Of a stretch of DNA of 64,000 nucleotides, positions 1 to 64,000 are shown piece by piece; the stretch's first letter is position 1; each line of letters opens with the position of its first letter. Origin of the DNA: Antrihabitans stalactiti (GTDB lineage Bacteria; Actinomycetota; Actinomycetes; Mycobacteriales; Mycobacteriaceae). A program made the translations under genes and the position numbers. Location: the NCBI RefSeq assembly GCF_012932915.1, contig NZ_VCQU01000001.1:868001-932000 (forward strand). Direction: 5' to 3'. Below the pieces are notes generated by a model. It was given only the letters and a program-made list of their open reading frames with translations, made no database searches and was not told the DNA's origin.

Positions 1-3000
1 CGTCGCCTGCACCGTGTAACCGTCGGCAGTGTCGGTGTCGTAGAGCGCGTGGAACAGCAACGCCATCTGCAGCGGCGAGAGCGGCCACACGTCGACCATC
101 GTGGGGTACTTGGCTTCCCACAGATCGATCTGCGCCTGCGTCACGTCGACCAAATCGAAGTCGGACGGGGTCCGTCCACCCGCATTCTCCGTTTGGGCGT
201 GATCGGCGAGTGCTGCCAGCGCCACACCCCACAACTCCGCGAGTTCGGTCACCTCGGCGGCGCTGATCACCTCGGACGCATAGGCCCACGTCACCGCGAT
301 TCGGGCGCCGTCGTCGGCATCTTCGGTGATCGCGTTGATGTCGATGACGGCCGGCAACGCCATGTCCGCACTCTGCGTCGACGCGAACTGCTTCGGAACG
401 AACGGACCTTCCAGACCTCCAGTTCCGGTGCGGCCCAGGTAGTTGAAGCTGATCTGCGGTGTCGGACCCACCGCGAGCAACGGTCCGGCTTCCGGGTCGA
501 GGTAGCGCAGCATTCCGTAGCCGACACCACGGTCCGGCACCGAGCGCAACTGCTCCTTGATCGCCTTGATCGACGCACCCGCTCCCGGACCGCCGGCAAA
601 CGCATCATCGAGATAGATGGCCGACAAGTCGAGCGCCATCGGATACACGCTGGTGAACCAGCCGACGGTGCGAGCGATGTCGGCGCCGGGAACGATGGCC
701 TCTTCGCGGCCGTGCCCTTCGAGGGTGATCAGGGTCTTCGTCGTGTCGACGCCACGATCACGCCGCCACCGCATGACCGCCATGGCCAAGCCGGTCAGCA
801 ACGCATCGTCCGCGCCGCAATGGAACCGTTCGGGCACCGTCGTCAGCAGCACGCTCGCAACTTTCGACGGGATCGTCGTCTGCAGTTGCTTCATCGTCGA
901 ATGCACGTCGACCGTGGGATCCATTGCTCGTGCACCGAGCGCGGGGTCTTCTGTTTCCAGCATGCGTTGCCACGTAGGAAGTTCCGCGGCGCGTGCCGCG
1001 AGCAGCTCGCTGTCTCGTTGGCCGTGCGCCCACCGCCGGAACGACGTCGCGACCGGCTGCAACGACGGCTGCTGCCCGCTGATGAATTGAGTCCATGCAG
1101 TTGCCAAGTCCGGCAACAGGATTCGCCATGAGACACCATCGACGACCAAGTGGTGCAGCACCATCCAGAAGAAGCCGTCGGCGCCATCCCGATCGATCCA
1201 GACGAACCGTGCGACAGCACCCGAACCGGGATCGAGCAAGTCGGCCGCGCGCTGCAGTTCGCGATCGGCGACGACGTCGATGTCTTCGTCCGCGCCGGCT
1301 CGAACATGCTCGACCAGCGTGGTCGCGTCGATAGTGCGGACCGGTTCGACGACGATGTGCCAACCGGTGTCGGCGTCGTTGATCAACCGCGATCGCAGCA
1401 TGTCGTGATGATCGAGCAGGGCCTGCACTGCCCCGGCGAGATTCACTTCGTCGACACCGGGCGGCAACGGCAGCAACACGGACTGGCTGAACCGGTCGAA
1501 GGACCCCGCCGTCTCGACCATCGCCGCGATGACCGGTGTGATCGGCACGTCGCCGACGCCACCGCCAGGCAACTCGACGAGTTGCTTCGCCGCGTCCACC
1601 TCGGTCGCGACCGCAGCCAGACCGGCAATCGTCTTGCGCTCGAACACATCCCGGGCCGAGAATGCTAGTCCGGCAGCCTTCGCACGCGCGACCAGCTGAA
1701 TCGAGACGATGCTGTCGCCACCGAGGGCGAAGAAGCTCTCGTCGACCCCCACCGATTCCAACCCCAGCACGTCCGCGAACAACCGCTCCAACACCTCTTC
1801 CCGAGGGTTGGACGGGCCGCGGCCAGCCACGGTCCGGGAGCCGAAGTCGGGTGCAGGCAACGCTTTACGGTCGACCTTGCCGACCGGAGTCAGCGGAACC
1901 GTGTCCAGCACCATAATCGACGCCGGCACCATGTAGCCGGGCAGGAACTCGCCGACGTAGGCCTTCAATTGCTCCGGCACCAGGGAGACACCCGGCTTGC
2001 CGACGACGTAGGCAACCAACGCCGTTGCACCCGCTGGGGTTTTCGCGCCCACAGTGATCGCGAAGTCGACATCCTCGTGCGCCTGCAATGCCGCGTCGAT
2101 CTCGCCCAACTCGATTCGATAACCGCGGACCTTGACCTGAAAGTCACTGCGACCCAGGAACTCCAACCACAGGCCGTCATCGCCACGGTTCCAGCGGACC
2201 AAGTCCCCGGACCGATACATCCGCGCACCAGGCGCACCGAACGGATTGGCCACGAACCGATCCGCCGTCTGCGCAAAACGATTGTGATACCCGCGAGCCA
2301 AACCCGGACCCGCCAAATACAACTCCCCGACCGCACCGATCGGCACCGGCCGCAACTGACCGTCCAGCACCAACCCCTCGTGACCACGAACGAGGCTGCC
2401 GATCGACACCCGACCACCCGGCACCATCGGACCCGTAAACGTCGCTGCCACAGTCGCTTCCGTCGGACCGTAGCTGTTGAGCAGCCGCTTACCCGTCCAC
2501 TTCGTCACCAGCTCCGGCGGACACGCGTCACCGCCCACGACCACCGACACCAGGTCCGGCAACGACGCCGGGTCCAAGGTCGCCACCACCGACGGCGTCC
2601 CCTCCAGAGTGGAAACCCGATGGCTCGCCAACACCTGCGCCAATTCGTCGCCGCCGTACAGTCCCGGCGGTACGACAGCCAGCGTCGCACCTGCCGCGAA
2701 CGTCATGAAGAGCTCTTCGATCGAGGTATCGAAGCTCGGCGATACCGCATGCGCCACAACCGACGCCGCGCTCACCTGCAGGGCTTCTGCGCCCGACACC
2801 ACCATGTTCGCCAAGCCACGATGAGCGACGACCACGCCCTTCGGCAATCCCGTCGATCCCGAGGTGTAGATCATGTACGCCGCATCATCGAGCCGAACCG
2901 GCGCGAGCCGCTCGTCGTCGGTGATCGCGTCCGCGGACAACCCAGAGACATCGTCATCGAGGAGAACCCATTCGACGGTGTCCGGCAACGCATCCCGCGA

Positions 3001-4719
3001 CGAAGCGACCGTCAACCCGACGACCGCGCCGCTGTCGGACACCATGTGCTCGATCCGGTCCGCCGGGTACGTCGGATCCACCGGCACGAACGCGGCGCCA
3101 GATTTCACCACTGCCCACGTCGCGACCACCGACTCCATCGACCGACCGATCGCCACCGCCACCGTCGAACCCGGACCTGCACCCAAGCCGATCAGCTTGC
3201 GACCCAACCGATTCGACAATTCGTCGAGCTCGCGATAGGTCAACGTTTCCGCATGCCACCGCACCGCAACATGATCCGGATCGACCGCGACGCCGCCGGC
3301 CAGCAGCTCGGGAAGCGTCTGCGGGCGTTGGCTTTCCGGGCCACGTACGGGCAGCAGCTCGCGTCGCTCTTCGTCGGTGAGTACCTGAACCCCTGCCTGC
3401 GGCGCAGCGCCACCGGCCGCCAGGAACCGATGCAGGTACGCGACGAACCTGGCGTGATGGTCGGCGAGTTCTGTAGCGCTGTAGAGATTCGCGTTGGCTT
3501 GGAAGTCGATGTGGGTGGACTCGCCACCCATGCCGGGATAGAGGTTCAAGAACAGGTCGTCGATCAAACCCGAAGTGAGAACGCGCAACCGGCCGGTGAC
3601 CGAGCCGAACTTCAGATTGGTGTCGACCATCATCAGGTTCACCGACGGACCGAACGATGCGGCCTCGTCCAAGGCCCACCCGAGATCGCGGAAGATGTCT
3701 TCCTGGCGGTACCGCTGCCGGCGCAGCGCCCCCGTCAGCTCGGTCTGCGCCTTGAGGATCAACTCCCCCACAGTCGTCTGCTGGTCCAACCGGAGGCGCA
3801 GCGGGACGACGTTCGCGAGCATGCCGCCCGACCGACGCATCACTGCGGTCGTCCGCGCCGACACCGGGAGGCTCAACAGCACCTCGTCGACACCCGCCAT
3901 CCGACCGAGGTACGCGCCGAACGCCGCAACGACGATCGGCGCGATGCTCGAGTTCTGTGCCTTCGCTACAGCATCCAGCAACTCGGCGGTGTCGGCAGGC
4001 AATGAACCCGTCACCAATCGGGGATGGCCGTTCACCTCAGCGGTGCGGCCCGCCAGACTCACCGCATCCGCCATCCCGGCCAAGTGCTCTCGCCAGTATT
4101 CACCGTCGGCCTTGAACCGATCCGACGACCGATACGCCACGTCGGCATCGACGATTTTGCGTAGATCCTCCGCCTTCGACGGCTCCGGCTCCCGGCCCTC
4201 GACCGCGGCGTTGTACAGATCCGAGATCCGGTTGATCAGCGTGACGGCGCCGAACCCGTCGAGCACGATGTGATGAATGCGCGAGTACCAGAAATAGCGA
4301 GAATCGGTGAGGCGAAGGAACGACATTCCGACGAGCCGGTCGCGCAGCAAATCGAGCGGTGCGTTGTACTCCGCCGCCATGAATGCGTGTGCTGCTGCCT
4401 CCGGGTCTGCCTCCGCACGCAGATCGACGGTTTCGACGTGATCGTCGAGGCTGGTGTCGATGATCTGGAACGGCAGATCATCGATCTCGATCAGCCGAAG
4501 GAAGCCGGTCCCGAACTCGCGCCCCGCCTGCTGGCAGCTCCGCTCGAGCAGATCGATGTCGAGATCGCCGTTCAATTCCACGTACTGCGCGATCGAAATA
4601 GGCGCGCTACCAGCGAAATGCTGAGCGAACCAGATGCCGCGCTGCGCCGCCGAAAGCGGAAACGCTCCGGCCGGAATGCCGGACTCGTCGCCGCCTAGCG
4701 GTGTGGATCCCGTGTGCAT
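1..4719 (-). CDS. Non-ribosomal peptide synthetase, N-terminal part (C-A-T-E-C...), runs off the left edge
   Basis: Partial NRPS of 1573 residues in the window; its C-terminus lies outside. Domain order: condensation (HHIVLDG near residue 149), adenylation (YTSGSTG loop near 617), carrier protein (GGDS, phosphopantetheine Ser about 1003), epimerization (HHLVVDG near 1189), then the start of a second condensation domain (PLSPLQ near 1550). The start is the ATG at 4719, matching the N-terminus of the paralogue at 18603. My reading of the ten adenylation specificity positions is D-T-E-E-V-G-S-V-A-K, the same as module 1 of the other NRPS. Two acidic pocket residues might suit a basic amino acid, but I cannot assign the substrate. 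The epimerization domain predicts a D-residue. The N-terminal condensation domain implies an acyl/aryl starter or an upstream donor. It follows a mini-A gene ending at 4947. Confidence 0.95.
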
Positions 4720-4873
4720 GAACTCCCTCACTCGAACAGTCAAGCAGTGTGTCGCAGGCCCCCGTCACGCGTGTCGGATTTGACCGATCCGACCCCGTCG
4801 GAGGTGTGGAATCGAGCGTATTCGGCTGCCCCCCGGTTGGGGGTCGATTCACCCTGTGCACACACGCAGGAAC

Positions 4874-4907
4874 GCGGTGCGCCGACAAACGCTTGCCGAC
4901 GCACCGC
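4874..4907 (-). other. Inverted repeat between mini-A gene and NRPS gene
   Basis: Arms GCGGTGCG and CGCACCGC enclose 18 bases, with further pairing possible inside. It sits between the mini-A stop (4947) and the NRPS start (4719). No T-run follows on the minus strand, so it is not a textbook terminator. It may be an attenuator or an mRNA-stabilising hairpin. A different hairpin occupies the equivalent place upstream of the other NRPS. Confidence 0.4.
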
Positions 4908-4946
4908 AAATATTACGACCGTTTTGGACGGACGTCCTGGTACCGC

Positions 4947-5378
4947 TCAGGCGCTCTTCGCACGCTCGATCTCGGTGACATCCGCGTCGGACACGGTCAT
5001 GTACCGACGAACCGTGGACAGATCGTCGAGCAGTAGCCAATCGATCGCGTCGGAAAGGCCATCGCGATGCGACTTGGTCGTGATGCCGACGGTGATCGGC
5101 TGGGCCGCAAGTGGTTCGACACCATCACGCACCGACGCCGGATCGACCTGGGCGATCTTCGCGCCCGACTTCGAGACCGCGCTGCGAGCCACGACAAGTT
5201 CGACCGACGGCGACAGTACGACGGCGACCGCAGTGCCCTGACCGGCGCCGATGCTCATCAGGAGACGAGCGAGCCGGTTCGACCAACGGTCGAGCTCGGT
5301 GGGAATGCGAACGGCCGAAGTGTCCGAGAGCGACGACATGAACGAGGTGACTACTGACGGCTGGATTGTGGTGTTCAT
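4947..5378 (-). CDS. Mini-adenylation protein (A-domain N-terminal fragment), copy 4, 143 aa
   Basis: Small protein of unknown function, related to the start of an NRPS adenylation domain. After a unique N-terminus of about 25 residues it has LDRWSNRLARLLMS (A1-like), then SVELVVARSAVSKSGAK (A2-like), then IDWLLLDDLSTVRRYMT. It ends before the place where the A3 ATP-binding loop would begin. Module 2 of the complete NRPS has the closest visible counterpart (around residues 2007-2125). Without A3-A10 it cannot form acyl-adenylates. Start is the ATG at 5378 behind GGGGAGGAA. It is preceded by the shared promoter cassette and followed 227 bases later by the partial NRPS gene. It could be a subunit, chaperone or decoy for the synthetases, or a decayed domain. 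Four intact copies argue against decay. Confidence 0.85.
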   Translation of the reverse strand: MNTTIQPSVVTSFMSSLSDTSAVRIPTELDRWSNRLARLLMSIGAGQGTAVAVVLSPSVELVVARSAVSKSGAKIAQVDPASVRDGVEPLAAQPITVGITTKSHRDGLSDAIDWLLLDDLSTVRRYMTVSDADVTEIERAKSA

Positions 5379-5465
5379 TTTCAGTTCCTCCCCTTGCTTG
5401 TTCGTTGATTCCACCCTTGTCGAAATCGGCTCCGCCGACCAGGAACCCCAGAGGTGGACACCCAA

Positions 5466-5496
5466 ACCTCAGGGTGTGGGTTGTTCACCCCTGGGT
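5466..5496 (-). promoter_or_regulatory. Shared NRPS-island promoter element, copy 3
   Basis: Read on the minus strand it contains AGGGGTGAACAAC followed by CACACCCTGAGG, the same block as upstream of the mini-A genes at 19162 and 20096. It lies about 90-120 bases before the ATG at 5378. A second conserved block, TCGACAAGGGTGGAATCAAC, follows at about 5403-5422. Here the inner repeat is one base shorter than in the other two copies. It is probably the operator/promoter for the mini-A plus partial NRPS unit. Confidence 0.6.
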
Positions 5497-5511
5497 GGGG
5501 GCAAGGTCGGG

Positions 5512-8500
5512 TCAGGCCGTGGTCCGCGCGCTGCCGATGAACTGATTGATGACCCGAGCAATCTCGGGCAAGGCATCAGGGGCAGCCATTCGGTCGTGCG
5601 TCGAGTCGACGAGGTGGTTCGCCAGTTCGCCACCGATAAAGCCCCGCCAGCTCGCACACGCCGACGCGAGATCGTCGTTGTCCTGCGTCGGTGTGAAGAA
5701 GACCAGGTCACCGTCGAAATGCGTCGGTTCGTAGCCGGCGAGCATCCCGCGAGATCCGTTGTAGCACTCGGTCAACCGCTCGATGTGCTCCGCTTCCACG
5801 AATGCCGCTCCCGGCAGGGCCTGGCTGAGAATATTCGCAGCTTCCGCGGCCGTGAGGTCCATGCGTTCGGCCTGCACACCGAACATCGGCGCGTATTCGT
5901 ATACGAGTTCACCCGGTGTCACCGGAGCGCCGAGGTCGACGTCACGCTTGTCCAGGTCCGCGTCCAGCACTGCCAGCAGGTCGACGTCCTCGCCCAACTC
6001 TCGCAGTCGAACCGCGATCGCTTGTGCGATGTACCCGCCGAGCGACCAGCCGAGCACGTTGTACGGGCCTTTCGGCTGCACTGTTCGCATCTCCGCGACG
6101 TATCGATCGGCGTATGCCTCGACCGACCGTAAGGCATCGCCACCACTGAGTTCCGGCGCCTGGAGGCCGTAAATGGGACGTCCCGGCTCTATCAATTGCG
6201 CGAATCCGGCGTAGCACCACGACAGTCCGGACGCGGGGTGGACGCAGAACAGCGGTGCGCCGTTGCCTGTCAGCCGGATCGGCAGGACGACTCCGATGAG
6301 TGCGTCCGACATCGCGGCGTCCGAGTCCGGCTCCGGCTCAGGCTCTGCGGTTTCTGCGTAGTGGGCGACTGCGCCCAGTGCGGACTTCCACAGCTGTGCG
6401 AGCTCCTCTATGTCGGCGTGGTCGAACAAACCCGCCGGGAAGCCGACTGTCGCATTGAGCCGACCGTCAGCGACAGCCGCATTGATATCGATCGACGCGG
6501 CGGCGGGCATGTCGGGGTCCGGCTCGGCGACCAAATCAGTCAGGTCGTCGGCAGGAACCCAGCCCAAGGTCGCGACCTCAGGTGGCAGGTCGCCGCCGGA
6601 CACCTGGCCGAGGTAATTGAAGCTCACCTGACCTGCGGGAAGTGCCGACAGCTCGGCCTTCGTCTCTTCGCTCAGGTAGCGCAGCATGCCGTAGCCGATG
6701 CCCTTGTCCGGCAGCGCGGCGAGCCGCTGACCAGCCAGCTCGAGCGCCGCACCCATCGCTGGACCGCCTGCCATCGCGTCGTCGGTATCGATCCCCGTCA
6801 GGTCGAAGCGCGCAGGAAACACGGTCGTGAACCAGCCGACGGTCCGGTCCAAATTCGCCCCGGGCACCGCGGCCTCTTCGCGACCGTGACCCTCGATTCG
6901 AATCAACGCGGATGGCTCGTCGACGCCTCGCCGCGCACGCCACGCCGTCACCGCGACCGCGAGCGCCGCGAGGAGACCGTCGTTGACGCCGCCGCGCGTC
7001 ACGGCAGGGACCGCGGTGAGCAGCGACCTCGTGATCTCGCCCGAGACGTCGAGGCGGATCTCCCGGACCGTCGACTTCACATCGACGGCCGGGTCGAACG
7101 CGCGCGTCGACAGCAACGGGTCGGGCCCGTCGACGATGTCGCGCCACAGCGGCATTTCTTCGGCACGCGCGTGGACTCGCTCCGGCTCACGCAGCGCATG
7201 CGCCCAGGTCCGCATCGACGTTCCGCTAGCAGCCAACTCGGGCTGTTGGCCTGCAGTCCGGTGTGCCCACGCTGTCACGAAGTCCGGCACCAGGATTCGC
7301 CACGACACACCGTCGACGGCGACGTGGTGCACGACGACGATCAATCGACCGATCGGGTCCAGCCACACGCACTGCAGCACAACACCGTCGGCAGGCTGCA
7401 GCCGTCCGACCGCCGCATTCAGTTCGGCCGTCGCGATCGTCGTCAGTTCGGCCGGCGACATGGTCGCGTCGACCTCGACCCGATGCACCAGGCTGTCGAC
7501 ATCGACCGAGCCTGGCGGCAAGGTTTCCAGCCGCAACCCGGATTCCTCGTCGGTCAACCTGGCCCGCAGCATGTCGTGCCGGTCGACGACGGCCGCAACG
7601 GTGGCGACGACACCGTCGCGGTCGATGCCGACCGGCAAGCGCAGCACCACTGATTGTGCGAAGCGGCTGTTGCCGCCAGGCTGGCGAAGCAGGTACTCCA
7701 TCACCGGGGTCAACGGGATGTCACCGACACCGCCGCCGGGCATCTCATCCAGGGGCGGCACCGCATCGGCGAGATTCGCGGCAGCCGCTTCGATCAGGCC
7801 CGCGACGGTCCGTCGCTCGAACACATCGCCCGCCGTGATCAGGAAGCCACGCGCCTTCGCCCTCGACACCAGCTGGATCGCGAGGATGCTGTCGCCGCCC
7901 AACTCGAAGAACGAATCGTCGACGCCGACATCGGCAATCCCGAGCACCTGCGCGTACACCTCCACCAGCGCACGCTCGGCGTCGGTTTCGGGCGCACGGA
8001 ACGCGCGCGTCTCGAATACCGGCGCTGGCAATGCCTTTCGGTCCAGCTTGCCGACCGCAGTGAGCGGGATTGCAGCCAGCTCGACGATCGCGGTCGGCAC
8101 CATGTAGTTCGGCAACTGGGCGGCAAGGCGCTCCTTCAAGCCGGTCGGATCGATCGTGGCGCCCGAGGTCGGGACGACATAGGAGACGAGCACGGTGGCG
8201 CCGGATGGTCCGTCGACGCCGAGCGTCGTGGCGAATTCGACGTCGTCCTCGCGCATCAGGGCGGCGTCGATCTCGCCGAGCTCGATGCGCAGCCCGCGCA
8301 CCTTGACCTGGAAGTCGCTGCGGCCCACGTAGTCCAGGGTGTAGTCGTGGGTCCAGCGCACGACGTCACCGGTGCGATACATCCGCTGCGACGGATCGAA
8401 GGGATTGGCCACGAAGCGGCTCGCGGTCAGGTCCGGGCGGAGGTGATAGCCACGCGCCAACGCCGGACCGGCGAGATACAGCTCACCCGCGATGCCCATC

Positions 8501-11500
8501 GGGACCGGCCGCAGCCGCTCGTCGAGCACGAGCGCAGCGCTGCCGGTCACCGGTCCGCCGATGGTGATCGGCGCACCGTTCTTCAGTGGCGTCGAACCCG
8601 TTGCCCAGATGGTGAACTCGGTCGGGCCGTACAGGTTGATCAGCGCACGCCCATCGGCCCACCGGCCGACGAGGTCCGGGCTGACTGCTTCACCGGCGAC
8701 GGCCAGAACAGCGAGCCCCGCGACCTCGGCAGGGTCGATCGACGACAGCGCGGACGGCGTGATCACCGCGTGCGAGACCGCGTGCTCGCGGATGAGATCG
8801 GCCAGGTCGCTACCGCCGAACACGGTTGCCGGCGAGACGATCAGGGCCGCCCCCGCTCCGAATGCCATCGTCATCTCGAACAACGATGCATCGAAGCTGG
8901 GTGACGCGACCTGCAGCACACGCGACTCGGCGTCGAGCTGAATCCCTTCGCGCTGTGCCCGAACCAGATTCGCGATACCGCGGTGCGTGACGACGACACC
9001 CTTAGGCAGCCCGGTCGATCCCGACGTGTAGATGACGTACGCAGCGGTGTCGAGCCGAGTTGCACCGAGTAGTTCGCTCGCGGCAATCGGTGCCGGAGAC
9101 ACCGTCGCCATGCGCTCGACGACGCTGTCGTCGTCGGCGACGAGCCAGGAGACGTTGTCCGGCAATCGGCGTCGATCGACCTCCACCGTCACACCGACGG
9201 TGGCACCGCTATCGGTGAGCATGTGTTCGATCCGCTCCGCCGGATGGTTGGGGTCGATCGGGACGAACGCAGCCCCGGTCTTCGCGACAGCCCAGACCGC
9301 GACGATCGGTTGCAGCGACCGTTTGAGGGCAAGCGCAACGACCGACTCCGGACCTGCTCCTGCCTGGATCAGCAGCCGCGCAAGCTGGTTGGATCGCTCG
9401 TCGAGTTCGCGGAAGGTCAACGTTGTCGACCCGGCGACGACGGCCGTCCGTTCAGCGTAAGTCTGTGCGGCAGCCCCGAACAGCTCGGCAAGCGTGATCG
9501 GCTCCACGCCAGCGCTGCCGGTGACGGGCACCAGGGCCGCTCGTTCGATGTCGTCGAGTAGATCGACGCTGCCGACCAGCATTTCCCGATTCGTGCAGAT
9601 CGCCTCCAGGATTCGGGTGAACCACGTGCCGAAGCGATGGGCTGTGTCGGGGGAGAACAAGTCTGTCGCGTAGGTCAATTCACCGTCCAGCCCGCCCTCG
9701 GACCCATCGGCCGCAAATCGCTCCCGCAACGTCAACGACAAATCGAACTGCGACGAATCCCGTTGCAGATCTTCGACGGTGACGGTCAATCCACCCAGAT
9801 CGATCACCGGCTCGGCGAAGTTCTGCAACGACAACGACACCTGGAAAATCGGGTGGTGCGCCGTCGACCGCACCGGATTCAGCGCCTGCACCAACCGCTC
9901 GAACGGCACATCCGCGTTCGCGAACGCATCGAGATCCCTGGTGCGGACCTGGTCGAGCAACTCGGCGAACGTCATGTCCGGCTCGAGCTGCGCTCGCAAG
10001 GCGAGTGTGTTGACGAACATCCCGACCACATCGTCGAGGACCTGCTCACCTCGACCCGCGATAGGTGTGCCGATCGTGACGTCCTGAGTCGAGCCGATTC
10101 GCGCGAGAAGTATTGCGAGCGCGGCGTGCACCACCATGAACACGCTGACGTTCTCGGCTCGTGCCCGCTCGACCACGCGGGCATGGGTGCCCGCATCGAT
10201 AGCGAACGGCAGGTCCACGCTGTGTGCCGACTGCACCGCAGGCCGCGGCTTGTCGATCGGCAACTCGAGCTGGTCCGGCAGGTCGGCCAGGTTCGTCTTC
10301 CAGAAGTCGATCTGCTTGGCCGACAACGATTCCGGATCTGATTCCTCGCCGAGGACCTCCCGCTGCCACAACGCGAAGTCCGCGTACTGCACCTCGAGCG
10401 GATCCCAGAACGGTGCCACGCCCGCGGCCCGCGCCGCGTACGCGCTGACGAGATCGCGTGCCAACGGCGTCATCGACGTGCCGTCGGCGCTGATGTGATG
10501 CACGACCAACACCACGACGTGCACCTGTGGGGCCACCTGGAACAGCCTCGCCCGCAACGGCGTTTCACGGGTGATGTCGAACCCGGTCCCCGCCACCTGG
10601 CGGACCGCAGCGCTCAATTCGCCCAGGTCGGTGATGATGTCAGGCATCAGGTCCGGAGTCGATCCGCTTGCAGCCACGATCTGCTGGACCGGACCGGCGT
10701 CGTCGGACGGGTAGACCGTCCGCAGCGTCTCGTGCCGCTCGATCACATCGGCGACCGCGGTCTGCAACGCAGCGACGTCCAGCGGTCCCGTCAAGCGAAG
10801 CGCCGCAGTGATGTTGTACGTGGCAGAGCCGGGATCGAGCTGATTGATGATCCACATCCGTTGCTGCGCAAACGACAAGAGCACTCGGTCCGGCCGCTCG
10901 CGAGCCATCAGCACCTGGCGTTCGGTGCCGCCACCGGTGGAGATTCGCATCGCGAGCAGCGCCGTCGTCGGAGCGTCGAACAGGTCACGCAGCGTCACCG
11001 ACGAACCCAATGCGGCATTGATCCGGGCGATCACCCGCGTCGCGATCAACGAGTTACCGCCGAGATCGAAGAACGACGCGTCGATACTGACCCGCTCGAC
11101 CTCGAGCACCTCGGCGATCACGTTTGCCACCGCACGCTCGACGTCGGTGCGCGGCGCGAGGTACTTGCGACTCGTGGCCGCAAAGTCCGGCACTGGCAAC
11201 GCTTTCCGGTCCAGCTTGCCGACGGGGGTCAGCGGAATGTCATCGAGTACGACGATGAAGCCAGGCACCATGTAGCCGGGCAACGTCGTCGCGATCCGCT
11301 CCCGCAAGCGCTCGGTATCCAGCGTGATCCCCTGTGCAGGGAGCACATACGACACCAGTACGGTCGACCCCGCCGGACCCGCCCGACCGATCGTCGCCGC
11401 ATACTCGACCTCGTCGTCACGCGATAGCACGGCATCGATTTCGCCGAGCTCGATCCGCAGACCGCGAATCTTGACCTGGAAGTCGCTGCGGCCCATGTAT

Positions 11501-14500
11501 TCCAACTCGAGCGCATCGGGTGCCCAGCGCACCATGTCGCCGGTCCGATACATCCGCTCCCCCGGCGCACCGTACGGATTCGCGATGAACCTGGTCGAGG
11601 TCATCTCCATGCGGTTGAAGTAGCCGCGGGAAAGACCTGGTCCGGCGAGGTACAGCTCGCCAGACACTCCCCTCGGGACCGGACGCAACCACGAGTCGAG
11701 CACCATCAGCGATGCGCCACGGATCGGTCCGCCGATCGTGACGACCTGGCCGGCGGCCATCTTGCCCGACCCGGTGGCCCAGATACTGAATTCGGTCGGT
11801 CCGTACAGGTTCACCAGTGACCGGCCGGGCGACCAGCGCTCGACCAGCTCCGGCCCAGATGCTTCGCCTGCAACCGCGAGGGTCTGCAGGTCGTCGAGGC
11901 CGGCAGGGTCCATCGTGGCCAACGCCGACGGTGTGATGACAGCGTGCGTCACGCCCTCGGTCCGCAAGAGATTCTCGAGGTCGGGGCCGCCGTATACCTC
12001 CGGCGGCGCGATGACGACCCGTGCACCGGAACCATGTGCGCACAGCAGCTCGAACACCGACGCGTCGAAGCTCGGCGAGGCGACCTGCAGGACGCGCGAC
12101 GACGCGGTCAGTGCGAGCGATTCCCGTTGCGCCTCGGTCAGATTCGCCAGACCACGGTGCGTCAACAGCACCGCCTTCGGCTTGCCCGTCGAGCCGGACG
12201 TGTAGATCAGGTACGCGGTCTGGTCGACGTGGATCGTTGCGCCGCGTTCCGCGTCCGTGATCGGCGCATCGGAGATCGTCATGACACGACGGATCGTGTT
12301 CATGTCGTCGAGCAACAGCCAGTCGATCGAGCCGGGCAGGCTCTGCCCCAATGCTGTGGTGGTGATGCCGATCGTCGCCTGCGAATCGGTCACCATATGT
12401 TCGATGCGCTCCGGCGGATGATTGGGATCCATCGGTGCGAAGGCCGCTCCGGTTTTGGCGACCGCCCAGATACCGACCACCGATTCCATGGACCGCGTCA
12501 ACGCAAGCGCAACGAACCGGTCCGGGCCGACGCCGCGGCGCAGCAGCACGCGGGCGAGCCGGTTGGACCAGCGGTCCAGCTCGCGGAACGTCAGCGCCGT
12601 GTCACCCGAAATCGCCGCGACAGCATCGGGATCGATGCGAGCAGCGTTGGCGAAGATCTCCGGCATGGTGACGAAGTCGATCGACGGCGGCCCGACCACC
12701 GGAAGCAATTCACTCCGCTCGGCCGCATCGCAGGACTGCAGCGACGCCACTCGCGCCGTGGGGTTTTCGGCGATCTGCGTCAGCATGTTGACGAACCGGT
12801 CGAGCAGCACCGTGGCTGCTGTACGGCCCGTTTCGTCGGCGATGTACTTCAGCGCGATCCGCAGGGTGCCCGAATTTTCGGGAATCACCATGAGGTTCAA
12901 CGGATACGGCGTCGCGTCCGTGCCTTCGATCGCAACGATCCGCATCCCGGCGATGTCCATCGTCGCCGCAAGCGCATCAGTGTCGATCGGGTACGACTCG
13001 AAAACCGTGAGAGTGTCGAACAATTCGGGCAAACCGACGGCCTGGTGGATATCGGCCAACCCGATGTGCTGATGGTCCAGCATCGTCGCCTGGTTCGACT
13101 GAATCCGCACCAGCAACTCGGTCACCGTCTCGGCCGGGTTCAACTGCACCCGAACGGGAACGGTGTTGATGAACAACCCGACCATGTCCTCGACACCCGC
13201 CAGCTGCGGCGGCCGACCCGAGACCGTCCCACCGAACACCACATCGGTCCGACCGGTCAACATGGCAAGCAGCAACGCCCACGCCGCCTGGACCGCCGTA
13301 TTGACTGTGACGCCAAGTGATTTGCCCAGGTCGGTCAGTGCCGCAGCCGTGTCCATCGAAAGCTCGGTCTCGACCTGACCGGTTTCCGTCGACTCGATAT
13401 CGGCCAGGCTCGGGACTGCGCGGGTCGGTGCATCGATTCCGGACAACGCCTCCGCCCACGCCGCTTTCGACGCAGCCAAATCCTGGTCGTTCAGCCACGC
13501 CAGGAACTCCTTGTAGGACCGTGCGGGCGGCAGTACGGACATGTCACCCGAGGTCACGTACAGCGTCAACAACTCTTTGACCAGCAGCGGTGTCGACCAA
13601 CCATCCAGCGCAACATGGTGATTGGTGAGCAACAACTTGAACGTATCGGCGCCGGTGCGGATGAATGTGAAGCGCAGCAACGGTGGCTGCGTGAGATCGA
13701 AACGAGTGCTCGCGTCGGCGGCGACGACCCGTTCCAGCTCGAGTGCGCGTTCGTCTTCGTCCGCGATCGTCGTGAGATCAACCTCAGTCCAGGGCAATTC
13801 GGCTTCGGGCAGCACGATCTGGCGCGGTCCGTCGACGGTCTCGACGAACGCCACGCGCAAGTTCTCGTGCCGGACGACCAAGCCCTGCCCGGCCTTTCGC
13901 AGGCGCTGCGCATCGACGGCACCTTCGAGGGTCAGGGTTGCCTGGACCGTGTAACCGTCGGCGGTGTCGGTGTCGTAGAGCGCATGGAACAACAGGCCGA
14001 ACTGCAGCGGCGAGAGCGGCCAGGCGTCGATCATGGTGGGGTACTTGGCCTCCCACAACTCGATCTGCGCCTGCGTCGCATCGATCAGACCGAAATCCGA
14101 CGGCGAGCGTCCGCCTGCAGACTCGGTCTGCGCGTGCTCGGCGAGTGCGGCCAACGCCTCGCCCCACAATTCAGCGAGTTCAGCGACGTCTTCGGCATCG
14201 ATGATCTTCGACGCATAAGCCCACGTGACCGCGATTCGCGCGCCGTCGCCGGTGTCCTCGGTGATCGCGTTGATGTCGATCACCGCAGGCAGAGCCATCT
14301 GCGGGTCCTGCGTCGAGGCGAATCTGCGCGGGACGAACGGTCCGTCGGAGCCTCCGGTTCCCGAGCGGCCCAGGTAGTTGAAGCTGATCTGCGGTGTGGG
14401 ACCTGCCGCGAGGAGCGATCCGGCCTCAGCGTCGAGGTAGCGCAGCATTCCGTAGCCGACACCACGGTCCGGGACCGAGCGCAACTGCTCCTTGATCGCC

Positions 14501-17500
14501 TTGATCGACGCACCCGCCGACGGACCGCCGGCAAACGCATCGTCGAGGTAGATGGCTGAGAGGTCCAGCGCGATCGGATACACGCTGGTGAACCAGCCGA
14601 CCGTCCGAGCGATGTCGGCGCCGGGGACAACGTTCTCTTCGCGACCATGCCCTTCGAGCGTCAGAAGCGTTGACGTGCTGTGAATTCCGCGGTTGTAACG
14701 CCACCGCGTCACAGCCATCGCGAGCGCCGTCAGCAATGCGTCGTCGGCACCACAGTGAAAGCGCTCCGGCACCTGGGTCAGCAGAACGCCTGCGACGTTC
14801 GCAGGAATCGTCGTCTCGATGTGCTGCATCGTCGAATACACGTCGACCACCGGATCGATCGCCCGCTCGCCGAGGATCGGATCCTCCGTGGCCAGAATCG
14901 CCTGCCACGCAGGGAGTTCCGCTGTGCGCATGAGAAGTTGCGCGGTGTCGCGCTGCCCGTGCGCCCAGCGCCGGAACGACGTTGCGACCGGCGCCAACGA
15001 GGGCTCTTGGCCGCCGACGATCTGCGTCCATGCGGTCGCGAAGTCTGGCAACAGGATTCGCCAAGACACACCGTCGACCACCAGGTGATGCAACACCATC
15101 CACAAGAGTCCGTCGGCGCCGACGGAGTCAAGCCACACGAATCGCGCGACCGCGCCCGCGTGCGGATTCAGCAGGTCCGCGGCGCGCTGCAACTCCCGCT
15201 CGACCGAGAATTCGTCGATAGGGCCGACGACATGATCGAGCAGTGTTGCCGCATCGATGGTCCTCGGCGGATCGACGACGATCTGCCAACCACCGTCGGC
15301 GTCGGTCACCAGCCGCGACCGCAGCATGTCGTGCCGATCGAGCAGGGCCTGCACCGCACCGGCGAGATTCGCCTCGTCCACACCAGGCGGCAACGGCAGC
15401 AACACCGACTGACTGAAGCGGTCGAAGGATCCGGCCGTCTCGACCATCGCCGCGATCACCGGCGTAATGGGCACCTCGCCCACGCCACCGCCCGGCAACT
15501 CCACAAGCGCTTGTGCCGCATCCACTACGGTCGCCACCGCCGCGAGACCGGCAATCGTCTTGCGCTCGAACACATCCCGGGCCGAGAATGCCAGACCGGC
15601 AGCCTTCGCCCGCGCGACCAGCTGAATCGAGACGATGCTGTCGCCACCGAGGGCGAAGAAGCTCTCGTCGACCCCCACCGATTCCAACCCCAGCACGTCC
15701 GCGAACAACCGCTCCAACACCTCCTCGCGCGCGTTCGTCGGCGCTCGCCCGACGGTCGATCGTGAGCCGAAGTCGGGTGCAGGCAACGCTTTACGGTCGA
15801 CTTTGCCGACCGGGGTGAGCGGAACCGCGTCGAGCACCATGATCGACGCGGGCACCATGTAGGCGGGCAGGAACTCGCCGACGAACGATTTGAGTTGGTC
15901 GGGAACGATCGCCGCGTCGAGCGTTCCCACGACATACGCCGCGAGTGCCGTGGCGCCGGCGGGAGTCTTGACGCCGATGGTGATCGCGAAGTCGACGTCG
16001 TCGTGCGCCTGCAAGGCTGCGTCGATCTCACCCAACTCGATCCGGTATCCCCGGACCTTGACCTGGAAATCGCTGCGACCCAGAAACTCCAACCACAATT
16101 CGTCGTCGCCACGGTTCCAGCGGACCAAGTCGCCGGACCGATACATCCGCGCACCAGGCGCACCGAACGGATTGGCCACGAACCGATCCGCCGTCTGCGC
16201 AAACCGATTGTGATACCCGCGAGCCAAACCGGGCCCCGCCAAATACAACTCTCCGACCGCACCGATCGGCACCGGCCGCAACTGACCGTCCAGCACCAAC
16301 CCCTCGTGACCACGAACGAGGCTGCCGATCGACACCCGACCACCCGGCACCATCGGAGGTGTAAAGGTGGCTGCCACAGTCGCTTCCGTCGGACCGTAGC
16401 TGTTGAGCAGCCGCTTACCCGTCCACTTCGTCACCAGGTCCGGCGGACACGCGTCACCACCGACGACCACGGACTGCAGGTCGGGGACGCGCTGCGGATC
16501 CAGCGTCGCGACAACCGACGGGGTTCCTTCCAGCACGCTCACGCGGTGTGCTGACAGGACGTCGGCGAGGTCGTCACCGCCGTACAGTCCCGGCGGCACG
16601 ACGGCCAGCGTCGCACCCGCCACGAACGTCATGAACAACTCTTCGATCGAAGTGTCGAAGCTCGGCGATACCGCATGCGCCACAACCGACGCCGCGCTCA
16701 CCTGCAACGCCTCGGCACCGCTGGCAACCATGTTCGCCAGACCGCGGTGGGCGACGACCACGCCCTTCGGCAACCCCGTCGACCCGGACGTATAGATCAT
16801 GTACGCCGCGTCGTCGAGCCGAATCGGCTCGAGCCGCTCGGCATCGGTGATCGCCGCCGCCGAGAAGCCTTCGACGGCATCGAGAATGATCCACTCGACG
16901 TTGTTCGGCAGCCCTTCCCGCGATGCCGAAACCGTCAGCCCCACAACCGCACCGCTGTCGGACACCATGTGCTCGATACGGTCCGCCGGATACGTGGGAT
17001 CCACCGGCACGAACGCCGCCCCAGACTTCACCACACCCCACGTCGCGACCACCGACTCCAACGACCGACCGATCGCCACCGCCACCGTCGAACCCGGACC
17101 TGCACCCAAGCCGATCAACTTGCGACCCAACCGATTCGACAACTCGTCGAGCTCGCGATACGTCAGCGACTCCGCATTCCATCGCACGGCAACATGGTCG
17201 GGATCCACCGCGACACCACGGGCCAACAAGTCGGGCAGCGTTCGTGCTTGCTCACTTGCAGGTCCGCGGACCGGGAGGAGCATCGCCCGTTCGTCGTCGG
17301 TCAGTACGTCGAGCGATGCGAGCGCGGCATCGACGCCGGCGGCGAGGAACGTGTGCAGGAACGCGACGAAGCGGCTGTGCTGGGCTTGCAATTCATCGCG
17401 GGTGTACAGGTTCGGGTTGGCCTGGAAATCGATGTGGGTGCTCTCGCCGCCCATGCCGGGGTACAGATTGATGAACAGGTCGTCGATCAAACCCGAAGTG

Positions 17501-18603
17501 AGAACGTGCAATCTGCCGGTGACCGAGCCGAAGTTCAGCCGAGTGTCGACCATCATCAGGTTCACCGACGGACCGAACGACGCCGCCTCGTCCATCGCCC
17601 ACCCGAGATCGCGGACGATGTCTTCCTGCCGATACCGCTGCCGACGCAAAGCGCCCGTCAACTCGGACTGCGCTTTGAGAATGAGCTCCCCCACGGTCAG
17701 CTGGCCCAACTGCAGCCGCAGCGGCACGACGTTCGCCAGCATGCCGCCCGACCGACGCATCACTGCCGTCGTTCGCGCCGACACAGGGAGGCTCAACAGC
17801 ACCTCGTCGGCACTGGCCATCCGGCCCAGATACGCGCCGAACGCCGCAACGACAATCGGCGCGATGCTCGAGTTCTGTGCCTTCGCAACCACGTCCAACA
17901 ACTCCGCGGTCTCAGCGGGCAACGACCCCGTCACGAGCCGTGGGTGCGCATCGACCTCTGCGGTCCGTCCAGCGAGGCTCACCGCATCCGCCATCCCGGC
18001 CAGATGCTCACGCCAGTACTCACCGTCGGCCTTGAACCGATCCGACGACCGATACGCCGAGTCCGCGTCGACGATCTTCACGAGATCGTCGGCCTTCGAC
18101 GCCTCTGGCTCTCGCCCTTCCACGACGGCGTTGTACAGATCCGAGATCCGGTTGATCAGCGTGACCGCACCGAACCCGTCGAGCACGATGTGATGAATGC
18201 GCGTGTACCAGAAATAGCGGTCGTCGCCGACGCGCAGCAGCGCGACGTTGACGAGGCGGTCAGCGATCAGGTCCAGCGGTGCGCTGTACTCCTCGCGCAT
18301 CCATTCGTGCGCGGCTGCCTCGGGGTCCTGCTCGGTCCGTAGGTCGATCTCGACGACCTCTTCGTCCTGCGTCGTATCGACGACTTGGAAAGGCAGGTCG
18401 TCGATTTCGATCAAACGCAGGAAGCCCGTTCCGAATTCACGTCCGGCGATCCGGCTGCACTCGTTGAGCAGCCCGACGTCCAACACGCCGTTCAGCTCGA
18501 CGTACTGCGCGATGGAAATCGGCGCGCTGCCTGCGAAATGCTGAGCGAACCAGATTCCGCGCTGCGCGGCCGAGAGAGGAAATGGAGCCGAGCCCTGATG
18601 CAT
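5512..18603 (-). CDS. Three-module non-ribosomal peptide synthetase, C-A-T-E / C-A-T / C-A-T-E-TE
   Basis: Complete 4363-residue synthetase. Module 1: C (HHIVLDG, ~137), A (YTSGSTG ~603), T (Ser ~989), E (HHLVVDG ~1172). Module 2: C (HHVALDG ~1662, PLSPLQ start typical of a domain accepting a D-residue), A (~2132), T (Ser ~2518). Module 3: C (HHISADG ~2702), A (~3191), T (Ser ~3572), E (HHVAVDG ~3759). A C-terminal thioesterase follows, with GWSLGG and Ser about 4187. My readings of the pocket residues are D-T-E-E-V-G-S-V-A-K for A1 and D-A-F-V-A-A-L-I-W-K for both A2 and A3. The expected product is a tripeptide of pattern D-X, L-Y, D-Y, perhaps with an N-acyl or aryl cap because module 1 begins with a condensation domain. 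No MbtH-like gene, tailoring enzyme or exporter was seen in the island. Start is the ATG at 18603. Confidence 0.97.
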   Translation of the reverse strand: MHQGSAPFPLSAAQRGIWFAQHFAGSAPISIAQYVELNGVLDVGLLNECSRIAGREFGTGFLRLIEIDDLPFQVVDTTQDEEVVEIDLRTEQDPEAAAHEWMREEYSAPLDLIADRLVNVALLRVGDDRYFWYTRIHHIVLDGFGAVTLINRISDLYNAVVEGREPEASKADDLVKIVDADSAYRSSDRFKADGEYWREHLAGMADAVSLAGRTAEVDAHPRLVTGSLPAETAELLDVVAKAQNSSIAPIVVAAFGAYLGRMASADEVLLSLPVSARTTAVMRRSGGMLANVVPLRLQLGQLTVGELILKAQSELTGALRRQRYRQEDIVRDLGWAMDEAASFGPSVNLMMVDTRLNFGSVTGRLHVLTSGLIDDLFINLYPGMGGESTHIDFQANPNLYTRDELQAQHSRFVAFLHTFLAAGVDAALASLDVLTDDERAMLLPVRGPASEQARTLPDLLARGVAVDPDHVAVRWNAESLTYRELDELSNRLGRKLIGLGAGPGSTVAVAIGRSLESVVATWGVVKSGAAFVPVDPTYPADRIEHMVSDSGAVVGLTVSASREGLPNNVEWIILDAVEGFSAAAITDAERLEPIRLDDAAYMIYTSGSTGLPKGVVVAHRGLANMVASGAEALQVSAASVVAHAVSPSFDTSIEELFMTFVAGATLAVVPPGLYGGDDLADVLSAHRVSVLEGTPSVVATLDPQRVPDLQSVVVGGDACPPDLVTKWTGKRLLNSYGPTEATVAATFTPPMVPGGRVSIGSLVRGHEGLVLDGQLRPVPIGAVGELYLAGPGLARGYHNRFAQTADRFVANPFGAPGARMYRSGDLVRWNRGDDELWLEFLGRSDFQVKVRGYRIELGEIDAALQAHDDVDFAITIGVKTPAGATALAAYVVGTLDAAIVPDQLKSFVGEFLPAYMVPASIMVLDAVPLTPVGKVDRKALPAPDFGSRSTVGRAPTNAREEVLERLFADVLGLESVGVDESFFALGGDSIVSIQLVARAKAAGLAFSARDVFERKTIAGLAAVATVVDAAQALVELPGGGVGEVPITPVIAAMVETAGSFDRFSQSVLLPLPPGVDEANLAGAVQALLDRHDMLRSRLVTDADGGWQIVVDPPRTIDAATLLDHVVGPIDEFSVERELQRAADLLNPHAGAVARFVWLDSVGADGLLWMVLHHLVVDGVSWRILLPDFATAWTQIVGGQEPSLAPVATSFRRWAHGQRDTAQLLMRTAELPAWQAILATEDPILGERAIDPVVDVYSTMQHIETTIPANVAGVLLTQVPERFHCGADDALLTALAMAVTRWRYNRGIHSTSTLLTLEGHGREENVVPGADIARTVGWFTSVYPIALDLSAIYLDDAFAGGPSAGASIKAIKEQLRSVPDRGVGYGMLRYLDAEAGSLLAAGPTPQISFNYLGRSGTGGSDGPFVPRRFASTQDPQMALPAVIDINAITEDTGDGARIAVTWAYASKIIDAEDVAELAELWGEALAALAEHAQTESAGGRSPSDFGLIDATQAQIELWEAKYPTMIDAWPLSPLQFGLLFHALYDTDTADGYTVQATLTLEGAVDAQRLRKAGQGLVVRHENLRVAFVETVDGPRQIVLPEAELPWTEVDLTTIADEDERALELERVVAADASTRFDLTQPPLLRFTFIRTGADTFKLLLTNHHVALDGWSTPLLVKELLTLYVTSGDMSVLPPARSYKEFLAWLNDQDLAASKAAWAEALSGIDAPTRAVPSLADIESTETGQVETELSMDTAAALTDLGKSLGVTVNTAVQAAWALLLAMLTGRTDVVFGGTVSGRPPQLAGVEDMVGLFINTVPVRVQLNPAETVTELLVRIQSNQATMLDHQHIGLADIHQAVGLPELFDTLTVFESYPIDTDALAATMDIAGMRIVAIEGTDATPYPLNLMVIPENSGTLRIALKYIADETGRTAATVLLDRFVNMLTQIAENPTARVASLQSCDAAERSELLPVVGPPSIDFVTMPEIFANAARIDPDAVAAISGDTALTFRELDRWSNRLARVLLRRGVGPDRFVALALTRSMESVVGIWAVAKTGAAFAPMDPNHPPERIEHMVTDSQATIGITTTALGQSLPGSIDWLLLDDMNTIRRVMTISDAPITDAERGATIHVDQTAYLIYTSGSTGKPKAVLLTHRGLANLTEAQRESLALTASSRVLQVASPSFDASVFELLCAHGSGARVVIAPPEVYGGPDLENLLRTEGVTHAVITPSALATMDPAGLDDLQTLAVAGEASGPELVERWSPGRSLVNLYGPTEFSIWATGSGKMAAGQVVTIGGPIRGASLMVLDSWLRPVPRGVSGELYLAGPGLSRGYFNRMEMTSTRFIANPYGAPGERMYRTGDMVRWAPDALELEYMGRSDFQVKIRGLRIELGEIDAVLSRDDEVEYAATIGRAGPAGSTVLVSYVLPAQGITLDTERLRERIATTLPGYMVPGFIVVLDDIPLTPVGKLDRKALPVPDFAATSRKYLAPRTDVERAVANVIAEVLEVERVSIDASFFDLGGNSLIATRVIARINAALGSSVTLRDLFDAPTTALLAMRISTGGGTERQVLMARERPDRVLLSFAQQRMWIINQLDPGSATYNITAALRLTGPLDVAALQTAVADVIERHETLRTVYPSDDAGPVQQIVAASGSTPDLMPDIITDLGELSAAVRQVAGTGFDITRETPLRARLFQVAPQVHVVVLVVHHISADGTSMTPLARDLVSAYAARAAGVAPFWDPLEVQYADFALWQREVLGEESDPESLSAKQIDFWKTNLADLPDQLELPIDKPRPAVQSAHSVDLPFAIDAGTHARVVERARAENVSVFMVVHAALAILLARIGSTQDVTIGTPIAGRGEQVLDDVVGMFVNTLALRAQLEPDMTFAELLDQVRTRDLDAFANADVPFERLVQALNPVRSTAHHPIFQVSLSLQNFAEPVIDLGGLTVTVEDLQRDSSQFDLSLTLRERFAADGSEGGLDGELTYATDLFSPDTAHRFGTWFTRILEAICTNREMLVGSVDLLDDIERAALVPVTGSAGVEPITLAELFGAAAQTYAERTAVVAGSTTLTFRELDERSNQLARLLIQAGAGPESVVALALKRSLQPIVAVWAVAKTGAAFVPIDPNHPAERIEHMLTDSGATVGVTVEVDRRRLPDNVSWLVADDDSVVERMATVSPAPIAASELLGATRLDTAAYVIYTSGSTGLPKGVVVTHRGIANLVRAQREGIQLDAESRVLQVASPSFDASLFEMTMAFGAGAALIVSPATVFGGSDLADLIREHAVSHAVITPSALSSIDPAEVAGLAVLAVAGEAVSPDLVGRWADGRALINLYGPTEFTIWATGSTPLKNGAPITIGGPVTGSAALVLDERLRPVPMGIAGELYLAGPALARGYHLRPDLTASRFVANPFDPSQRMYRTGDVVRWTHDYTLDYVGRSDFQVKVRGLRIELGEIDAALMREDDVEFATTLGVDGPSGATVLVSYVVPTSGATIDPTGLKERLAAQLPNYMVPTAIVELAAIPLTAVGKLDRKALPAPVFETRAFRAPETDAERALVEVYAQVLGIADVGVDDSFFELGGDSILAIQLVSRAKARGFLITAGDVFERRTVAGLIEAAAANLADAVPPLDEMPGGGVGDIPLTPVMEYLLRQPGGNSRFAQSVVLRLPVGIDRDGVVATVAAVVDRHDMLRARLTDEESGLRLETLPPGSVDVDSLVHRVEVDATMSPAELTTIATAELNAAVGRLQPADGVVLQCVWLDPIGRLIVVVHHVAVDGVSWRILVPDFVTAWAHRTAGQQPELAASGTSMRTWAHALREPERVHARAEEMPLWRDIVDGPDPLLSTRAFDPAVDVKSTVREIRLDVSGEITRSLLTAVPAVTRGGVNDGLLAALAVAVTAWRARRGVDEPSALIRIEGHGREEAAVPGANLDRTVGWFTTVFPARFDLTGIDTDDAMAGGPAMGAALELAGQRLAALPDKGIGYGMLRYLSEETKAELSALPAGQVSFNYLGQVSGGDLPPEVATLGWVPADDLTDLVAEPDPDMPAAASIDINAAVADGRLNATVGFPAGLFDHADIEELAQLWKSALGAVAHYAETAEPEPEPDSDAAMSDALIGVVLPIRLTGNGAPLFCVHPASGLSWCYAGFAQLIEPGRPIYGLQAPELSGGDALRSVEAYADRYVAEMRTVQPKGPYNVLGWSLGGYIAQAIAVRLRELGEDVDLLAVLDADLDKRDVDLGAPVTPGELVYEYAPMFGVQAERMDLTAAEAANILSQALPGAAFVEAEHIERLTECYNGSRGMLAGYEPTHFDGDLVFFTPTQDNDDLASACASWRGFIGGELANHLVDSTHDRMAAPDALPEIARVINQFIGSARTTA

Positions 18604-18705
18604 TGAATTTCCCTTACTCGCATTGCGAGAGCACTCGATTGGGTAGGTACCGAGGTCAACGATGAGCGGAAGCGGATGGGTTCAAACGCTACGCGCGCGC
18701 GACGA

Positions 18706-18731
18706 GCTCCGGCAGGAAACCCTGCCGGAGC
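18706..18731 (-). other. Perfect 11-bp stem-loop between mini-A gene and NRPS gene
   Basis: Arms GCTCCGGCAGG and CCTGCCGGAGC flank a 4-base loop. It lies in the 166-base gap between the mini-A stop (18770) and the NRPS start (18603). There is no T-run on the minus strand, so an intrinsic terminator is unlikely. An attenuator, a processing site or an RNA-stability element that sets the mini-A to NRPS ratio would fit. Confidence 0.5.
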
Positions 18732-18769
18732 ATTCGCGGAATATCAGCGGCGCGAGGTGCCGCCCGCTG

Positions 18770-19162
18770 TCAAGCAGCCGGTGCGAGCTCGTTGATCGTG
18801 ACCGGGGCGTCCGAGGTGGTCATGTAGCGGCGAACGGTCGACAGATCGTCGAGCAGCAGCCAGTCGACGTCATTCGAGAGCGTCGCGCGCCGCGCCTTGG
18901 TGGTGACGCCGATCTTGATCGGTGCGTCGGCGGCCGCATCGCCTTGGACCACGATGGCGCCGATCTTCGTGATCGCGGCGCGGGCCACGACCGACTCGAC
19001 GGATACCGCGAGGGCCATGGCGACCGAAGCACCGTCGCGGGCACCGAGGCTCATGAGCAGGCGGGCGAGGCGGTTGGACCACAGCTCCAGCTCGAGCGGT
19101 AGTGCAACGTCAGCAGCGGCGAGGTCGAAGGTGGTCTGGGTCTGGATCGTGGTGGTGGTCAT
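18770..19162 (-). CDS. Mini-adenylation protein, copy 3, 130 aa
   Basis: Second-type member of the small A-domain-like family. It has the N-terminus MTTTTIQTQTT, shared with the copy at 20096, then LELWSNRLARLLMSLGA, a VESVVARAAITKIGA segment and VDWLLLDDLSTVRRYMT, and ends in alanines. It has no ATP-binding loop and no later adenylation motifs. Start is the ATG at 19162 behind CGGAGGAAC. It has its own copy of the shared promoter cassette and is the gene immediately before the three-module NRPS (166-base gap with a strong hairpin). Function unknown; a role tied to the NRPS next to it is inferred from position and homology only. Confidence 0.85.
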   Translation of the reverse strand: MTTTTIQTQTTFDLAAADVALPLELELWSNRLARLLMSLGARDGASVAMALAVSVESVVARAAITKIGAIVVQGDAAADAPIKIGVTTKARRATLSNDVDWLLLDDLSTVRRYMTTSDAPVTINELAPAA

Positions 19163-19247
19163 CGAAGTTCCTCCGTCGTTTCTTTGTTGACTCCAATCTT
19201 GTCGAAACGAGCGGTGAGAACTAGGTGCCCAAGAGGTGGGTGGAGCG

Positions 19248-19276
19248 CCCTGAGGGTGGGTGTTGTTCACCCCTAA
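19248..19276 (-). promoter_or_regulatory. Shared NRPS-island promoter element, copy 2
   Basis: On the minus strand this contains GGGTGAACAACACCC, an inverted repeat (GGGTG/CACCC) with a 5-base spacer, followed by ACCCTCAGGG. It lies 86-114 bases upstream of the ATG at 19162. A downstream block TCGACAAGATTGGAGTCAAC (19187-19206) is identical to the one before the gene at 20096. The element overlaps the stop codon of the mini-A gene at 19273. Confidence 0.65.
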
Positions 19277-19662
19277 GGTGCGACGTCCGGCATTGTCATA
19301 TAGCGACGGACAGTGACCACGTCGTCGAGGATCAGCCAATCGATCGCGTCGGAGAGTCCCGCACGCTGGGCTTTTGTCGTCATTCCGGCGACGATCGGCG
19401 CTGCTGCACCAGGCTCGACGCCTTGTTCGGAGGCGACGGCCTTCGCGCCGGCCTTCGAAATCGCCGTCCGAGCAACGATCGACTCGACCGACGGCGTCAG
19501 CGCCACAGCGACCGCCGTGCCGTGGGTTGCCCCGAGGCTGATCAGCAGGTGGGCGAGGCGGTTGGACCAGCGGTCGAGCTCGGCAGGTACGCGCACAGCG
19601 GACGCGTCGGTCAACGTCGACATGAACGACGCGACTGCCGACTGCGCAACAGTGTCGGGCAT
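19273..19662 (-). CDS. Mini-adenylation protein, copy 2, 129 aa
   Basis: Small A-domain-like protein. It has an N-terminal arm ending in SFMSTLTDASAVRVP (close to that of the copy at 5378), then LDRWSNRLAHLLISLGA, SVESIVARTAISKAGAK, and IDWLILDDVVTVRRYMT. The A3 loop and everything after it are absent. Start is the ATG at 19662 with AGGAGC ahead. It follows the copy at 19689-20096 by 26 bases without a promoter cassette of its own, so the two are probably one transcript. Function unknown. The N-terminal arms divide the family into two types, MTTTTIQTQ-like and SFMSxLxDxSAVR-like. Confidence 0.85.
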   Translation of the reverse strand: MPDTVAQSAVASFMSTLTDASAVRVPAELDRWSNRLAHLLISLGATHGTAVAVALTPSVESIVARTAISKAGAKAVASEQGVEPGAAAPIVAGMTTKAQRAGLSDAIDWLILDDVVTVRRYMTMPDVAP

Positions 19663-19688
19663 CGTGAGCTCCTGAATCTTGAAGCTGG

Positions 19689-20096
19689 TCAGGCGGCCTG
19701 TGCGCGCTCGACCGCGGTGACCGGCGCGTCGGACGAGGTCATGTAGCGGCGAACGGTCGACAGGTCGTCCAGCAGCAGCCAGTCGATGTCGTTCGACAGC
19801 GCCGGGCGGTGCGACTTGGTGGTGACGCCGACCTTGATCGTCTGACCAGCAACGGAGTCGCCGTGGACGACCGTGGCGCCGGTCTTGGTGATCGCGCTGC
19901 GGGAAACGAGCGACTCGACAGAGGCCGTGAGCACCATCGCGACAGGAGCGCCTTCGCGTGCGCCGAGGCTCATGAGCAGGCGGGCGAGGCGGTTGGTCCA
20001 CAGCTCCAGCTCGACCGGCAGTGCGATGTCGGAAGCATCGGTCAGGGTGGTGATGAAAGATGCTGCCGTTTGCGTCTGGATCGTGGTGGTGGTCAT
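19689..20096 (-). CDS. Mini-adenylation protein, copy 1, 135 aa
   Basis: First gene of the island in transcription order. It starts MTTTTIQTQTA, continues with LELWTNRLARLLMSLGA, SVESLVSRSAITKTGATVV and IDWLLLDDLSTVRRYMT, and ends with a short Ala-rich tail. It matches the first quarter of an NRPS adenylation domain, with the segment corresponding to residues about 52-70 of that stretch shortened. The ATP-binding, acid-binding and carrier-interacting parts are all missing. Start is the ATG at 20096 behind CGGAGGAAC. The promoter cassette lies upstream and a second family member is 26 bases downstream. Function unknown. Confidence 0.85.
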   Translation of the reverse strand: MTTTTIQTQTAASFITTLTDASDIALPVELELWTNRLARLLMSLGAREGAPVAMVLTASVESLVSRSAITKTGATVVHGDSVAGQTIKVGVTTKSHRPALSNDIDWLLLDDLSTVRRYMTSSDAPVTAVERAQAA

Positions 20097-20188
20097 CGTG
20101 GTTCCTCCGTCTTGACTGCTTTTCTTGTTGACTCCAATCTTGTCGATTCGGGTCCCCCGAAATAGGTGCCACAGGGGTGGGGTGCACG

Positions 20189-20217
20189 CCCTCAGGGTGG
20201 GTGTTGTTCACCCCTAG
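20189..20217 (-). promoter_or_regulatory. Shared NRPS-island promoter element, copy 1
   Basis: Contains GGGTGAACAACACCC on the minus strand (20199-20213), followed by ACCCTGAGGG. It lies 93-121 bases before the ATG at 20096. The leader block TCGACAAGATTGGAGTCAAC is at 20127-20146. The spacing to the start codon is nearly the same as in the other two copies. This points to one island-specific regulator, possibly of the LuxR/NarL type given the short inverted repeat. No such regulator gene is present in the window. Confidence 0.65.
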
Positions 20218-20260
20218 GTATCGCGTGTTGCTGCCGGCTAAGAGGCCATAGGCTCACCGC

Positions 20261-20752
20261 GTGACCGAATTGCATCCGAACCTCATCGCGCTAGCCCCAC
20301 TGCTCGGCTCGTGGGCGGGTGAGGGGGCTGGCGAATATCCGACGATCGAGTCGTTCGGCTACCTCGAGACCATCACGTTCGGGCACGTCGGCAAGCCGTT
20401 CCTCGCGTACGGCCAGCGCACGAAGGCCGCCGACGACGGTCGACCGCTACACGCCGAGACCGGCTACCTGCGAGTTCCCACAGCTGGACGGGTCGAACTC
20501 GTCCTCGCGCATCCGACGGGAATCACGGAAATCGAGGAAGGCACCGTCACCGAGACGGACGGGACGTTGCATATCGAGCTGCAGACCACGTCGATCGGCC
20601 GCAGCTCGACCGCCAAGGAGGTAACCGCGCTTGCCCGTTCGTTCACGATCAGCGGCGACGAGCTGACCTACCAGGTCCAGATGGGGGCAGTCGGCCAGCC
20701 GTTGCAGCATCACCTCGCCGCGACCTTGCGAAGGCAGCCGCCGACACAGTGA
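20261..20752 (+). CDS. Nitrobindin / THAP4-like heme-binding beta-barrel protein (DUF1794)
   Basis: 163 residues, the usual size of the family. The LAPLLGSWAGEGAGEYPTI segment at residues 10-28 is the family signature. The GYLRVP, ELVLAHPTGITEI and C-terminal HHLAATLRR strands fit a ten-stranded fatty-acid-binding-protein-like barrel, and the C-terminal histidines are where nitrobindins ligate ferric heme. The family binds NO and isomerises peroxynitrite. Start is the GTG at 20261. It is divergent from the NRPS island and is followed 4 bases later by a hydrolase gene, so the two are probably co-transcribed. Confidence 0.85.
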   Translation: MTELHPNLIALAPLLGSWAGEGAGEYPTIESFGYLETITFGHVGKPFLAYGQRTKAADDGRPLHAETGYLRVPTAGRVELVLAHPTGITEIEEGTVTETDGTLHIELQTTSIGRSSTAKEVTALARSFTISGDELTYQVQMGAVGQPLQHHLAATLRRQPPTQ

Positions 20753-20756
20753 CAGG

Positions 20757-22004
20757 ATGGCGGGCATGCCGAAGCAGCCAGTCCGGATGGTCACGGTCCC
20801 TGCCGATCTCGACGCTGTCACCACGGTCGGTGCCGAGGACACATCGCAGGGGGTCGACGTCGAACGAATCTGGGACGCGGTCCGCACCTGGTACAGCGCG
20901 GGCGCTCATCCCGCGATCCAGTTGTGCCTGCGGCACAACGGCAGTGTCGTTCTCAACCGGTCGATCGGGCACTCGACAGGCAACGCTCCGACCGATTCGC
21001 CTGACGCCGAGAAGGTCGTCGCCACTCCTGACACCCCGTACTGCGTGTACTCGGCGGCAAAGGCGATCACGACGACGTTGTTCCACATGCTGGTCGAGCG
21101 CGGCACGCTGTCGCTCGAAGACCGGGTGTGCGACTACTTGCCGGGCTACACGACCCACGGCAAGGACCGCACGACCATCCGCCACGTCCTCACCCACAGC
21201 GCAGGCGTGCCATTCCTCCCCGCGAGCGCGCTCGACCTCGATCGCATCGACGACAGCGAGTTCACCCTCGACGCGCTGTACGCACTGAAGCCGGTCTACA
21301 AGCCGGGCAGGTTCCACACCTACCACGCCGCGACGTGGGGACCGCTGACCCGAGAGATCATCCACGCCGCCACGGGCAAAAACATTCGTGACCTGCTCGC
21401 CGCCGAGATCCTCGGTCCGCTCGGTTTTCAGTGGACAAACTATGGCGTTGCGCCGCAAGATGTTTCGAAGGTGGCGTTGAGTTACGTGACCGGTCGTCCG
21501 TTTCCGCGACCGATCGAAGCGGCGATGCGGAAGACACTCGGCGGCACCCTCGAGGACATCATCCCGATCACGAACGATCCCCGATTCCTGACCGGTGTGC
21601 TCCCCTCGTCGAACACGGTCTCGACGGCGTTCGAGTTGTCGAGGTTCGCCGAAATCCTTTGTCGTGGTGGCGAACTCGACGGGGTCCGCGTGCTGAAGCC
21701 GGAAACCTTGAGCAATGCGCTGACGCCCCAGACCCGCCTGCGCCCGGACTTCGCAACCGGTCTCATGCCGCTGCGCTGGGGTGTGGGCTACATGCTCGGC
21801 TCCACCAGGTTCGGTCCGTTCGGTCGCGGCGCAGGCCGATCGTTCGGCCATCTCGGACTACTCGACATCGCCGTCTGGGCCGACCCCGAACGTGGCCTGT
21901 CCGGCGGCCTCATCAGCAGCGGCAAGCCCGGACCGCACAAGGGAATGAACCTCTACCCCGCGCTGATGGACCGAATTACCGCCGATATTCCAGTGATTCA
22001 GTAG
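20757..22004 (+). CDS. Beta-lactamase-fold serine hydrolase (class C / EstB type)
   Basis: 415 residues of the serine beta-lactamase-like (pfam Beta-lactamase) fold. Ser-x-x-Lys is seen in VYSAAKAITT near residue 100, and the conserved THSAGVPF follows in the middle. No signal peptide, so it is likely a cytoplasmic esterase or peptidase rather than a resistance enzyme. The ATG at 20757 is used; the ATG at 20766 is an alternative with a closer purine-rich site. The gene overlaps the convergent PBP gene by 7 bases at its end. Confidence 0.85.
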   Translation: MAGMPKQPVRMVTVPADLDAVTTVGAEDTSQGVDVERIWDAVRTWYSAGAHPAIQLCLRHNGSVVLNRSIGHSTGNAPTDSPDAEKVVATPDTPYCVYSAAKAITTTLFHMLVERGTLSLEDRVCDYLPGYTTHGKDRTTIRHVLTHSAGVPFLPASALDLDRIDDSEFTLDALYALKPVYKPGRFHTYHAATWGPLTREIIHAATGKNIRDLLAAEILGPLGFQWTNYGVAPQDVSKVALSYVTGRPFPRPIEAAMRKTLGGTLEDIIPITNDPRFLTGVLPSSNTVSTAFELSRFAEILCRGGELDGVRVLKPETLSNALTPQTRLRPDFATGLMPLRWGVGYMLGSTRFGPFGRGAGRSFGHLGLLDIAVWADPERGLSGGLISSGKPGPHKGMNLYPALMDRITADIPVIQ

Positions 22005-23821
22005 CCGTCCGGCAACGCGGCGAACATGTCCCGGGTCACCGCGACCGCGTTGTCGGAGCTGCCGCCGCGCACGACGAGGGTCGCGAACGCGATGTCGCCG
22101 CGGTAGCCCACGAACCACGCGTGCGAACCGCCCTCGACTTCGGCCTCCCCCGTTTTGCCGTAGATCTCGCCTTGGTCGGCGATGCGGGTTGCGGTACCGC
22201 TCGTGACGACGAGTCGCATCATGTCGCGCAAGCCGTCGATCATCGGCGGTTTGATCGGCGGACGATCGCCTTCGATCTTGGTGTCGAATCCGTTGATGAG
22301 CTGGGGCACGGGCGTCGATCCGCGAGCCACTGTCGCTGCGGCGAGGGCCATTCCGAACGGGCTGACCACGACCTTGCCCTGGCCGAAGCCGTCCTCGGTT
22401 CGTTGCACGAGTTCGGTGGCGGGCGGGACCGAGCCTGAATCCGTGGGCAGCCCGACGACTGTGTAGTCCGGGCCGATCCCGAGTTCCGACGCGGCGACGT
22501 TGAGTGCATTCGGCGCCATCTCACTCGCGAGCTTGGCGAACGAGGTGTTGCAGGATCGCGCGAACGCGGTCGCCATCGGCACTGTGCCCAGGGAGAATTC
22601 GTTGTAGTTGGGGATGCTGCGATCGCCGATCTCGATGCGACCTGGACACGGCACCGACGAATCCGGCGTCGCAAGCCCGCCGTCGATGGCGGCAGCAGCG
22701 GTGATGATCTTGAACGTCGAGCCAGGCGGGTAGAGACCTGTCGTCGCCACCGGACCGTCGCGGTCGGCGGCCTTGTTCTGTGCCACAGCAAGAATCGCGC
22801 CGGTCGACGGCTGAATGACGACCATCATCGCCTGATCAGCGCTGACGTTGACAGCCGCCTGCGCCGCCTCTTGGATCGGTCGGTCCAGGCTGATCGTGAA
22901 CGACGCCGACGGCTGCGGCTTCGTCTCCGTGAGCACACCGGTGTCGACGCCATCCGGGTTGACCGTGACGACACTCCATCCGGCTTTGCCGTCGACGTCG
23001 TCGATGATCGTCTTCTTGACCTGGCTGATCAGGTCCGGGGCGAAACTGCGGTCGGTGGATACCAGGTCCGCCTCGTCGTGACTGGTGACGCCGGGCATCG
23101 TCGACAACACCAGCTCGACCGTGTCGAAATCTTCCTGCTTCAGGGTCGCGACGCGGTAGTCGCCTTTTGCGGCCGTCGCCGATTCGACGATGGACTGTGC
23201 GGTGATCGTCGGGTCGAACCTGCTCAGCGCGCCGGCGAGCGAATTCGCGACCGCGACGATGTTGCCCGTCTTCGACGCATCGATGCTGATGCGGTGGACC
23301 GTGCCGGGAACCAGCACGTCGGAGCCCGAATGTTCGTTCACTCGCGCTCGCGGTGCAGGCGTCGCGCGCAGTGACATGGTTTGGGTCTCGCTGAGCTTCG
23401 GGTGAATGTCGGCCGATGTCCACCGGACCGTCCAGTCACCGTTTCGGCGACCCATCAACAGAGTGCCCGAGTAGGTCCAGACGCGGTTCTTCGGCAGCTG
23501 CCACTCGTAGGTGTATTCGACCACCGCAGTATCGCCGTCGATGCGGGCCGAGCCGGTCGATGCCGTCATCGACTCGGCTTGCAGGTCTTGCCAGGTCCGG
23601 GCGAGCGCGATCTGTGCATCTTGGGGCTCGTCGGTTGCCTTCGCGGCACGCGCGATGTCCTTCTTGGCGAACGCCTCGACGAAGGCCTCGGCAGCCGGCG
23701 ACGGACCGGCGGGCTTGGGTGTGCACGACGACAATCCGAAGGTCAACAGGACAACCGTGCCGCACACCAGGCCTCGGGCACCGGGTGACGTGCGCAAACT
23801 ACGGATGTTCATCGCCGCCAT
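21998..23821 (-). CDS. Lipoprotein penicillin-binding transpeptidase (PbpLipo, Rv2864c-like)
   Basis: 607 residues. A signal sequence ends in the lipobox LSSC, with Cys33 the lipidated residue. An NTF2-like MecA_N domain follows (about 40-160), then a dimerisation region, then the transpeptidase domain. Catalytic motifs are STFK (Ser about 368), SCN (about 423) and KTG (about 556). It crosslinks peptidoglycan outside the membrane. Position downstream of ispG and the GNAT gene matches the M. tuberculosis gene order around Rv2864c-Rv2868c. Start may be the ATG at 23821 or the one at 23812; neither has a strong ribosome site. It is 52 bases downstream of the acetyltransferase gene. Confidence 0.92.
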   Translation of the reverse strand: MAAMNIRSLRTSPGARGLVCGTVVLLTFGLSSCTPKPAGPSPAAEAFVEAFAKKDIARAAKATDEPQDAQIALARTWQDLQAESMTASTGSARIDGDTAVVEYTYEWQLPKNRVWTYSGTLLMGRRNGDWTVRWTSADIHPKLSETQTMSLRATPAPRARVNEHSGSDVLVPGTVHRISIDASKTGNIVAVANSLAGALSRFDPTITAQSIVESATAAKGDYRVATLKQEDFDTVELVLSTMPGVTSHDEADLVSTDRSFAPDLISQVKKTIIDDVDGKAGWSVVTVNPDGVDTGVLTETKPQPSASFTISLDRPIQEAAQAAVNVSADQAMMVVIQPSTGAILAVAQNKAADRDGPVATTGLYPPGSTFKIITAAAAIDGGLATPDSSVPCPGRIEIGDRSIPNYNEFSLGTVPMATAFARSCNTSFAKLASEMAPNALNVAASELGIGPDYTVVGLPTDSGSVPPATELVQRTEDGFGQGKVVVSPFGMALAAATVARGSTPVPQLINGFDTKIEGDRPPIKPPMIDGLRDMMRLVVTSGTATRIADQGEIYGKTGEAEVEGGSHAWFVGYRGDIAFATLVVRGGSSDNAVAVTRDMFAALPDGY

Positions 23822-23873
23822 GATAATTCGGCGGAGCGGTCAAGCTGTGGAGGCAGGGCCGACCGGTGAGCGG

Positions 23874-24710
23874 TCAGTCCAGCAACACCGTAGAAAACGT
23901 CGCGACCTGCCGGAATCCGACTCGCTCGTACGCACGCCGAGCAGCGATGTTGTAGTCGTTGACGTACAAACTGGCCGTTCGTCCCGATGCGACGATCAGA
24001 TTCGCGACCGCCGCTGTGCCGGCGGCGCCGATTCCGTGACCGCGACGGTCGGGATGAACCCATACGCCCTGAATCTGGCCGACCGTGCGAGACAGCGCGC
24101 CGACCTCGGCTTTGAACACGACCTGGCCGTCTTCGAACCGCGCCCAGGTGCGGCCGGTCGAGATGAGGTTCGCAACGCGTCGCCGGTACCCGCCGCCACC
24201 ATCGCCGGTCCGCGGATCGACACCGACTTCCTCGATGAACATCGCAATCGCCGCGGTCAGGTAGCTGTCGAGTTCGGACATCGTCGCCAGTCGAACAAGC
24301 GGGTCCGGGTGGATGAGCGACGGATGCCGCAGCGAGAGCAACGGCTGCTCGGAACGGAGCTCGCGCGGCGGGCCCCAATCGTTGGACAGGAGATCCCACA
24401 GTGGAAGCGCCAGCTCACGGCGCCCGACTATCGATGAGCAGGTCCGGGAACCGCGGCTCGCCCGCTCGGCGAATGCGCGCAGGTCATCGGCGTTGCCGCG
24501 CAACGGAACCAGGTTGGCGCCGCTGTAACACAGGGACTCGGACGGTCCGCCGCGGCTCCACAGCTCACCGGGAAATGCACCGGGACTCAGTCCGAATTCT
24601 TGGACGCGCGCGGCGACCATGCATGACGCGATCGCATCAGCGTCCAGCACCCGAAGGACCTGAGCTTCGTCGCGGATGCCCAGCGGCTTTGCACCGAGCA
24701 GTTTCAGCAC
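23874..24710 (-). CDS. GNAT-family N-acetyltransferase (Rv2867c-like)
   Basis: 278 residues. The C-terminal half carries the GNAT acetyl-CoA signature VWVHPDRRGHGIGAAG (about residues 218-233), followed by SLYVNDYNIAARRAYERVGF. The N-terminal half has a less conserved domain common to this actinobacterial subgroup. GTG start at 24710. It lies between ispG and the PBP gene, as Rv2867c does in M. tuberculosis, and probably belongs to the dxr-rip1-ispG transcript. The substrate is unknown. Confidence 0.88.
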   Translation of the reverse strand: MLKLLGAKPLGIRDEAQVLRVLDADAIASCMVAARVQEFGLSPGAFPGELWSRGGPSESLCYSGANLVPLRGNADDLRAFAERASRGSRTCSSIVGRRELALPLWDLLSNDWGPPRELRSEQPLLSLRHPSLIHPDPLVRLATMSELDSYLTAAIAMFIEEVGVDPRTGDGGGGYRRRVANLISTGRTWARFEDGQVVFKAEVGALSRTVGQIQGVWVHPDRRGHGIGAAGTAAVANLIVASGRTASLYVNDYNIAARRAYERVGFRQVATFSTVLLD

Positions 24711-24749
24711 GTCATCAGCGTGCCATGAAAAGGGCCATTAGCGGAAGAA

Positions 24750-25907
24750 TTATGAAACAGTCACCGACGGCGCGCCGGAGGTTTCAGCGTCGTCCCACTC
24801 CTCGGCAATCCGCATCGCCTCTTCGATCAGCGTCTCGACGATCATCGCTTCCGGCACGGTCTTGATCACCTTGCCCTTCACGAAGATCTGGCCCTTGCCG
24901 TTGCCCGAGGCAACGCCGAGGTCGGCCTCGCGTGCTTCGCCTGGACCGTTGACGACACAGCCCATCACCGCGACGCGCAGCGGGATCTCCATGCCTTCCA
25001 ACCCAGCGCTGACCTCGTTCGCCAAGGTGTAGACGTCGACCTGCGCGCGACCGCAGGACGGGCACGACACGATTTCCAGCTTCCGCGGCCGCAGGTTGAG
25101 CGATTGCAGGATCTGGGCGCCGACCTTGACTTCTTCGGCGGGCGGGGCCGAGAGGGACACGCGAATCGTGTCGCCGATTCCCTCCGCCAACAATGCGCCG
25201 AACGCGACGGCAGACTTGATGGTTCCCTGGAAGGCCGGACCCGCCTCGGTCACGCCCAGGTGCAGCGGGTAATCGCACCGCGCCGCGAGCTGGCGATACG
25301 CCTCGACCATGATCACCGGGTCGTTGTGCTTCACCGAGATCTTGATGTCGCCGAAACCGTGCTCTTCGAACAACCCCGCTTCCCAGAGCGCCGACTCGAC
25401 GAGCGCTTCCGGAGTTGCTTTGCCGTACTTCTGCATCAGGCGCGGATCGAGCGAGCCCGCGTTGACGCCGATCCGGATCGGAATGCCGGCGGCACCCGCA
25501 GCCTTGGCGACCTCGCCGACGCGGCCGTCGAACTCCTTGATGTTTCCGGGGTTCACGCGGACCGCCGCGCAGCCCGCATCGATGGCAGCGAAGATGTAGC
25601 GGGGCTGGAAATGAATGTCGGCGATGACTGGGATTTGGCTCTTCTTGGCGATAACTGCCAGCGCGTCCGCGTCCTCTTGACGCGGGCAGGCCACCCGGAC
25701 GATGTCGCAGCCGCTCGCAGTGAGTTCGGCGATCTGCTGCAGCGTGGCGTTGATGTCGTGAGTCTTGGTCGTGGTCATCGACTGCACGGAAACCGGGAAA
25801 TCGCTGCCGACACCTACCGAACCGACCTGCAATTGGCGCGTCTTGCGTCGCGGTGCGAGGACGGCAGCCGGCGGCGCAGGCATACCCAATCCAACTGTGC
25901 TGGTCAT
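24750..25907 (-). CDS. ispG: 4-hydroxy-3-methylbut-2-enyl-diphosphate synthase (flavodoxin/ferredoxin)
   Basis: 385 residues. It catalyses the penultimate step of the non-mevalonate isoprenoid pathway, converting MEcPP to HMBPP with a [4Fe-4S] cluster. Cluster cysteines are seen in CPSCGR and [12 protein letters not shown] in the C-terminal part, and the TIM-barrel N-terminus has [13 protein letters not shown] start at 25907. It is 16 bases downstream of rip1 and shares an operon with dxr of the same pathway. Confidence 0.98.
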
Positions 25908-25923
25908 GACCGCGATTCTATCG

Positions 25924-27138
25924 TCACGGAAAGAGCTTGATCGGATTGATGATGTCCGCCGTCAGCGTGAGCAGCATGTATGCGCCACCTATGACAACAA
26001 CCACATAGGTGATCGGCAGCAACTTGAGGTAGTCGACGGGCGGTCCAGCGGCAAGTCCGCGCCGTGATCGCAGGCTGTTGCGGATCTTCTCGTAGATCGT
26101 GACCGCCATGTGCCCGCCGTCGAGCGGCAGCAACGGCAGCAAGTTGAACGCGCCGAGGAAGAAGTTGAGGCTGGCGAGCAGGAGAATGAACGTGTCCCAA
26201 TACCCGCGCTCGGCGACCTGACCGCCGATCGCACTCGCGCCGACGACGCTGATCGGGGTGTCGATGTCACGCTCTCCACCAGTGACCGCATGCCACAGAT
26301 CGACCACCTTGCTCGGCATCTGCGCCAGACCTTGAATCGTCTTGGCGAACATGTCCCCGGTGAAACTGAAAGAGGCCGGAATCGCGCCGAGCACGCTGTA
26401 GGGCTCGATCTTCACCTCTTGGCGACTCACGCCGATGGCCGCCACCGATTCGAGGTGCGGTTCGGCGTCGCCCTCCTTCTGCACGAGCCGAGCCACCTGC
26501 TGCACGGTGACCGTGAAGCTCAGCCGCTCGCCGTCGCGCTTCACCGTGAAGGTGGCCGGGCCGGAGAGCTTTCGTGTGATGTCGATGAGGTCGGCGAAGG
26601 AACTGACCGACTTGTCGTTGACGGCGACGATCTCGTCGCCCGCTCGAATGCCGGCAAGCTGCGCCGGACCTTCACCTGTGCATTCTGCCAACTTGCCGTC
26701 TTTGTCTTGCGGCGCAACACAACCGACGCTGCCGACCACCGCGTTGTCCGACGGCGACAGATCCGGCAAGCCCCACCCGACTGCGAGAACGAAGATCAAG
26801 ACGAAGCCGACGATGAAGTTCATGCCGATGCCGGAAATCATCACGACGATGCGCTTCCACGCCTTCTGCCGGTACATCGCACGGTCGATCTCGTCAGGCT
26901 CCAACTCTTCGAGAGCCGTCATCCCCGCGATGTCGCAGAACCCGCCGAGAGGGATCGCCTTGAGCCCGTACTCGGTCTCCCCACGTCGTACGGAGAACAC
27001 CTTCGGCCCGAATCCGACGAAGTAGCGGCGCACCTTCATGCCCAGACGTTGAGCTGCCCACATGTGCCCGCATTCGTGCAGAGCGATCGACGCGGCAATA
27101 CCGATCGCAAAAAGCACGACCCCGAAAACGAACACCAT
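25924..27138 (-). CDS. rip1: Site-2 zinc protease Rip1 / RseP family
   Basis: 404 residues of intramembrane metalloprotease. The zinc-binding HECGH is at residues 21-25 in the first membrane helix, a PDZ domain occupies roughly 120-210, and the second active-site motif PLDGGH is near residue 345. Members cleave membrane-bound anti-sigma factors after a first cut outside the membrane. In M. tuberculosis Rip1 controls several sigma pathways and lipid composition. It starts 6 bases after dxr ends and is followed by ispG, the same trio as Rv2870c-Rv2868c. Confidence 0.95.
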
Positions 27139-27144
27139 CCGGCT

Positions 27145-28296
27145 CTAGTCCTCCTGCTTCACAAGTTCTCGCGCGTGCTGGCGCGCCCAGCTGTCGGCTG
27201 CGAGTACGTCGTCCAAGGTAGCCGGTTCCGCCGACCATTCGTCCGCCGCGGCGAGAACGGCAGCTACCGTCCGGACAATCGCAGGGAAGCGAATCACCCC
27301 GTCGAGGAACGCTTCGGCGGCGATTTCGTTGGCCGCGTTGTACACCGCCGTCAGGCAGCCCCCGCGAGTTCCGGCTTCGCGTGCGAGATCGACTGCTGGA
27401 AAAACTGTGCTGTCGAGCGGCTCGAATTCCCAGGTCGAGGCCATGCCGAAATCACAGGCAGCCGCAACCCCGGGAATCCGATCCGGCCAGCCCAACGCAA
27501 GTCCGATCGGAAGCTTCATATCGGGCGGACTCGCCTGCGCCAGCGTCGAGCCGTCGGTGAACGTGACCATCGAATGAACGATCGACTGCGGGTGGACGGT
27601 GACGTCGATGCGGTCGTACGGGATACCGAACAGCAAATGAGTCTCGATGAGTTCGAGGCCTTTGTTCACCAGCGTCGCCGAATTCAGCGTGTTCATCGGG
27701 CCCATCGACCACGTCGGATGGGCTCCAGCCTGCTCCGGCGTCACCGCTTCGAGGGCTTCCGCGGTCCAGCCGCGGAACGGTCCGCCGGACGCGGTCAGGA
27801 TCAGTCGCGCGACTTCGCCTGCCGAACCACCGCGCAAACACTGGGCGAGCGCCGAATGCTCGGAATCGACCGGAACGATCTGGCCGGGCGCCGCCGCACG
27901 GGTGACCAATGACCCGCCCGCAACGAGTGACTCCTTGTTGGCCAACGCGAGTCGCGTCCCCGATTCGAGCGCAGCCAACGTCGGTTCGAGTCCGAGCGAA
28001 CCGACCAACGCGTTCAGTACGACGTCGGCTTCGGTGCTCCGGACCAACTCGGTCACAGCACCTGGGCCCGACAGCGGCACACCGAGTCGCTCCCCGACCG
28101 CCTCATCGGCGATGGCGACGTTGCGTACCCCGGTCGCCGCGATCTGTTCGGCCAGCAGGTCGGCCTTGCCGCCTCCCGCCGCCAGGCCCACGACGCTGAA
28201 TTTGTCCGGGTTGGCGGCGATGACCTCTAGCGCCTGAGTCCCGATGGACCCCGTGCTGCCGAGCAGCAGGACGCGTGTTGGTGCTTGGTTCGTCAC
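27145..28296 (-). CDS. dxr: 1-deoxy-D-xylulose 5-phosphate reductoisomerase
   Basis: 383 residues. The NADPH-binding GSTGSIGTQ is at the N-terminus, the substrate/metal region has [11 protein letters not shown] and VPVDSEHSA, and [11 protein letters not shown] follows. It converts DXP to MEP, the committed step of the MEP isoprenoid pathway. GTG start at 28296 (encoding MTNQAPTRV). It leads the dxr-rip1-ispG-GNAT-PBP run. Confidence 0.98.
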
Positions 28297-28388
28297 ACAG
28301 CCATTGTTCCCGATGGGGCTAACCGACGGTTAAGCGCCGCGTCAGCGCTCGCTCGCAGAATTGACTCACGAGCCCGGGAGGAGCAGAC

Positions 28389-28808
28389 ATGAACCGTATT
28401 GGTGTGGGTCGGATGGTCGCTACCACCTTCGCAGTGGCGATGGTCGCCGGCGGGAGTGCGCTCCTCGCGGCGGACGCGGCCGGTGCCGCCGAGCCCAACC
28501 CGGTCGTCCAAGACTGCGACAACGTCGGCCAGGTGAAGCCGGCCATGTTGATCCTGGCGTGCGCGGACCGCGGGCTCGTGTTGCAGAACGTCGTCTGGAA
28601 GAACTGGGGCGACGGCCACGCGACGGGCTCGGGGACGCTCATCGCCAATACCTGCGTGCCAAATTGCGCGGCCGGCAACTACACCCGGTCGACTGTGACC
28701 GTCGAACTCGGCGCCGTCACCGGCAGCGATCACCACTTTTCCGAGGTGACGATCACCTACCCCGACGGCACCTCGGACACCCGCATACTTCCGGCTCGCC
28801 AAAACTGA
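28389..28808 (+). CDS. Small secreted protein of unknown function
   Basis: 139 residues with a clear Sec signal peptide: a basic start, a hydrophobic stretch at about 10-28, and an Ala-rich cleavage site near AGAAEP. The mature part is about 105 residues with four cysteines (in QDCDN, LACAD, NTCVP and PNCAA), probably two disulfides, and a C-terminal beta-rich region with VTITYPDG. No named domain was recognised; similar small exported proteins are common in this family. ATG at 28389 behind GGGAGGAG. Confidence 0.75.
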   Translation: MNRIGVGRMVATTFAVAMVAGGSALLAADAAGAAEPNPVVQDCDNVGQVKPAMLILACADRGLVLQNVVWKNWGDGHATGSGTLIANTCVPNCAAGNYTRSTVTVELGAVTGSDHHFSEVTITYPDGTSDTRILPARQN

Positions 28809-28944
28809 GGAGCTACGGCCCGTTCCGCGCCAGGGCGAGAATGCACTTCCTGTCGCATCGGTCGAGTGAGTCGGCACGAAAGTGCACATTCGACGATTGG
28901 GCGGGGGGCGACCGACACTTCTCCGAGGAGCTACGGCCCCGTTC
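28807..28944. repeat. Intergenic repeat: direct repeats enclosing an inverted repeat
   Basis: GAGGAGCTACGGCCCGTTC at 28807-28825 recurs at 28925-28944 with one added C. Between them AATGCACTT (28840-28848) and AAGTGCACATT (28880-28890) form a long-range stem over about 31 bases. The left repeat overlaps the stop codon of the secreted-protein gene. It looks like a dispersed intergenic element or a structured RNA or terminator. No second copy was found in this window. Confidence 0.5.
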
Positions 28945-29013
28945 GCTGGCTACGACACACCGTCGTATGCCAGGATGATGCGAGCAGATTTCGAGTGAAC
29001 TGAAGGAGCGATC

Positions 29014-29271
29014 GTGGCCGGTACAGATGCCAAGGAGAAGGCGCCAGCGACCAAGGTCGATATCGCGGACGTTCCTTCCGCCGAATGGGGTTGGAGCGGC
29101 GAATCACCCAAGGCTGCCAAGGCCGCAGCGATCTTCGTCATCATCGCCTTGCTGGCCCTCCTGATCGGCAATCACCAAGGCAAGGTCGAAGATCTCTTCT
29201 GCATCGGCTTCGCCGTGCTGATCGCCATCATCCTGATTCGCGACGCGGTTCGGTCCAGGCTCGCGCGCTAA
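29014..29271 (+). CDS. DUF2631 membrane protein (Rv2876-like)
   Basis: 85 residues. A short soluble N-terminus with the conserved EWGWSGE motif precedes two adjacent membrane helices (about 35-50 and 60-76) and a basic C-terminal end. This matches the DUF2631 family, whose M. tuberculosis member lies in the same chromosomal neighbourhood near dxr. Function unknown. GTG start at 29014 behind GAAGGAGCG. Confidence 0.85.
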   Translation: MAGTDAKEKAPATKVDIADVPSAEWGWSGESPKAAKAAAIFVIIALLALLIGNHQGKVEDLFCIGFAVLIAIILIRDAVRSRLAR

Positions 29272-29286
29272 GCGCTGCGCAAGGAC

Positions 29287-30444
29287 TTACATCATCGGGC
29301 AGCGGTCTCGCTTCGCGCGTGAGACGAAGTTGGGCCGCACGTCCAGGTCGGGCGGGTCGTAGACGCGATTGAAAGTCGGCGTCACGCCTGACGACATGGG
29401 CGGATTGATCCACGACCAATCGGTGGGGCACTCGCGACCGGCCTTCGATTCGCGCTCGACGTGGTCGATGAACTGTTTCGCCACAGTGTGGTGGTCGACC
29501 ATGTAGACGCCGGCGGTCCGGTAACTGTGGATGACAGCCCGGTTGAGTTCGACCAATGCACGGTCGCGCCACAATGTGCGTTCGGAACTCATGTCGAGGC
29601 CCATCGATCGCGCGATCTCGGGGAGCATGTTGTAGCGGTCGGTGTCGCTGAGATTGCGCGCACCGATTTCTGTACTGACGTACCAGCCACTGAACGGCGC
29701 AACGGGATACGTGAGACCACCGATCTCGAGGTCCATGTTGGAAACCGCAGGCACTGCATGCCATTTCAGGCCGAGGCTCGCGAACCAGGCGTACTCGGGA
29801 TGGATGATGTCGACCTCGAGCACTCGTTTCGCCGGGATCTCGAACCAGCGCAGCGGTTCGGACGGCGTGCTGATCATCAAGGGAAGGACGTCGAAGGCTG
29901 TACCTTTGCCGCGCCAGCCGAGGCGGTGCAGCAACTCGGTGATTTCCATCTGTGCAGGATCGCCGACGACCGTGCCATCCGGCTGCCGGTAACCCGCATA
30001 CCGAATGATCTGCGGACTCACGATTCGGAATTCGCGGCCATCCGGTAGTGCCCGCGGACCGACCGTGATGACGGACTGCAACGCACCGCCGTTCGTTGCG
30101 GCCTTCAAGTGCGCAAAGCACGCCTCTGCAAGGTCTTCAGCGGTTGTCGCATCGCGGGCGTCGATCAATTTGAGTGTGCGCCAGTGCTTTCGGCCAACAC
30201 AGCGAGCGTGGTTGCGCCACGCCAGCTTCGCGCCGATGAGGATTTCCTCGGGCGACTGTTCGTAATCGCCGGTCCGCCTGAATTCACGCAGCACCTGACG
30301 CAGGCGACTCGACGGCAGGTGCGACAACTCGGGAAGGCTGTAGAACTCGATGCATTCGCGCAGTCGGCGCGAGCGTTCCGGATCTACCGGATCTGCGACA
30401 GCATCGATTGCAAGACGGACTCCGTCTTCAAAAGTAACAGCCAT
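29287..30444 (-). CDS. nos: Bacterial nitric-oxide synthase, oxygenase domain only
   Basis: 385 residues, the length of oxygenase-only bacterial NOS. The heme-thiolate Cys82 lies in WRNHARCVGR. The arginine-binding Glu is in SGWYVSTEIGARNL, and the C-terminal dimer/pterin region has TDWSWINPP. It oxidises L-arginine to NO and citrulline, borrowing electrons from unlinked reductases. The ATG at 30444 (MAVTFEDG) was chosen because GAGGG precedes it; an upstream GTG adds five residues. It is monocistronic, and its upstream region carries an 11-base-spaced direct repeat. Confidence 0.96.
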   Translation of the reverse strand: MAVTFEDGVRLAIDAVADPVDPERSRRLRECIEFYSLPELSHLPSSRLRQVLREFRRTGDYEQSPEEILIGAKLAWRNHARCVGRKHWRTLKLIDARDATTAEDLAEACFAHLKAATNGGALQSVITVGPRALPDGREFRIVSPQIIRYAGYRQPDGTVVGDPAQMEITELLHRLGWRGKGTAFDVLPLMISTPSEPLRWFEIPAKRVLEVDIIHPEYAWFASLGLKWHAVPAVSNMDLEIGGLTYPVAPFSGWYVSTEIGARNLSDTDRYNMLPEIARSMGLDMSSERTLWRDRALVELNRAVIHSYRTAGVYMVDHHTVAKQFIDHVERESKAGRECPTDWSWINPPMSSGVTPTFNRVYDPPDLDVRPNFVSRAKRDRCPMM

Positions 30445-30497
30445 CCGGTCGACCCTCACTCACCAAACTCACGCGGGACCAGCAAGATAACGAACTT

Positions 30498-30516
30498 ATC
30501 ACGAAACAATCACGAA
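30498..30516 (-). promoter_or_regulatory. Direct repeat upstream of nos
   Basis: Two copies of TTCGTGAT on the minus strand (30498-30505 and 30509-30516) start 11 bases apart, about one helical turn. They lie 54-72 bases before the nos start codon. This arrangement fits a regulator binding one face of the helix, but no known consensus was recognised. Confidence 0.3.
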
Positions 30517-30538
30517 TGTGATCGAAACTTGCACTGGT

Positions 30539-31558
30539 TCAGCGCAAAAACTCGCGCATCAAGACCTCGAGCAAGGTGGAATCCACCTGGTACGGCGTAC
30601 TGAATCCGAGTCGCCCGACGAGGCCGTCGTAGCGACGATGTAGCTGTGCCGCAGCATCGGCAGGGTCGTCGACGGTGACGGCGACAGCGTCGAGGAATTC
30701 GTCGTCGATCAGCTCGGTCATCCGATCCCACTCCCCCTGCTTGGAGAGTTCCTTCAGCCGCGGACCTAGTTCGCCACGGTCGTGAAGTTCGAGGATCGGC
30801 CAATACGCCTGCGTCGAACCGTAGAACGCCAACTGCTTCCGAATTGCCCGCCGCGCGGCGGCGACGTCCTCCGCCGTATTGCCTGTCGCGATCATGACAG
30901 AGTGATGGATTGCTTTCTCGTCCAGACGTTTTCCAGTCACTGCTGCACCTTCGGCCAGCATGGGGAGGGTAACGGTCCGGAGGAATTCCGGCGTGCAGAA
31001 CGGATGCGACATGAAGCCGTCCGCCACCTCGCCCGCTACTCGCGTCATGTGTGGACCGACACCAGCGAGATAGATCGGCGGTGGACCGAAACCGTCGACC
31101 TCGGCGGCTGCGGGCCGAAACAGCGGCGGCATGAGCGTGTGTTGGTAGAACTCGCCGTGATGGTCGAGCCGGCCACCGTGCTCCCAGGTTTCCCAGATCG
31201 CTCGAACCGCGAGCACCATGTCGCGCATTCGATCGGCAGGCCTACTCCACGGCATCGAATACCGTCGCGTGATGTGCGCACGAATCTGACTGCCCAAACC
31301 CAAGATGAAGCGTCCGCGAGAATAGGCCTGCAGATCCCAGCCAACAGTCGCAATCAATAGCGGGTTGCGGGCAAACGCCACCGCGATCGACGTTCCCAAT
31401 TCCACTCGTTCGGTATGTTCCGCCGCGAGCAGCAATGGCAGGAACGGATCGTGCGCGCCCTCGAACGTCCAGATTCCCGAGTAGCCCGCCTCCTCCGCGG
31501 CACGCGCATCCTCTGCCATGCGGCCAAGCCCGGTGGTGATTGTCGTGTCGATCTTCAC
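30539..31558 (-). CDS. Luciferase-like (LLM class), probably F420-dependent oxidoreductase
   Basis: 339 residues of bacterial-luciferase-like TIM barrel. ELGTSIAVAFARNP and RFILGLGSQI are typical of the F420-dependent LLM subgroup, as are IYLAGVGPHMTRVAGEVADGF and the C-terminal helical part. F420 rather than FMN is inferred from the subfamily and the host type. The substrate is unknown. It lies 43 bases downstream of the RCC1-type gene on the same strand. Confidence 0.88.
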   Translation of the reverse strand: MKIDTTITTGLGRMAEDARAAEEAGYSGIWTFEGAHDPFLPLLLAAEHTERVELGTSIAVAFARNPLLIATVGWDLQAYSRGRFILGLGSQIRAHITRRYSMPWSRPADRMRDMVLAVRAIWETWEHGGRLDHHGEFYQHTLMPPLFRPAAAEVDGFGPPPIYLAGVGPHMTRVAGEVADGFMSHPFCTPEFLRTVTLPMLAEGAAVTGKRLDEKAIHHSVMIATGNTAEDVAAARRAIRKQLAFYGSTQAYWPILELHDRGELGPRLKELSKQGEWDRMTELIDDEFLDAVAVTVDDPADAAAQLHRRYDGLVGRLGFSTPYQVDSTLLEVLMREFLR

Positions 31559-31600
31559 GCGCTCAGTTTGTCAGTGCTCGCTGTTGGTCGGGGGCCGAAC

Positions 31601-32458
31601 TCAGCGGAGCCGGAGTTGCCACGTCGTCGTGTCGCACTGACCGTGGTCGTTGTTGCCGACTGCGAGAACAACTCCGTCCTCGCGCAGCCCTAGGGTGTGT
31701 GCCGACCCGGCAGCGACTGCGACGACCTCCCGCCATGACGACACATCGCATTGCCCACGGCTGTCATCTCCTGCGGCCCAGACTCGACCCCGGATGTCGA
31801 CAGCAACCGTGTGAGAGCTCCCCGCCGACACTCCGGCCACGTCACGCCACTTCGACACCTGCGCGCTACCGCAAGATGCGTCTCCAGCAAAGAGCACCCG
31901 TCCGTCTTCGGTGACGGCCACGGTGTGGAGATAGCCCGCCGCGACCGCTCGCACGTTGCGCCAGCCTGCGACTTGGCACTGTCCTCGTCTGTTGACCCCC
32001 ACCGCCGTGACCGAGCCATCGGCGCGAACGCCTACGGAATGCCAATCGCCAGCGGCAACCGCAACGATCTCGCGCCACGTGCTGACGTTGCACGCTCCCT
32101 CTTTCTCCCGTCCAGCGGCATGGACCGTGCCGTCCGCGTGGACCGCCAGCGTGCGACGCCACCCGGCCGCGATGCCAACGATGCCTTCCCAATCGGCGAC
32201 ATCGCACTGACCGTCCCCGTTCCAGCCGACGGCAACGACGGTGCCGTCAGCGCGCAGGCCCACCGTGTGCGAGCGACCAGTGTTCGAGAACGTGTGCACA
32301 TTCCCTGCTGCCACGGCCACGATGTCCTTCCAGGTGCCGACTCCGCACTCTGGTGCCTTGGGAATCCCCGCCGTCATTACTGACCCGTCGGAGCGCGATC
32401 CGACCGAGTGGCGCCGCCCGGCGGCGATCACCGATCGAGTGTCATGAAGAAGTGCCAT
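31601..32458 (-). CDS. RCC1-type seven-repeat beta-propeller protein
   Basis: 285 residues made almost wholly of seven repeats of about 37 residues. The consensus is roughly W-R-x-I-V-A-V-A-A-G-x-x-H-T-V-x-x-x-x-D-G and then A-V-G-x-N-x-x-G-Q-C. The second repeat carries an extra ten-residue insertion (NVHTFSNTGR). Seven repeats would close a complete propeller. There is no signal peptide, so it is probably cytoplasmic. The start is taken as the ATG at 32458 (MALLHDTR); upstream in-frame codons run into the DUF222/HNH gene that ends at 32467. Function unknown; binding of a partner protein or nucleic acid is only an analogy with eukaryotic RCC1. Confidence 0.85.
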   Translation of the reverse strand: MALLHDTRSVIAAGRRHSVGSRSDGSVMTAGIPKAPECGVGTWKDIVAVAAGNVHTFSNTGRSHTVGLRADGTVVAVGWNGDGQCDVADWEGIVGIAAGWRRTLAVHADGTVHAAGREKEGACNVSTWREIVAVAAGDWHSVGVRADGSVTAVGVNRRGQCQVAGWRNVRAVAAGYLHTVAVTEDGRVLFAGDASCGSAQVSKWRDVAGVSAGSSHTVAVDIRGRVWAAGDDSRGQCDVSSWREVVAVAAGSAHTLGLREDGVVLAVGNNDHGQCDTTTWQLRLR

Positions 32459-32466
32459 CCGTGAAC

Positions 32467-33762
32467 TCACGCTGCTCTCGTGACGTCGCGGAGAGCCTGG
32501 ACCATCCGCGCGTAAGTGGTGGCGGGGCGCGGCAGAGGCGGCGCGGTAGACAGGTAGGTGTGACCGTCGGGTGTGATCACACTGATGCGATGCAACGCCA
32601 GACCCGGAAGCGGTTCGGTGTGCCAACCGAGGCCTTGCTTGGCGTAGTTGCAAGCCTCGCACAGACCTGCACCATTCGATGCTGTTGTGGCACCACCATT
32701 TTCGACGGGTTCGATGTGATCGCTGTGCCTGATCGGCGCATCACACCACGGTGTTCTGCACACCTTGTCGCGCAAATTGATGAAGCGCGCCAACCCTTTC
32801 GGAAAGCACCGCGCAACAGATTCGAGATTGACCAACGCCCCGCTGCCCGGGTGCGCGTAGACCCGTCGTAGTTCGGCAACATCGCCCTCGACGGCTTCGC
32901 TAATCCACGTACGAGCAATAGCGGCCGGAAGATCGCCGTACCCATCGACATGCGCTGGGGCTTCGGCGTCACCGAAGAGAGCTTCGTCGGAGATCACAAC
33001 GTTCACACTGACAGGTTGCGCGGCGGTTGTCCCGGTACCGGTGAGGCGTTCGACCAGCAGATCGGCCATGACTTGGCTACGGCTACGCTCCCCCGCAGCT
33101 CCGGTCCCGACCAGAGCGTCTGCATCGCGGCGCAGCGCGGCGTACGCACCGATGCCTGCGACCACAGGAACCAACGCGGATAGCCGCACCATGGAGTCGG
33201 CCGCAGGGCGCACACTCACGTGACGGTCACCGACTGCACGTTGCCCCCGACGCACCAATGCTTCGACATCCAGCCGTGCTGCATGTTCGCGAGCTTTTGC
33301 TGCGACCGCCCGATCTCCGAGTCCGTCGAGCACAGTCGGGTCTGCACACAATTGCTCGTCGACCGTGGCGCGGTCTTCCTTTGTCAGGCAGGCGGTTTCC
33401 TGCACCAACAAGGTAGCCCGCCACTCGTTGAGCTTGCCGGCCGCGAGAAGTGCATGGGTGTGCGGCATTTCCGCCATCGCCCGCGCAAATCCGAGCAGCC
33501 GATCACCCTTGTTGGGCGACTCCCGCCGCGCCAACGCGACCTCGGTGCCGATCCCCCTGCCCTGCAATCGCTTCGGCACACCGCGCTCAGCGCGCTCGAC
33601 ACGACGAGCAGTATCCAACTGGAGCGCTGCCGTGGCTTGGACTGCAGCACACGCCGATTTCAACTCCTCCAGCGCGGCGATTCGATCGACATGCGCGTCG
33701 TCATCCAAGCCGGCCACCTTGGTGGCCAACTCCAGGATCCGACTATCGAACATACATTCCAT
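32467..33762 (-). CDS. DUF222 / 13E12-family protein with C-terminal HNH domain
   Basis: 431 residues. The N-terminal helical DUF222 region (about 10-300) precedes an HNH nuclease core near residues 330-380, with CRTPWCDAP, the His pair in RHSDHIEPV, NGGATTASNGAGLCEACN and a later His. It belongs to the 13E12 repeat family found in several copies in mycobacteria and rhodococci. These are thought to be mobile or nuclease-like genes, though their function is unproven. Start at 33762 (MECMFDSR) or 33753. It lies 8 bases upstream of the RCC1-type gene and may be co-transcribed with it. Confidence 0.9.
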   Translation of the reverse strand: MECMFDSRILELATKVAGLDDDAHVDRIAALEELKSACAAVQATAALQLDTARRVERAERGVPKRLQGRGIGTEVALARRESPNKGDRLLGFARAMAEMPHTHALLAAGKLNEWRATLLVQETACLTKEDRATVDEQLCADPTVLDGLGDRAVAAKAREHAARLDVEALVRRGQRAVGDRHVSVRPAADSMVRLSALVPVVAGIGAYAALRRDADALVGTGAAGERSRSQVMADLLVERLTGTGTTAAQPVSVNVVISDEALFGDAEAPAHVDGYGDLPAAIARTWISEAVEGDVAELRRVYAHPGSGALVNLESVARCFPKGLARFINLRDKVCRTPWCDAPIRHSDHIEPVENGGATTASNGAGLCEACNYAKQGLGWHTEPLPGLALHRISVITPDGHTYLSTAPPLPRPATTYARMVQALRDVTRAA

Positions 33763-33813
33763 TGTACTCGAAACAGGCTGCAGTACAACCACTATCGCGT
33801 CAACCCCGCCAAG

Positions 33814-33897
33814 CCCTCGTGAGTCTTTTTGGAGTCCAGGGACTCTGTCCAGTCTCGACACATGTGGGACATCTGATGTCTACCCACATGTGGGACA
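33814..33897. repeat. Degenerate copy of the GTGAGTCTTTT palindrome plus a repeated ACATGTGGGACA
   Basis: CTCGTGAGTCTTTTTGGAG followed by TCCAGGGACTC at 33816-33846 matches the left arm and centre of the long palindrome at 49065-49117, but the right arm has decayed. Next to it ACATGTGGGACA occurs twice (about 33859-33870 and 33886-33897). It fills the 277-base gap between the DUF222/HNH gene and the truncated secreted paralogue, where no other gene is seen. Confidence 0.45.
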
Positions 33898-34039
33898 GGT
33901 TGTTGGATGGGTAGGTGATGGCACCTGAGACCGGGCTTGGATTAGTCCATGCTCAGATCGGCTGCCGTGATGGACCTTCTCGATGCCACGTTGGTGTTGT
34001 TCCATATCGAAGGGGTCGCCGATGCGTTCGGCGGCTCCT

Positions 34040-34672
34040 TCACCAAATGGTTGGCAGCAGGTGCTCGATGACGGCGCGCCAATCGTCGAGCGCGAGCGCG
34101 AGGCCGTACTCACCGATGTAAGAAAGGTCGGTCGGTGTTTCGTAGTGGTATTGCTTGCCGTCGATGGTCGAGCCGCGGAAGTAGTAGTCGCCGGCGACGT
34201 GGTAATCACCGGCCTTGGCGGCGGCATCCCAACCCGTTCGGTCCTCCGCGCAGTTCGCTCGACGATCCAGCGCGATGTATTCAACGAACTTGCCTTGCGC
34301 CGCTGCCTTCCGAACGACTTGTGGGGCCTGCGCGTCGAGGTTCGCCGCACCGGAATAGAGACCCGGCTGCATGGTCAACACCGCATCAGCATCGGCAGTG
34401 CCGGCAGGGCCCGTCTTCGCGCGATAGCGGTAGTACGAGATCCAATCACACTGCTCGGGATGTGCCATGGTCGAGTACGGACTCGGATAGTGCAGTTGCA
34501 CATAGGTTTTCTCGATGTCGTCGCCGAGAGCGGGATCGCCGCTGACTGGTGTGACGACTTCACGATCGGGCACCCCCGCCGGAGCGCCCTGTGCAACGAC
34601 TGGCACGGCTGTGAGTACGACCGACGCGGCGACGCCCACGACGACGACGGCGCTGACCAGGCGGCGCATCAC
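34040..34672 (-). CDS. Secreted protein, truncated paralogue of the neighbouring hydrolase
   Basis: 210 residues with a signal peptide (MMRRLVSAVV start, Ala-rich cleavage region near VVAQGAPAG). It resembles the first 200 or so residues of the hydrolase encoded just upstream. Shared features include the CDW/CDR-x-x-Y-RYR region, the EYIALDRRANC versus EFWALARRSQC block, and GDYHVAGDYYFRGSTIDGK versus GNYLDAVDYYFNGKEIDGR. It stops before the GxSxG nucleophile, so it should lack hydrolase activity. GTG start at 34672, overlapping the hydrolase stop codon (coupled translation). It is either a pseudogene remnant or a deliberately shortened partner protein. Confidence 0.75.
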   Translation of the reverse strand: MMRRLVSAVVVVGVAASVVLTAVPVVAQGAPAGVPDREVVTPVSGDPALGDDIEKTYVQLHYPSPYSTMAHPEQCDWISYYRYRAKTGPAGTADADAVLTMQPGLYSGAANLDAQAPQVVRKAAAQGKFVEYIALDRRANCAEDRTGWDAAAKAGDYHVAGDYYFRGSTIDGKQYHYETPTDLSYIGEYGLALALDDWRAVIEHLLPTIW

Positions 34673-36417
34673 AGACCTGCCACGAACTCGGCGAGATACT
34701 GACCGCTGTAGTCGAGCGCGCCGTTGTTCTGCACCGCGGCGGCACCGATGGTGTCGATGTGGTTGTAGCCCGGCATCGTCTGGACCTGCGCCAACATCGG
34801 TGGCGGGAACAGCGCACCCGCAGTGTTCTGTACCGAGCTGTCGCCGCCGAACACCGCCAGGTTCGGTTTCGTGCGGCTCATCCCGGCGTAGCGCAGATTG
34901 CTCATGTCGCCGCTGCGGGCTCCTCCGTACGCCGCGCCGATGTCGACGACGACGCGCAACGGAAAGTACGTCTCCCAGTAGGCATACGGTGATCCGGCGG
35001 CCAATTGTCGAGCGACATCACGGATGTCGGCGACCTCATGGTTCGGTGCGGTGTAGGGCACGCCGGCGACATCGTCGTAATTGCGCCAGGTGTAGAGGGC
35101 GTGATGATCGGTCGGTGCGACGCGCCGCTGTGGTCCCGCGCTGATTCGCAGATAGCCGCCGAGCACCGGAATTTGTGTCGCCTCACCCGGATTGGGGAAG
35201 GACTTGTCCTGAACCGGCCCGCCGGCAAGCGCTCCGACTCCTTGTTGCAGGAGGGAAAAGTTGGTGGAGTTGTTGTCGATTAGCGTACCGAGCAGTGCGG
35301 TGTTGGTGAACCGAAAGTCGCGGATGGTTCCCGAACCGTCGGCGCCATTGGTGGCGAACGCCGCCCAGGTCGGGGCGAACAGTGTGTTCAGTGTCAGGTC
35401 GATGTCGAGATCGCGCGGAAGATGTTGCAGTAGCTGGCTTTCCGCATCGGGGGCCAGGTGTGCCGCAAGACCGGCCAGGCGCAGAATAAGGAATGCTTTT
35501 GTCCCGGTCACAGGCACAGGACCGAAGATTCGCGGCATGACGTCGGCTCGGAACCCCGCTTTGAGGACGTCGTTCGCTCCCCCGGTGATGACGTTGGTGA
35601 CGTCACGGAAGAAGGGTGTGTTCTGGATCGCCGCTGGATCGGACGAGACCATCGAATCTTGGGCTGCGAATGCTGCGCACTGGTTGAACCCCGCGTCGTC
35701 TTGGGTCGCGGGGTTACCGTCGAAGTCCCAGTCGGCGAACAACCCGGTGACCAGCCCGCCGAGCGAGATGCCGGTGCACACGAACTTCCGTTGCCGCACG
35801 GCTTGATCGGGAATTTCCGCCAGCATCAGCTCGTACTGGTCGCGCACGACGCGGTCGAGGCCCATCCAGTCCAGCACTTGCAGGTTCGACGATTGCCGGA
35901 ATCCCGGGAACTTCCGGCCGTCGATCTCTTTGCCGTTGAAGTAGTAGTCCACGGCGTCGAGATAGTTGCCACTGCGCAGCGCGAAGTCGAAACCGGTTGT
36001 CTCGTCGAGACATTGACTGCGACGTGCGAGTGCCCAGAATTCGATGTTGTGGCCGAGTCGCATCGCGGACCGCACCGTATTGGTGGCGACGCTGTCGGAG
36101 TTGGTTGCCCCGCCACCCAATCCCTGCTCCTGCACCACGACGTGTTCGGCGTCGCGCGAATTCGCGGGACCATCCGCTGGGCGGTAGCGAAGGAAGCCGG
36201 TCCGATCGCAATCGCTCGGATGTGGGGGCGCGTCCGCGGCGAGCGGCAGTCGATAGCTGACGACCGACACGACGATCCCGTCGCGCTCGGCGAGCACTCG
36301 TTCCTGCCGATCCGTCGCAGAAGATACCGGCTCCGCATTGGCCGATGGCGTGAATGCCACGTGAATTGCGGTCCCGGCGACAAGCGCAGCGATCGATGCG
36401 CGAACAACTCTGTTCAT
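34669..36417 (-). CDS. Secreted alpha/beta-hydrolase (lipase/esterase-like)
   Basis: 582 residues. A signal peptide (MNRVVRASIAAL, cleavage near ANAEP) precedes a large exported domain. The nucleophile elbow CTGISLGGLVTG lies near residue 230, and PGYNHIDTIGAA near the C-terminus could supply the catalytic histidine. The substrate is unknown. The ATG at 36417 was chosen; an upstream TTG at 36462 would put 15 residues before the signal peptide. It is transcribed away from the PucR gene at 36541 and is coupled to the truncated paralogue downstream. Confidence 0.75.
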   Translation of the reverse strand: MNRVVRASIAALVAGTAIHVAFTPSANAEPVSSATDRQERVLAERDGIVVSVVSYRLPLAADAPPHPSDCDRTGFLRYRPADGPANSRDAEHVVVQEQGLGGGATNSDSVATNTVRSAMRLGHNIEFWALARRSQCLDETTGFDFALRSGNYLDAVDYYFNGKEIDGRKFPGFRQSSNLQVLDWMGLDRVVRDQYELMLAEIPDQAVRQRKFVCTGISLGGLVTGLFADWDFDGNPATQDDAGFNQCAAFAAQDSMVSSDPAAIQNTPFFRDVTNVITGGANDVLKAGFRADVMPRIFGPVPVTGTKAFLILRLAGLAAHLAPDAESQLLQHLPRDLDIDLTLNTLFAPTWAAFATNGADGSGTIRDFRFTNTALLGTLIDNNSTNFSLLQQGVGALAGGPVQDKSFPNPGEATQIPVLGGYLRISAGPQRRVAPTDHHALYTWRNYDDVAGVPYTAPNHEVADIRDVARQLAAGSPYAYWETYFPLRVVVDIGAAYGGARSGDMSNLRYAGMSRTKPNLAVFGGDSSVQNTAGALFPPPMLAQVQTMPGYNHIDTIGAAAVQNNGALDYSGQYLAEFVAGL

Positions 36418-36540
36418 GGTTGAGGATGCTTCCAGCGACCGATCGGAACCGTCATTAGGCAATGAGTCAGATGCACGTCGTGCAATATGTGCAATTGTCG
36501 AACAGCGAACATCGCGACACGATTTGTGAGGTTGCCCAAA

Positions 36541-37683
36541 ATGGACTCGTCGTCGACAGCAGCTCGAACGTCATTGCGCGAACGCGCCATGGCGATGGTC
36601 GTCGGGTTTTCGGATGCGCTGCCCGCGTACGAGCAAGTACCCGCAGCACTCGTCGAGGGCGACTTCGCTCGCGGCGCCCGAGCGAACGTCGACTTGTTCT
36701 TCGACTTCATCGAATCAGGCACACTGCCGGACTCCGACGACCTCGTAGAAGTGATCGCACTCGCGGTGGCGAGGGTCCGTGAAGGCGTGCCACTTTCCGC
36801 TGTCCTCGGGATGTACCGCAACGGCGCGACTGTCATCTGGGACGAACTTGCGAAGTCCGCGTCCCCGGACGAACTAGCCGCGATGCGCGATGTCGGTCCG
36901 GGGTTGATGCAGTACGTCGCATCGATGACGGAGCAGGTTGCCATCGCGTGTGTCGAGCCGGCAGGCGACCCACTGTGGGAGCAGCGCGAACGCAAACGTG
37001 CGGTCGCTGCTGCGCTGTTGTCGGGCGCGCCGATCAACGCGTCGACGATGGCACCGATCGCCCGCTCATTCCTCGTATCGGTCTTCGACGTCGAATCGGT
37101 CGTCGACCCGGCACAGGCAGGGGCTTTACGCAACCGGCTGGACCGGATCGACGGTGCGTTTCTACAACTGGACACCACCGGCTGGACCGCGCTTACTCCG
37201 ATGATCGCCGACGAAGCTACCGCAGTGACCGCGCTGCAGAAGATTGTCGACGAGTTGGGGGTCCCTCGTGGAGAGCTGTGGGTCGGCGCCGCTGCGGCAC
37301 CGTCGCACGATGACGTACCTGCTGCCGCCGCCGACGCCCACAGAGTCGCCTCATTGTGCCGGCGGACGCAGCGCGCCTCCCGGGTCATGAGGCCACGCGA
37401 CCTTCTCCTCGAGTTCGTTCTGACGGCGGGCCCGGACGCACGACGGCAAATCTCCAGTGTCAGCGATGCATTGACCGAGCAACCCGCGCTCGCGCAGACC
37501 CTGGAGGTGTTCTTCGACTGTGAGTTCAACCAGCTCGCGACGGCCCGCAGGCTCGATGTGCACCGCAACACCGTGACCTACCGCTTCGCTCGGATCGCCG
37601 CCTTGACCGGATTCGATCCGCTCCGTCCGCGCGACGCCATGGTGCTGTTGGCGGCTCGCCTGCACGCCGCCCCGCACCAGTGA
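36541..37683 (+). CDS. PucR/CdaR-family transcriptional regulator
   Basis: 380 residues. The N-terminal helical RsbRD-like sensor region (about 10-150) includes AVLGMYRNGATVIWDELA, and the C-terminal PucR helix-turn-helix has ARRLDVHRNTVTYRFARI. Start is the ATG at 36541 with GAGG ahead. It is upstream of and co-directional with the acyl-CoA ligase, while a second PucR gene converges on the ligase from the other side. The divergent hydrolase at 36417 shares its promoter region, so it may be a target. Confidence 0.88.
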   Translation: MDSSSTAARTSLRERAMAMVVGFSDALPAYEQVPAALVEGDFARGARANVDLFFDFIESGTLPDSDDLVEVIALAVARVREGVPLSAVLGMYRNGATVIWDELAKSASPDELAAMRDVGPGLMQYVASMTEQVAIACVEPAGDPLWEQRERKRAVAAALLSGAPINASTMAPIARSFLVSVFDVESVVDPAQAGALRNRLDRIDGAFLQLDTTGWTALTPMIADEATAVTALQKIVDELGVPRGELWVGAAAAPSHDDVPAAAADAHRVASLCRRTQRASRVMRPRDLLLEFVLTAGPDARRQISSVSDALTEQPALAQTLEVFFDCEFNQLATARRLDVHRNTVTYRFARIAALTGFDPLRPRDAMVLLAARLHAAPHQ

Positions 37684-37785
37684 GTGCTGTGCAGTTTCAC
37701 AACACAAACCAGGCAGCCCTGTGTAGTTGCCGGTAGCGCTCACCTGCGCAGATGCGGTGTTCTAGTTCGCGTGCAACCACATCCA

Positions 37786-39342
37786 ATGCTTGCGGCTGGC
37801 CAACTCCGCGTACTGCAGCGGTCGGGACTGATCGATCTACGCCGGCCGTTGACCGCGGCCCGGAAGGCACGCAACGTACGAAAATTCGGCCCTATTGCGG
37901 GTGGTGTCCGCGCCTGCGCGGACGTCTGTCCTGACACCGTCGCCCTCATCGATGCCGACGGCGAGTTGACCTACCGCGAACTCGACGAGCGCACAGACCA
38001 ACTCGCGCGCCGGTGGATGCGCGAGGGAATTGCGCCGACGGGCGTGGTCGCGGTGCTGTGCCGCGACAACCGCACCCTGGTCGAGACGATGGTCGCCACC
38101 GCCAAAATTGGTGCTCGCCTGGTTTTGTTGAACACAGGTTTCAGTGCAACGCAATTGTCCGACGTCGCCGGCCGCGAGGGTGTGACGGCGATCGTCTTCG
38201 ATCCCGAATTAGCCTCTACTGCAGCGGAACTGACCGAATCGTTCGTCCGCCTCGATGCCAGCGCGGTAGTGCGCGAACACGTGGTCGGTCAAGGCCGGAT
38301 TCAGCCGCCCGCGCGGCAAGGCGGGTTCGTGTTGCTGACGGGCGGCACCACCGGGACGCCGAAGGGCGCACCACGCCGCATCGAGTCTCCGCTCGCCGCG
38401 GCCCAGTTCCTCGACCGAGTGCCGTTGCACCGCGGCCGGACGATTCTGTTGTGCGCGCCCCTGTTTCACGGCACGGCGTTGTCCCAGTTCATCCTCGGGT
38501 TGAACTTGGGTTGCACAATCATCCTGCATGGCCGGTTCGACGCGAAACATGCTGTAGCGCAAATAGCCCGGCACCGCTGCGACGCAGTTGTATTGGTGCC
38601 CACAATGTTGCGGCGAATCCTCGATATCGGCGACGACGAGCTCGCTCGTCACGACACATCGTCGCTGGAGATCATCTTCAGCGCGGGCGCGGCACTGCCG
38701 CCAGCACTCGGCGACCGCACCCAACGCACGTTCGGTCCGGTGCTCTACAACTTCTACGGTTCGACGGAAACCGGGACCGCAACCATTGCTACACCTGACG
38801 ATTGGCGAGCCGCGCCGGGCACGGTCGGTCGCCCACCGATCGGGATCACGGTCGCGCTTTTCGACGAAGCTGGGCGCCGCGTCACCCGGCCGGGGGACGT
38901 CGGCACCGTGTACGTCGGCAACTCGATCGCGTTCGCGGGCTACTCCGGCGGCGGCTCGAAGAAGACGGTCGACGGGATGATGAGCACCGGCGATCTCGGC
39001 CACTTCGATTCCGCTGGAAGACTTTTCATCGACGGGCGGGACGACGACATGATAGTTTCCGGCGGCGAGAACGTCTTCCCTGGCGAGGTGGAAGACCTGC
39101 TGTACGGGCACCCGGCCGTGGCCGAAGCAGCGGTGCTCGGCGTTCCCGACGACGAATTCGGCCAACGCCTCGCCGCATTCGTCGTCCGCGGCGGCGATGG
39201 CGAGATCGACGAGGCAGGCGTCCGGGACTACGTGAAGGCGAAGCTCGCCCGTTTCAAGGCTCCGCGCGATGTCGTGTTCGTCGACGAGTTGCCCAGGACG
39301 ACCACCGGCAAGATCGACCGAACGGGACTACGAGCGCTGTGA
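37786..39342 (+). CDS. Acyl-CoA ligase (FadD type, AMP-binding)
   Basis: 518 residues from the ATG at 37786; earlier in-frame GTG starts exist, none with a clear ribosome site. Adenylate-forming motifs: ATP loop LLTGGTTGTPKGAP, YNFYGSTETG, GRDDDMIVSGGENVFPGEVE, and the catalytic Lys in TTTGKIDR. The N-terminal pattern LQRSGLIDLRRP resembles the FadD2-like group of actinobacteria. It activates a carboxylic or fatty acid with CoA. It overlaps the convergent PucR gene by 15 bases. Confidence 0.9.
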   Translation: MLAAGQLRVLQRSGLIDLRRPLTAARKARNVRKFGPIAGGVRACADVCPDTVALIDADGELTYRELDERTDQLARRWMREGIAPTGVVAVLCRDNRTLVETMVATAKIGARLVLLNTGFSATQLSDVAGREGVTAIVFDPELASTAAELTESFVRLDASAVVREHVVGQGRIQPPARQGGFVLLTGGTTGTPKGAPRRIESPLAAAQFLDRVPLHRGRTILLCAPLFHGTALSQFILGLNLGCTIILHGRFDAKHAVAQIARHRCDAVVLVPTMLRRILDIGDDELARHDTSSLEIIFSAGAALPPALGDRTQRTFGPVLYNFYGSTETGTATIATPDDWRAAPGTVGRPPIGITVALFDEAGRRVTRPGDVGTVYVGNSIAFAGYSGGGSKKTVDGMMSTGDLGHFDSAGRLFIDGRDDDMIVSGGENVFPGEVEDLLYGHPAVAEAAVLGVPDDEFGQRLAAFVVRGGDGEIDEAGVRDYVKAKLARFKAPRDVVFVDELPRTTTGKIDRTGLRAL

Positions 39343-40551
39343 TGGGTAGGCGCGATGGACCGTCAATGCGGCGGCGAGCAATCGTGATCCGTGCGCGTCG
39401 CTGGGATCTATGCCGGTGAGCTCGGTGATCCGGTGCAGTCGGTAGGTGAACGTGTTCGGATGAATGTGGAGTTCAGCGGCAGCGGTTTTGCGGTCGAGAC
39501 CGTGCCGCATCAGGACGTCGAGTGCCTCCATCAGATGCGGCTGGTCGAGTACGGGTTCGAGTTGGCGTGCCAACATGTCGCGTGCGGGCCCTGGTCGTGT
39601 CATCTGGTACTCCAGCAACAAGTCCTCGAGCCGGTGCAGGCCGGTCGGGCGGCCGAGCACACGGGCCAACTCGACGACCTCGGCGCATTCCCGCGCCGCG
39701 TCCGGCAATTGCGCCGTAGGCACCGAAAGCCGTTCGACGACATACACGTTCACTCCGAAGCGGCCGGCAAGCGACGTAGCGAGGTCACGCATCGCACGCT
39801 CGCGTCCGTCAACAGCGGCTGGCAACAGCGCCACTCCGCTGCTGCCGTCGAACGTGTTCAGAACAGATGCTCCCGCGATGTCTTCGAGCGCATGCTGGGC
39901 CCAGCGCGCCCACCGTCGCTTCACGATCGCGTCTGCATTTTCCGTCGGCGGCAGACCGGCTCCAGCGAGTATCGAGATCACGTCGTACCTCTCCGCGATG
40001 GCCGCGCCGGCCCTGGCGGCAAGATCGACGGCGGGCTCGCCACGCAGCAACGCCGCACACAGCACTCGTCGCGATTCCCGTTCCAGACCGAAGATCGATT
40101 GCTGCACGTCTACGTACGCGTCGGTGATCGTTGTGGTGAGCATGCCGATGGTCGCGATGAGGTGCGCACCCAACGCCGCAAGGTCTCCGATGTCGCTCGG
40201 CTCCGCCTCCTCCATGATCATCTGCCAGAAGACCTGCAATCCGCCGAGGTAGCCGTCGGTAAGCGAACGCAACGGCACCCTGTCTTCGGCGAAGCTCGTC
40301 ACGAGAACCTCGAGTTTCGACAGGTCCTCCCGGGTGAGCGACTTGCCGTCGTCGATCCGCTGCAGAAACAACGCGGCGTATTCCATCGAGAGCGGAACGA
40401 CGTCGGCGAAATGGTTCGCAGGCATGGCTGCGCCTTCGGGAACGGCGGCGACGCCGGCAGCCAGCGCGGCTTCGACAATCGGGGCGAGCCTCGGCAGCAA
40501 TCGCACGAAGATCGGCGCGTTCGACGAAAGACGTGGCAGCTCGATTGGCAT
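39328..40551 (-). CDS. PucR-family transcriptional regulator
   Basis: 407 residues. An N-terminal sensor-like helical region has TDGYLGGLQVFWQMIMEE, and a central GGDEF-related region covers about 180-290. The C-terminal PucR helix-turn-helix is AAELHIHPNTFTYRLHRITELTG. ATG start at 40551. It converges on the acyl-CoA ligase and is divergent from the esterase gene at 40711, the likeliest targets by position. It is not a close copy of the PucR protein at 36541. Confidence 0.88.
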   Translation of the reverse strand: MPIELPRLSSNAPIFVRLLPRLAPIVEAALAAGVAAVPEGAAMPANHFADVVPLSMEYAALFLQRIDDGKSLTREDLSKLEVLVTSFAEDRVPLRSLTDGYLGGLQVFWQMIMEEAEPSDIGDLAALGAHLIATIGMLTTTITDAYVDVQQSIFGLERESRRVLCAALLRGEPAVDLAARAGAAIAERYDVISILAGAGLPPTENADAIVKRRWARWAQHALEDIAGASVLNTFDGSSGVALLPAAVDGRERAMRDLATSLAGRFGVNVYVVERLSVPTAQLPDAARECAEVVELARVLGRPTGLHRLEDLLLEYQMTRPGPARDMLARQLEPVLDQPHLMEALDVLMRHGLDRKTAAAELHIHPNTFTYRLHRITELTGIDPSDAHGSRLLAAALTVHRAYPSQRS

Positions 40552-40710
40552 GCGGCTGATTGTGACAAGTACCAAACCCGACCGCAACACTCTTCCAATT
40601 CATGCAGAGACTGCGAAGCGTCAGTCATCGATACTTGTGACTGGAGATAGACAGCACTGGCGCTGTCGCGGCCTTGTCGTGCGGGCCGAACTGATCAGGA
40701 GGGCTACAAC

Positions 40711-41715
40711 GTGGTTGCCAAATCCCTAGTTACCGGTCCGCGGAATGCGCGGGAATCGAATCGCGTCGAGTTCGAGGGCGGCAGCGTCGCATCGAAGCTT
40801 CTCGCATCGACCCTTAGTGCGACACTCAAGCCCGCTATCCATCTGTGGGCACTGGCGCCCGGCCTGCCCTGGCCGTATGGGGTGGTCGATCACATCGGCC
40901 GAGTGCTGCGGTCCGTGCCGGGTACCACCCGACGTTCGGCCACCCTGCGGAACTGCTCCGCTGAGACCACACGACCCGCGACCACACGCACCGACCGCTA
41001 CGTCGTCTACATGCACGGAGGCGCGTTCCTCGTCGGCGGTCGCTACCTGCACCGTCAGCTGATTTCGCGGATCGCAGCAGCCCTGTCGTCCGAGGTCGTC
41101 GCCGTCGACTACCGCATGTTGCCGAACCACACCATCGCCGACGGCGTGGAGGACTGTGTCGACGCCTACCGATTCGCCCTCGCCAAAGGCATCCCGCCGG
41201 AGCAGATTGCGTTCATGGGCGACTCCGCGGGTGCATACCTGGTGTTCATGGCCGCAGTCGTTGCCCGTGAGCAGGGCCTGCCGATGCCGGGCGCGATCGT
41301 ATCGATGGCACCGGTGATCGATTTCGACTTACACGCCAAGCTCGACGCCCCGAGCGCGGCAACCGACGCGCTGTTCACGAAGGGCTTTGCGCGGACTATG
41401 CACCGCTTGGTCCTGGACCACTGCCCTATGCCCCACACACGCAGACAGATTGTCGACGAAGACCTGAGTGGCCTCCCGCCGAGCTTGATACAGGTCAGCT
41501 CGACCGAACTGCTGTACCCGGACGCGGAACGCTTGGCTGTCGAACTGGCGAAGGCGGGCGTACCGCATCAGCTGCAGGTCTGGCTGGACCAGGTGCACGT
41601 CTTCCAAGCGGCCGCCTCGATCGTCCCCGAGGCCGCACGCGCATTGACCGAGGTCACCGAGTTCGTCGAGTCGGCATTCGCCGCACACGAAGCGGTCGCA
41701 CGGTCCGTCGGGTAA
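40711..41715 (+). CDS. Alpha/beta-hydrolase, hormone-sensitive-lipase type esterase
   Basis: 334 residues. The oxyanion-hole motif YMHGGAFLVGG and the nucleophile GDSAGAY are characteristic of the HSL/LipR-like family, and the C-terminal VWLDQVHVFQ carries the likely catalytic His. No signal peptide, so a cytosolic esterase acting on short or medium acyl esters is likely. GTG start at 40711 behind AGGAGGG. It is divergent from the PucR gene. Confidence 0.92.
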   Translation: MVAKSLVTGPRNARESNRVEFEGGSVASKLLASTLSATLKPAIHLWALAPGLPWPYGVVDHIGRVLRSVPGTTRRSATLRNCSAETTRPATTRTDRYVVYMHGGAFLVGGRYLHRQLISRIAAALSSEVVAVDYRMLPNHTIADGVEDCVDAYRFALAKGIPPEQIAFMGDSAGAYLVFMAAVVAREQGLPMPGAIVSMAPVIDFDLHAKLDAPSAATDALFTKGFARTMHRLVLDHCPMPHTRRQIVDEDLSGLPPSLIQVSSTELLYPDAERLAVELAKAGVPHQLQVWLDQVHVFQAAASIVPEAARALTEVTEFVESAFAAHEAVARSVG

Positions 41716-41744
41716 CTACGTTGCCGGTAGCTCGTCGCGGGCGA

Positions 41745-42854
41745 TCAGCCTTCCGCGGCGAGCTGCCCACACGCGGCGGCGATTTCCTGGCCGCGGGTAT
41801 CGCGGACGGTGCATGTGACGCCCTGGGCAATGACGCGCCGGACGAACTCGCGTTCCACAGCTTTAGTGCTTGCGTCCCACTTACTGCCCGGCGTTGGGTT
41901 CAGCGGAATCAGGTTGACGTGCACGAACTGTCCAAGCGCCTTGCGTAGCTTCTTCCCCAGCAAGTCTGCGCGCCACGGCTGGTCGTTCATGTCCTTGATC
42001 AAGATGTACTCGATCGACACTCGACGCCCGGACTTGTCCGCGTAATACCGCGCGGCGTCGAGCACCTCGGCGATCGGCCACCGGTTGTTCACCGGGACGA
42101 GCGTGTCCCGCAGTTCGTCGTCGGGGGTATGCAAGGAGACGGCGAGCGTCACCGAAAGCCCTTCGTCCGCGAGCTTGCGGATCGCAGGCGCCAAACCGAC
42201 TGTCGACACCACCACCGACCGCGCCGAAATCCCCAGTCCGTCCGGTGCGGGTGACGTGATCCGACGGACCGCGGCCACCACTCGCTTGTAGTTGGCGAGC
42301 GGCTCCCCCATGCCCATGAACACGATGTTCGACAGCCGTCCCGGACCGCCTGCCACATCGCCGTCGCGAAGGTCCGCAGCAGCCGCGCGGACCTGATCGA
42401 CGATCTCGGCGGTCGACAGATTCCTCGTCAGTCCCGCTTGCCCGGTCGCGCAGAACGGGCACGCCATACCGCAGCCGGCTTGGCTGGAAATGCACAGCGT
42501 CGAACGGTCGGGGTACCGCATGAGGACGCTCTCCAGCAGCGTTCCGTCGTTCGCCTTCCACAGCGTTTTGCGGGTTTCACCGGCGTCGCACATGATGTGC
42601 TTCAGCGGCGTCAGCAACGTCGGGAACAACGCGGCGCCAACCTTGTCGCGCACTGCCGCAGGCAAATCCGTCATCTTCTCGGGATCGGCTTCCAACCTGC
42701 CGTAGTACTGGCGAGCCAGTTGGTCGGCGCGGAAAGCCGGCAGCCCAAGCTCCGTCACCGCGGCTTTGCGCTCGGCGGAATCGAGGTCCGCGAGGTGCCG
42801 CGGCGGCATGCCACGGCGAGGAGCATCGAAGACGAGGGGTACTGGAACAGCCAT
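41745..42854 (-). CDS. rlmN: 23S rRNA (adenine-2503-C2)-methyltransferase, radical SAM
   Basis: 369 residues. The radical-SAM cluster motif [14 protein letters not shown] is seen, with [13 protein letters not shown] (SAM binding) and the conserved catalytic cysteine late in the protein ([12 protein letters not shown]). RlmN methylates A2503 of 23S rRNA and A37 of some tRNAs. It lies in the same cdsA-rlmN order as Rv2881c-Rv2880c. ATG at 42854. Confidence 0.98.
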
Positions 42855-42901
42855 AGTGCCTCCAGTGTCCCATTGTGTGGACTCCGAAACCGAATCGTGC
42901 C

Positions 42902-43603
42902 TTACACCACGAATCCGCGCGCCTTGCGTCTGCAGTGAATTCGGTACCGCACATCGAGTGCCAGTCCTGGCGTCTCGGCCAGTGCACGCGCCGCGATTCG
43001 CTTGCTGAATTCGATGCCGAGCACCGCCGCAAGAGCTTCACGGTCCGGGAAAACCCAGCGAGTGTCGACCCTCGTGATGTCGAAACCTGTCGTCAGGAAG
43101 AAGGATTCGGCTGCCTTGGGGCTGTAATGCGGTAGGTCCGTGCACATCCACTCGCCATACGGATGCGCGGTCGCGTCGAGGTCGACGATCACCAGCGCTC
43201 CTCCAGGCCGAAGCACCCGCATCGCCTCCTCGATCCCCGGCGCGGACTTGGGACCGAAGAAGTAAGCGGTCCGAGCATGGACGACGTCGGCGCTCGCGTC
43301 GGGCAGCGAGAGGTCCTCGGCAGATCCGCGGACCACACGAATTCGGTCGTCGTCGCTGGTCCGTCGCTTCGCAGCTTTGACCAGGGGTCGATATGGTTCG
43401 ACGCCCACGACCGTTCGTGCAGAGCCCGCGAAGATCGGGAGGTGGAATCCCGCACCGCAGCCGACGTCGACGACGTCTCGACCTGCCCAAGGCGCAATGC
43501 TTTCGAGTGCGGCGAACACAGCGCCGTCGACGTCCTGGACTTTGTTCTCCAGCTCGTAGACATCTGGCCAGTGCCAGATGTTCGGACTGGGAATCACAGC
43601 CAC
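42902..43603 (-). CDS. SAM-dependent class I methyltransferase
   Basis: 233 residues. SAM motif I is [15 protein letters not shown] (about 43-57), then VVGVEPY, and the motif near [19 protein letters not shown] follows the methyltransferase-11 pattern. The substrate is unknown. GTG start at 43603, 4 bases after cdsA ends, so it is probably translated with cdsA. Confidence 0.88.
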
Positions 43604-43607
43604 GGCG

Positions 43608-44576
43608 TCATACCAGCGCGGTCAGTACCACCCAGGAGACGAACGCCGAAGGCAGCATCGAATCGAGGCGGTCCATGATTCCGCCGTGGCCCGGCAGCAG
43701 CGTGCCCATGTCCTTGATGCCGAGTTCGCGTTTGATCTGCGATTCGATGAGATCGCCCAGCGTTGCGACGATGACGAGCGAGACGCCGAGCACGACACCG
43801 ATCAGTGAATTCGCGTCGAGGATGAGCGTGACAGTCAGGAGTCCGCCGATGATGCTGAACAGCATCGACCCCGCGAATCCCTCCCAGGATTTCTTCGGAC
43901 TGATCGCAGGCACCATCGGATGCTTGCCGAACAGGACACCGGCCGCGTAGCCACCGACGTCCGAACAGACGACGCCGATCATGAAACACAGCACCTTCAT
44001 TGCGCCGTCGTCCTCGAGGAGCAGCAGTGTCGCGAACGACGCAAGCAACGGCACCCAGGCGGCGACGAAGACAGCGATGGATGTGTCGCGCAGGAAGTTT
44101 CGCGGCGTCGCACGTAGGCCGTGGTCGAACAGCCGCCAGACCATACAGACGAGCGCGGTGCCCGCGAAGGCCCCGGCGACGCCAGTCGGACCGTAGGGCC
44201 AGCTCAACCACACGATGGCCTGGCCACCGACCAGCAACGGAATGCGTGGTACCAGCACGTCGGCCTCGCGGAGCCGTCGTGCGACTTCCCACGTCGCCAC
44301 CGCGATCGCAACCGCGATGACGCCGATCAGCACCTTCGGAACGAACACCAGGATGAGGACCAGCGAGATACCGAGGGTCAATCCCACCGCCATCGCGGCT
44401 GGCAGATTCCGGCCCGCCTTCGACTTCGCGGGAGCAGGTTCAGCGGGTGTCGGATCAGCGGGTACCGGCTCAGCTGGAGCCGGCTCGGCAGGCGTCGACT
44501 CAACCGGGGTTGGCTCGGCCGTCGCCGATTCAGCCGCTGTCGACTCTTCCGACACCTTGTCAGTGGCCACCGTCAT
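43608..44576 (-). CDS. cdsA: Phosphatidate cytidylyltransferase
   Basis: 322 residues. It makes CDP-diacylglycerol in the membrane. The family signature KRELGIKDMGTLLPGHGGIMDRLDS is at the C-terminus (quoted in two parts: KRELGIKDMGTLLPG, then HGGIMDRLDS), and several membrane helices precede it. The N-terminal 60 residues are a low-complexity Ala/Pro/Glu tail with repeated P-A-E-P units. The ATG at 44576 was preferred over a GTG at 44594. It is in the frr-cdsA order seen in M. tuberculosis. Confidence 0.97.
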   Translation of the reverse strand: MTVATDKVSEESTAAESATAEPTPVESTPAEPAPAEPVPADPTPAEPAPAKSKAGRNLPAAMAVGLTLGISLVLILVFVPKVLIGVIAVAIAVATWEVARRLREADVLVPRIPLLVGGQAIVWLSWPYGPTGVAGAFAGTALVCMVWRLFDHGLRATPRNFLRDTSIAVFVAAWVPLLASFATLLLLEDDGAMKVLCFMIGVVCSDVGGYAAGVLFGKHPMVPAISPKKSWEGFAGSMLFSIIGGLLTVTLILDANSLIGVVLGVSLVIVATLGDLIESQIKRELGIKDMGTLLPGHGGIMDRLDSMLPSAFVSWVVLTALV

Positions 44577-44604
44577 AAATTCCCGTCGCTCCACTCGATA
44601 CCAG

Positions 44605-45162
44605 CTAGACCTCTAGCAGTTCGCCCTCTTTGTGCTTGACGAGTTCGTCGATCATCGCGACGTAGCGCGCCGTCGTCTTGTCGAGCTCCTTTTCAGCCCG
44701 GACCACGTCGTCCTCGCCGGCCTCGCCATCTTTCTGGATTCGCGACAGCTCGTCCATGGCTTTGCGACGAACGTTGCGGATCGCAACTTTACTGTCCTCG
44801 CCTTTGGATTTTGCTTGCTTCACCAATTCCCGTCGACGTTCCTCTGTCAGCTGGGGCACGGAGATTCGGATGATGTCGCCATTGTTGGTCGGGTTGACGC
44901 CGAGATCGGAATTACGGATCGCCGTCTCGATCGCGCCGAGCGTCGACTGCTCGTACGGCTTGATGACCACCATGCGGGGCTCGGGCACGTTGATGCTGGA
45001 TACCTGGGTGATCGGCGTCGGAGAGCCGTAATAGTCGATGACGATCCGCGCGAACATTCCAGGGTTCGCCCGGCCGGTCCGGATCGAGCCGAGGTCGTCT
45101 TTCACGACGGAGACGGCTTTCTCCATCTTCTCCTCGGCATCGAAGAGCGCTTCGTCAATCAC
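44605..45162 (-). CDS. frr: Ribosome recycling factor
   Basis: 185 residues, exactly the family length. It releases ribosomes from mRNA with EF-G after termination. Signature regions are [11 protein letters not shown] near residue 30 and the [26 protein letters not shown] helix (cited as [11 protein letters not shown] and VAIRNVRR). The GTG at 45162 behind GGAGGAACG is the start; an upstream in-frame extension would overlap pyrH and is discarded. It lies 19 bases downstream of pyrH. Confidence 0.98.
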
Positions 45163-45181
45163 GGTCGTTCCTCCAAGCGAT

Positions 45182-45910
45182 TCATGACCTGACCAGTGTC
45201 CCGATCTTCTCACCCGACACCGCGCGCGCGATATTTCCTTCGGTGAGCAGATTGAACACCAGCATCGGCATCTGGTTGTCCATACAGAGGCTGAACGCGG
45301 TCGCATCTGCGACCTTCAAACCCTTCTCGATTACCTCGCGATGCGAGATCTCGGTGAACATGGTTGCGTCGGCGTCGAGTTTCGGGTCGGCCGAGTACAC
45401 GCCGTCGACGGACTTCGCCATCAACACCACCTCGGCGCCGATCTCGAGCGCTCGTTGTGCCGCAGTGGTGTCCGTCGAGAAGTAGGGCATTCCCATGCCC
45501 GCACCGAAGATGACGACCCGGCCCTTTTCGAGGTGTCGCCGTGCGCGCAATGGGAGATAGGGCTCGGCGACCTGACCCATCGTGATGGCGGTCTGCACCC
45601 GGGTGTGGACGCCTTGCTTCTCCAGGAAGTCCTGCAAGGCCAAACAATTCATCACGGTGCCCAGCATGCCCATGTAGTCGGACCGGGCGCGTTCCATACC
45701 GCGCTCCTCGAGCTCGGCGCCGCGGAAGAAGTTGCCGCCGCCGATCACCACCGCGACCTGCACACCCGACTTCACCACTTCGGCGATCTGCTCCGCGACC
45801 TTCATCACGACATCGGGGTCGAGTCCGACCTTTCCGCCGCCGAACATTTCACCACCAAGCTTCAGCACGACTCGCGAGAACCCAGATCGGTCGTCAGCCG
45901 GTTCCGTCAT
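45182..45910 (-). CDS. pyrH: UMP kinase
   Basis: 242 residues of the bacterial amino-acid-kinase-fold UMP kinase. The [14 protein letters not shown]-terminal phosphate loop, [13 protein letters not shown] and the [18 protein letters not shown] region are diagnostic. It phosphorylates UMP for RNA/DNA and sugar-nucleotide synthesis, and is hexameric. ATG at 45910. The pair pyrH-frr is a conserved bacterial arrangement. Confidence 0.98.
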
Positions 45911-45981
45911 CGGTCTCCTCGGTGTCCGCAGCGTGAAACGGCCATCCTGGAACTCCCAGGTCGGCCCTCCAACATCCTGCC

Positions 45982-46263
45982 TTACCCGCGACCGAGCGCT
46001 TCCACTAGGAGGTCCTTGACTTCCGCGACACTCTCCTCGATCGACCGAACTCGCGCATTCGTATTGTCGATCTTGCTCCCAAGGCGCTCCTCGACAGCAT
46101 CGAACCGTGCGTCGACCGCATCGAATCTTCCATCGATGACATCAAGGCGCTCGCGTGTTTGCTGACTCAGTGCATTGATCGTGGCAAGCACTGCCTTGTA
46201 GTCAGCCCGGTCGGCTTCGAGAACTGCCAAACGCGCTTCAAGCTCAGCGAGGGTCGCCGTCAT
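45982..46263 (-). CDS. Small coiled-coil protein of unknown function
   Basis: 93 residues, almost entirely predicted coiled coil. It has heptad-like runs including [15 protein letters not shown] and the near-repeats [18 protein letters not shown]. No domain name was recognised. The ATG at 46263 overlaps the stop codon of the upstream gene (ATGA), indicating coupled translation. It lies between tsf and pyrH, where M. tuberculosis has unrelated genes. Confidence 0.7.
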
Positions 46264-46922
46264 GTTCGAGATCTTACGGCGCACACCGACACCGTCGCAG
46301 GATCTGTCATCACACCACCGACCAGCTGTATCGACCGTCCGGTTCCTCCATGAAACCTTGGATCAAATCGATCGTCGAACTCTCGGTCCAAATCGTGGCG
46401 TTCATGCCGATTCATCACGAAGACCACGTATTCGGTCGGGTGTTTGCCCTCGATTTCCCGGACTCCGACTACGTTGTCCACGACCTCGATGTGCCACCTC
46501 GCGCCATCCTGGCCGCGAGCCTCGATGACACCGTTCAACACGTGGTTGAACGTGAATTGCTCGAATTCGTCAGGATACGTGCGTCCCTGCACCCGCTTCC
46601 GCAACTCCTTCTGCAGCGTCGCGCCTGGCGCGAGAAAGGTCCCAATCAGGTACTCCATCCATCCGGACGACCGGTAGAACTTCTCGGTGCCATCCCACTC
46701 GAGCGCCGCGCCGTCGTCGGTCGAGACCCACTGGCACCACAATCCTGGTTGACCGGCGGCTGGCCAATTCGAGCTCTGTACGTCTGACCTGTCGACGACG
46801 TACGGCCCGCCGCCGTAGGTCTGCCGCCGACTCTTCGCAAACTGCCGCAAATAGGACTGCTCAGCGCTGTTGAGCGGCGGATCGATCCGTACCGATCCTG
46901 TGAACGTAGTCGTGTACCCCAT
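46260..46922 (-). CDS. Conserved hypothetical protein, translationally coupled to a coiled-coil protein
   Basis: 220 residues starting MGYTTTFTGSVRIDPPLN. The middle has WCQWVSTDDGAALEWDGTEKFY, and a later ARWHIEVVDNVVGVREIEG is followed by a basic, Asp/Arg-rich stretch. The WCQW/LEWDG pattern recurs in actinobacterial proteins of unknown role. No signal peptide or membrane segment. ATG at 46922. Its last codons overlap the start of the coiled-coil gene, so the two products may work together. Confidence 0.7.
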   Translation of the reverse strand: MGYTTTFTGSVRIDPPLNSAEQSYLRQFAKSRRQTYGGGPYVVDRSDVQSSNWPAAGQPGLWCQWVSTDDGAALEWDGTEKFYRSSGWMEYLIGTFLAPGATLQKELRKRVQGRTYPDEFEQFTFNHVLNGVIEARGQDGARWHIEVVDNVVGVREIEGKHPTEYVVFVMNRHERHDLDREFDDRFDPRFHGGTGRSIQLVGGVMTDPATVSVCAVRSRT

Positions 46923-47005
46923 ACCTGCGCCTCCCCCGAGTGGTGTTCCTCTTCAACGGGTTTGGACGCGCCGAGTCGGCCGGCGGTTCCATCGGAAACC
47001 ATAAA

Positions 47006-47032
47006 CCCCGCACTCCGGGTGGGAGTGCGGGG
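47006..47032 (-). terminator. Intrinsic terminator after tsf
   Basis: Perfect stem CCCCGCACTCC / GGAGTGCGGGG with a 5-base loop, followed on the minus strand by TTTAT. It sits 23 bases beyond the tsf stop codon and should end the rpsB-tsf transcript. Confidence 0.85.
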
Positions 47033-47054
47033 CTTGGGTTCTGCGGTTCGAGAG

Positions 47055-47879
47055 CTAGCTTGCGCCAACCTCGAAGCGGGCGAAGCGGCTGATGGTGACG
47101 CCGGCTTCGTCGAGCAACGCCTTGACCGTCTTCTTGGAATCCTGCACGGACGACTGCTCGAGCAGCACGACGTCCTTGTAGTAACCGTTGACGCGGCCTT
47201 CGACGATCTTGGGCAGTGCCTGCTCCGGCTTGCCTTCTTCACGTGCGGTCTGCTCGGCGACGCGACGCTCGCTCTCGACGATGTCGGCGGGCACCTCGTC
47301 ACGCGTGACGTACTTGGCCTTCAGCGCGGCGATCTGCATCGCAGCACCACGAGCGGCCTCGGCCGCAGCTTCGCCTTCACCGGTGTACTCGACGAGTACG
47401 CCGACGGCGGGCGGCAGGTCCGATGCACGCTTGTGCAGGTAGATCGCAACCGGACCGTCGTAGGACACGACGCGACGCAGTTCCAGCTTCTCGCCGATCT
47501 TGGCGGACAGCTCGGCAACCGCAGCGTCGACCGTCTTACCGTCGAGCTCGAGCGCCTTCAGTGCGTCGAGATCGGCAGGCTTGGCAGCGGCAGCTGCTTC
47601 GACGACCGACTCGGCGAAACCCTGGAACTCGGCGTTCTTTGCGACGAAGTCCGTCTCACTGTTGATCTCGAGGAGGACGCCACCCTTCGCAGTGACGAGC
47701 CCTTCGGCCGTGGTGCGCTCGGCACGCTTGCCGACATCCTTTGCACCCTTGATGCGCAGTTGCTCGACGGCCTTGTCGAAATCGCCATCGTTGTCGGCGA
47801 GCGCGTTCTTACAGGCGAGCATGCCTGATCCGGTGAGCTCGCGAAGCCGCTTGACGTCGGCCGCGGTGTAGTTCGCCAT
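47055..47879 (-). CDS. tsf: Elongation factor Ts
   Basis: 274 residues. The N-terminal signature [16 protein letters not shown] and the core [11 protein letters not shown] identify EF-Ts, the guanine-nucleotide exchange factor for EF-Tu. ATG at 47879 ([12 protein letters not shown]); upstream in-frame codons extend into the intergenic region and are not used. It is co-transcribed with rpsB, with a strong hairpin between them. Confidence 0.98.
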
Positions 47880-47936
47880 ATCTGGGCGAGCCTCCATTCG
47901 TATCGAATTCAGAATTAGAAAGTCTGCTAGCGCACT

Positions 47937-47971
47937 CTTGCCGACCATTCCAGCGAGGAATGGTCGGCAAG
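47937..47971 (-). other. Strong hairpin between rpsB and tsf
   Basis: Arms CTTGCCGACCATTCC and GGAATGGTCGGCAAG (15 bp, perfect) flank a 5-base loop. It lies in the 118-base rpsB-tsf gap. A few T residues occur downstream on the minus strand but no run. It is probably a partial terminator or processing site that sets the S2 to EF-Ts ratio. Confidence 0.6.
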
Positions 47972-47997
47972 GTGAACGCTCGACATAACTGCGTGGA

Positions 47998-48855
47998 TCA
48001 GGCTTCGGCTGGTGCCTCTGCCGGTGCGGCTTCTGCCGGTGCTGCTGCCTCGGCGGGTGCTGCTGCGTCGACGGCGGGAGTTGCGCCGGCGAGCTGCTCG
48101 AGCTCCCATTCGGCGAGGGGCTCGCCCGCGCCGACCTCAGGCTTTGCGTCGTCCGACGTGCTCAGCCCTGCACGGGCCTGAACTCCCTCGGCAACCGCAG
48201 ACGCGACGACCTTGGTGAGCAGAGCGGCCGAACGGATCGCGTCGTCGTTCCCCGGAATCGGGTAATCGACCAGGTCGGGATCGCAGTTGGTGTCCAGGAT
48301 CGCGATGACCGGGATGTTCAGCTTGCGAGCCTCGCCGACAGCGATGTGCTCCTTGTTGGTGTCGACAACCCAGATCGCCGACGGAACCTTCGCCATGTCC
48401 CGGATACCACCGAGGGTGCGGTCCAGCTTGGTCATCTCACGCGTGAGCATGAGGATTTCCTTCTTGGTGCGACCCTCGAAGCCACCGGTCTGCTCCATGG
48501 CCTCGAGCTCCTTCAGGCGCTGCAGGCGCTTGTGGACGGTCGAGAAGTTGGTGAGCATGCCGCCGAGCCAGCGCTGGTTCACGTAAGGCATCCCGACTCG
48601 GGTTGCCTCGGCCGCGATGGACTCCTGGGCCTGCTTCTTGGTGCCGACGAACAGGACCGTGCCGCCGTGGGCAACGGTCTCCTTGACGAATTCGTACGCC
48701 TTGTCGATGTACGTCAGCGTCTGCTGCAAGTCGATGATGTAGATGCCGTTGCGATCGGTGAAGATGAATCGCTTCATCTTGGGATTCCAACGACGGGTCT
48801 GATGCCCGAAGTGCGCGCCGCTGTCGAGCAGCTGCTTCATTGTTACAACAGCCAT
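47998..48855 (-). CDS. rpsB: 30S ribosomal protein S2
   Basis: 285 residues. It starts [19 protein letters not shown] and has [13 protein letters not shown] and [17 protein letters not shown], all S2 signatures. The C-terminal 35 residues are an Ala/Pro/Glu-rich extension common in actinobacterial S2. ATG at 48855; a longer in-frame reading reaches 48966 but lacks S2 similarity. It heads the rpsB-tsf operon. Confidence 0.98.
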
Positions 48856-49064
48856 AGCTGTGTTTACTCTCTTTCGTTGCCGGTTGTCGCAGGTAGACGG
48901 TGTCGTTCCTGCCCTGGCACCCGCCTGGCCGCAGGACCCGACGAATCGGGACCAGCCAGCGACCATTCAATGCGGGCGCGCGAAGTCGGACTGTGTCAAG
49001 CACAGACCGCGTCGTTAGTGTACGGCTTCGAATGAGCAGGGCCTAACCGGGCAACTTCCCCCCA
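48856..49064 (-). promoter_or_regulatory. Leader/promoter region of rpsB
   Basis: No gene is seen in this gap. On the minus strand TTGACA at 48994-48999 is a good -35 hexamer, but a matching -10 box is weak. This leaves about 100-140 bases of possible 5' leader before rpsB, where S2 autoregulation would act. No known leader fold was recognised. Confidence 0.35.
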
Positions 49065-49117
49065 CACCCTTGTGAGTCTTTTAGGAGTCCAGGGACTCCT
49101 AAAGACTCACAAGGGTG
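49065..49117. terminator. Near-perfect 53-base palindrome after choD
   Basis: Arms of about 25 bases, CACCCTTGTGAGTCTTTT then AGGAGTCC, mirrored with one base missing in the right arm, and a minimal loop. It begins 3 bases past the choD stop and probably insulates choD from rpsB. The arms contain T-runs on both sides rather than after the stem. A degenerate copy of one arm is at 33816-33846, so it is a repeated element. Confidence 0.6.
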
Positions 49118-49120
49118 GAG

Positions 49121-50839
49121 CTATACGGCCGTTGTCGGGTGCTTGACCTCGATGATCGGCAACCGCAGCGCGCCGGGCGCACCTTCGGGAACGACCGGGT
49201 GATTCGGAGCGATCGGCTGGATCCGCTGATATCCGTCGCCCTGCAGCGGCCGGAGATCGACCTCACCCTTGTTCGGCCACAGCGACGCCGCGCGTTCCGC
49301 CTGCGCGCTGATCGTCAGCGACGGATTCACACCGAGGTTGGCGGAGACGGACGAACCGTCGACAACGCTGAGCGTGGGGTAGCCGTAGACGCGGTGGTAC
49401 GGGTCGATGAAACCGGTCGAGGCATCCGCTCCGATGGCGCAGCCACCCAGGAAATGTGCGGTAAGCGGGATGTTGACCAGTTCACCCCAGGTTCCACCAG
49501 GAATGCCGTCGATCTTCTTGGCGATCCGGCGGGTCGCGTCGTTGCCTTCAGGAATCCAGGTCGGGTTCGGTTCGCCGTGACCTTGTTTGCTCGACAACTT
49601 CCGACCGAACAGGCCGCGCTTTGTGAACGTGACGATGGAGTTGTCCAGGTGCTGCATGATCAGCGTGATGATCGTGCGCTCGCTCCAGTTCTTCACCGAC
49701 AGAACGCGCGCGAACTGCAGCGGATGGGCGAACATCAGGCCGAAGAACTTCAGCCACCGCGGGATGCGGCCGCCGCCATCGGTCATCAACGTCTGCAACA
49801 GACCCATTGCGTTGGAGCCCTTGCCATAGCGGACCGGCTCGATATGCGTATTCGCCGAGGGGTGGAACGACGACGTGATCGCAACACCGTGCGTCAGGTC
49901 CATATCCGGATCGACCTTGAATTTCGCTGCGCCGCAGATGGATTCCGAGTTGGTCCGCGTCAGGACGCCGAGCTTGTCGGACATCGCAGGCAGCTTGCCC
50001 TCGTCCTTCATCTTGTGCAGCAAGTTCTGGGTGCCCCACGTTCCGGCCGCCAAGACCACGTTGCGCGCGGTCATCGTGGCCTTGCCCTTGCGGAACCACG
50101 CGCCGGTGTTTTCGGTCGAGACTTCCCAGATACCGTCGTCTCGTTGCTGCAGCGCGGTGACCTTCGTCAACGGATGCACCTGCGCGCCTGCGGTTTCCGC
50201 GAGCCCTAGGTAATTCTTCACGAGCGTGTTCTTTGCTCCGACGCGACAGCCGGTCATGCACGAGCCGCATTCGGTGCACCCCGTACGGTCCGGACCGACG
50301 CCGCCGAAGTAAGGGTCCGACACCGTCTTTCCCGGTTCACCGAAGAAGACGCCGACCGGGGTCTGCACGAACGTGTCGCCCACGCCCATCTCGTCTGCGA
50401 CTGCCTTGATGACATCGTCGGCCGGGGTCATATGCGGGTTCGTCACCACGCCGAGCATGCGTTGCGCCTGCTGATAGTGCGGCGTCAACTCGTCGCGCCA
50501 GTCCGTTATCCCGGACCATTGCGCGTCGGCGAAGAACGGCTCCGGCGGGATGTAGAGCGTGTTGGCGTAGTTCAACGACCCGCCGCCGACGCCGGCGCCA
50601 CCGAGGACGAGCACGTCACGCAACAGATGGATTCGCTGGATGCCGAACATCTTCAGCTTGGGCGCCCAAATGAAGTGGCGCAGATCCCAACTCGTCTTGG
50701 GTAGTTCGTCGTCGGAGTAACGGCGACCGGCTTCGAGCACGCCGACCCGGTATCCCTTCTCCGTCAAACGCAGCGCAGACACGCTGCCACCAAATCCTGA
50801 TCCGACGATCAACACGTCGTAATCGGGGTCACTCGACAC
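49121..50839 (-). CDS. choD: ChoD-type GMC oxidoreductase (putative cholesterol oxidase)
   Basis: 572 residues, close throughout to M. tuberculosis ChoD (Rv3409c). The FAD-binding motif is VLIVGSGFGGSVSALRLTEKGYR (as VLIVGSGFGGS), then LGGAGVGGGSLNYANTLY, a cysteine cluster CTECGSCMTGCRVGAKN, and the C-terminal LTAHFLGGCAIG with a catalytic His. ChoD homologues are annotated as 3-beta-hydroxysteroid oxidases, but the true activity of this group is debated. ATG at 50839. It has a TTGACA-17-TAGTGT promoter overlapping a dyad shared with a divergent MerR gene. Confidence 0.9.
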   Translation of the reverse strand: MSSDPDYDVLIVGSGFGGSVSALRLTEKGYRVGVLEAGRRYSDDELPKTSWDLRHFIWAPKLKMFGIQRIHLLRDVLVLGGAGVGGGSLNYANTLYIPPEPFFADAQWSGITDWRDELTPHYQQAQRMLGVVTNPHMTPADDVIKAVADEMGVGDTFVQTPVGVFFGEPGKTVSDPYFGGVGPDRTGCTECGSCMTGCRVGAKNTLVKNYLGLAETAGAQVHPLTKVTALQQRDDGIWEVSTENTGAWFRKGKATMTARNVVLAAGTWGTQNLLHKMKDEGKLPAMSDKLGVLTRTNSESICGAAKFKVDPDMDLTHGVAITSSFHPSANTHIEPVRYGKGSNAMGLLQTLMTDGGGRIPRWLKFFGLMFAHPLQFARVLSVKNWSERTIITLIMQHLDNSIVTFTKRGLFGRKLSSKQGHGEPNPTWIPEGNDATRRIAKKIDGIPGGTWGELVNIPLTAHFLGGCAIGADASTGFIDPYHRVYGYPTLSVVDGSSVSANLGVNPSLTISAQAERAASLWPNKGEVDLRPLQGDGYQRIQPIAPNHPVVPEGAPGALRLPIIEVKHPTTAV

Positions 50840-50878
50840 AGTTCCTCCAGGGCTGGGAGAAGACGCTTGTGATCGCTG

Positions 50879-50907
50879 ACACTATCGATGACAGTAACTA
50901 CTGTCAA
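50879..50907 (-). promoter_or_regulatory. choD promoter with overlapping MerR-type dyad
   Basis: On the minus strand TTGACA (50902-50907) and TAGTGT (50879-50884) are separated by 17 bases. The perfect dyad TGACAGTA-AC-TACTGTCA (50889-50906) overlaps the -35 box and spacer and also lies just before the MerR gene. It is a likely operator for that regulator. Confidence 0.6.
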
Positions 50908-50936
50908 TGAGCCGAATTGGCTGTTACCCTGCAGCG

Positions 50937-51620
50937 GTGGCCGAGTTCACGATTGGCGAGCTGTCCGAGCACACCGGGGTAGCGACCCGCACGATTCGCT
51001 ATTACCAATCGATCGGACTGCTGACAAAGCCCGCGCGCAACGGCAAAGAGGCGCTGTACACCGACCGCCATGCCGAACGGCTGCAATTGATTGCCGACAT
51101 GCGCGCAAGGCGAATGAAGCTCGACGCGATCGCCGACGTCTTCGAATCCGATGCTCTCACACGCAATTCCGCCGCCGACTGGCTCGGACTCGACAACTTG
51201 CGGGTCGGCCCGTGGTCGGAGAGCCGCTCCCGAAGCTACGACGAAGCCACGCTGACCGAACTACTCGGTGACCGTCGCGCAGAGATCCTCGACGACCTGG
51301 TTGCCGAGAACTATCTGCATTTCGCCCAAGGCCAGTGGCACGTCGACGACTTCCCAGTGTTCAAAGCGGCGTTGGTGCTCTATGACGCGGGCGTGAGCGT
51401 GGCAGTCGCCGCCAGGATGCGCAAGGTGTTGCGCACAAGGCTCGCCAGTCTCGCAGACGAGCTTGTCGACGTGGTCGAGTCGGAAGCCGGCGCCGGCTAC
51501 GCAGGCGAGGGAACAGCGACCGATTTAGCGCAGCACCTGGACCGCTTTCGCCCCATCGCCTGGGAGTCGGCGGGCGACGTGCTCGCCCAGGAAATCGATC
51601 GGGCAATCAGCGAGCGCTGA
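50937..51620 (+). CDS. MerR-family transcriptional regulator
   Basis: 227 residues from the GTG at 50937. The MerR helix-turn-helix is at the very N-terminus (FTIGELSEHTGVATRTIRYYQSIGLL, cited as FTIGELSEHTGVATRTIRYY), followed by a C-terminal ligand region with no clear metal-binding cysteines. An ATG at 50907 would add ten residues but would place the start codon on the operator dyad, so the GTG is preferred. It probably regulates itself and choD. It converges on the GMC gene with a 4-base gap. Confidence 0.85.
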   Translation: MAEFTIGELSEHTGVATRTIRYYQSIGLLTKPARNGKEALYTDRHAERLQLIADMRARRMKLDAIADVFESDALTRNSAADWLGLDNLRVGPWSESRSRSYDEATLTELLGDRRAEILDDLVAENYLHFAQGQWHVDDFPVFKAALVLYDAGVSVAVAARMRKVLRTRLASLADELVDVVESEAGAGYAGEGTATDLAQHLDRFRPIAWESAGDVLAQEIDRAISER

Positions 51621-51624
51621 GGCG

Positions 51625-53235
51625 TCAGGGATTGAGGATGAGGTCGGCGCACCTTTCGCCGATCATGATGGCCGGAGCGTTGGTGTTGCCGCCGGTCACG
51701 CTGGGCATGATCGATGCGTCCGCGACGCGCAGACCGTCGATTCCGAGCACTCGAAGTTGCGGATCCACGACCGCTCGCTCGTCGACACCCATCCGGACCG
51801 AACCAACCGGGTGATAGACGGTGTGGATGCGATTCGGCAGCTCTTCACGTAAAGCCGCTTCGCTGTTGTACTTCGGACCCGGGATGATTTCGCCCTCGTT
51901 GTCGCCGGTTCCCGCCATGATCTCCCGGACCATGTTGATGCCTTCGAGCAACACCTCGGCGTCCTTGGGCGCCGTCAAATACGCCGGATCGATGAGTGGT
52001 GCGGCCAACGGATCGGCAGAGGCCAGCCGAACGGTCCCTCGGCTCTCCGGGTAGATGAGCGCCGGGAAAATGCTCTGACCTGGCTTCTTGCTCTCGGGGA
52101 CGACTCGCGCGTCGGAGTCCGAGTTCGGGGACGGATACACCCAGTACAAGCTGAGCAATTGCAGGTCGGGGATCTCCTGCGCATGCGAGGTGCGAACGAA
52201 CGCGACGGATTCGAACGACGACCCTGCCGCCCACGACGTTCCTGGCCGAAAGCGCTCGGTCGCCAGTCCGCGCATGAAGTACGGCGCCGTCGGCTTACGC
52301 AGCGCGGACTTCATCTTGAACGACAGCGGAACGAAGAGGTGGTCGTGCAGGTTGTCACCAACCGGCAGATCGGCCTTCACACCGATACCGTGTTCTTTCA
52401 AATGACCTGCCGGACCGATCCCCGACAGCTGCAGAATCTGCGGTGACCCGTACGCGCCAGCGGACACCACGACCTCGCGCGACGCGCCGATCACCTGCTT
52501 GCCGCCCTTGACCAGGATTTCCACCCCCGTCGCGCGCGAGCCTTCGATGACGATCTTCGTGACCGTCGCATCCGTGAGCACGGTCAGATTGGGCAACGGA
52601 TCTTCGTGCAGGTAGCCCTTCGACGTCGAGTACCGCTTACCGTTCGCGGCGCTCTGCTGGAAGACGGCGACGCCTTCCTGGCTCGCACCGTTGTAGTCGT
52701 CGAGCTTCGGCACACCCAGCCGCGTCGCGGTGGCGTCCATGAAAGCGTGCGCCGCGTCGGTGATGGTGTGCTGGCGAGTGACCTTGATCGGACCGCCAGA
52801 CCCGCGCAACTCGCTGGCGCCGTCTTCCCAATCTTCCATTCGCTTGAAGTACGGCAGGACGTCCTCGTAGGACCAACCCTTACAGCCTTCGGCGGCCCAG
52901 TCGTCGAAATTCTTCTTGTTGCCACGGACGAACAACAGTCCGTTGACCGAGCTCGATCCGCCGAGTATTCGACCCCGCACCATTGGGATCTTGCGGTCGA
53001 GCGCATTGCGTTGCGGCGTCGACTTGTAGCCCCAGTCGAACAGCTTCTTCAGTTGTGGCGTCGAGTGCATGACAGAGATCGCGCCCGGGATCTGGAACAT
53101 CAGCTTGGCCCAGCCTTTGTTGTCCACTCCCCCCGCTTCGAGCAGCACCACGGACGCGCCGCTTTCAGCGAGCCTGCGGGCAACCGCACACCCCGCACTG
53201 CCTGCTCCTACAACGACGTAGTCGGCCTCGGTCAT
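51625..53235 (-). CDS. GMC-family FAD oxidoreductase (choline-dehydrogenase-like)
   Basis: 536 residues. The N-terminal FAD motif is VVVGAGSAGCAVARRL, then RGRILGGSSSVNGLLFVRG, and the C-terminal active site has HTVYHPVGSVRMG and GGNTNAPAIMIGE. It oxidises an alcohol to an aldehyde or ketone; the substrate is unknown. ATG at 53235 behind GGAG. A KstR-type box lies 44 bases upstream, suggesting steroid-linked control. It is a different subfamily from the choD gene nearby. Confidence 0.92.
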   Translation of the reverse strand: MTEADYVVVGAGSAGCAVARRLAESGASVVLLEAGGVDNKGWAKLMFQIPGAISVMHSTPQLKKLFDWGYKSTPQRNALDRKIPMVRGRILGGSSSVNGLLFVRGNKKNFDDWAAEGCKGWSYEDVLPYFKRMEDWEDGASELRGSGGPIKVTRQHTITDAAHAFMDATATRLGVPKLDDYNGASQEGVAVFQQSAANGKRYSTSKGYLHEDPLPNLTVLTDATVTKIVIEGSRATGVEILVKGGKQVIGASREVVVSAGAYGSPQILQLSGIGPAGHLKEHGIGVKADLPVGDNLHDHLFVPLSFKMKSALRKPTAPYFMRGLATERFRPGTSWAAGSSFESVAFVRTSHAQEIPDLQLLSLYWVYPSPNSDSDARVVPESKKPGQSIFPALIYPESRGTVRLASADPLAAPLIDPAYLTAPKDAEVLLEGINMVREIMAGTGDNEGEIIPGPKYNSEAALREELPNRIHTVYHPVGSVRMGVDERAVVDPQLRVLGIDGLRVADASIMPSVTGGNTNAPAIMIGERCADLILNP

Positions 53236-53278
53236 GCTTTTTCTCCATTCGGGAGTCGACGCACTGTGACTCTCGAAT

Positions 53279-53305
53279 TGTAACGTGTTCTAGTTACTAC
53301 TAGAA
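53279..53305 (-). promoter_or_regulatory. KstR-like box and overlapping dyad upstream of the GMC gene
   Basis: TGTAACGTGTTCTA (53279-53292) fits the published KstR consensus T-NN-AAC-NN-GTT-NN-A at every fixed position. Overlapping it, TTCTAGT-TACT-ACTAGAA (53288-53305) is a second perfect dyad with 7-base arms. The pair lies 44-70 bases before the GMC start codon and touches the stop codon of the preceding gene. Either may bind a TetR-family repressor. Confidence 0.5.
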
Positions 53306-54229
53306 GGCCGAGTCGACACCTCGGACCAATTGCACCAATCGAGTCCCGAATTTGTCGGTGAGCGCAGCGACGTCGTCGAGGAATTGGGGCCATTCCAGCC
53401 TCGGTACGGGATGCGGCGGCTCATCGACCGGCTTGAGGAAGTTGTCGTGGTGACACGGGATGAGCACCTTCGGTTGGAGCTGATCGCCGAGGCGGCCGAA
53501 GTAGTTCGGCGTTCCCTGCCGCGCAGCCAGGCATGCGACGAGGGCGTCGACGGGCTGCTGGCGCGCGAACGGCGCGTCCTCGAATCCCGCACTGGTGTGT
53601 AAGTAGAACGTCACGCCACCGAACGCGACGCGGTACGAGAACACCTGACCCCGCGGCCAGCGAAAAGGCGCACGCGGCATACCTTTTCCGCTCAGGTCGA
53701 TCACGTCGATCTTGCCCGCAAGCGGAACGATGCCGTGCTGGGACGCCACAGCCTCGACCGTGAACGGACCGATCGTCACGACCTCTCCGTCGGTGACGGT
53801 GTGCACTTGTTGGTCCGAAACCCCTTGCCTACGGCAGATTTCGGTCGTCGTTTTGCTGCCGTAGACGACCGCGCCCGGATTCGTGGCGGCGACGACGGCG
53901 ACGTCCATCGCATGGTCCCAATGGGTGTGGCCGACGAACGCCGCGGACACGCCGCCGAATTTTCGCTCGACAAGCGCTCTATCCGTCTTCGCCGAGCGGA
54001 AGAAGGTGTCGACGAATCCCGGATTGCTGACGAACGGGTCGAAGCAGATCTTGGTCCCGTCGTACTCGAGGATGATGCCCGCGCAACCGGTCCAGGTGAT
54101 CCTGGCGCCGATGGGCTCCGGACCGAGCCAGCCCGGCGCAGGCGCCTCCGTCGGGAAGATCTCAGGTTCAGCGCCGGCAGGTGCGGTCATCATCGGGGTC
54201 GCGCCAAGGCAGGCAATGCACACGGTCAA
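53300..54229 (-). CDS. Metallo-beta-lactamase-fold hydrolase
   Basis: 309 residues. The metal-binding motif HTHWDH is present, with later ligands around ASQHG and IPCHHDN. It resembles UlaG/RomA-like MBL proteins rather than true lactamases. The N-terminal ITWTGCAGIILEYDG is typical of that group. GTG start at 54229 is used because AAAGG precedes it; ATG codons at 54193 and 54190 are alternatives. It follows the TetR gene by 29 bases, so the two are probably co-transcribed. Substrate unknown. Confidence 0.82.
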   Translation of the reverse strand: MTVCIACLGATPMMTAPAGAEPEIFPTEAPAPGWLGPEPIGARITWTGCAGIILEYDGTKICFDPFVSNPGFVDTFFRSAKTDRALVERKFGGVSAAFVGHTHWDHAMDVAVVAATNPGAVVYGSKTTTEICRRQGVSDQQVHTVTDGEVVTIGPFTVEAVASQHGIVPLAGKIDVIDLSGKGMPRAPFRWPRGQVFSYRVAFGGVTFYLHTSAGFEDAPFARQQPVDALVACLAARQGTPNYFGRLGDQLQPKVLIPCHHDNFLKPVDEPPHPVPRLEWPQFLDDVAALTDKFGTRLVQLVRGVDSAF

Positions 54230-54258
54230 CTACCTTTCGTATCGACGTTTCACGCTTG

Positions 54259-54879
54259 CTACGAAATCTGCTGAGCGACAAGCTTTTCCAGGAGCTTGGT
54301 CAGATGGTCGACTACCTCGTCCACGGTAAAGTTCAGCTTGCCGTTGAGCGTCGCGATGATAATTTCGCGACAGGCTCCACCGTAGCCGTAGGCACCCATC
54401 CGCACGACTTCCCGCTGCCGCGGATCGTTCGGCATTTTCGGGTCCGCGCCGGTCCACAAATCGACAGCGAGATCGATGAATCGTTTGCGCTGGTGCGCGA
54501 GCCCGCCCGTATCGACCTCGACGAACAGCAGTCGAGCGAGCCTCGGATCGGACATGACAGTTCGAACGAAGTAGTCGACGGCGGGGCGTGGATTCGCCAT
54601 GCCGCCTGCGAGGACGTGCGGGATGAGGCCAGTGCCGAGGTCACGCAAGGTCTTGTTCACGACGGCTGTCGCCAAAGCATCGATCGATTCGAAACTTTCG
54701 TAGAAGTACCGCTTGTTGAGCTTCGCGTTTCGACAGACCTCTTCGATGGTGACCGCCGCGATCCCGCGCGTTCCGAACAAGTCGAAACCCGCGCTCACAA
54801 GTGCATGCTTGCGAATCCGTTGCCGTTCAACGGCACTCACACCCATCCTCGGACGATGCAACCCCGCCGGCTCAGCCAT
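54259..54879 (-). CDS. TetR-family transcriptional regulator
   Basis: 206 residues. The N-terminal helix-turn-helix is ALVSAGFDLFGTRGIAAVTI followed by NAKLNKRYFYESFESID, and the ligand domain is helical. The ATG at 54879 behind GGAGGG is the start. It is divergent from the membrane protein-P450-ferredoxin operon, which is the most likely target, and is followed by the MBL-fold gene. Confidence 0.9.
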   Translation of the reverse strand: MAEPAGLHRPRMGVSAVERQRIRKHALVSAGFDLFGTRGIAAVTIEEVCRNAKLNKRYFYESFESIDALATAVVNKTLRDLGTGLIPHVLAGGMANPRPAVDYFVRTVMSDPRLARLLFVEVDTGGLAHQRKRFIDLAVDLWTGADPKMPNDPRQREVVRMGAYGYGGACREIIIATLNGKLNFTVDEVVDHLTKLLEKLVAQQIS

Positions 54880-54896
54880 CGACCCTCCGATCACTC

Positions 54897-54942
54897 TTGA
54901 CACGGCATCGTACCTGAAATAGCTTGATCGCTAGTTGGTACG
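54897..54942 (+). promoter_or_regulatory. Promoter and possible operator of the membrane protein-P450 operon
   Basis: TTGACA (54897-54902) and TAGCTT (54920-54925) are spaced by 17 bases. CGTACC (54909-54914) and GGTACG (54937-54942) form a spread dyad around the -10 box, and TAGC-TTGATC-GCTA lies inside it. A site for the divergent TetR protein is likely. Transcription would start near 54932, which excludes the TTG start at 54924 for the next gene. Confidence 0.45.
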
Positions 54943-54971
54943 ACCTCGTGCCAGATATGGAGTGTTTACAC

Positions 54972-55823
54972 ATGAGCCTTCTCGCCGCTGCGAATTCGGG
55001 CGTCCTTCCGCCGCCGACCGACATGCACCCGAACATGACCGTTGCGTGGATCTATGTGGCGTTCACAGGAGTTGGCCTGGTCATCGCGCTGGCCTACGCC
55101 GTGGACGACGCTCGCCGGACTCGCAGCCCTCTATTCGCGTTGTTGCTGGTCAGCGGGCTGACAATCTTTCCATTTGCGATCGAGCCGGCCTACGACATCA
55201 TCATGGCCACCTGGTATCCGCCGGACCTGCCGATCCAACTTGTGACGATCCTCGGCCGTCCGATGGCCATCATGGTGCCGTTGATGTACGCATCGTCGGT
55301 ATCGCTCACCTGCTATGTGACATACCGAATGGTCGTGGCCGGCGTATCCGTCCGGTCCATGGTGCTGTTCCTCGGCGCACTGTCGGTCATCGAAGGCATC
55401 GGCGAAATGGTCGCCTCACACTTCGAGGTCATGCGGTACTACGGCAACCTCGCGACGATCTTCGACGTTCCGGTCCCGACGCTCGTGCAGAACGCCGGCA
55501 TGTTCTCGATCATCGGTGTCGCACTCGCGATGATCGTCCCGCACCTCTCTGGCTGGCGATGGTTGATCGTCCCGTTCGTGCCACCGATGCTGTACATCGG
55601 CTACGTCGTTTCGTGCACGCTGCCGAACTTCCTCGCCATTCACGGTCAAGCCGGACCTGTGCTGTTCTGGGTGCTCGCCGCACTATCGACTTTCCTCAAC
55701 GGCCTTGTCGCACTTGCAGTTTTGTACTTGCCGATCCCCAAGCAGTACCGCGACGACGCCGCGCTCCGAAAGTCGCTGCCCGCGAAGGTCGAACAGCCGT
55801 CACAGGTCGGGAGCCGATCATGA
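54972..55823 (+). CDS. Multi-spanning membrane protein, possibly AveC-like
   Basis: 283 residues from the ATG at 54972 (GGAG ahead; the ATG at 54957 is an alternative). About seven hydrophobic helices are visible, with conserved-looking polar stretches such as TWYPPDLPIQ, SHFEVMRYYGNLA and the proline-containing VPFVPPMLYIGY. The size, topology and position beside a P450 recall the spirocyclase AveC-like family of actinobacteria, but I could not confirm it. Its stop overlaps the P450 start (ATGA). Confidence 0.65.
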   Translation: MSLLAAANSGVLPPPTDMHPNMTVAWIYVAFTGVGLVIALAYAVDDARRTRSPLFALLLVSGLTIFPFAIEPAYDIIMATWYPPDLPIQLVTILGRPMAIMVPLMYASSVSLTCYVTYRMVVAGVSVRSMVLFLGALSVIEGIGEMVASHFEVMRYYGNLATIFDVPVPTLVQNAGMFSIIGVALAMIVPHLSGWRWLIVPFVPPMLYIGYVVSCTLPNFLAIHGQAGPVLFWVLAALSTFLNGLVALAVLYLPIPKQYRDDAALRKSLPAKVEQPSQVGSRS

Positions 55824-57271
55824 CCGACCTCCTGCACTTCACGCGAAACCCTTACCGCGCTGCAAGTCTCGCCCTGCGGACCCGTGGCCGCGGCCTGACC
55901 TTCCCGCCCGGCCCGACCGGCTACCCCATCATCGGCGTACTCCCCCAATTTCAAGCAGACCCGTTCACGTTTCTGCGCCAGTCTGCCGCTACCTATGGTG
56001 ACGTCTTTCGTGTGCCGATGCCGCTGGTCGACATGGTCTGCGTGAATCACCCCGACCACGTCGCGCAGATCATGGGCGACACCTCGGGCGGCTACAGCAT
56101 GGTCGGGCCGCTCGAGGCGGCCGCACACGCGATGATCGGCGCCTCGATCCCGTACATGGAAGGCGATCCCTTCAAGCGGCGACGAAGGTTGATCACCCCG
56201 ATGTTCCGGCACAAGTCGCTCGAGGAACTCGCCACCGAGATCGTCGACGAATTCACGACTCGAATAGACGCCTGGTCCGCATGGGCGGGCACCGGCAAGA
56301 CCGTCGATCTCCAACACGAAATCGCGTGGCTCACCATGCCCGCGTTCATGCGCGCAATGTTCGGAATTCGGTTGAGCTACAAAGAAATAACTGTGCTCGA
56401 CGAAGATATTCGGACGGTCCTTCGCCTGTTCAGCGCTGGCGTCATGCTCAATCGCCCACCGGGACTCTTGCCGGTCCCGGGCGGGAAGAACGTGTTTGCG
56501 GCGCTCGCCCGGACCCGCCGGTGGATCAACCGCAAGATCGAGGATCGGCTCGCGAATCCGATCGACGGTTCGGACCTGTTGCAAATTCTGCTCGACGCCC
56601 GAAACGAGGATGGTTCACCGATCGGCCGACGGGACCTCATCGCCGAACTCTTCATCCTCATCGCGGGCGGATACGAAACAGTCGTCGCCTCGACATCGTG
56701 GACCTTGGCCATGCTGCGGGAAAATCGTGACGCGCAGGCCAAGCTGCTCGCGGAGGTCGACGAACTGGACGGGCAGCCAACGACTTTCGCGGACCTGGGT
56801 CGGCTGACCTGGGTCAAGGCCTGCTTCGACGAGGGCCAACGAATGCAGGGACATCCCTTTCATCCGCGGATCGCGACCCGCGACGACGACATCGGCGGCT
56901 ACTTCATCCCGAAATACACGGTGGTCGGTGTGTCGATGTACGCACTGCACCGCGACCCCAGGTGGTGGGCCGACCCGGACCGATTCGACCCAACCCGCTT
57001 TTCCGACAAGGCCGCGGTCGCGGCACGTCCGCCGCTCGCGTTTATCCCGTTCGGCGCCGGACCACACCGCTGCATCGGCTCCCAAATGGGTTACATGAAC
57101 GGACAATTCATTCTCACGCTGCTTCATCAGCGCTACCGCGTGAACATCGCCCCCGACTGGCGGCCTAAACATGCGTCGACGTTCTCATGCACGATCGAGG
57201 GCGGGCTCCCGGTTCGACTCGAGCTGCGCGAGCCTGCGCACGCCCCCCGGAGAGTCGCGGTGTCGTCATGA
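55820..57271 (+). CDS. Cytochrome P450
   Basis: 483 residues. The heme-thiolate loop FGAGPHRCIGSQ is near the C-terminus, EGQR is the ExxR motif, and the I-helix has AGGYETVV in place of the usual A-G-x-E-T-T. The length (about 480) and the PPGPTGYPIIG start resemble the CYP4/CYP102-like class more than short bacterial P450s. ATG at 55820 overlaps the stop of the membrane-protein gene, and its own stop overlaps the ferredoxin start. It probably hydroxylates a hydrophobic substrate using the adjacent ferredoxin. Confidence 0.95.
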   Translation: MTDLLHFTRNPYRAASLALRTRGRGLTFPPGPTGYPIIGVLPQFQADPFTFLRQSAATYGDVFRVPMPLVDMVCVNHPDHVAQIMGDTSGGYSMVGPLEAAAHAMIGASIPYMEGDPFKRRRRLITPMFRHKSLEELATEIVDEFTTRIDAWSAWAGTGKTVDLQHEIAWLTMPAFMRAMFGIRLSYKEITVLDEDIRTVLRLFSAGVMLNRPPGLLPVPGGKNVFAALARTRRWINRKIEDRLANPIDGSDLLQILLDARNEDGSPIGRRDLIAELFILIAGGYETVVASTSWTLAMLRENRDAQAKLLAEVDELDGQPTTFADLGRLTWVKACFDEGQRMQGHPFHPRIATRDDDIGGYFIPKYTVVGVSMYALHRDPRWWADPDRFDPTRFSDKAAVAARPPLAFIPFGAGPHRCIGSQMGYMNGQFILTLLHQRYRVNIAPDWRPKHASTFSCTIEGGLPVRLELREPAHAPRRVAVSS

Positions 57272-57480
57272 TGACCGTCAGCGTCGATGCGGAGCTGTGT
57301 TTGGGGTCCGAACAATGTGCGCGTGCCGTCCCCGCCGTGTTCACCTTCGACGATGTCGTGGGTTTGGTCGGTGCGGATCCCACAGCGCAGGTGCTCGTCG
57401 CTCCGACCGCGGAGGAGTCCGTTCGGCGCGCATCCTTCAACTGTCCGGCAGCTGCGATCTACATCGAGGACCACCGGTGA
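57268..57480 (+). CDS. [3Fe-4S] ferredoxin
   Basis: 70 residues. Cluster cysteines are arranged C-x5-C (in ELCLGSEQC) with a third in FNCPAAAI, as in the 3Fe-4S ferredoxins that serve actinobacterial P450s. ATG at 57268 overlaps the P450 stop codon (ATGA). It is the likely electron donor to the P450 at 55820 and possibly to the one at 58631. No ferredoxin reductase gene is seen nearby. Confidence 0.93.
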   Translation: MMTVSVDAELCLGSEQCARAVPAVFTFDDVVGLVGADPTAQVLVAPTAEESVRRASFNCPAAAIYIEDHR

Positions 57481-57944
57481 TCGCCGCGCACAGCGAGACC
57501 ATCGTTGACGTACCGGTCGCGCGAATCTGGGAGTTGCTCACCGACTTTCCGCTTTGGGAGCAGTGGCTGCCACTCCACGGCGGCTGGCCGGACGGACCGC
57601 CACCGACGCTTGACAAGGGCACACAGTTTCGGCAGCGGTTGGGCCACCTCGGCATCTACGACACCGTCAGCGTCACGGTCACAGAGAACACCGCCAACCA
57701 GCGGTTCGTGCTATTGGCGCACGGTAGCTACGGTGCGGATGCGCGGCTCACGTTCAGCGTCGATCCCGTTGCGCCCCAACGCACCCGGGTGCGAGTAGGC
57801 GTGGAAATTCTCGGCGGATTGGCTCGACCGCTGGCTTCGCTGGCGAAGCGAGGACTGCAGAAGAATCTGAACCGGACGACCCGCGATCTTGTAGTCGTCG
57901 TCAGGGGGTTTCGTAGCGGGACGACGCCTCGATCAACGGGATGA
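57477..57944 (+). CDS. SRPBCC-family (START/polyketide-cyclase-like) protein
   Basis: 155 residues. The VPVARIWELLTDFPLWEQWLP opening (as VPVARIWELL then DFPLWEQWLP) is the SRPBCC signature, and the helix-grip fold has a hydrophobic pocket. The GTG at 57477 overlaps the ferredoxin stop (GTGA), so this is the last gene of a tightly coupled run of four. It may bind the P450 substrate or product. It overlaps the convergent TetR gene by 44 bases. Confidence 0.85.
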   Translation: MIAAHSETIVDVPVARIWELLTDFPLWEQWLPLHGGWPDGPPPTLDKGTQFRQRLGHLGIYDTVSVTVTENTANQRFVLLAHGSYGADARLTFSVDPVAPQRTRVRVGVEILGGLARPLASLAKRGLQKNLNRTTRDLVVVVRGFRSGTTPRSTG

Positions 57945-58542
57945 AGAACGTGCGAGCGAACAATCGCGCTGACTCATCGGTATCGGTCGGCATGATGTCC
58001 GCAGGACTCATGAGTAGCGAAGCGGTAATGCGAATCATCAACTCGGCGGCCCGCATCGCGGCGTCCAGCGGCAGCGTCTCGTCGACAATTCCGACGGCGA
58101 TGGCCATGCGAACAGGCCCCACGCCATCCGGCGACCCATTGGCCAGTAGGGAGGTGAGCGTGTCCGGCTCGAACTCCTTGATGGCCGCGACGAGCGGATT
58201 GGTGCGAGTTGCCCGCATCCCCGCAACGAACGCTTCCACTGCGCGCTCGCCCGGCGAATCCACAGCGGACAACATTTCGACGAGCTCGCCGAAGAATTCC
58301 ACAACCTCGCGAACGACGACGGCGAGCACGATCTCGTCCTTGTCGCCACAGCGCCGGTAGATCGTGGGACGCGAAACTCCTGCACGACGGGCGATTTCGT
58401 TGATCGAGGTGCGGCGGAACCCATGGCTGACGAACTCCTCGCGCGCGACATCGAGAATGCGCGTCCGCTCAGGGTCGTCGTCAGCCGGCGAGGCGCTCAT
58501 CAGCTGCGCGAACTGCAAACCCAAATCTGGCACGTTGCTCAC
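57901..58542 (-). CDS. TetR-family transcriptional regulator
   Basis: 213 residues. The helix-turn-helix is in ILDVAREEFVSHGFRRTSI and IARRAGVSRPTIYRRCGDKD, followed by a helical ligand domain. GTG start at 58542 (MSNVPDLG). It is divergent from the P450-SnoaL-mce genes; a 16-base dyad over their -10 box is the likely operator. It overlaps the convergent SRPBCC gene. Confidence 0.92.
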   Translation of the reverse strand: MSNVPDLGLQFAQLMSASPADDDPERTRILDVAREEFVSHGFRRTSINEIARRAGVSRPTIYRRCGDKDEIVLAVVVREVVEFFGELVEMLSAVDSPGERAVEAFVAGMRATRTNPLVAAIKEFEPDTLTSLLANGSPDGVGPVRMAIAVGIVDETLPLDAAMRAAELMIRITASLLMSPADIMPTDTDESARLFARTFFIPLIEASSRYETP

Positions 58543-58569
58543 CCTATCCGTCCGCTCAGGTCGACCCCG

Positions 58570-58598
58570 TTGACGCTGGTGTTACAGTGCACTATAAA
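58570..58598 (+). promoter_or_regulatory. Promoter of P450-mce run with overlapping operator dyad
   Basis: TTGACG (58570-58575) and TATAAA (58593-58598), 17 bases apart, are the strongest sigma-70-type promoter seen here. TTACAGTGCACTATAA (58582-58597) is a 16-base dyad matching at 14 positions and covers the -10 box. It is well placed for repression by the divergent TetR protein. Confidence 0.65.
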
Positions 58599-58630
58599 TG
58601 ATTCATCGTCACACCACCAAAGGAAACGCT

Positions 58631-60034
58631 ATGGCTGAACCAACGACGCTGACAGCCTGTCCCGTGCGACCTCCCGGCGAACTCCCGCCGCCCGCCGCCA
58701 CGACTCACCGGCCACCAGGCCCTGGCCTGCTGCGCATGAGTGCAATCGCGGCGCGGTTCTCGACAGAGCCGTACGCCTTCCTGCCGGAGATCGCGAGGCG
58801 CTACGGAGATGTCGTCGACATCCCGGTTCCAGTGCCCGGAGTGACGGTCACGCTGGTCAGCCACCCCGACCACGTCGACCACATCATGACGCGCCACCAC
58901 CTGCGCTATCACAAACACGAAGGTACCGCGGAGCTCGTAACGGGCGAGCCGCCGGCATTGCCGTTGCTGGAAGGAGAGGAATGGAAGCGCACACGCCGTC
59001 CGCTGAACCCCTTCTTCAGCGAGCGAGCACTTGCCGCAAACAGCACGCCGATGGTCGAGGCGATCGCGGAGCGTGTTGCTGACTGGGAGGTACATGCTCG
59101 GTCCGGTGGCTGGGTCGACCTCGAACACGAGATCGGCCCGGTCGTGATGGACGGCCTGCTGCGCTCCATCGCGGATCTCGCGCTCAGCCCTGAGCAGCTG
59201 CACGAATATGTGGACGGTGCAAGGAGTTACGGCCAGTGGGTCGTTGGGCGGGCAGCGATGTACAAGTTCCCGGCATTCGTTCCGCGCCCGTTCGGCAGGC
59301 GCGGCGCCGCTGCGAAAACCATCATGTTCGGCGAGCTCGACCGGTGGGTGGCCGAGCGCAGGGCACAACCGCCCCGCGAACGGCCCGACATCTTTCAGAC
59401 CTTGCTCGAGATGGAGTTCCCCGGAACGCCCGACCAGCAATATGCGCGAATGCGCTCAGAACTCTCGGGTCTGGTATTTGCCGGATTCGAGACGACCGCC
59501 GAGGCGTTGGCCTGGACTATCGCGCTCCTCGCGCGCAATCCCCGCGCCTTGGGCGAAGCGTATGCGGAGGTGGACGCACTAGGTGGCGGGCGCGTCGAAT
59601 ACGAGCACCTCGAACGACTCCCCTACCTGCGCGCGTGCTTCGACGAAGCGCAACGTTTTCAGGCAGCGCCCGCTAATGTCCGGACCGCGACCGAAGAAGA
59701 CGAAATCGGTGGCTACTTCATCCCGGCAGGCTCCCATGTCGTGATCTCGCCGTACGGGCTACAACGTGACCCACGATTCTGGCGCGACGCCGAGCAGTTC
59801 GAGCCGCGCCGGTTCATCGAGGACAAGATCAACCGAAATGCCTTCATTCCGTTCAATATCGGTCCGCGCAAGTGCATGGGCAGCCGCATGGCCTACATCG
59901 AGGGCCTGCTGACGCTTGCGACGATTCTGCAGAAGTTCACCGTGCAGATCCGCGACGGATGGACCCCGCGCCACCGCATTCGCGTGTCCACGGGCCTCGC
60001 CGGTGGGTTACCCGCCAAGCTTGCGCTCCGTTAA
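58631..60034 (+). CDS. Cytochrome P450
   Basis: 467 residues. The heme loop is FNIGPRKCMGSR, EAQR is the ExxR motif, and the I-helix has AGFETTAE. It is a different subfamily from the P450 at 55820 (little overall match outside motifs). ATG at 58631 behind AAAGGAAA, about 26 bases from the likely transcription start. First gene of a run that continues into a SnoaL-like protein and the mce transport genes. Confidence 0.95.
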   Translation: MAEPTTLTACPVRPPGELPPPAATTHRPPGPGLLRMSAIAARFSTEPYAFLPEIARRYGDVVDIPVPVPGVTVTLVSHPDHVDHIMTRHHLRYHKHEGTAELVTGEPPALPLLEGEEWKRTRRPLNPFFSERALAANSTPMVEAIAERVADWEVHARSGGWVDLEHEIGPVVMDGLLRSIADLALSPEQLHEYVDGARSYGQWVVGRAAMYKFPAFVPRPFGRRGAAAKTIMFGELDRWVAERRAQPPRERPDIFQTLLEMEFPGTPDQQYARMRSELSGLVFAGFETTAEALAWTIALLARNPRALGEAYAEVDALGGGRVEYEHLERLPYLRACFDEAQRFQAAPANVRTATEEDEIGGYFIPAGSHVVISPYGLQRDPRFWRDAEQFEPRRFIEDKINRNAFIPFNIGPRKCMGSRMAYIEGLLTLATILQKFTVQIRDGWTPRHRIRVSTGLAGGLPAKLALR

Positions 60035-60062
60035 CTCCACCACCCCGCCAGAAAGGCAAACC

Positions 60063-60839
60063 ATGAAGAACCTGTCCCACCTCGGACCTTCACCCGAACA
60101 CGCGAAATACCAAGCGCTGCTTCCACAATTCTGGGACCGGGTGCGTCGTCAGGAAGAGACCGCACTCGCCGCCGGCGTCCCGGTGGATGGTCTGTACGCG
60201 TTCGCGAGGAAGTGGTTCGACGCCTGGTCGACGCAGAACATCGACCTCATCGCCGACTGCCTCACCGAAGACTGCGGCCACATCGACAGCTCGACATTCC
60301 AGCGCAACGTCGTCGGCGGAGCAGCAACCGTCGACAGTTGCCTCGCCAGCTTCGAAGTCTTTCCCGACTTCGCCTTCTATCCGCAGGACGGCAGCGTCAA
60401 ATCGCTTCCCTACGTCGACTACTTCGAAGACACTCTGCGCCTGGTGATTCCGTGGCGCGGCGTCGGCCGCTGGACCGGACCGCTGCGGGTTCCTGGTGTC
60501 GATTCAGCGACGATGGCACCGACGGGCCGATGCCTGAATTTCATCGGAGTCGATCGGTACGTCATGCGTCGCGTCGACGGCGAATTGAAGATCGCGCACA
60601 TCGACACGGACTGGGACATCGTGCTCGCCATGATTCAGCTCGCGCCGATCGCGCCGTCGAGCGTCAGCGAACGCGCAATCAAGATATCGGCGACACTCCA
60701 GCGAGCGGTCGTACCAATGCTCCGCATGCTGAGCCGCAATGCCACTCCCGACGGTGCGCGAATGATGTCGATCCCGCTCAACAACAAGCAGGCAGTCGTG
60801 ACGCTCGAGGAAAAGCGTCTTGCGCTGGCGAATCGCTGA
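60063..60839 (+). CDS. NTF2/SnoaL-like protein
   Basis: 258 residues. The segment FARKWFDAWSTQNIDLIADCLTEDC (as FARKWFDAWSTQNIDLIADC) and the later DTDWDIVLAMIQ fit the SnoaL-like alpha-beta barrel, with a C-terminal extension of about 90 residues lacking similarity that I recognise. Members are isomerases or hydrolases, or non-catalytic binding proteins. ATG at 60063 behind GAAAGGCA. It lies 28 bases after the P450 and 42 before yrbE. Confidence 0.72.
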   Translation: MKNLSHLGPSPEHAKYQALLPQFWDRVRRQEETALAAGVPVDGLYAFARKWFDAWSTQNIDLIADCLTEDCGHIDSSTFQRNVVGGAATVDSCLASFEVFPDFAFYPQDGSVKSLPYVDYFEDTLRLVIPWRGVGRWTGPLRVPGVDSATMAPTGRCLNFIGVDRYVMRRVDGELKIAHIDTDWDIVLAMIQLAPIAPSSVSERAIKISATLQRAVVPMLRMLSRNATPDGARMMSIPLNNKQAVVTLEEKRLALANR

Positions 60840-60881
60840 GCACGACGACGTGAAAATTCTCGACATCGGTGGTTGGTAGCA

Positions 60882-61733
60882 ATGGTTCAGACACTCCCTG
60901 CTCCTGCAGTCCGTGAACCGTCCGCCGGGCAGATCATCAGGACGAATTTCTCCGACACCGTCGTGTCGAGCCTGAGGACTTTCGGCCGGTCGGTGAGCAT
61001 GGCGCTCGAAGCGGTCGCCGGAGCGGTAAGCGACCTGGTCCGCGGGAAGTTCCAATGGCGCGAAATGTTCTTTCAGGCTTGGTATTTCATCGCGGTCACG
61101 GCATTTCCCGCCATTCTCATGGCGATTCCGTTCGGCGTCATCGTCTCGGTTCAGGTCGGCAACCTGATCCATCAACTAGGCGCGGACTCGCTGCTCGGGG
61201 CGACCGGCGGGCTCGGTGTCATCAAGCAAGGGGCGCCGATGGCCACCGGATTGCTGTTGGGCGGCGCTGGCGCCGCGGCGATCGCGGCCGATCTCGGTGC
61301 ACGGACCGTCCGCGAGGAGATCGACGCACTGCGAGTGATGGGCATCAACCCGGTCCATCGGCTGGTGATACCGCGGATGGTCGCGATGATCCTGGTCGCT
61401 CCCCTGCTGAACATCCTCATGATCACCGTCGGCGTCCTCGCAGGTTACGGTGTCGCGATCGGCGCCCAAGGTGTCACGTCCGGAAGCTACTGGTTGACGT
61501 TCGGATCGTTCACCGTGGCGGCCGATATCTTTGTCTCCCTTGGCAAATCTGTTCTCTTTGGTTTCCTGGTGGTAATCGTTGCCTGCCAACGCGGCCTCGA
61601 GGCCAAGGGCGGTCCCCGCGGAGTCGCGGACGGTGTGAATGCAGCGGTCGTGTTGTCCGTGGTGGCCATCGTGTTGGTGAACTTGCTGATTACCCAAGTC
61701 ACCTCCATGTTCATGCCGGTGAGGTTGGCATGA
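60882..61733 (+). CDS. yrbEA: YrbE/MlaE-type permease of an Mce lipid transporter (A subunit)
   Basis: 283 residues with several membrane helices. The conserved cytoplasmic loop EEIDALRVMGINPVHRLVIPR is present (cited as EEIDALRVMGINPV). It forms the membrane channel of an ABC-type lipid importer with YrbEB, Mce proteins and an MceG ATPase. ATG at 60882 is preferred over a TTG nine bases upstream. Its stop overlaps the yrbEB start. Confidence 0.95.
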   Translation: MVQTLPAPAVREPSAGQIIRTNFSDTVVSSLRTFGRSVSMALEAVAGAVSDLVRGKFQWREMFFQAWYFIAVTAFPAILMAIPFGVIVSVQVGNLIHQLGADSLLGATGGLGVIKQGAPMATGLLLGGAGAAAIAADLGARTVREEIDALRVMGINPVHRLVIPRMVAMILVAPLLNILMITVGVLAGYGVAIGAQGVTSGSYWLTFGSFTVAADIFVSLGKSVLFGFLVVIVACQRGLEAKGGPRGVADGVNAAVVLSVVAIVLVNLLITQVTSMFMPVRLA

Positions 61734-62599
61734 CAGCGACGAAGTACGAAGGCCCAACCGGTCTGCGTTGGCTGTATCGCGTCGGCCGAGCTCGCGGCAA
61801 AGCCGTCGCCCCCTTCGAGACAACGGGTTTCGTCCTGAGCTTCATCTGGGAGGTAGTTCGCTCGATTCCGTTGACGCTGACCCACTATCGGTCGCAGACG
61901 ATGCGTGCGATCACCGACATGACGTGGGGAAGGGGGTCGATCATAGTCGGCGGTGGCACCGTGCCGATGCTGATGGTGCTGGGTTTCGCGATGGGCGCGG
62001 GGATCGGTATCGAGGCCTTCGCGACCCTCGACATGCTCGGCATGGGACCGCTGACCGGGATCGTTTCCTCGTTCGCCAATACCCGGGAGCTCGCCCCGAT
62101 CGCCGCGGGAATCGGGTTCGCGGCCCAAGCAGGCTGCCGAATGACGGCGGAGATCGGTTCGATGCGAATCTCCGAAGAGATCGATGCCTTGGAAGCTCTC
62201 GGTCTACGGTCGATTCCGTTCGTTGTCACGACACGAGTGATCGCAGGCGCGATCGCGATCGTCCCTACCTTCCTTATTGCATTGATACTCGGCTACGCGT
62301 CGTGCGGCGGAGTCATCGTGCTGTTGCACGGCCAGTCCAGCGGAACCTACGACCACTACTTCGACCAGTTCGTAAGCGGCTGGGACATCAGCGCCGCGGT
62401 GATCAAGGTGCTGGTGTTCGGCACCGCAGTGATTCTGATCCATTGCTACCAAGGGTTTTTCGCGACCGGCGGCCCTGAAGGCGTCGGAATTGCCTCCGGG
62501 CGAGCGGTCCGCGCAAGCTTCGTCGCGATCATCGGCCTCGACATGGTGCTGAGCATCCTGCTCTGGGGCTTCAACTCCCCCATCGAATTCACGGGATAG
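61730..62599 (+). CDS. yrbEB: YrbE/MlaE-type permease of an Mce lipid transporter (B subunit)
   Basis: 289 residues with multiple membrane helices and the loop SEEIDALEALGLRSIPFVV. It pairs with YrbEA; such pairs precede six mce genes in mycobacterial and rhodococcal operons. The ATG at 61730 overlaps the yrbEA stop (ATGA). Confidence 0.95.
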   Translation: MTATKYEGPTGLRWLYRVGRARGKAVAPFETTGFVLSFIWEVVRSIPLTLTHYRSQTMRAITDMTWGRGSIIVGGGTVPMLMVLGFAMGAGIGIEAFATLDMLGMGPLTGIVSSFANTRELAPIAAGIGFAAQAGCRMTAEIGSMRISEEIDALEALGLRSIPFVVTTRVIAGAIAIVPTFLIALILGYASCGGVIVLLHGQSSGTYDHYFDQFVSGWDISAAVIKVLVFGTAVILIHCYQGFFATGGPEGVGIASGRAVRASFVAIIGLDMVLSILLWGFNSPIEFTG

Positions 62600-62603
62600 C
62601 GCC

Positions 62604-63644
62604 ATGCCGAACTATGGGATGCCCGGTGTTGCAATCACAAATCGCGGATCGCAGATGGTCGGGTTCGTCGCATTCGGCGTCGCTGTCCTCGTGACCGCAG
62701 TCTGGCTCGGCTACAACCACTTTCGTGAAGACGACCACATGCACGTCGCTGTGCTTACCGAGACGATCGGTGCAGGAATCGGTGCGGGAACGACAGTTGC
62801 TCTCAACGGAGTGAAGGTCGGCTCCGTGACGAGTGTCGACAGCGAACAACACGGGACGCAGCGAATCACCCTCGCACTGGACCGATCTCGGCTCTTCGGA
62901 CTGACCGATCGCCTGACCGTCGACTACGCACCCGCCAACCTCTTCGGAATCAGTGAAGTCGAATTGAAGCCCGCCCCAGGCGGATCGACACTGGTCGACG
63001 GCACGGAAATCGACCTGACTGGCACACGCGGAAATCGGGTGACCGATGCGACGATGGGCGCCCTGATGCGGTCGTTGACGCAGACCACCGACAAGGTGCT
63101 CACTCCACAGTTCACCGACCTGATCACCGAGGCCGGGACCAACCTCGAAGCGTTCACACCGATGCTGGAAGCAATCGTCTCGCTGACAAGAACGATCGCC
63201 GACACACAGCGTTTCCCGTCGTCGTTTTTGATCGAGCAATACGCGTCCGCGGTCGCGGGATTCGCACCTATGGGCGGTGGCGTCCTCGATTTCATCGAAT
63301 ATCTCGACCGACTAGAAATCTTGCGCACACAACCAGAACTCTTCGACTCGATAGTCAACATGCTTGTGCACCAACTACTTCCCGAAGTCACCACCCTTGG
63401 TTACACCTTGCAACAGCATTTCGCTGGTTACGCGGACGTGCTTACACCGCTCCTCGCCGCGTCTGCACAGTCGGTGCCGACCCCCGCCGTGTCGAGCGCA
63501 CAGTTACGTGAACTTCTCAGCCGTCTCGACCGGTCGTTCACCGACACCCCCGACGGGCCGATGCTCGACCTGGAACTCACCTTGCGCGGCGTACCCGCGG
63601 TCGCAGTCCCGCTTCTCGGGCTCACCCCAGGCGGTGTGCGATGA
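62604..63644 (+). CDS. mceA: Mce protein, first of the operon (MlaD domain)
   Basis: 346 residues. An N-terminal membrane helix (about 18-38) precedes the MlaD domain (about 45-125, with GAGTTVALNGVKVGSV), and the Mce-specific helical region follows. It extends across the periplasm to bind lipid substrates. ATG at 62604, 4 bases after yrbEB. Confidence 0.92.
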   Translation: MPNYGMPGVAITNRGSQMVGFVAFGVAVLVTAVWLGYNHFREDDHMHVAVLTETIGAGIGAGTTVALNGVKVGSVTSVDSEQHGTQRITLALDRSRLFGLTDRLTVDYAPANLFGISEVELKPAPGGSTLVDGTEIDLTGTRGNRVTDATMGALMRSLTQTTDKVLTPQFTDLITEAGTNLEAFTPMLEAIVSLTRTIADTQRFPSSFLIEQYASAVAGFAPMGGGVLDFIEYLDRLEILRTQPELFDSIVNMLVHQLLPEVTTLGYTLQQHFAGYADVLTPLLAASAQSVPTPAVSSAQLRELLSRLDRSFTDTPDGPMLDLELTLRGVPAVAVPLLGLTPGGVR

Positions 63645-64000
63645 AACCGATCATCGGCGTGCTCTTGCGCCTCGCCGTGTTCACCGCCGCCATGCTCGTG
63701 CTGCTGACAGTCACCGTCGCAGCGGTTCGACGCCCGGTAACCGGCGACACCAGCACCTTCACCGCGATCTTCACCGATGCGAACGGTCTGAAAACCAACG
63801 ACGACGTTCGAATGTTCGGAGTTCAGGTCGGCAAGGTCGAGTCCGTCAGCCTTCGTGACAATCAAGCCCAGGTCAGGCTCACGGTGCAGCGGGCGCACCC
63901 CATCTACGCCGCAACGACTTTTGCGATTCGCTATCAGACGTTGGCAGGTCAGCGCTACGTCGACATCCGGCAGCCGGAGAAGCCCGCGGGCGAATTGCGG
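63641..64000 (+). CDS. mceB: Mce protein, second of the operon, partial
   Basis: First 120 residues only; the gene leaves the right edge. A signal-anchor helix (about 5-28) is followed by an MlaD domain with FTDANGLKTNDDVRMFGVQVG. The ATG at 63641 overlaps the mceA stop. Further mce genes are expected beyond the window. Confidence 0.92.
   Translation, partial: MKPIIGVLLRLAVFTAAMLVLLTVTVAAVRRPVTGDTSTFTAIFTDANGLKTNDDVRMFGVQVGKVESVSLRDNQAQVRLTVQRAHPIYAATTFAIRYQTLAGQRYVDIRQPEKPAGELR

Follow-up and report, generated by a model that had tools for sequence, protein, structure and literature searches.

A family of small proteins apparently derived from the N-terminal lobe of NRPS adenylation domains in Nocardia-type bacteria

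Hallmarks of adenylation enzymes are the A3 ATP-binding loop and the A4-A10 motifs, including the A10 lysine. MbtH-like proteins are small, non-catalytic and encoded near NRPS genes. Microproteins and dominant-negative truncated paralogues amount to a domain-sized part of some larger protein and are able to compete for its contacts. The family TIGR03089 comprises proteins of actinobacteria that are similar to the N-terminal half of AMP-binding enzymes, and it is not known to be NRPS-linked. Neither a description of a protein family such as the one reported here nor a comparable truncated paralogue built from an adenylation (A) domain was found in the literature searched.

An apparently undescribed family of small NRPS-derived proteins, here called S or A-domain N-lobe miniproteins, is present in Nocardia-type bacteria. 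The A1-A2 sequence, the predicted fold and a module-2-type origin are common to S and the N-terminal lobe of the NRPS adenylation domain (PF00501 / TIGR01733). Unlike that domain, S is free-standing and lacks A3-A10 as well as the C-terminal subdomain. S resembles MbtH-like proteins (PF03621) in being small, non-catalytic and located near NRPSs, but it is derived from the enzyme itself. None of the four S proteins of the window (the whole 64,000-nucleotide stretch of Antrihabitans stalactiti DNA that was analysed) matched PF03621 at E<=1, and MbtH genes are present in all 14 genomes tested, away from the S-NRPS locus. TIGR03089 (a model of 230 positions) likewise describes an N-terminal piece of the AMP-binding superfamily that stands alone, but S3 scored 19.5 bits against a cut-off of 85, and S1, S2 and S4 were not among the matches listed. 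As in the microprotein or dominant-negative paralogue concept, S is a domain-sized piece that could compete for contacts.

Four miniprotein genes in the window

The original prediction had described four genes for the A1/A2 part of an A domain, ending before the ATP-binding loop, and this description holds. All four are present on the minus strand and encode 129-143 aa (Table 1). Each protein starts within the A-domain N-terminus, spans A1 and A2, and stops just before the ATP-binding loop. Pfam matches of all four proteins are confined to profile positions 25-85 of 384 of the AMP-binding model PF00501 (E 6e-9 to 3.5e-5). The scores are 35.5 bits for S1, 28.2 for S2, 33.4 for S3 and 23.2 for S4, so that S2 and S4 fall below the cut-off of 29.9. 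Very low E-values of S1-S4 against a profile model were left out as evidence, because the model was built from S1-S4 themselves and the values are circular. None of the 38 aligned S proteins reaches A3, and without A3-A10 S cannot activate an amino acid. The A2 loop with the next helix (P.DP.YP.ERI.H..DS) and an RS pair are nearly invariant in the A domains compared, but are not conserved in S. The S product is predicted to be a small alpha/beta protein with the fold of the N-terminal lobe of the A-core; structures were compared with VIA-align on Foldseek's top 1000.

Table 1. Features of the S-NRPS locus (window positions).
Feature	Coordinates	Strand	Description
NRPS-B, 5' part	1-4719	-	start near 4719; continues past left window edge
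Strong hairpin, S1 to NRPS-B	4874-4907	-	-29.0 kcal/mol, z -4.2; terminator- or attenuator-like, no T tract
S1	4947-5378	-	143 aa, N-lobe of an A domain, type b arm; flanked by large NRPS genes on both sides
Triple-motif element of S1	5401-5498	-	model R1, 69.9 bits; training sequence
NRPS-A	5512-18603	-	4363 aa, three modules: 3 AMP-binding, 5 condensation-type, 3 PP-binding, 1 thioesterase
Strong hairpin, S2 to NRPS-A	18706-18731	-	-32.0 kcal/mol, z -7.1
S2	18770-19162	-	130 aa, arm type a; directly before NRPS-A
Triple-motif element of S2	19183-19279	-	model R1, 69.2 bits; training sequence
S3	19273-19662	-	129 aa, arm type b; second gene of S4-S3 pair
S4	19689-20096	-	135 aa, arm type a; head of S4-S3-S2 array
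Triple-motif element of S4	20124-20220	-	model R1, 72.9 bits; training sequence

The array S4, S3, S2 precedes NRPS-A and S1 precedes NRPS-B, which agrees with the predicted placement of an S gene (S2 and S1, respectively) directly before each NRPS. Strong ribosome sites were also recovered as predicted, with GGAGGAA for S1, S2 and S4 and AGGAG for S3. S4 and S3 are spaced by 26 nt. The C-terminus of S3 is shortened and lacks the usual tail, and at 19273-19279 its stop codon lies within the upstream element of S2, which together look like a tandem-duplication junction. Among the NRPS-A modules, S1 is closest to module 2 as had been claimed (47%, E 2e-28 for that single comparison), with 42% for module 3 and 40% for module 1. 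Two recurring types of N-terminal arm were confirmed, type a in S2/S4 (MTTTTIQTQT) and type b in S1/S3. The further claim that the arm is unique to the family is wrong as stated. The window copies are short of at least 17 residues of the normal A-domain N-terminus, and relatives elsewhere carry that normal N-terminus where the window copies have the arm. Codon usage of the window S genes showed nothing unusual, and Pfam and NCBIfam hold no family model of their own for these copies. The window also encodes a THAP4-like heme-binding (nitrobindin-type) protein adjoining the S array (20261-20752, plus strand) and a nitric oxide synthase oxygenase domain (29287-30459, minus strand).

Distribution, origin and selection

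Searches covered the own genome, 101 genomes of relatives, 401 of the family, 128 of the Nocardia genus and one named collection, and yielded 89 S gene records (75 after removal of duplicates), a total that includes the four genes of the window. Stand-alone copies were found in Antrihabitans, Smaragdicoccus, Aldersonia and Nocardia. In the Nocardia genus, 100/128 genomes have a match at E <= 1e-35, a limit that badly decayed copies would miss, and at least 92/128 have a match in a frame of <700 aa (counted by eye). Small-gene matches in these 92 genomes contain no internal stop among the matches listed. Six Nocardia matches flagged with a stop, including L136, all proved to be natural ends. 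Outside these genera, 23 of 32 genomes from 21 other genera have a match, with no frame shorter than 918 aa among the matches listed. The named-collection search with a 38-row alignment returned 79 loci, 51 of them with a stand-alone copy; the same kind of related-locus search using S1 alone found nothing, and one S protein queried against a plasmid collection gave no match. A 144-152 aa A-domain-like ORF at C3:159126 of the own genome (L064 9986-10444, minus strand) is possibly a separate stand-alone fragment. It was set aside as a member of S given its different start and no element at E<=1 in the own-genome search.

Most S genes stand directly before an NRPS. A condensation domain, detected by profile, starts on the same strand and no more than 700 nt downstream for 75/89 S genes and for 63/75 distinct copies. 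S3 is counted among these copies although S2 intervenes; all others lie within 335 nt. The 12 distinct exceptions are S4 as the array head, L232 at a contig end, two Smaragdicoccus-genus copies (one from a metagenome bin), and eight solitary copies, four each from Antrihabitans and Nocardia. Three of the solitary Antrihabitans copies adjoin unrelated genes (a cutinase and an ABC exporter; a DUF4139 protein; valS), and for the fourth, none of the surrounding ORFs that were tried matched Pfam. The solitary Nocardia copies L213, L226, L237 and L256 form a distinct type starting with MSKPITPSGDT or similar, with no condensation domain in the 2 kb downstream (1.1 kb for L213). In the own genome, an S-associated NRPS on C26 (L061 12576-19901) is broken by one in-frame TAG, and its S gene is intact; this NRPS may be a decayed paralogue or reflect a sequencing error.

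In two trees built from 38 S proteins together with 98 A-domain regions, S forms one clade (support 0.991; UFBoot 100). In the UFBoot tree, S groups with 31/36 module-2 regions at 90. The nearest A region by tree distance is module 2 of the L069 NRPS for 38/38 S proteins. Within the own locus, the second-numbered A region is nearest for 27/30, the three exceptions being two loci with the NRPS cut at its start and one listing a single region. Similarity of S to the module 2 of its own locus does not differ from that to others (0.415 v 0.418, p=0.88, 34 pairs), hence gene conversion with the adjacent NRPS is not indicated. No covariation of S with its own module 2 was detected in the same 34-pair comparison. 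The broken copies and scattered origins expected of NRPS debris were not observed, as S forms one clade and the flagged stops are natural. The sequence record indicates that S arose once, when the initial ~140 residues of a module-2-type A domain were duplicated in an ancestor of Nocardia, Antrihabitans, Aldersonia and Smaragdicoccus.

Substitutions were compared with a control in which identical changes were placed at random on matching bases, preserving the mutation spectrum. Across 14 pairs using each S once, we counted 495 synonymous, 515 nonsynonymous and 4 intermediate-stop changes. The null average was 265, 734 and 15, respectively, and the largest null synonymous value was 306. With 495 synonymous changes observed against 265 expected, the relaxed, neutral pattern of a pseudogene is absent. 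Pairwise Nei-Gojobori values range from 0.09 to 0.75. Some pairs have internal branches in common and are therefore not fully independent. The omega-like ratio is 0.37 for S (14 pairs) and 0.18 for the same region of module 2 (11 pairs), thus S is less constrained than the enzyme. Judged by its sequences, S has been kept by selection since its origin. The original argument for selection rather than debris is upheld by the non-neutral ratio, the lack of internal stops among the matches listed and the NRPS downstream of 63/75 copies. Neutral dN/dS, mostly broken homologues and a lack of NRPS association elsewhere had been named as outcomes that would speak against it, and none of the three was found. 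The finding is stronger than first claimed, and the mechanism is a reasoned proposal.

An upstream element and a candidate regulator

The region upstream of S carries three CACCC..GGGTG motifs about 22 bp apart, followed in many copies by a TCGACAAGATT..GTCAACAA stretch. Model R1, a sequence-only model built from 13 upstream elements, finds the element on the same strand before 85/89 S genes (the 13 training sequences included), or 71/75 after removal of duplicates. Its end lies from 47 nt inside to 56 nt upstream of the estimated S start. Among the 89 S genes scanned, the element is absent from S3, L228, L251 and L256, and it is present at 3/4 of the solitary Nocardia copies. The element is a putative promoter; a sigma-70 promoter scan of window positions 18550-20350 found none. 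In the own genome, R1 recovers five S elements and two at C23 (E 1.8e-6 and 8e-4). The latter (C23:139262-139332 and 142937-143023, L117) precede an ORF resembling chorismate mutase (a name given by eye) and an alpha/beta hydrolase ORF. Elsewhere, the element also stands ahead of hydrolase and FAAL-like genes, a gene for a SigD-like sigma factor, one for an ABC ATPase and NRPS genes that lack S, with names read by eye from translations (L171-L200, several genera). NRPSs with the element but no S between were seen in G003, G001, G046, G023 and G038, hence an NRPS with the element needs no adjacent S. PMC4035055 describes a three-module NRPS common to seven Nocardia strains, with its product unpredicted. 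The element common to S and NRPS provides a handle on a possible specialised-metabolism regulon.

A protein with FHA and LuxR-type HTH domains is encoded between the two C23 elements of the own genome. According to PMC3466318, the FHA+LuxR type arose in the ancestor of Rhodococcus and Nocardia. Of 32 genomes tested, 24 encode an orthologue with at least 67% identity, and the element is present in 22 of these 24, being absent from G024 and G029. Among the eight genomes without a close orthologue, three were searched (G011, G031, G033) and none contains the element. Coordinates compared by hand place the element within ~5 kb of the FHA-LuxR gene in 10/22 genomes, two of the ten resting on weak element matches (E 0.0016 and 0.0041). 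Co-occurrence and linkage suggest that the FHA-LuxR protein may be an activator at the element. The C23 elements, their flanking ORFs and the FHA-LuxR gene form a candidate specialised-metabolism regulon.

Possible roles of the miniproteins

We tentatively favour a joint reading in which S is a once-arisen, selected family behind an NRPS-type element, acting in trans as a module-2 N-lobe mimic, which is plausible but falls somewhat short of probable. S lies behind the same element type as NRPS genes, perhaps with FHA-LuxR as activator. S would act in trans as a protein, because solitary copies with their own element exist. Most likely, S would mimic the N-lobe of the module-2 A domain and dock where that lobe normally packs, and the docked S could tune folding, assembly or activity of the synthetase. 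S probably helps or restrains the parent enzyme type. Of the roles allowed by the original prediction, a chaperone or regulatory subunit and a decoy may each account for such help or restraint. The joint reading has to contend with the weaker constraint on S than on module 2 (0.37 v 0.18), element-bearing NRPSs without adjacent S, the lack of covariation with the own module 2, and the three solitary Antrihabitans copies beside unrelated genes.

S could instead be a folding chaperone or activator of A domains, MbtH-like in action and built from an A-domain piece. The position of S as the first gene before the NRPS and the lack of an MbtH gene near the S-NRPS locus fit such a role, but the 14 tested genomes do have MbtH, the window proteins lack PF03621 and solitary copies exist, which makes it rather unlikely. 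Solitary copies would also fit an action of S on the regulator or on other regulon members, for example as a feedback signal for FHA-LuxR, and not on the NRPS. The element common to S and the hydrolase, FAAL-like, sigma-factor and chorismate-mutase-like genes, together with the occurrence of FHA-LuxR orthologues (24/32 genomes, 22/24 with the element, 10/22 within ~5 kb), points the same way. We nevertheless consider such a role unlikely given the NRPS within 700 nt downstream of 63/75 distinct S genes and the grouping of S with module-2 A domains.

The regions between S and NRPS genes raise the alternative that S is mainly a cis leader, with short-ORF translation and the following hairpin setting read-through into the NRPS (attenuation). 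In the 46 loci with a gap of >=100 nt, the best hairpin has a mean z of -2.3, with 27/46 below -2. However, the gap is <100 nt in 16/62 loci (about 23-66 nt from S stop to NRPS ATG in the ten short-gap loci shown), so the terminator hairpin expected of an attenuator leader is not found throughout. Attenuation may be a lineage-specific addition, since strong hairpins are common in long-gap loci but 16 loci have short gaps. Selection on the protein and solitary copies without an NRPS behind them also make a mainly cis role quite improbable. That S genes are decaying duplicates, or a sequence store for A-domain recombination as the original prediction had allowed, is highly improbable. Their derivation from an A domain, the loss of near-invariant A-domain residues and faster evolution than module 2 would suit such an origin, but selection (omega-like 0.37) and the single origin contradict it. 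The copies listed contain no internal stop, and stand-alone S is absent among the matches listed in the 32 other-genera genomes. The recombination-source reading is further disfavoured because the copies resemble their own NRPS no more than other NRPSs (0.415 v 0.418).

Under the favoured N-lobe mimicry, S may represent a new class of NRPS accessory factor, in which N-lobe mimics dock on the megasynthetase and gate the tri-modular line under an FHA-LuxR phospho-signal, a possibility we regard as doubtful. Possible docking sites include the C-A platform of module 2 and a factor recognising that lobe. If true, a single type of signal-controlled promoter would produce the machine together with a fragment of it that serves as its regulator. 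S is seen in at least 92/128 sampled Nocardia-genus genomes, yet its window copies lack a Pfam or NCBIfam model of their own. NRPS engineering needs knowledge of A-domain surfaces with contacts beyond catalysis. Such a surface is indicated by a selected, free-standing piece of the lobe that is related to one module type, and this piece would offer a natural probe for it.
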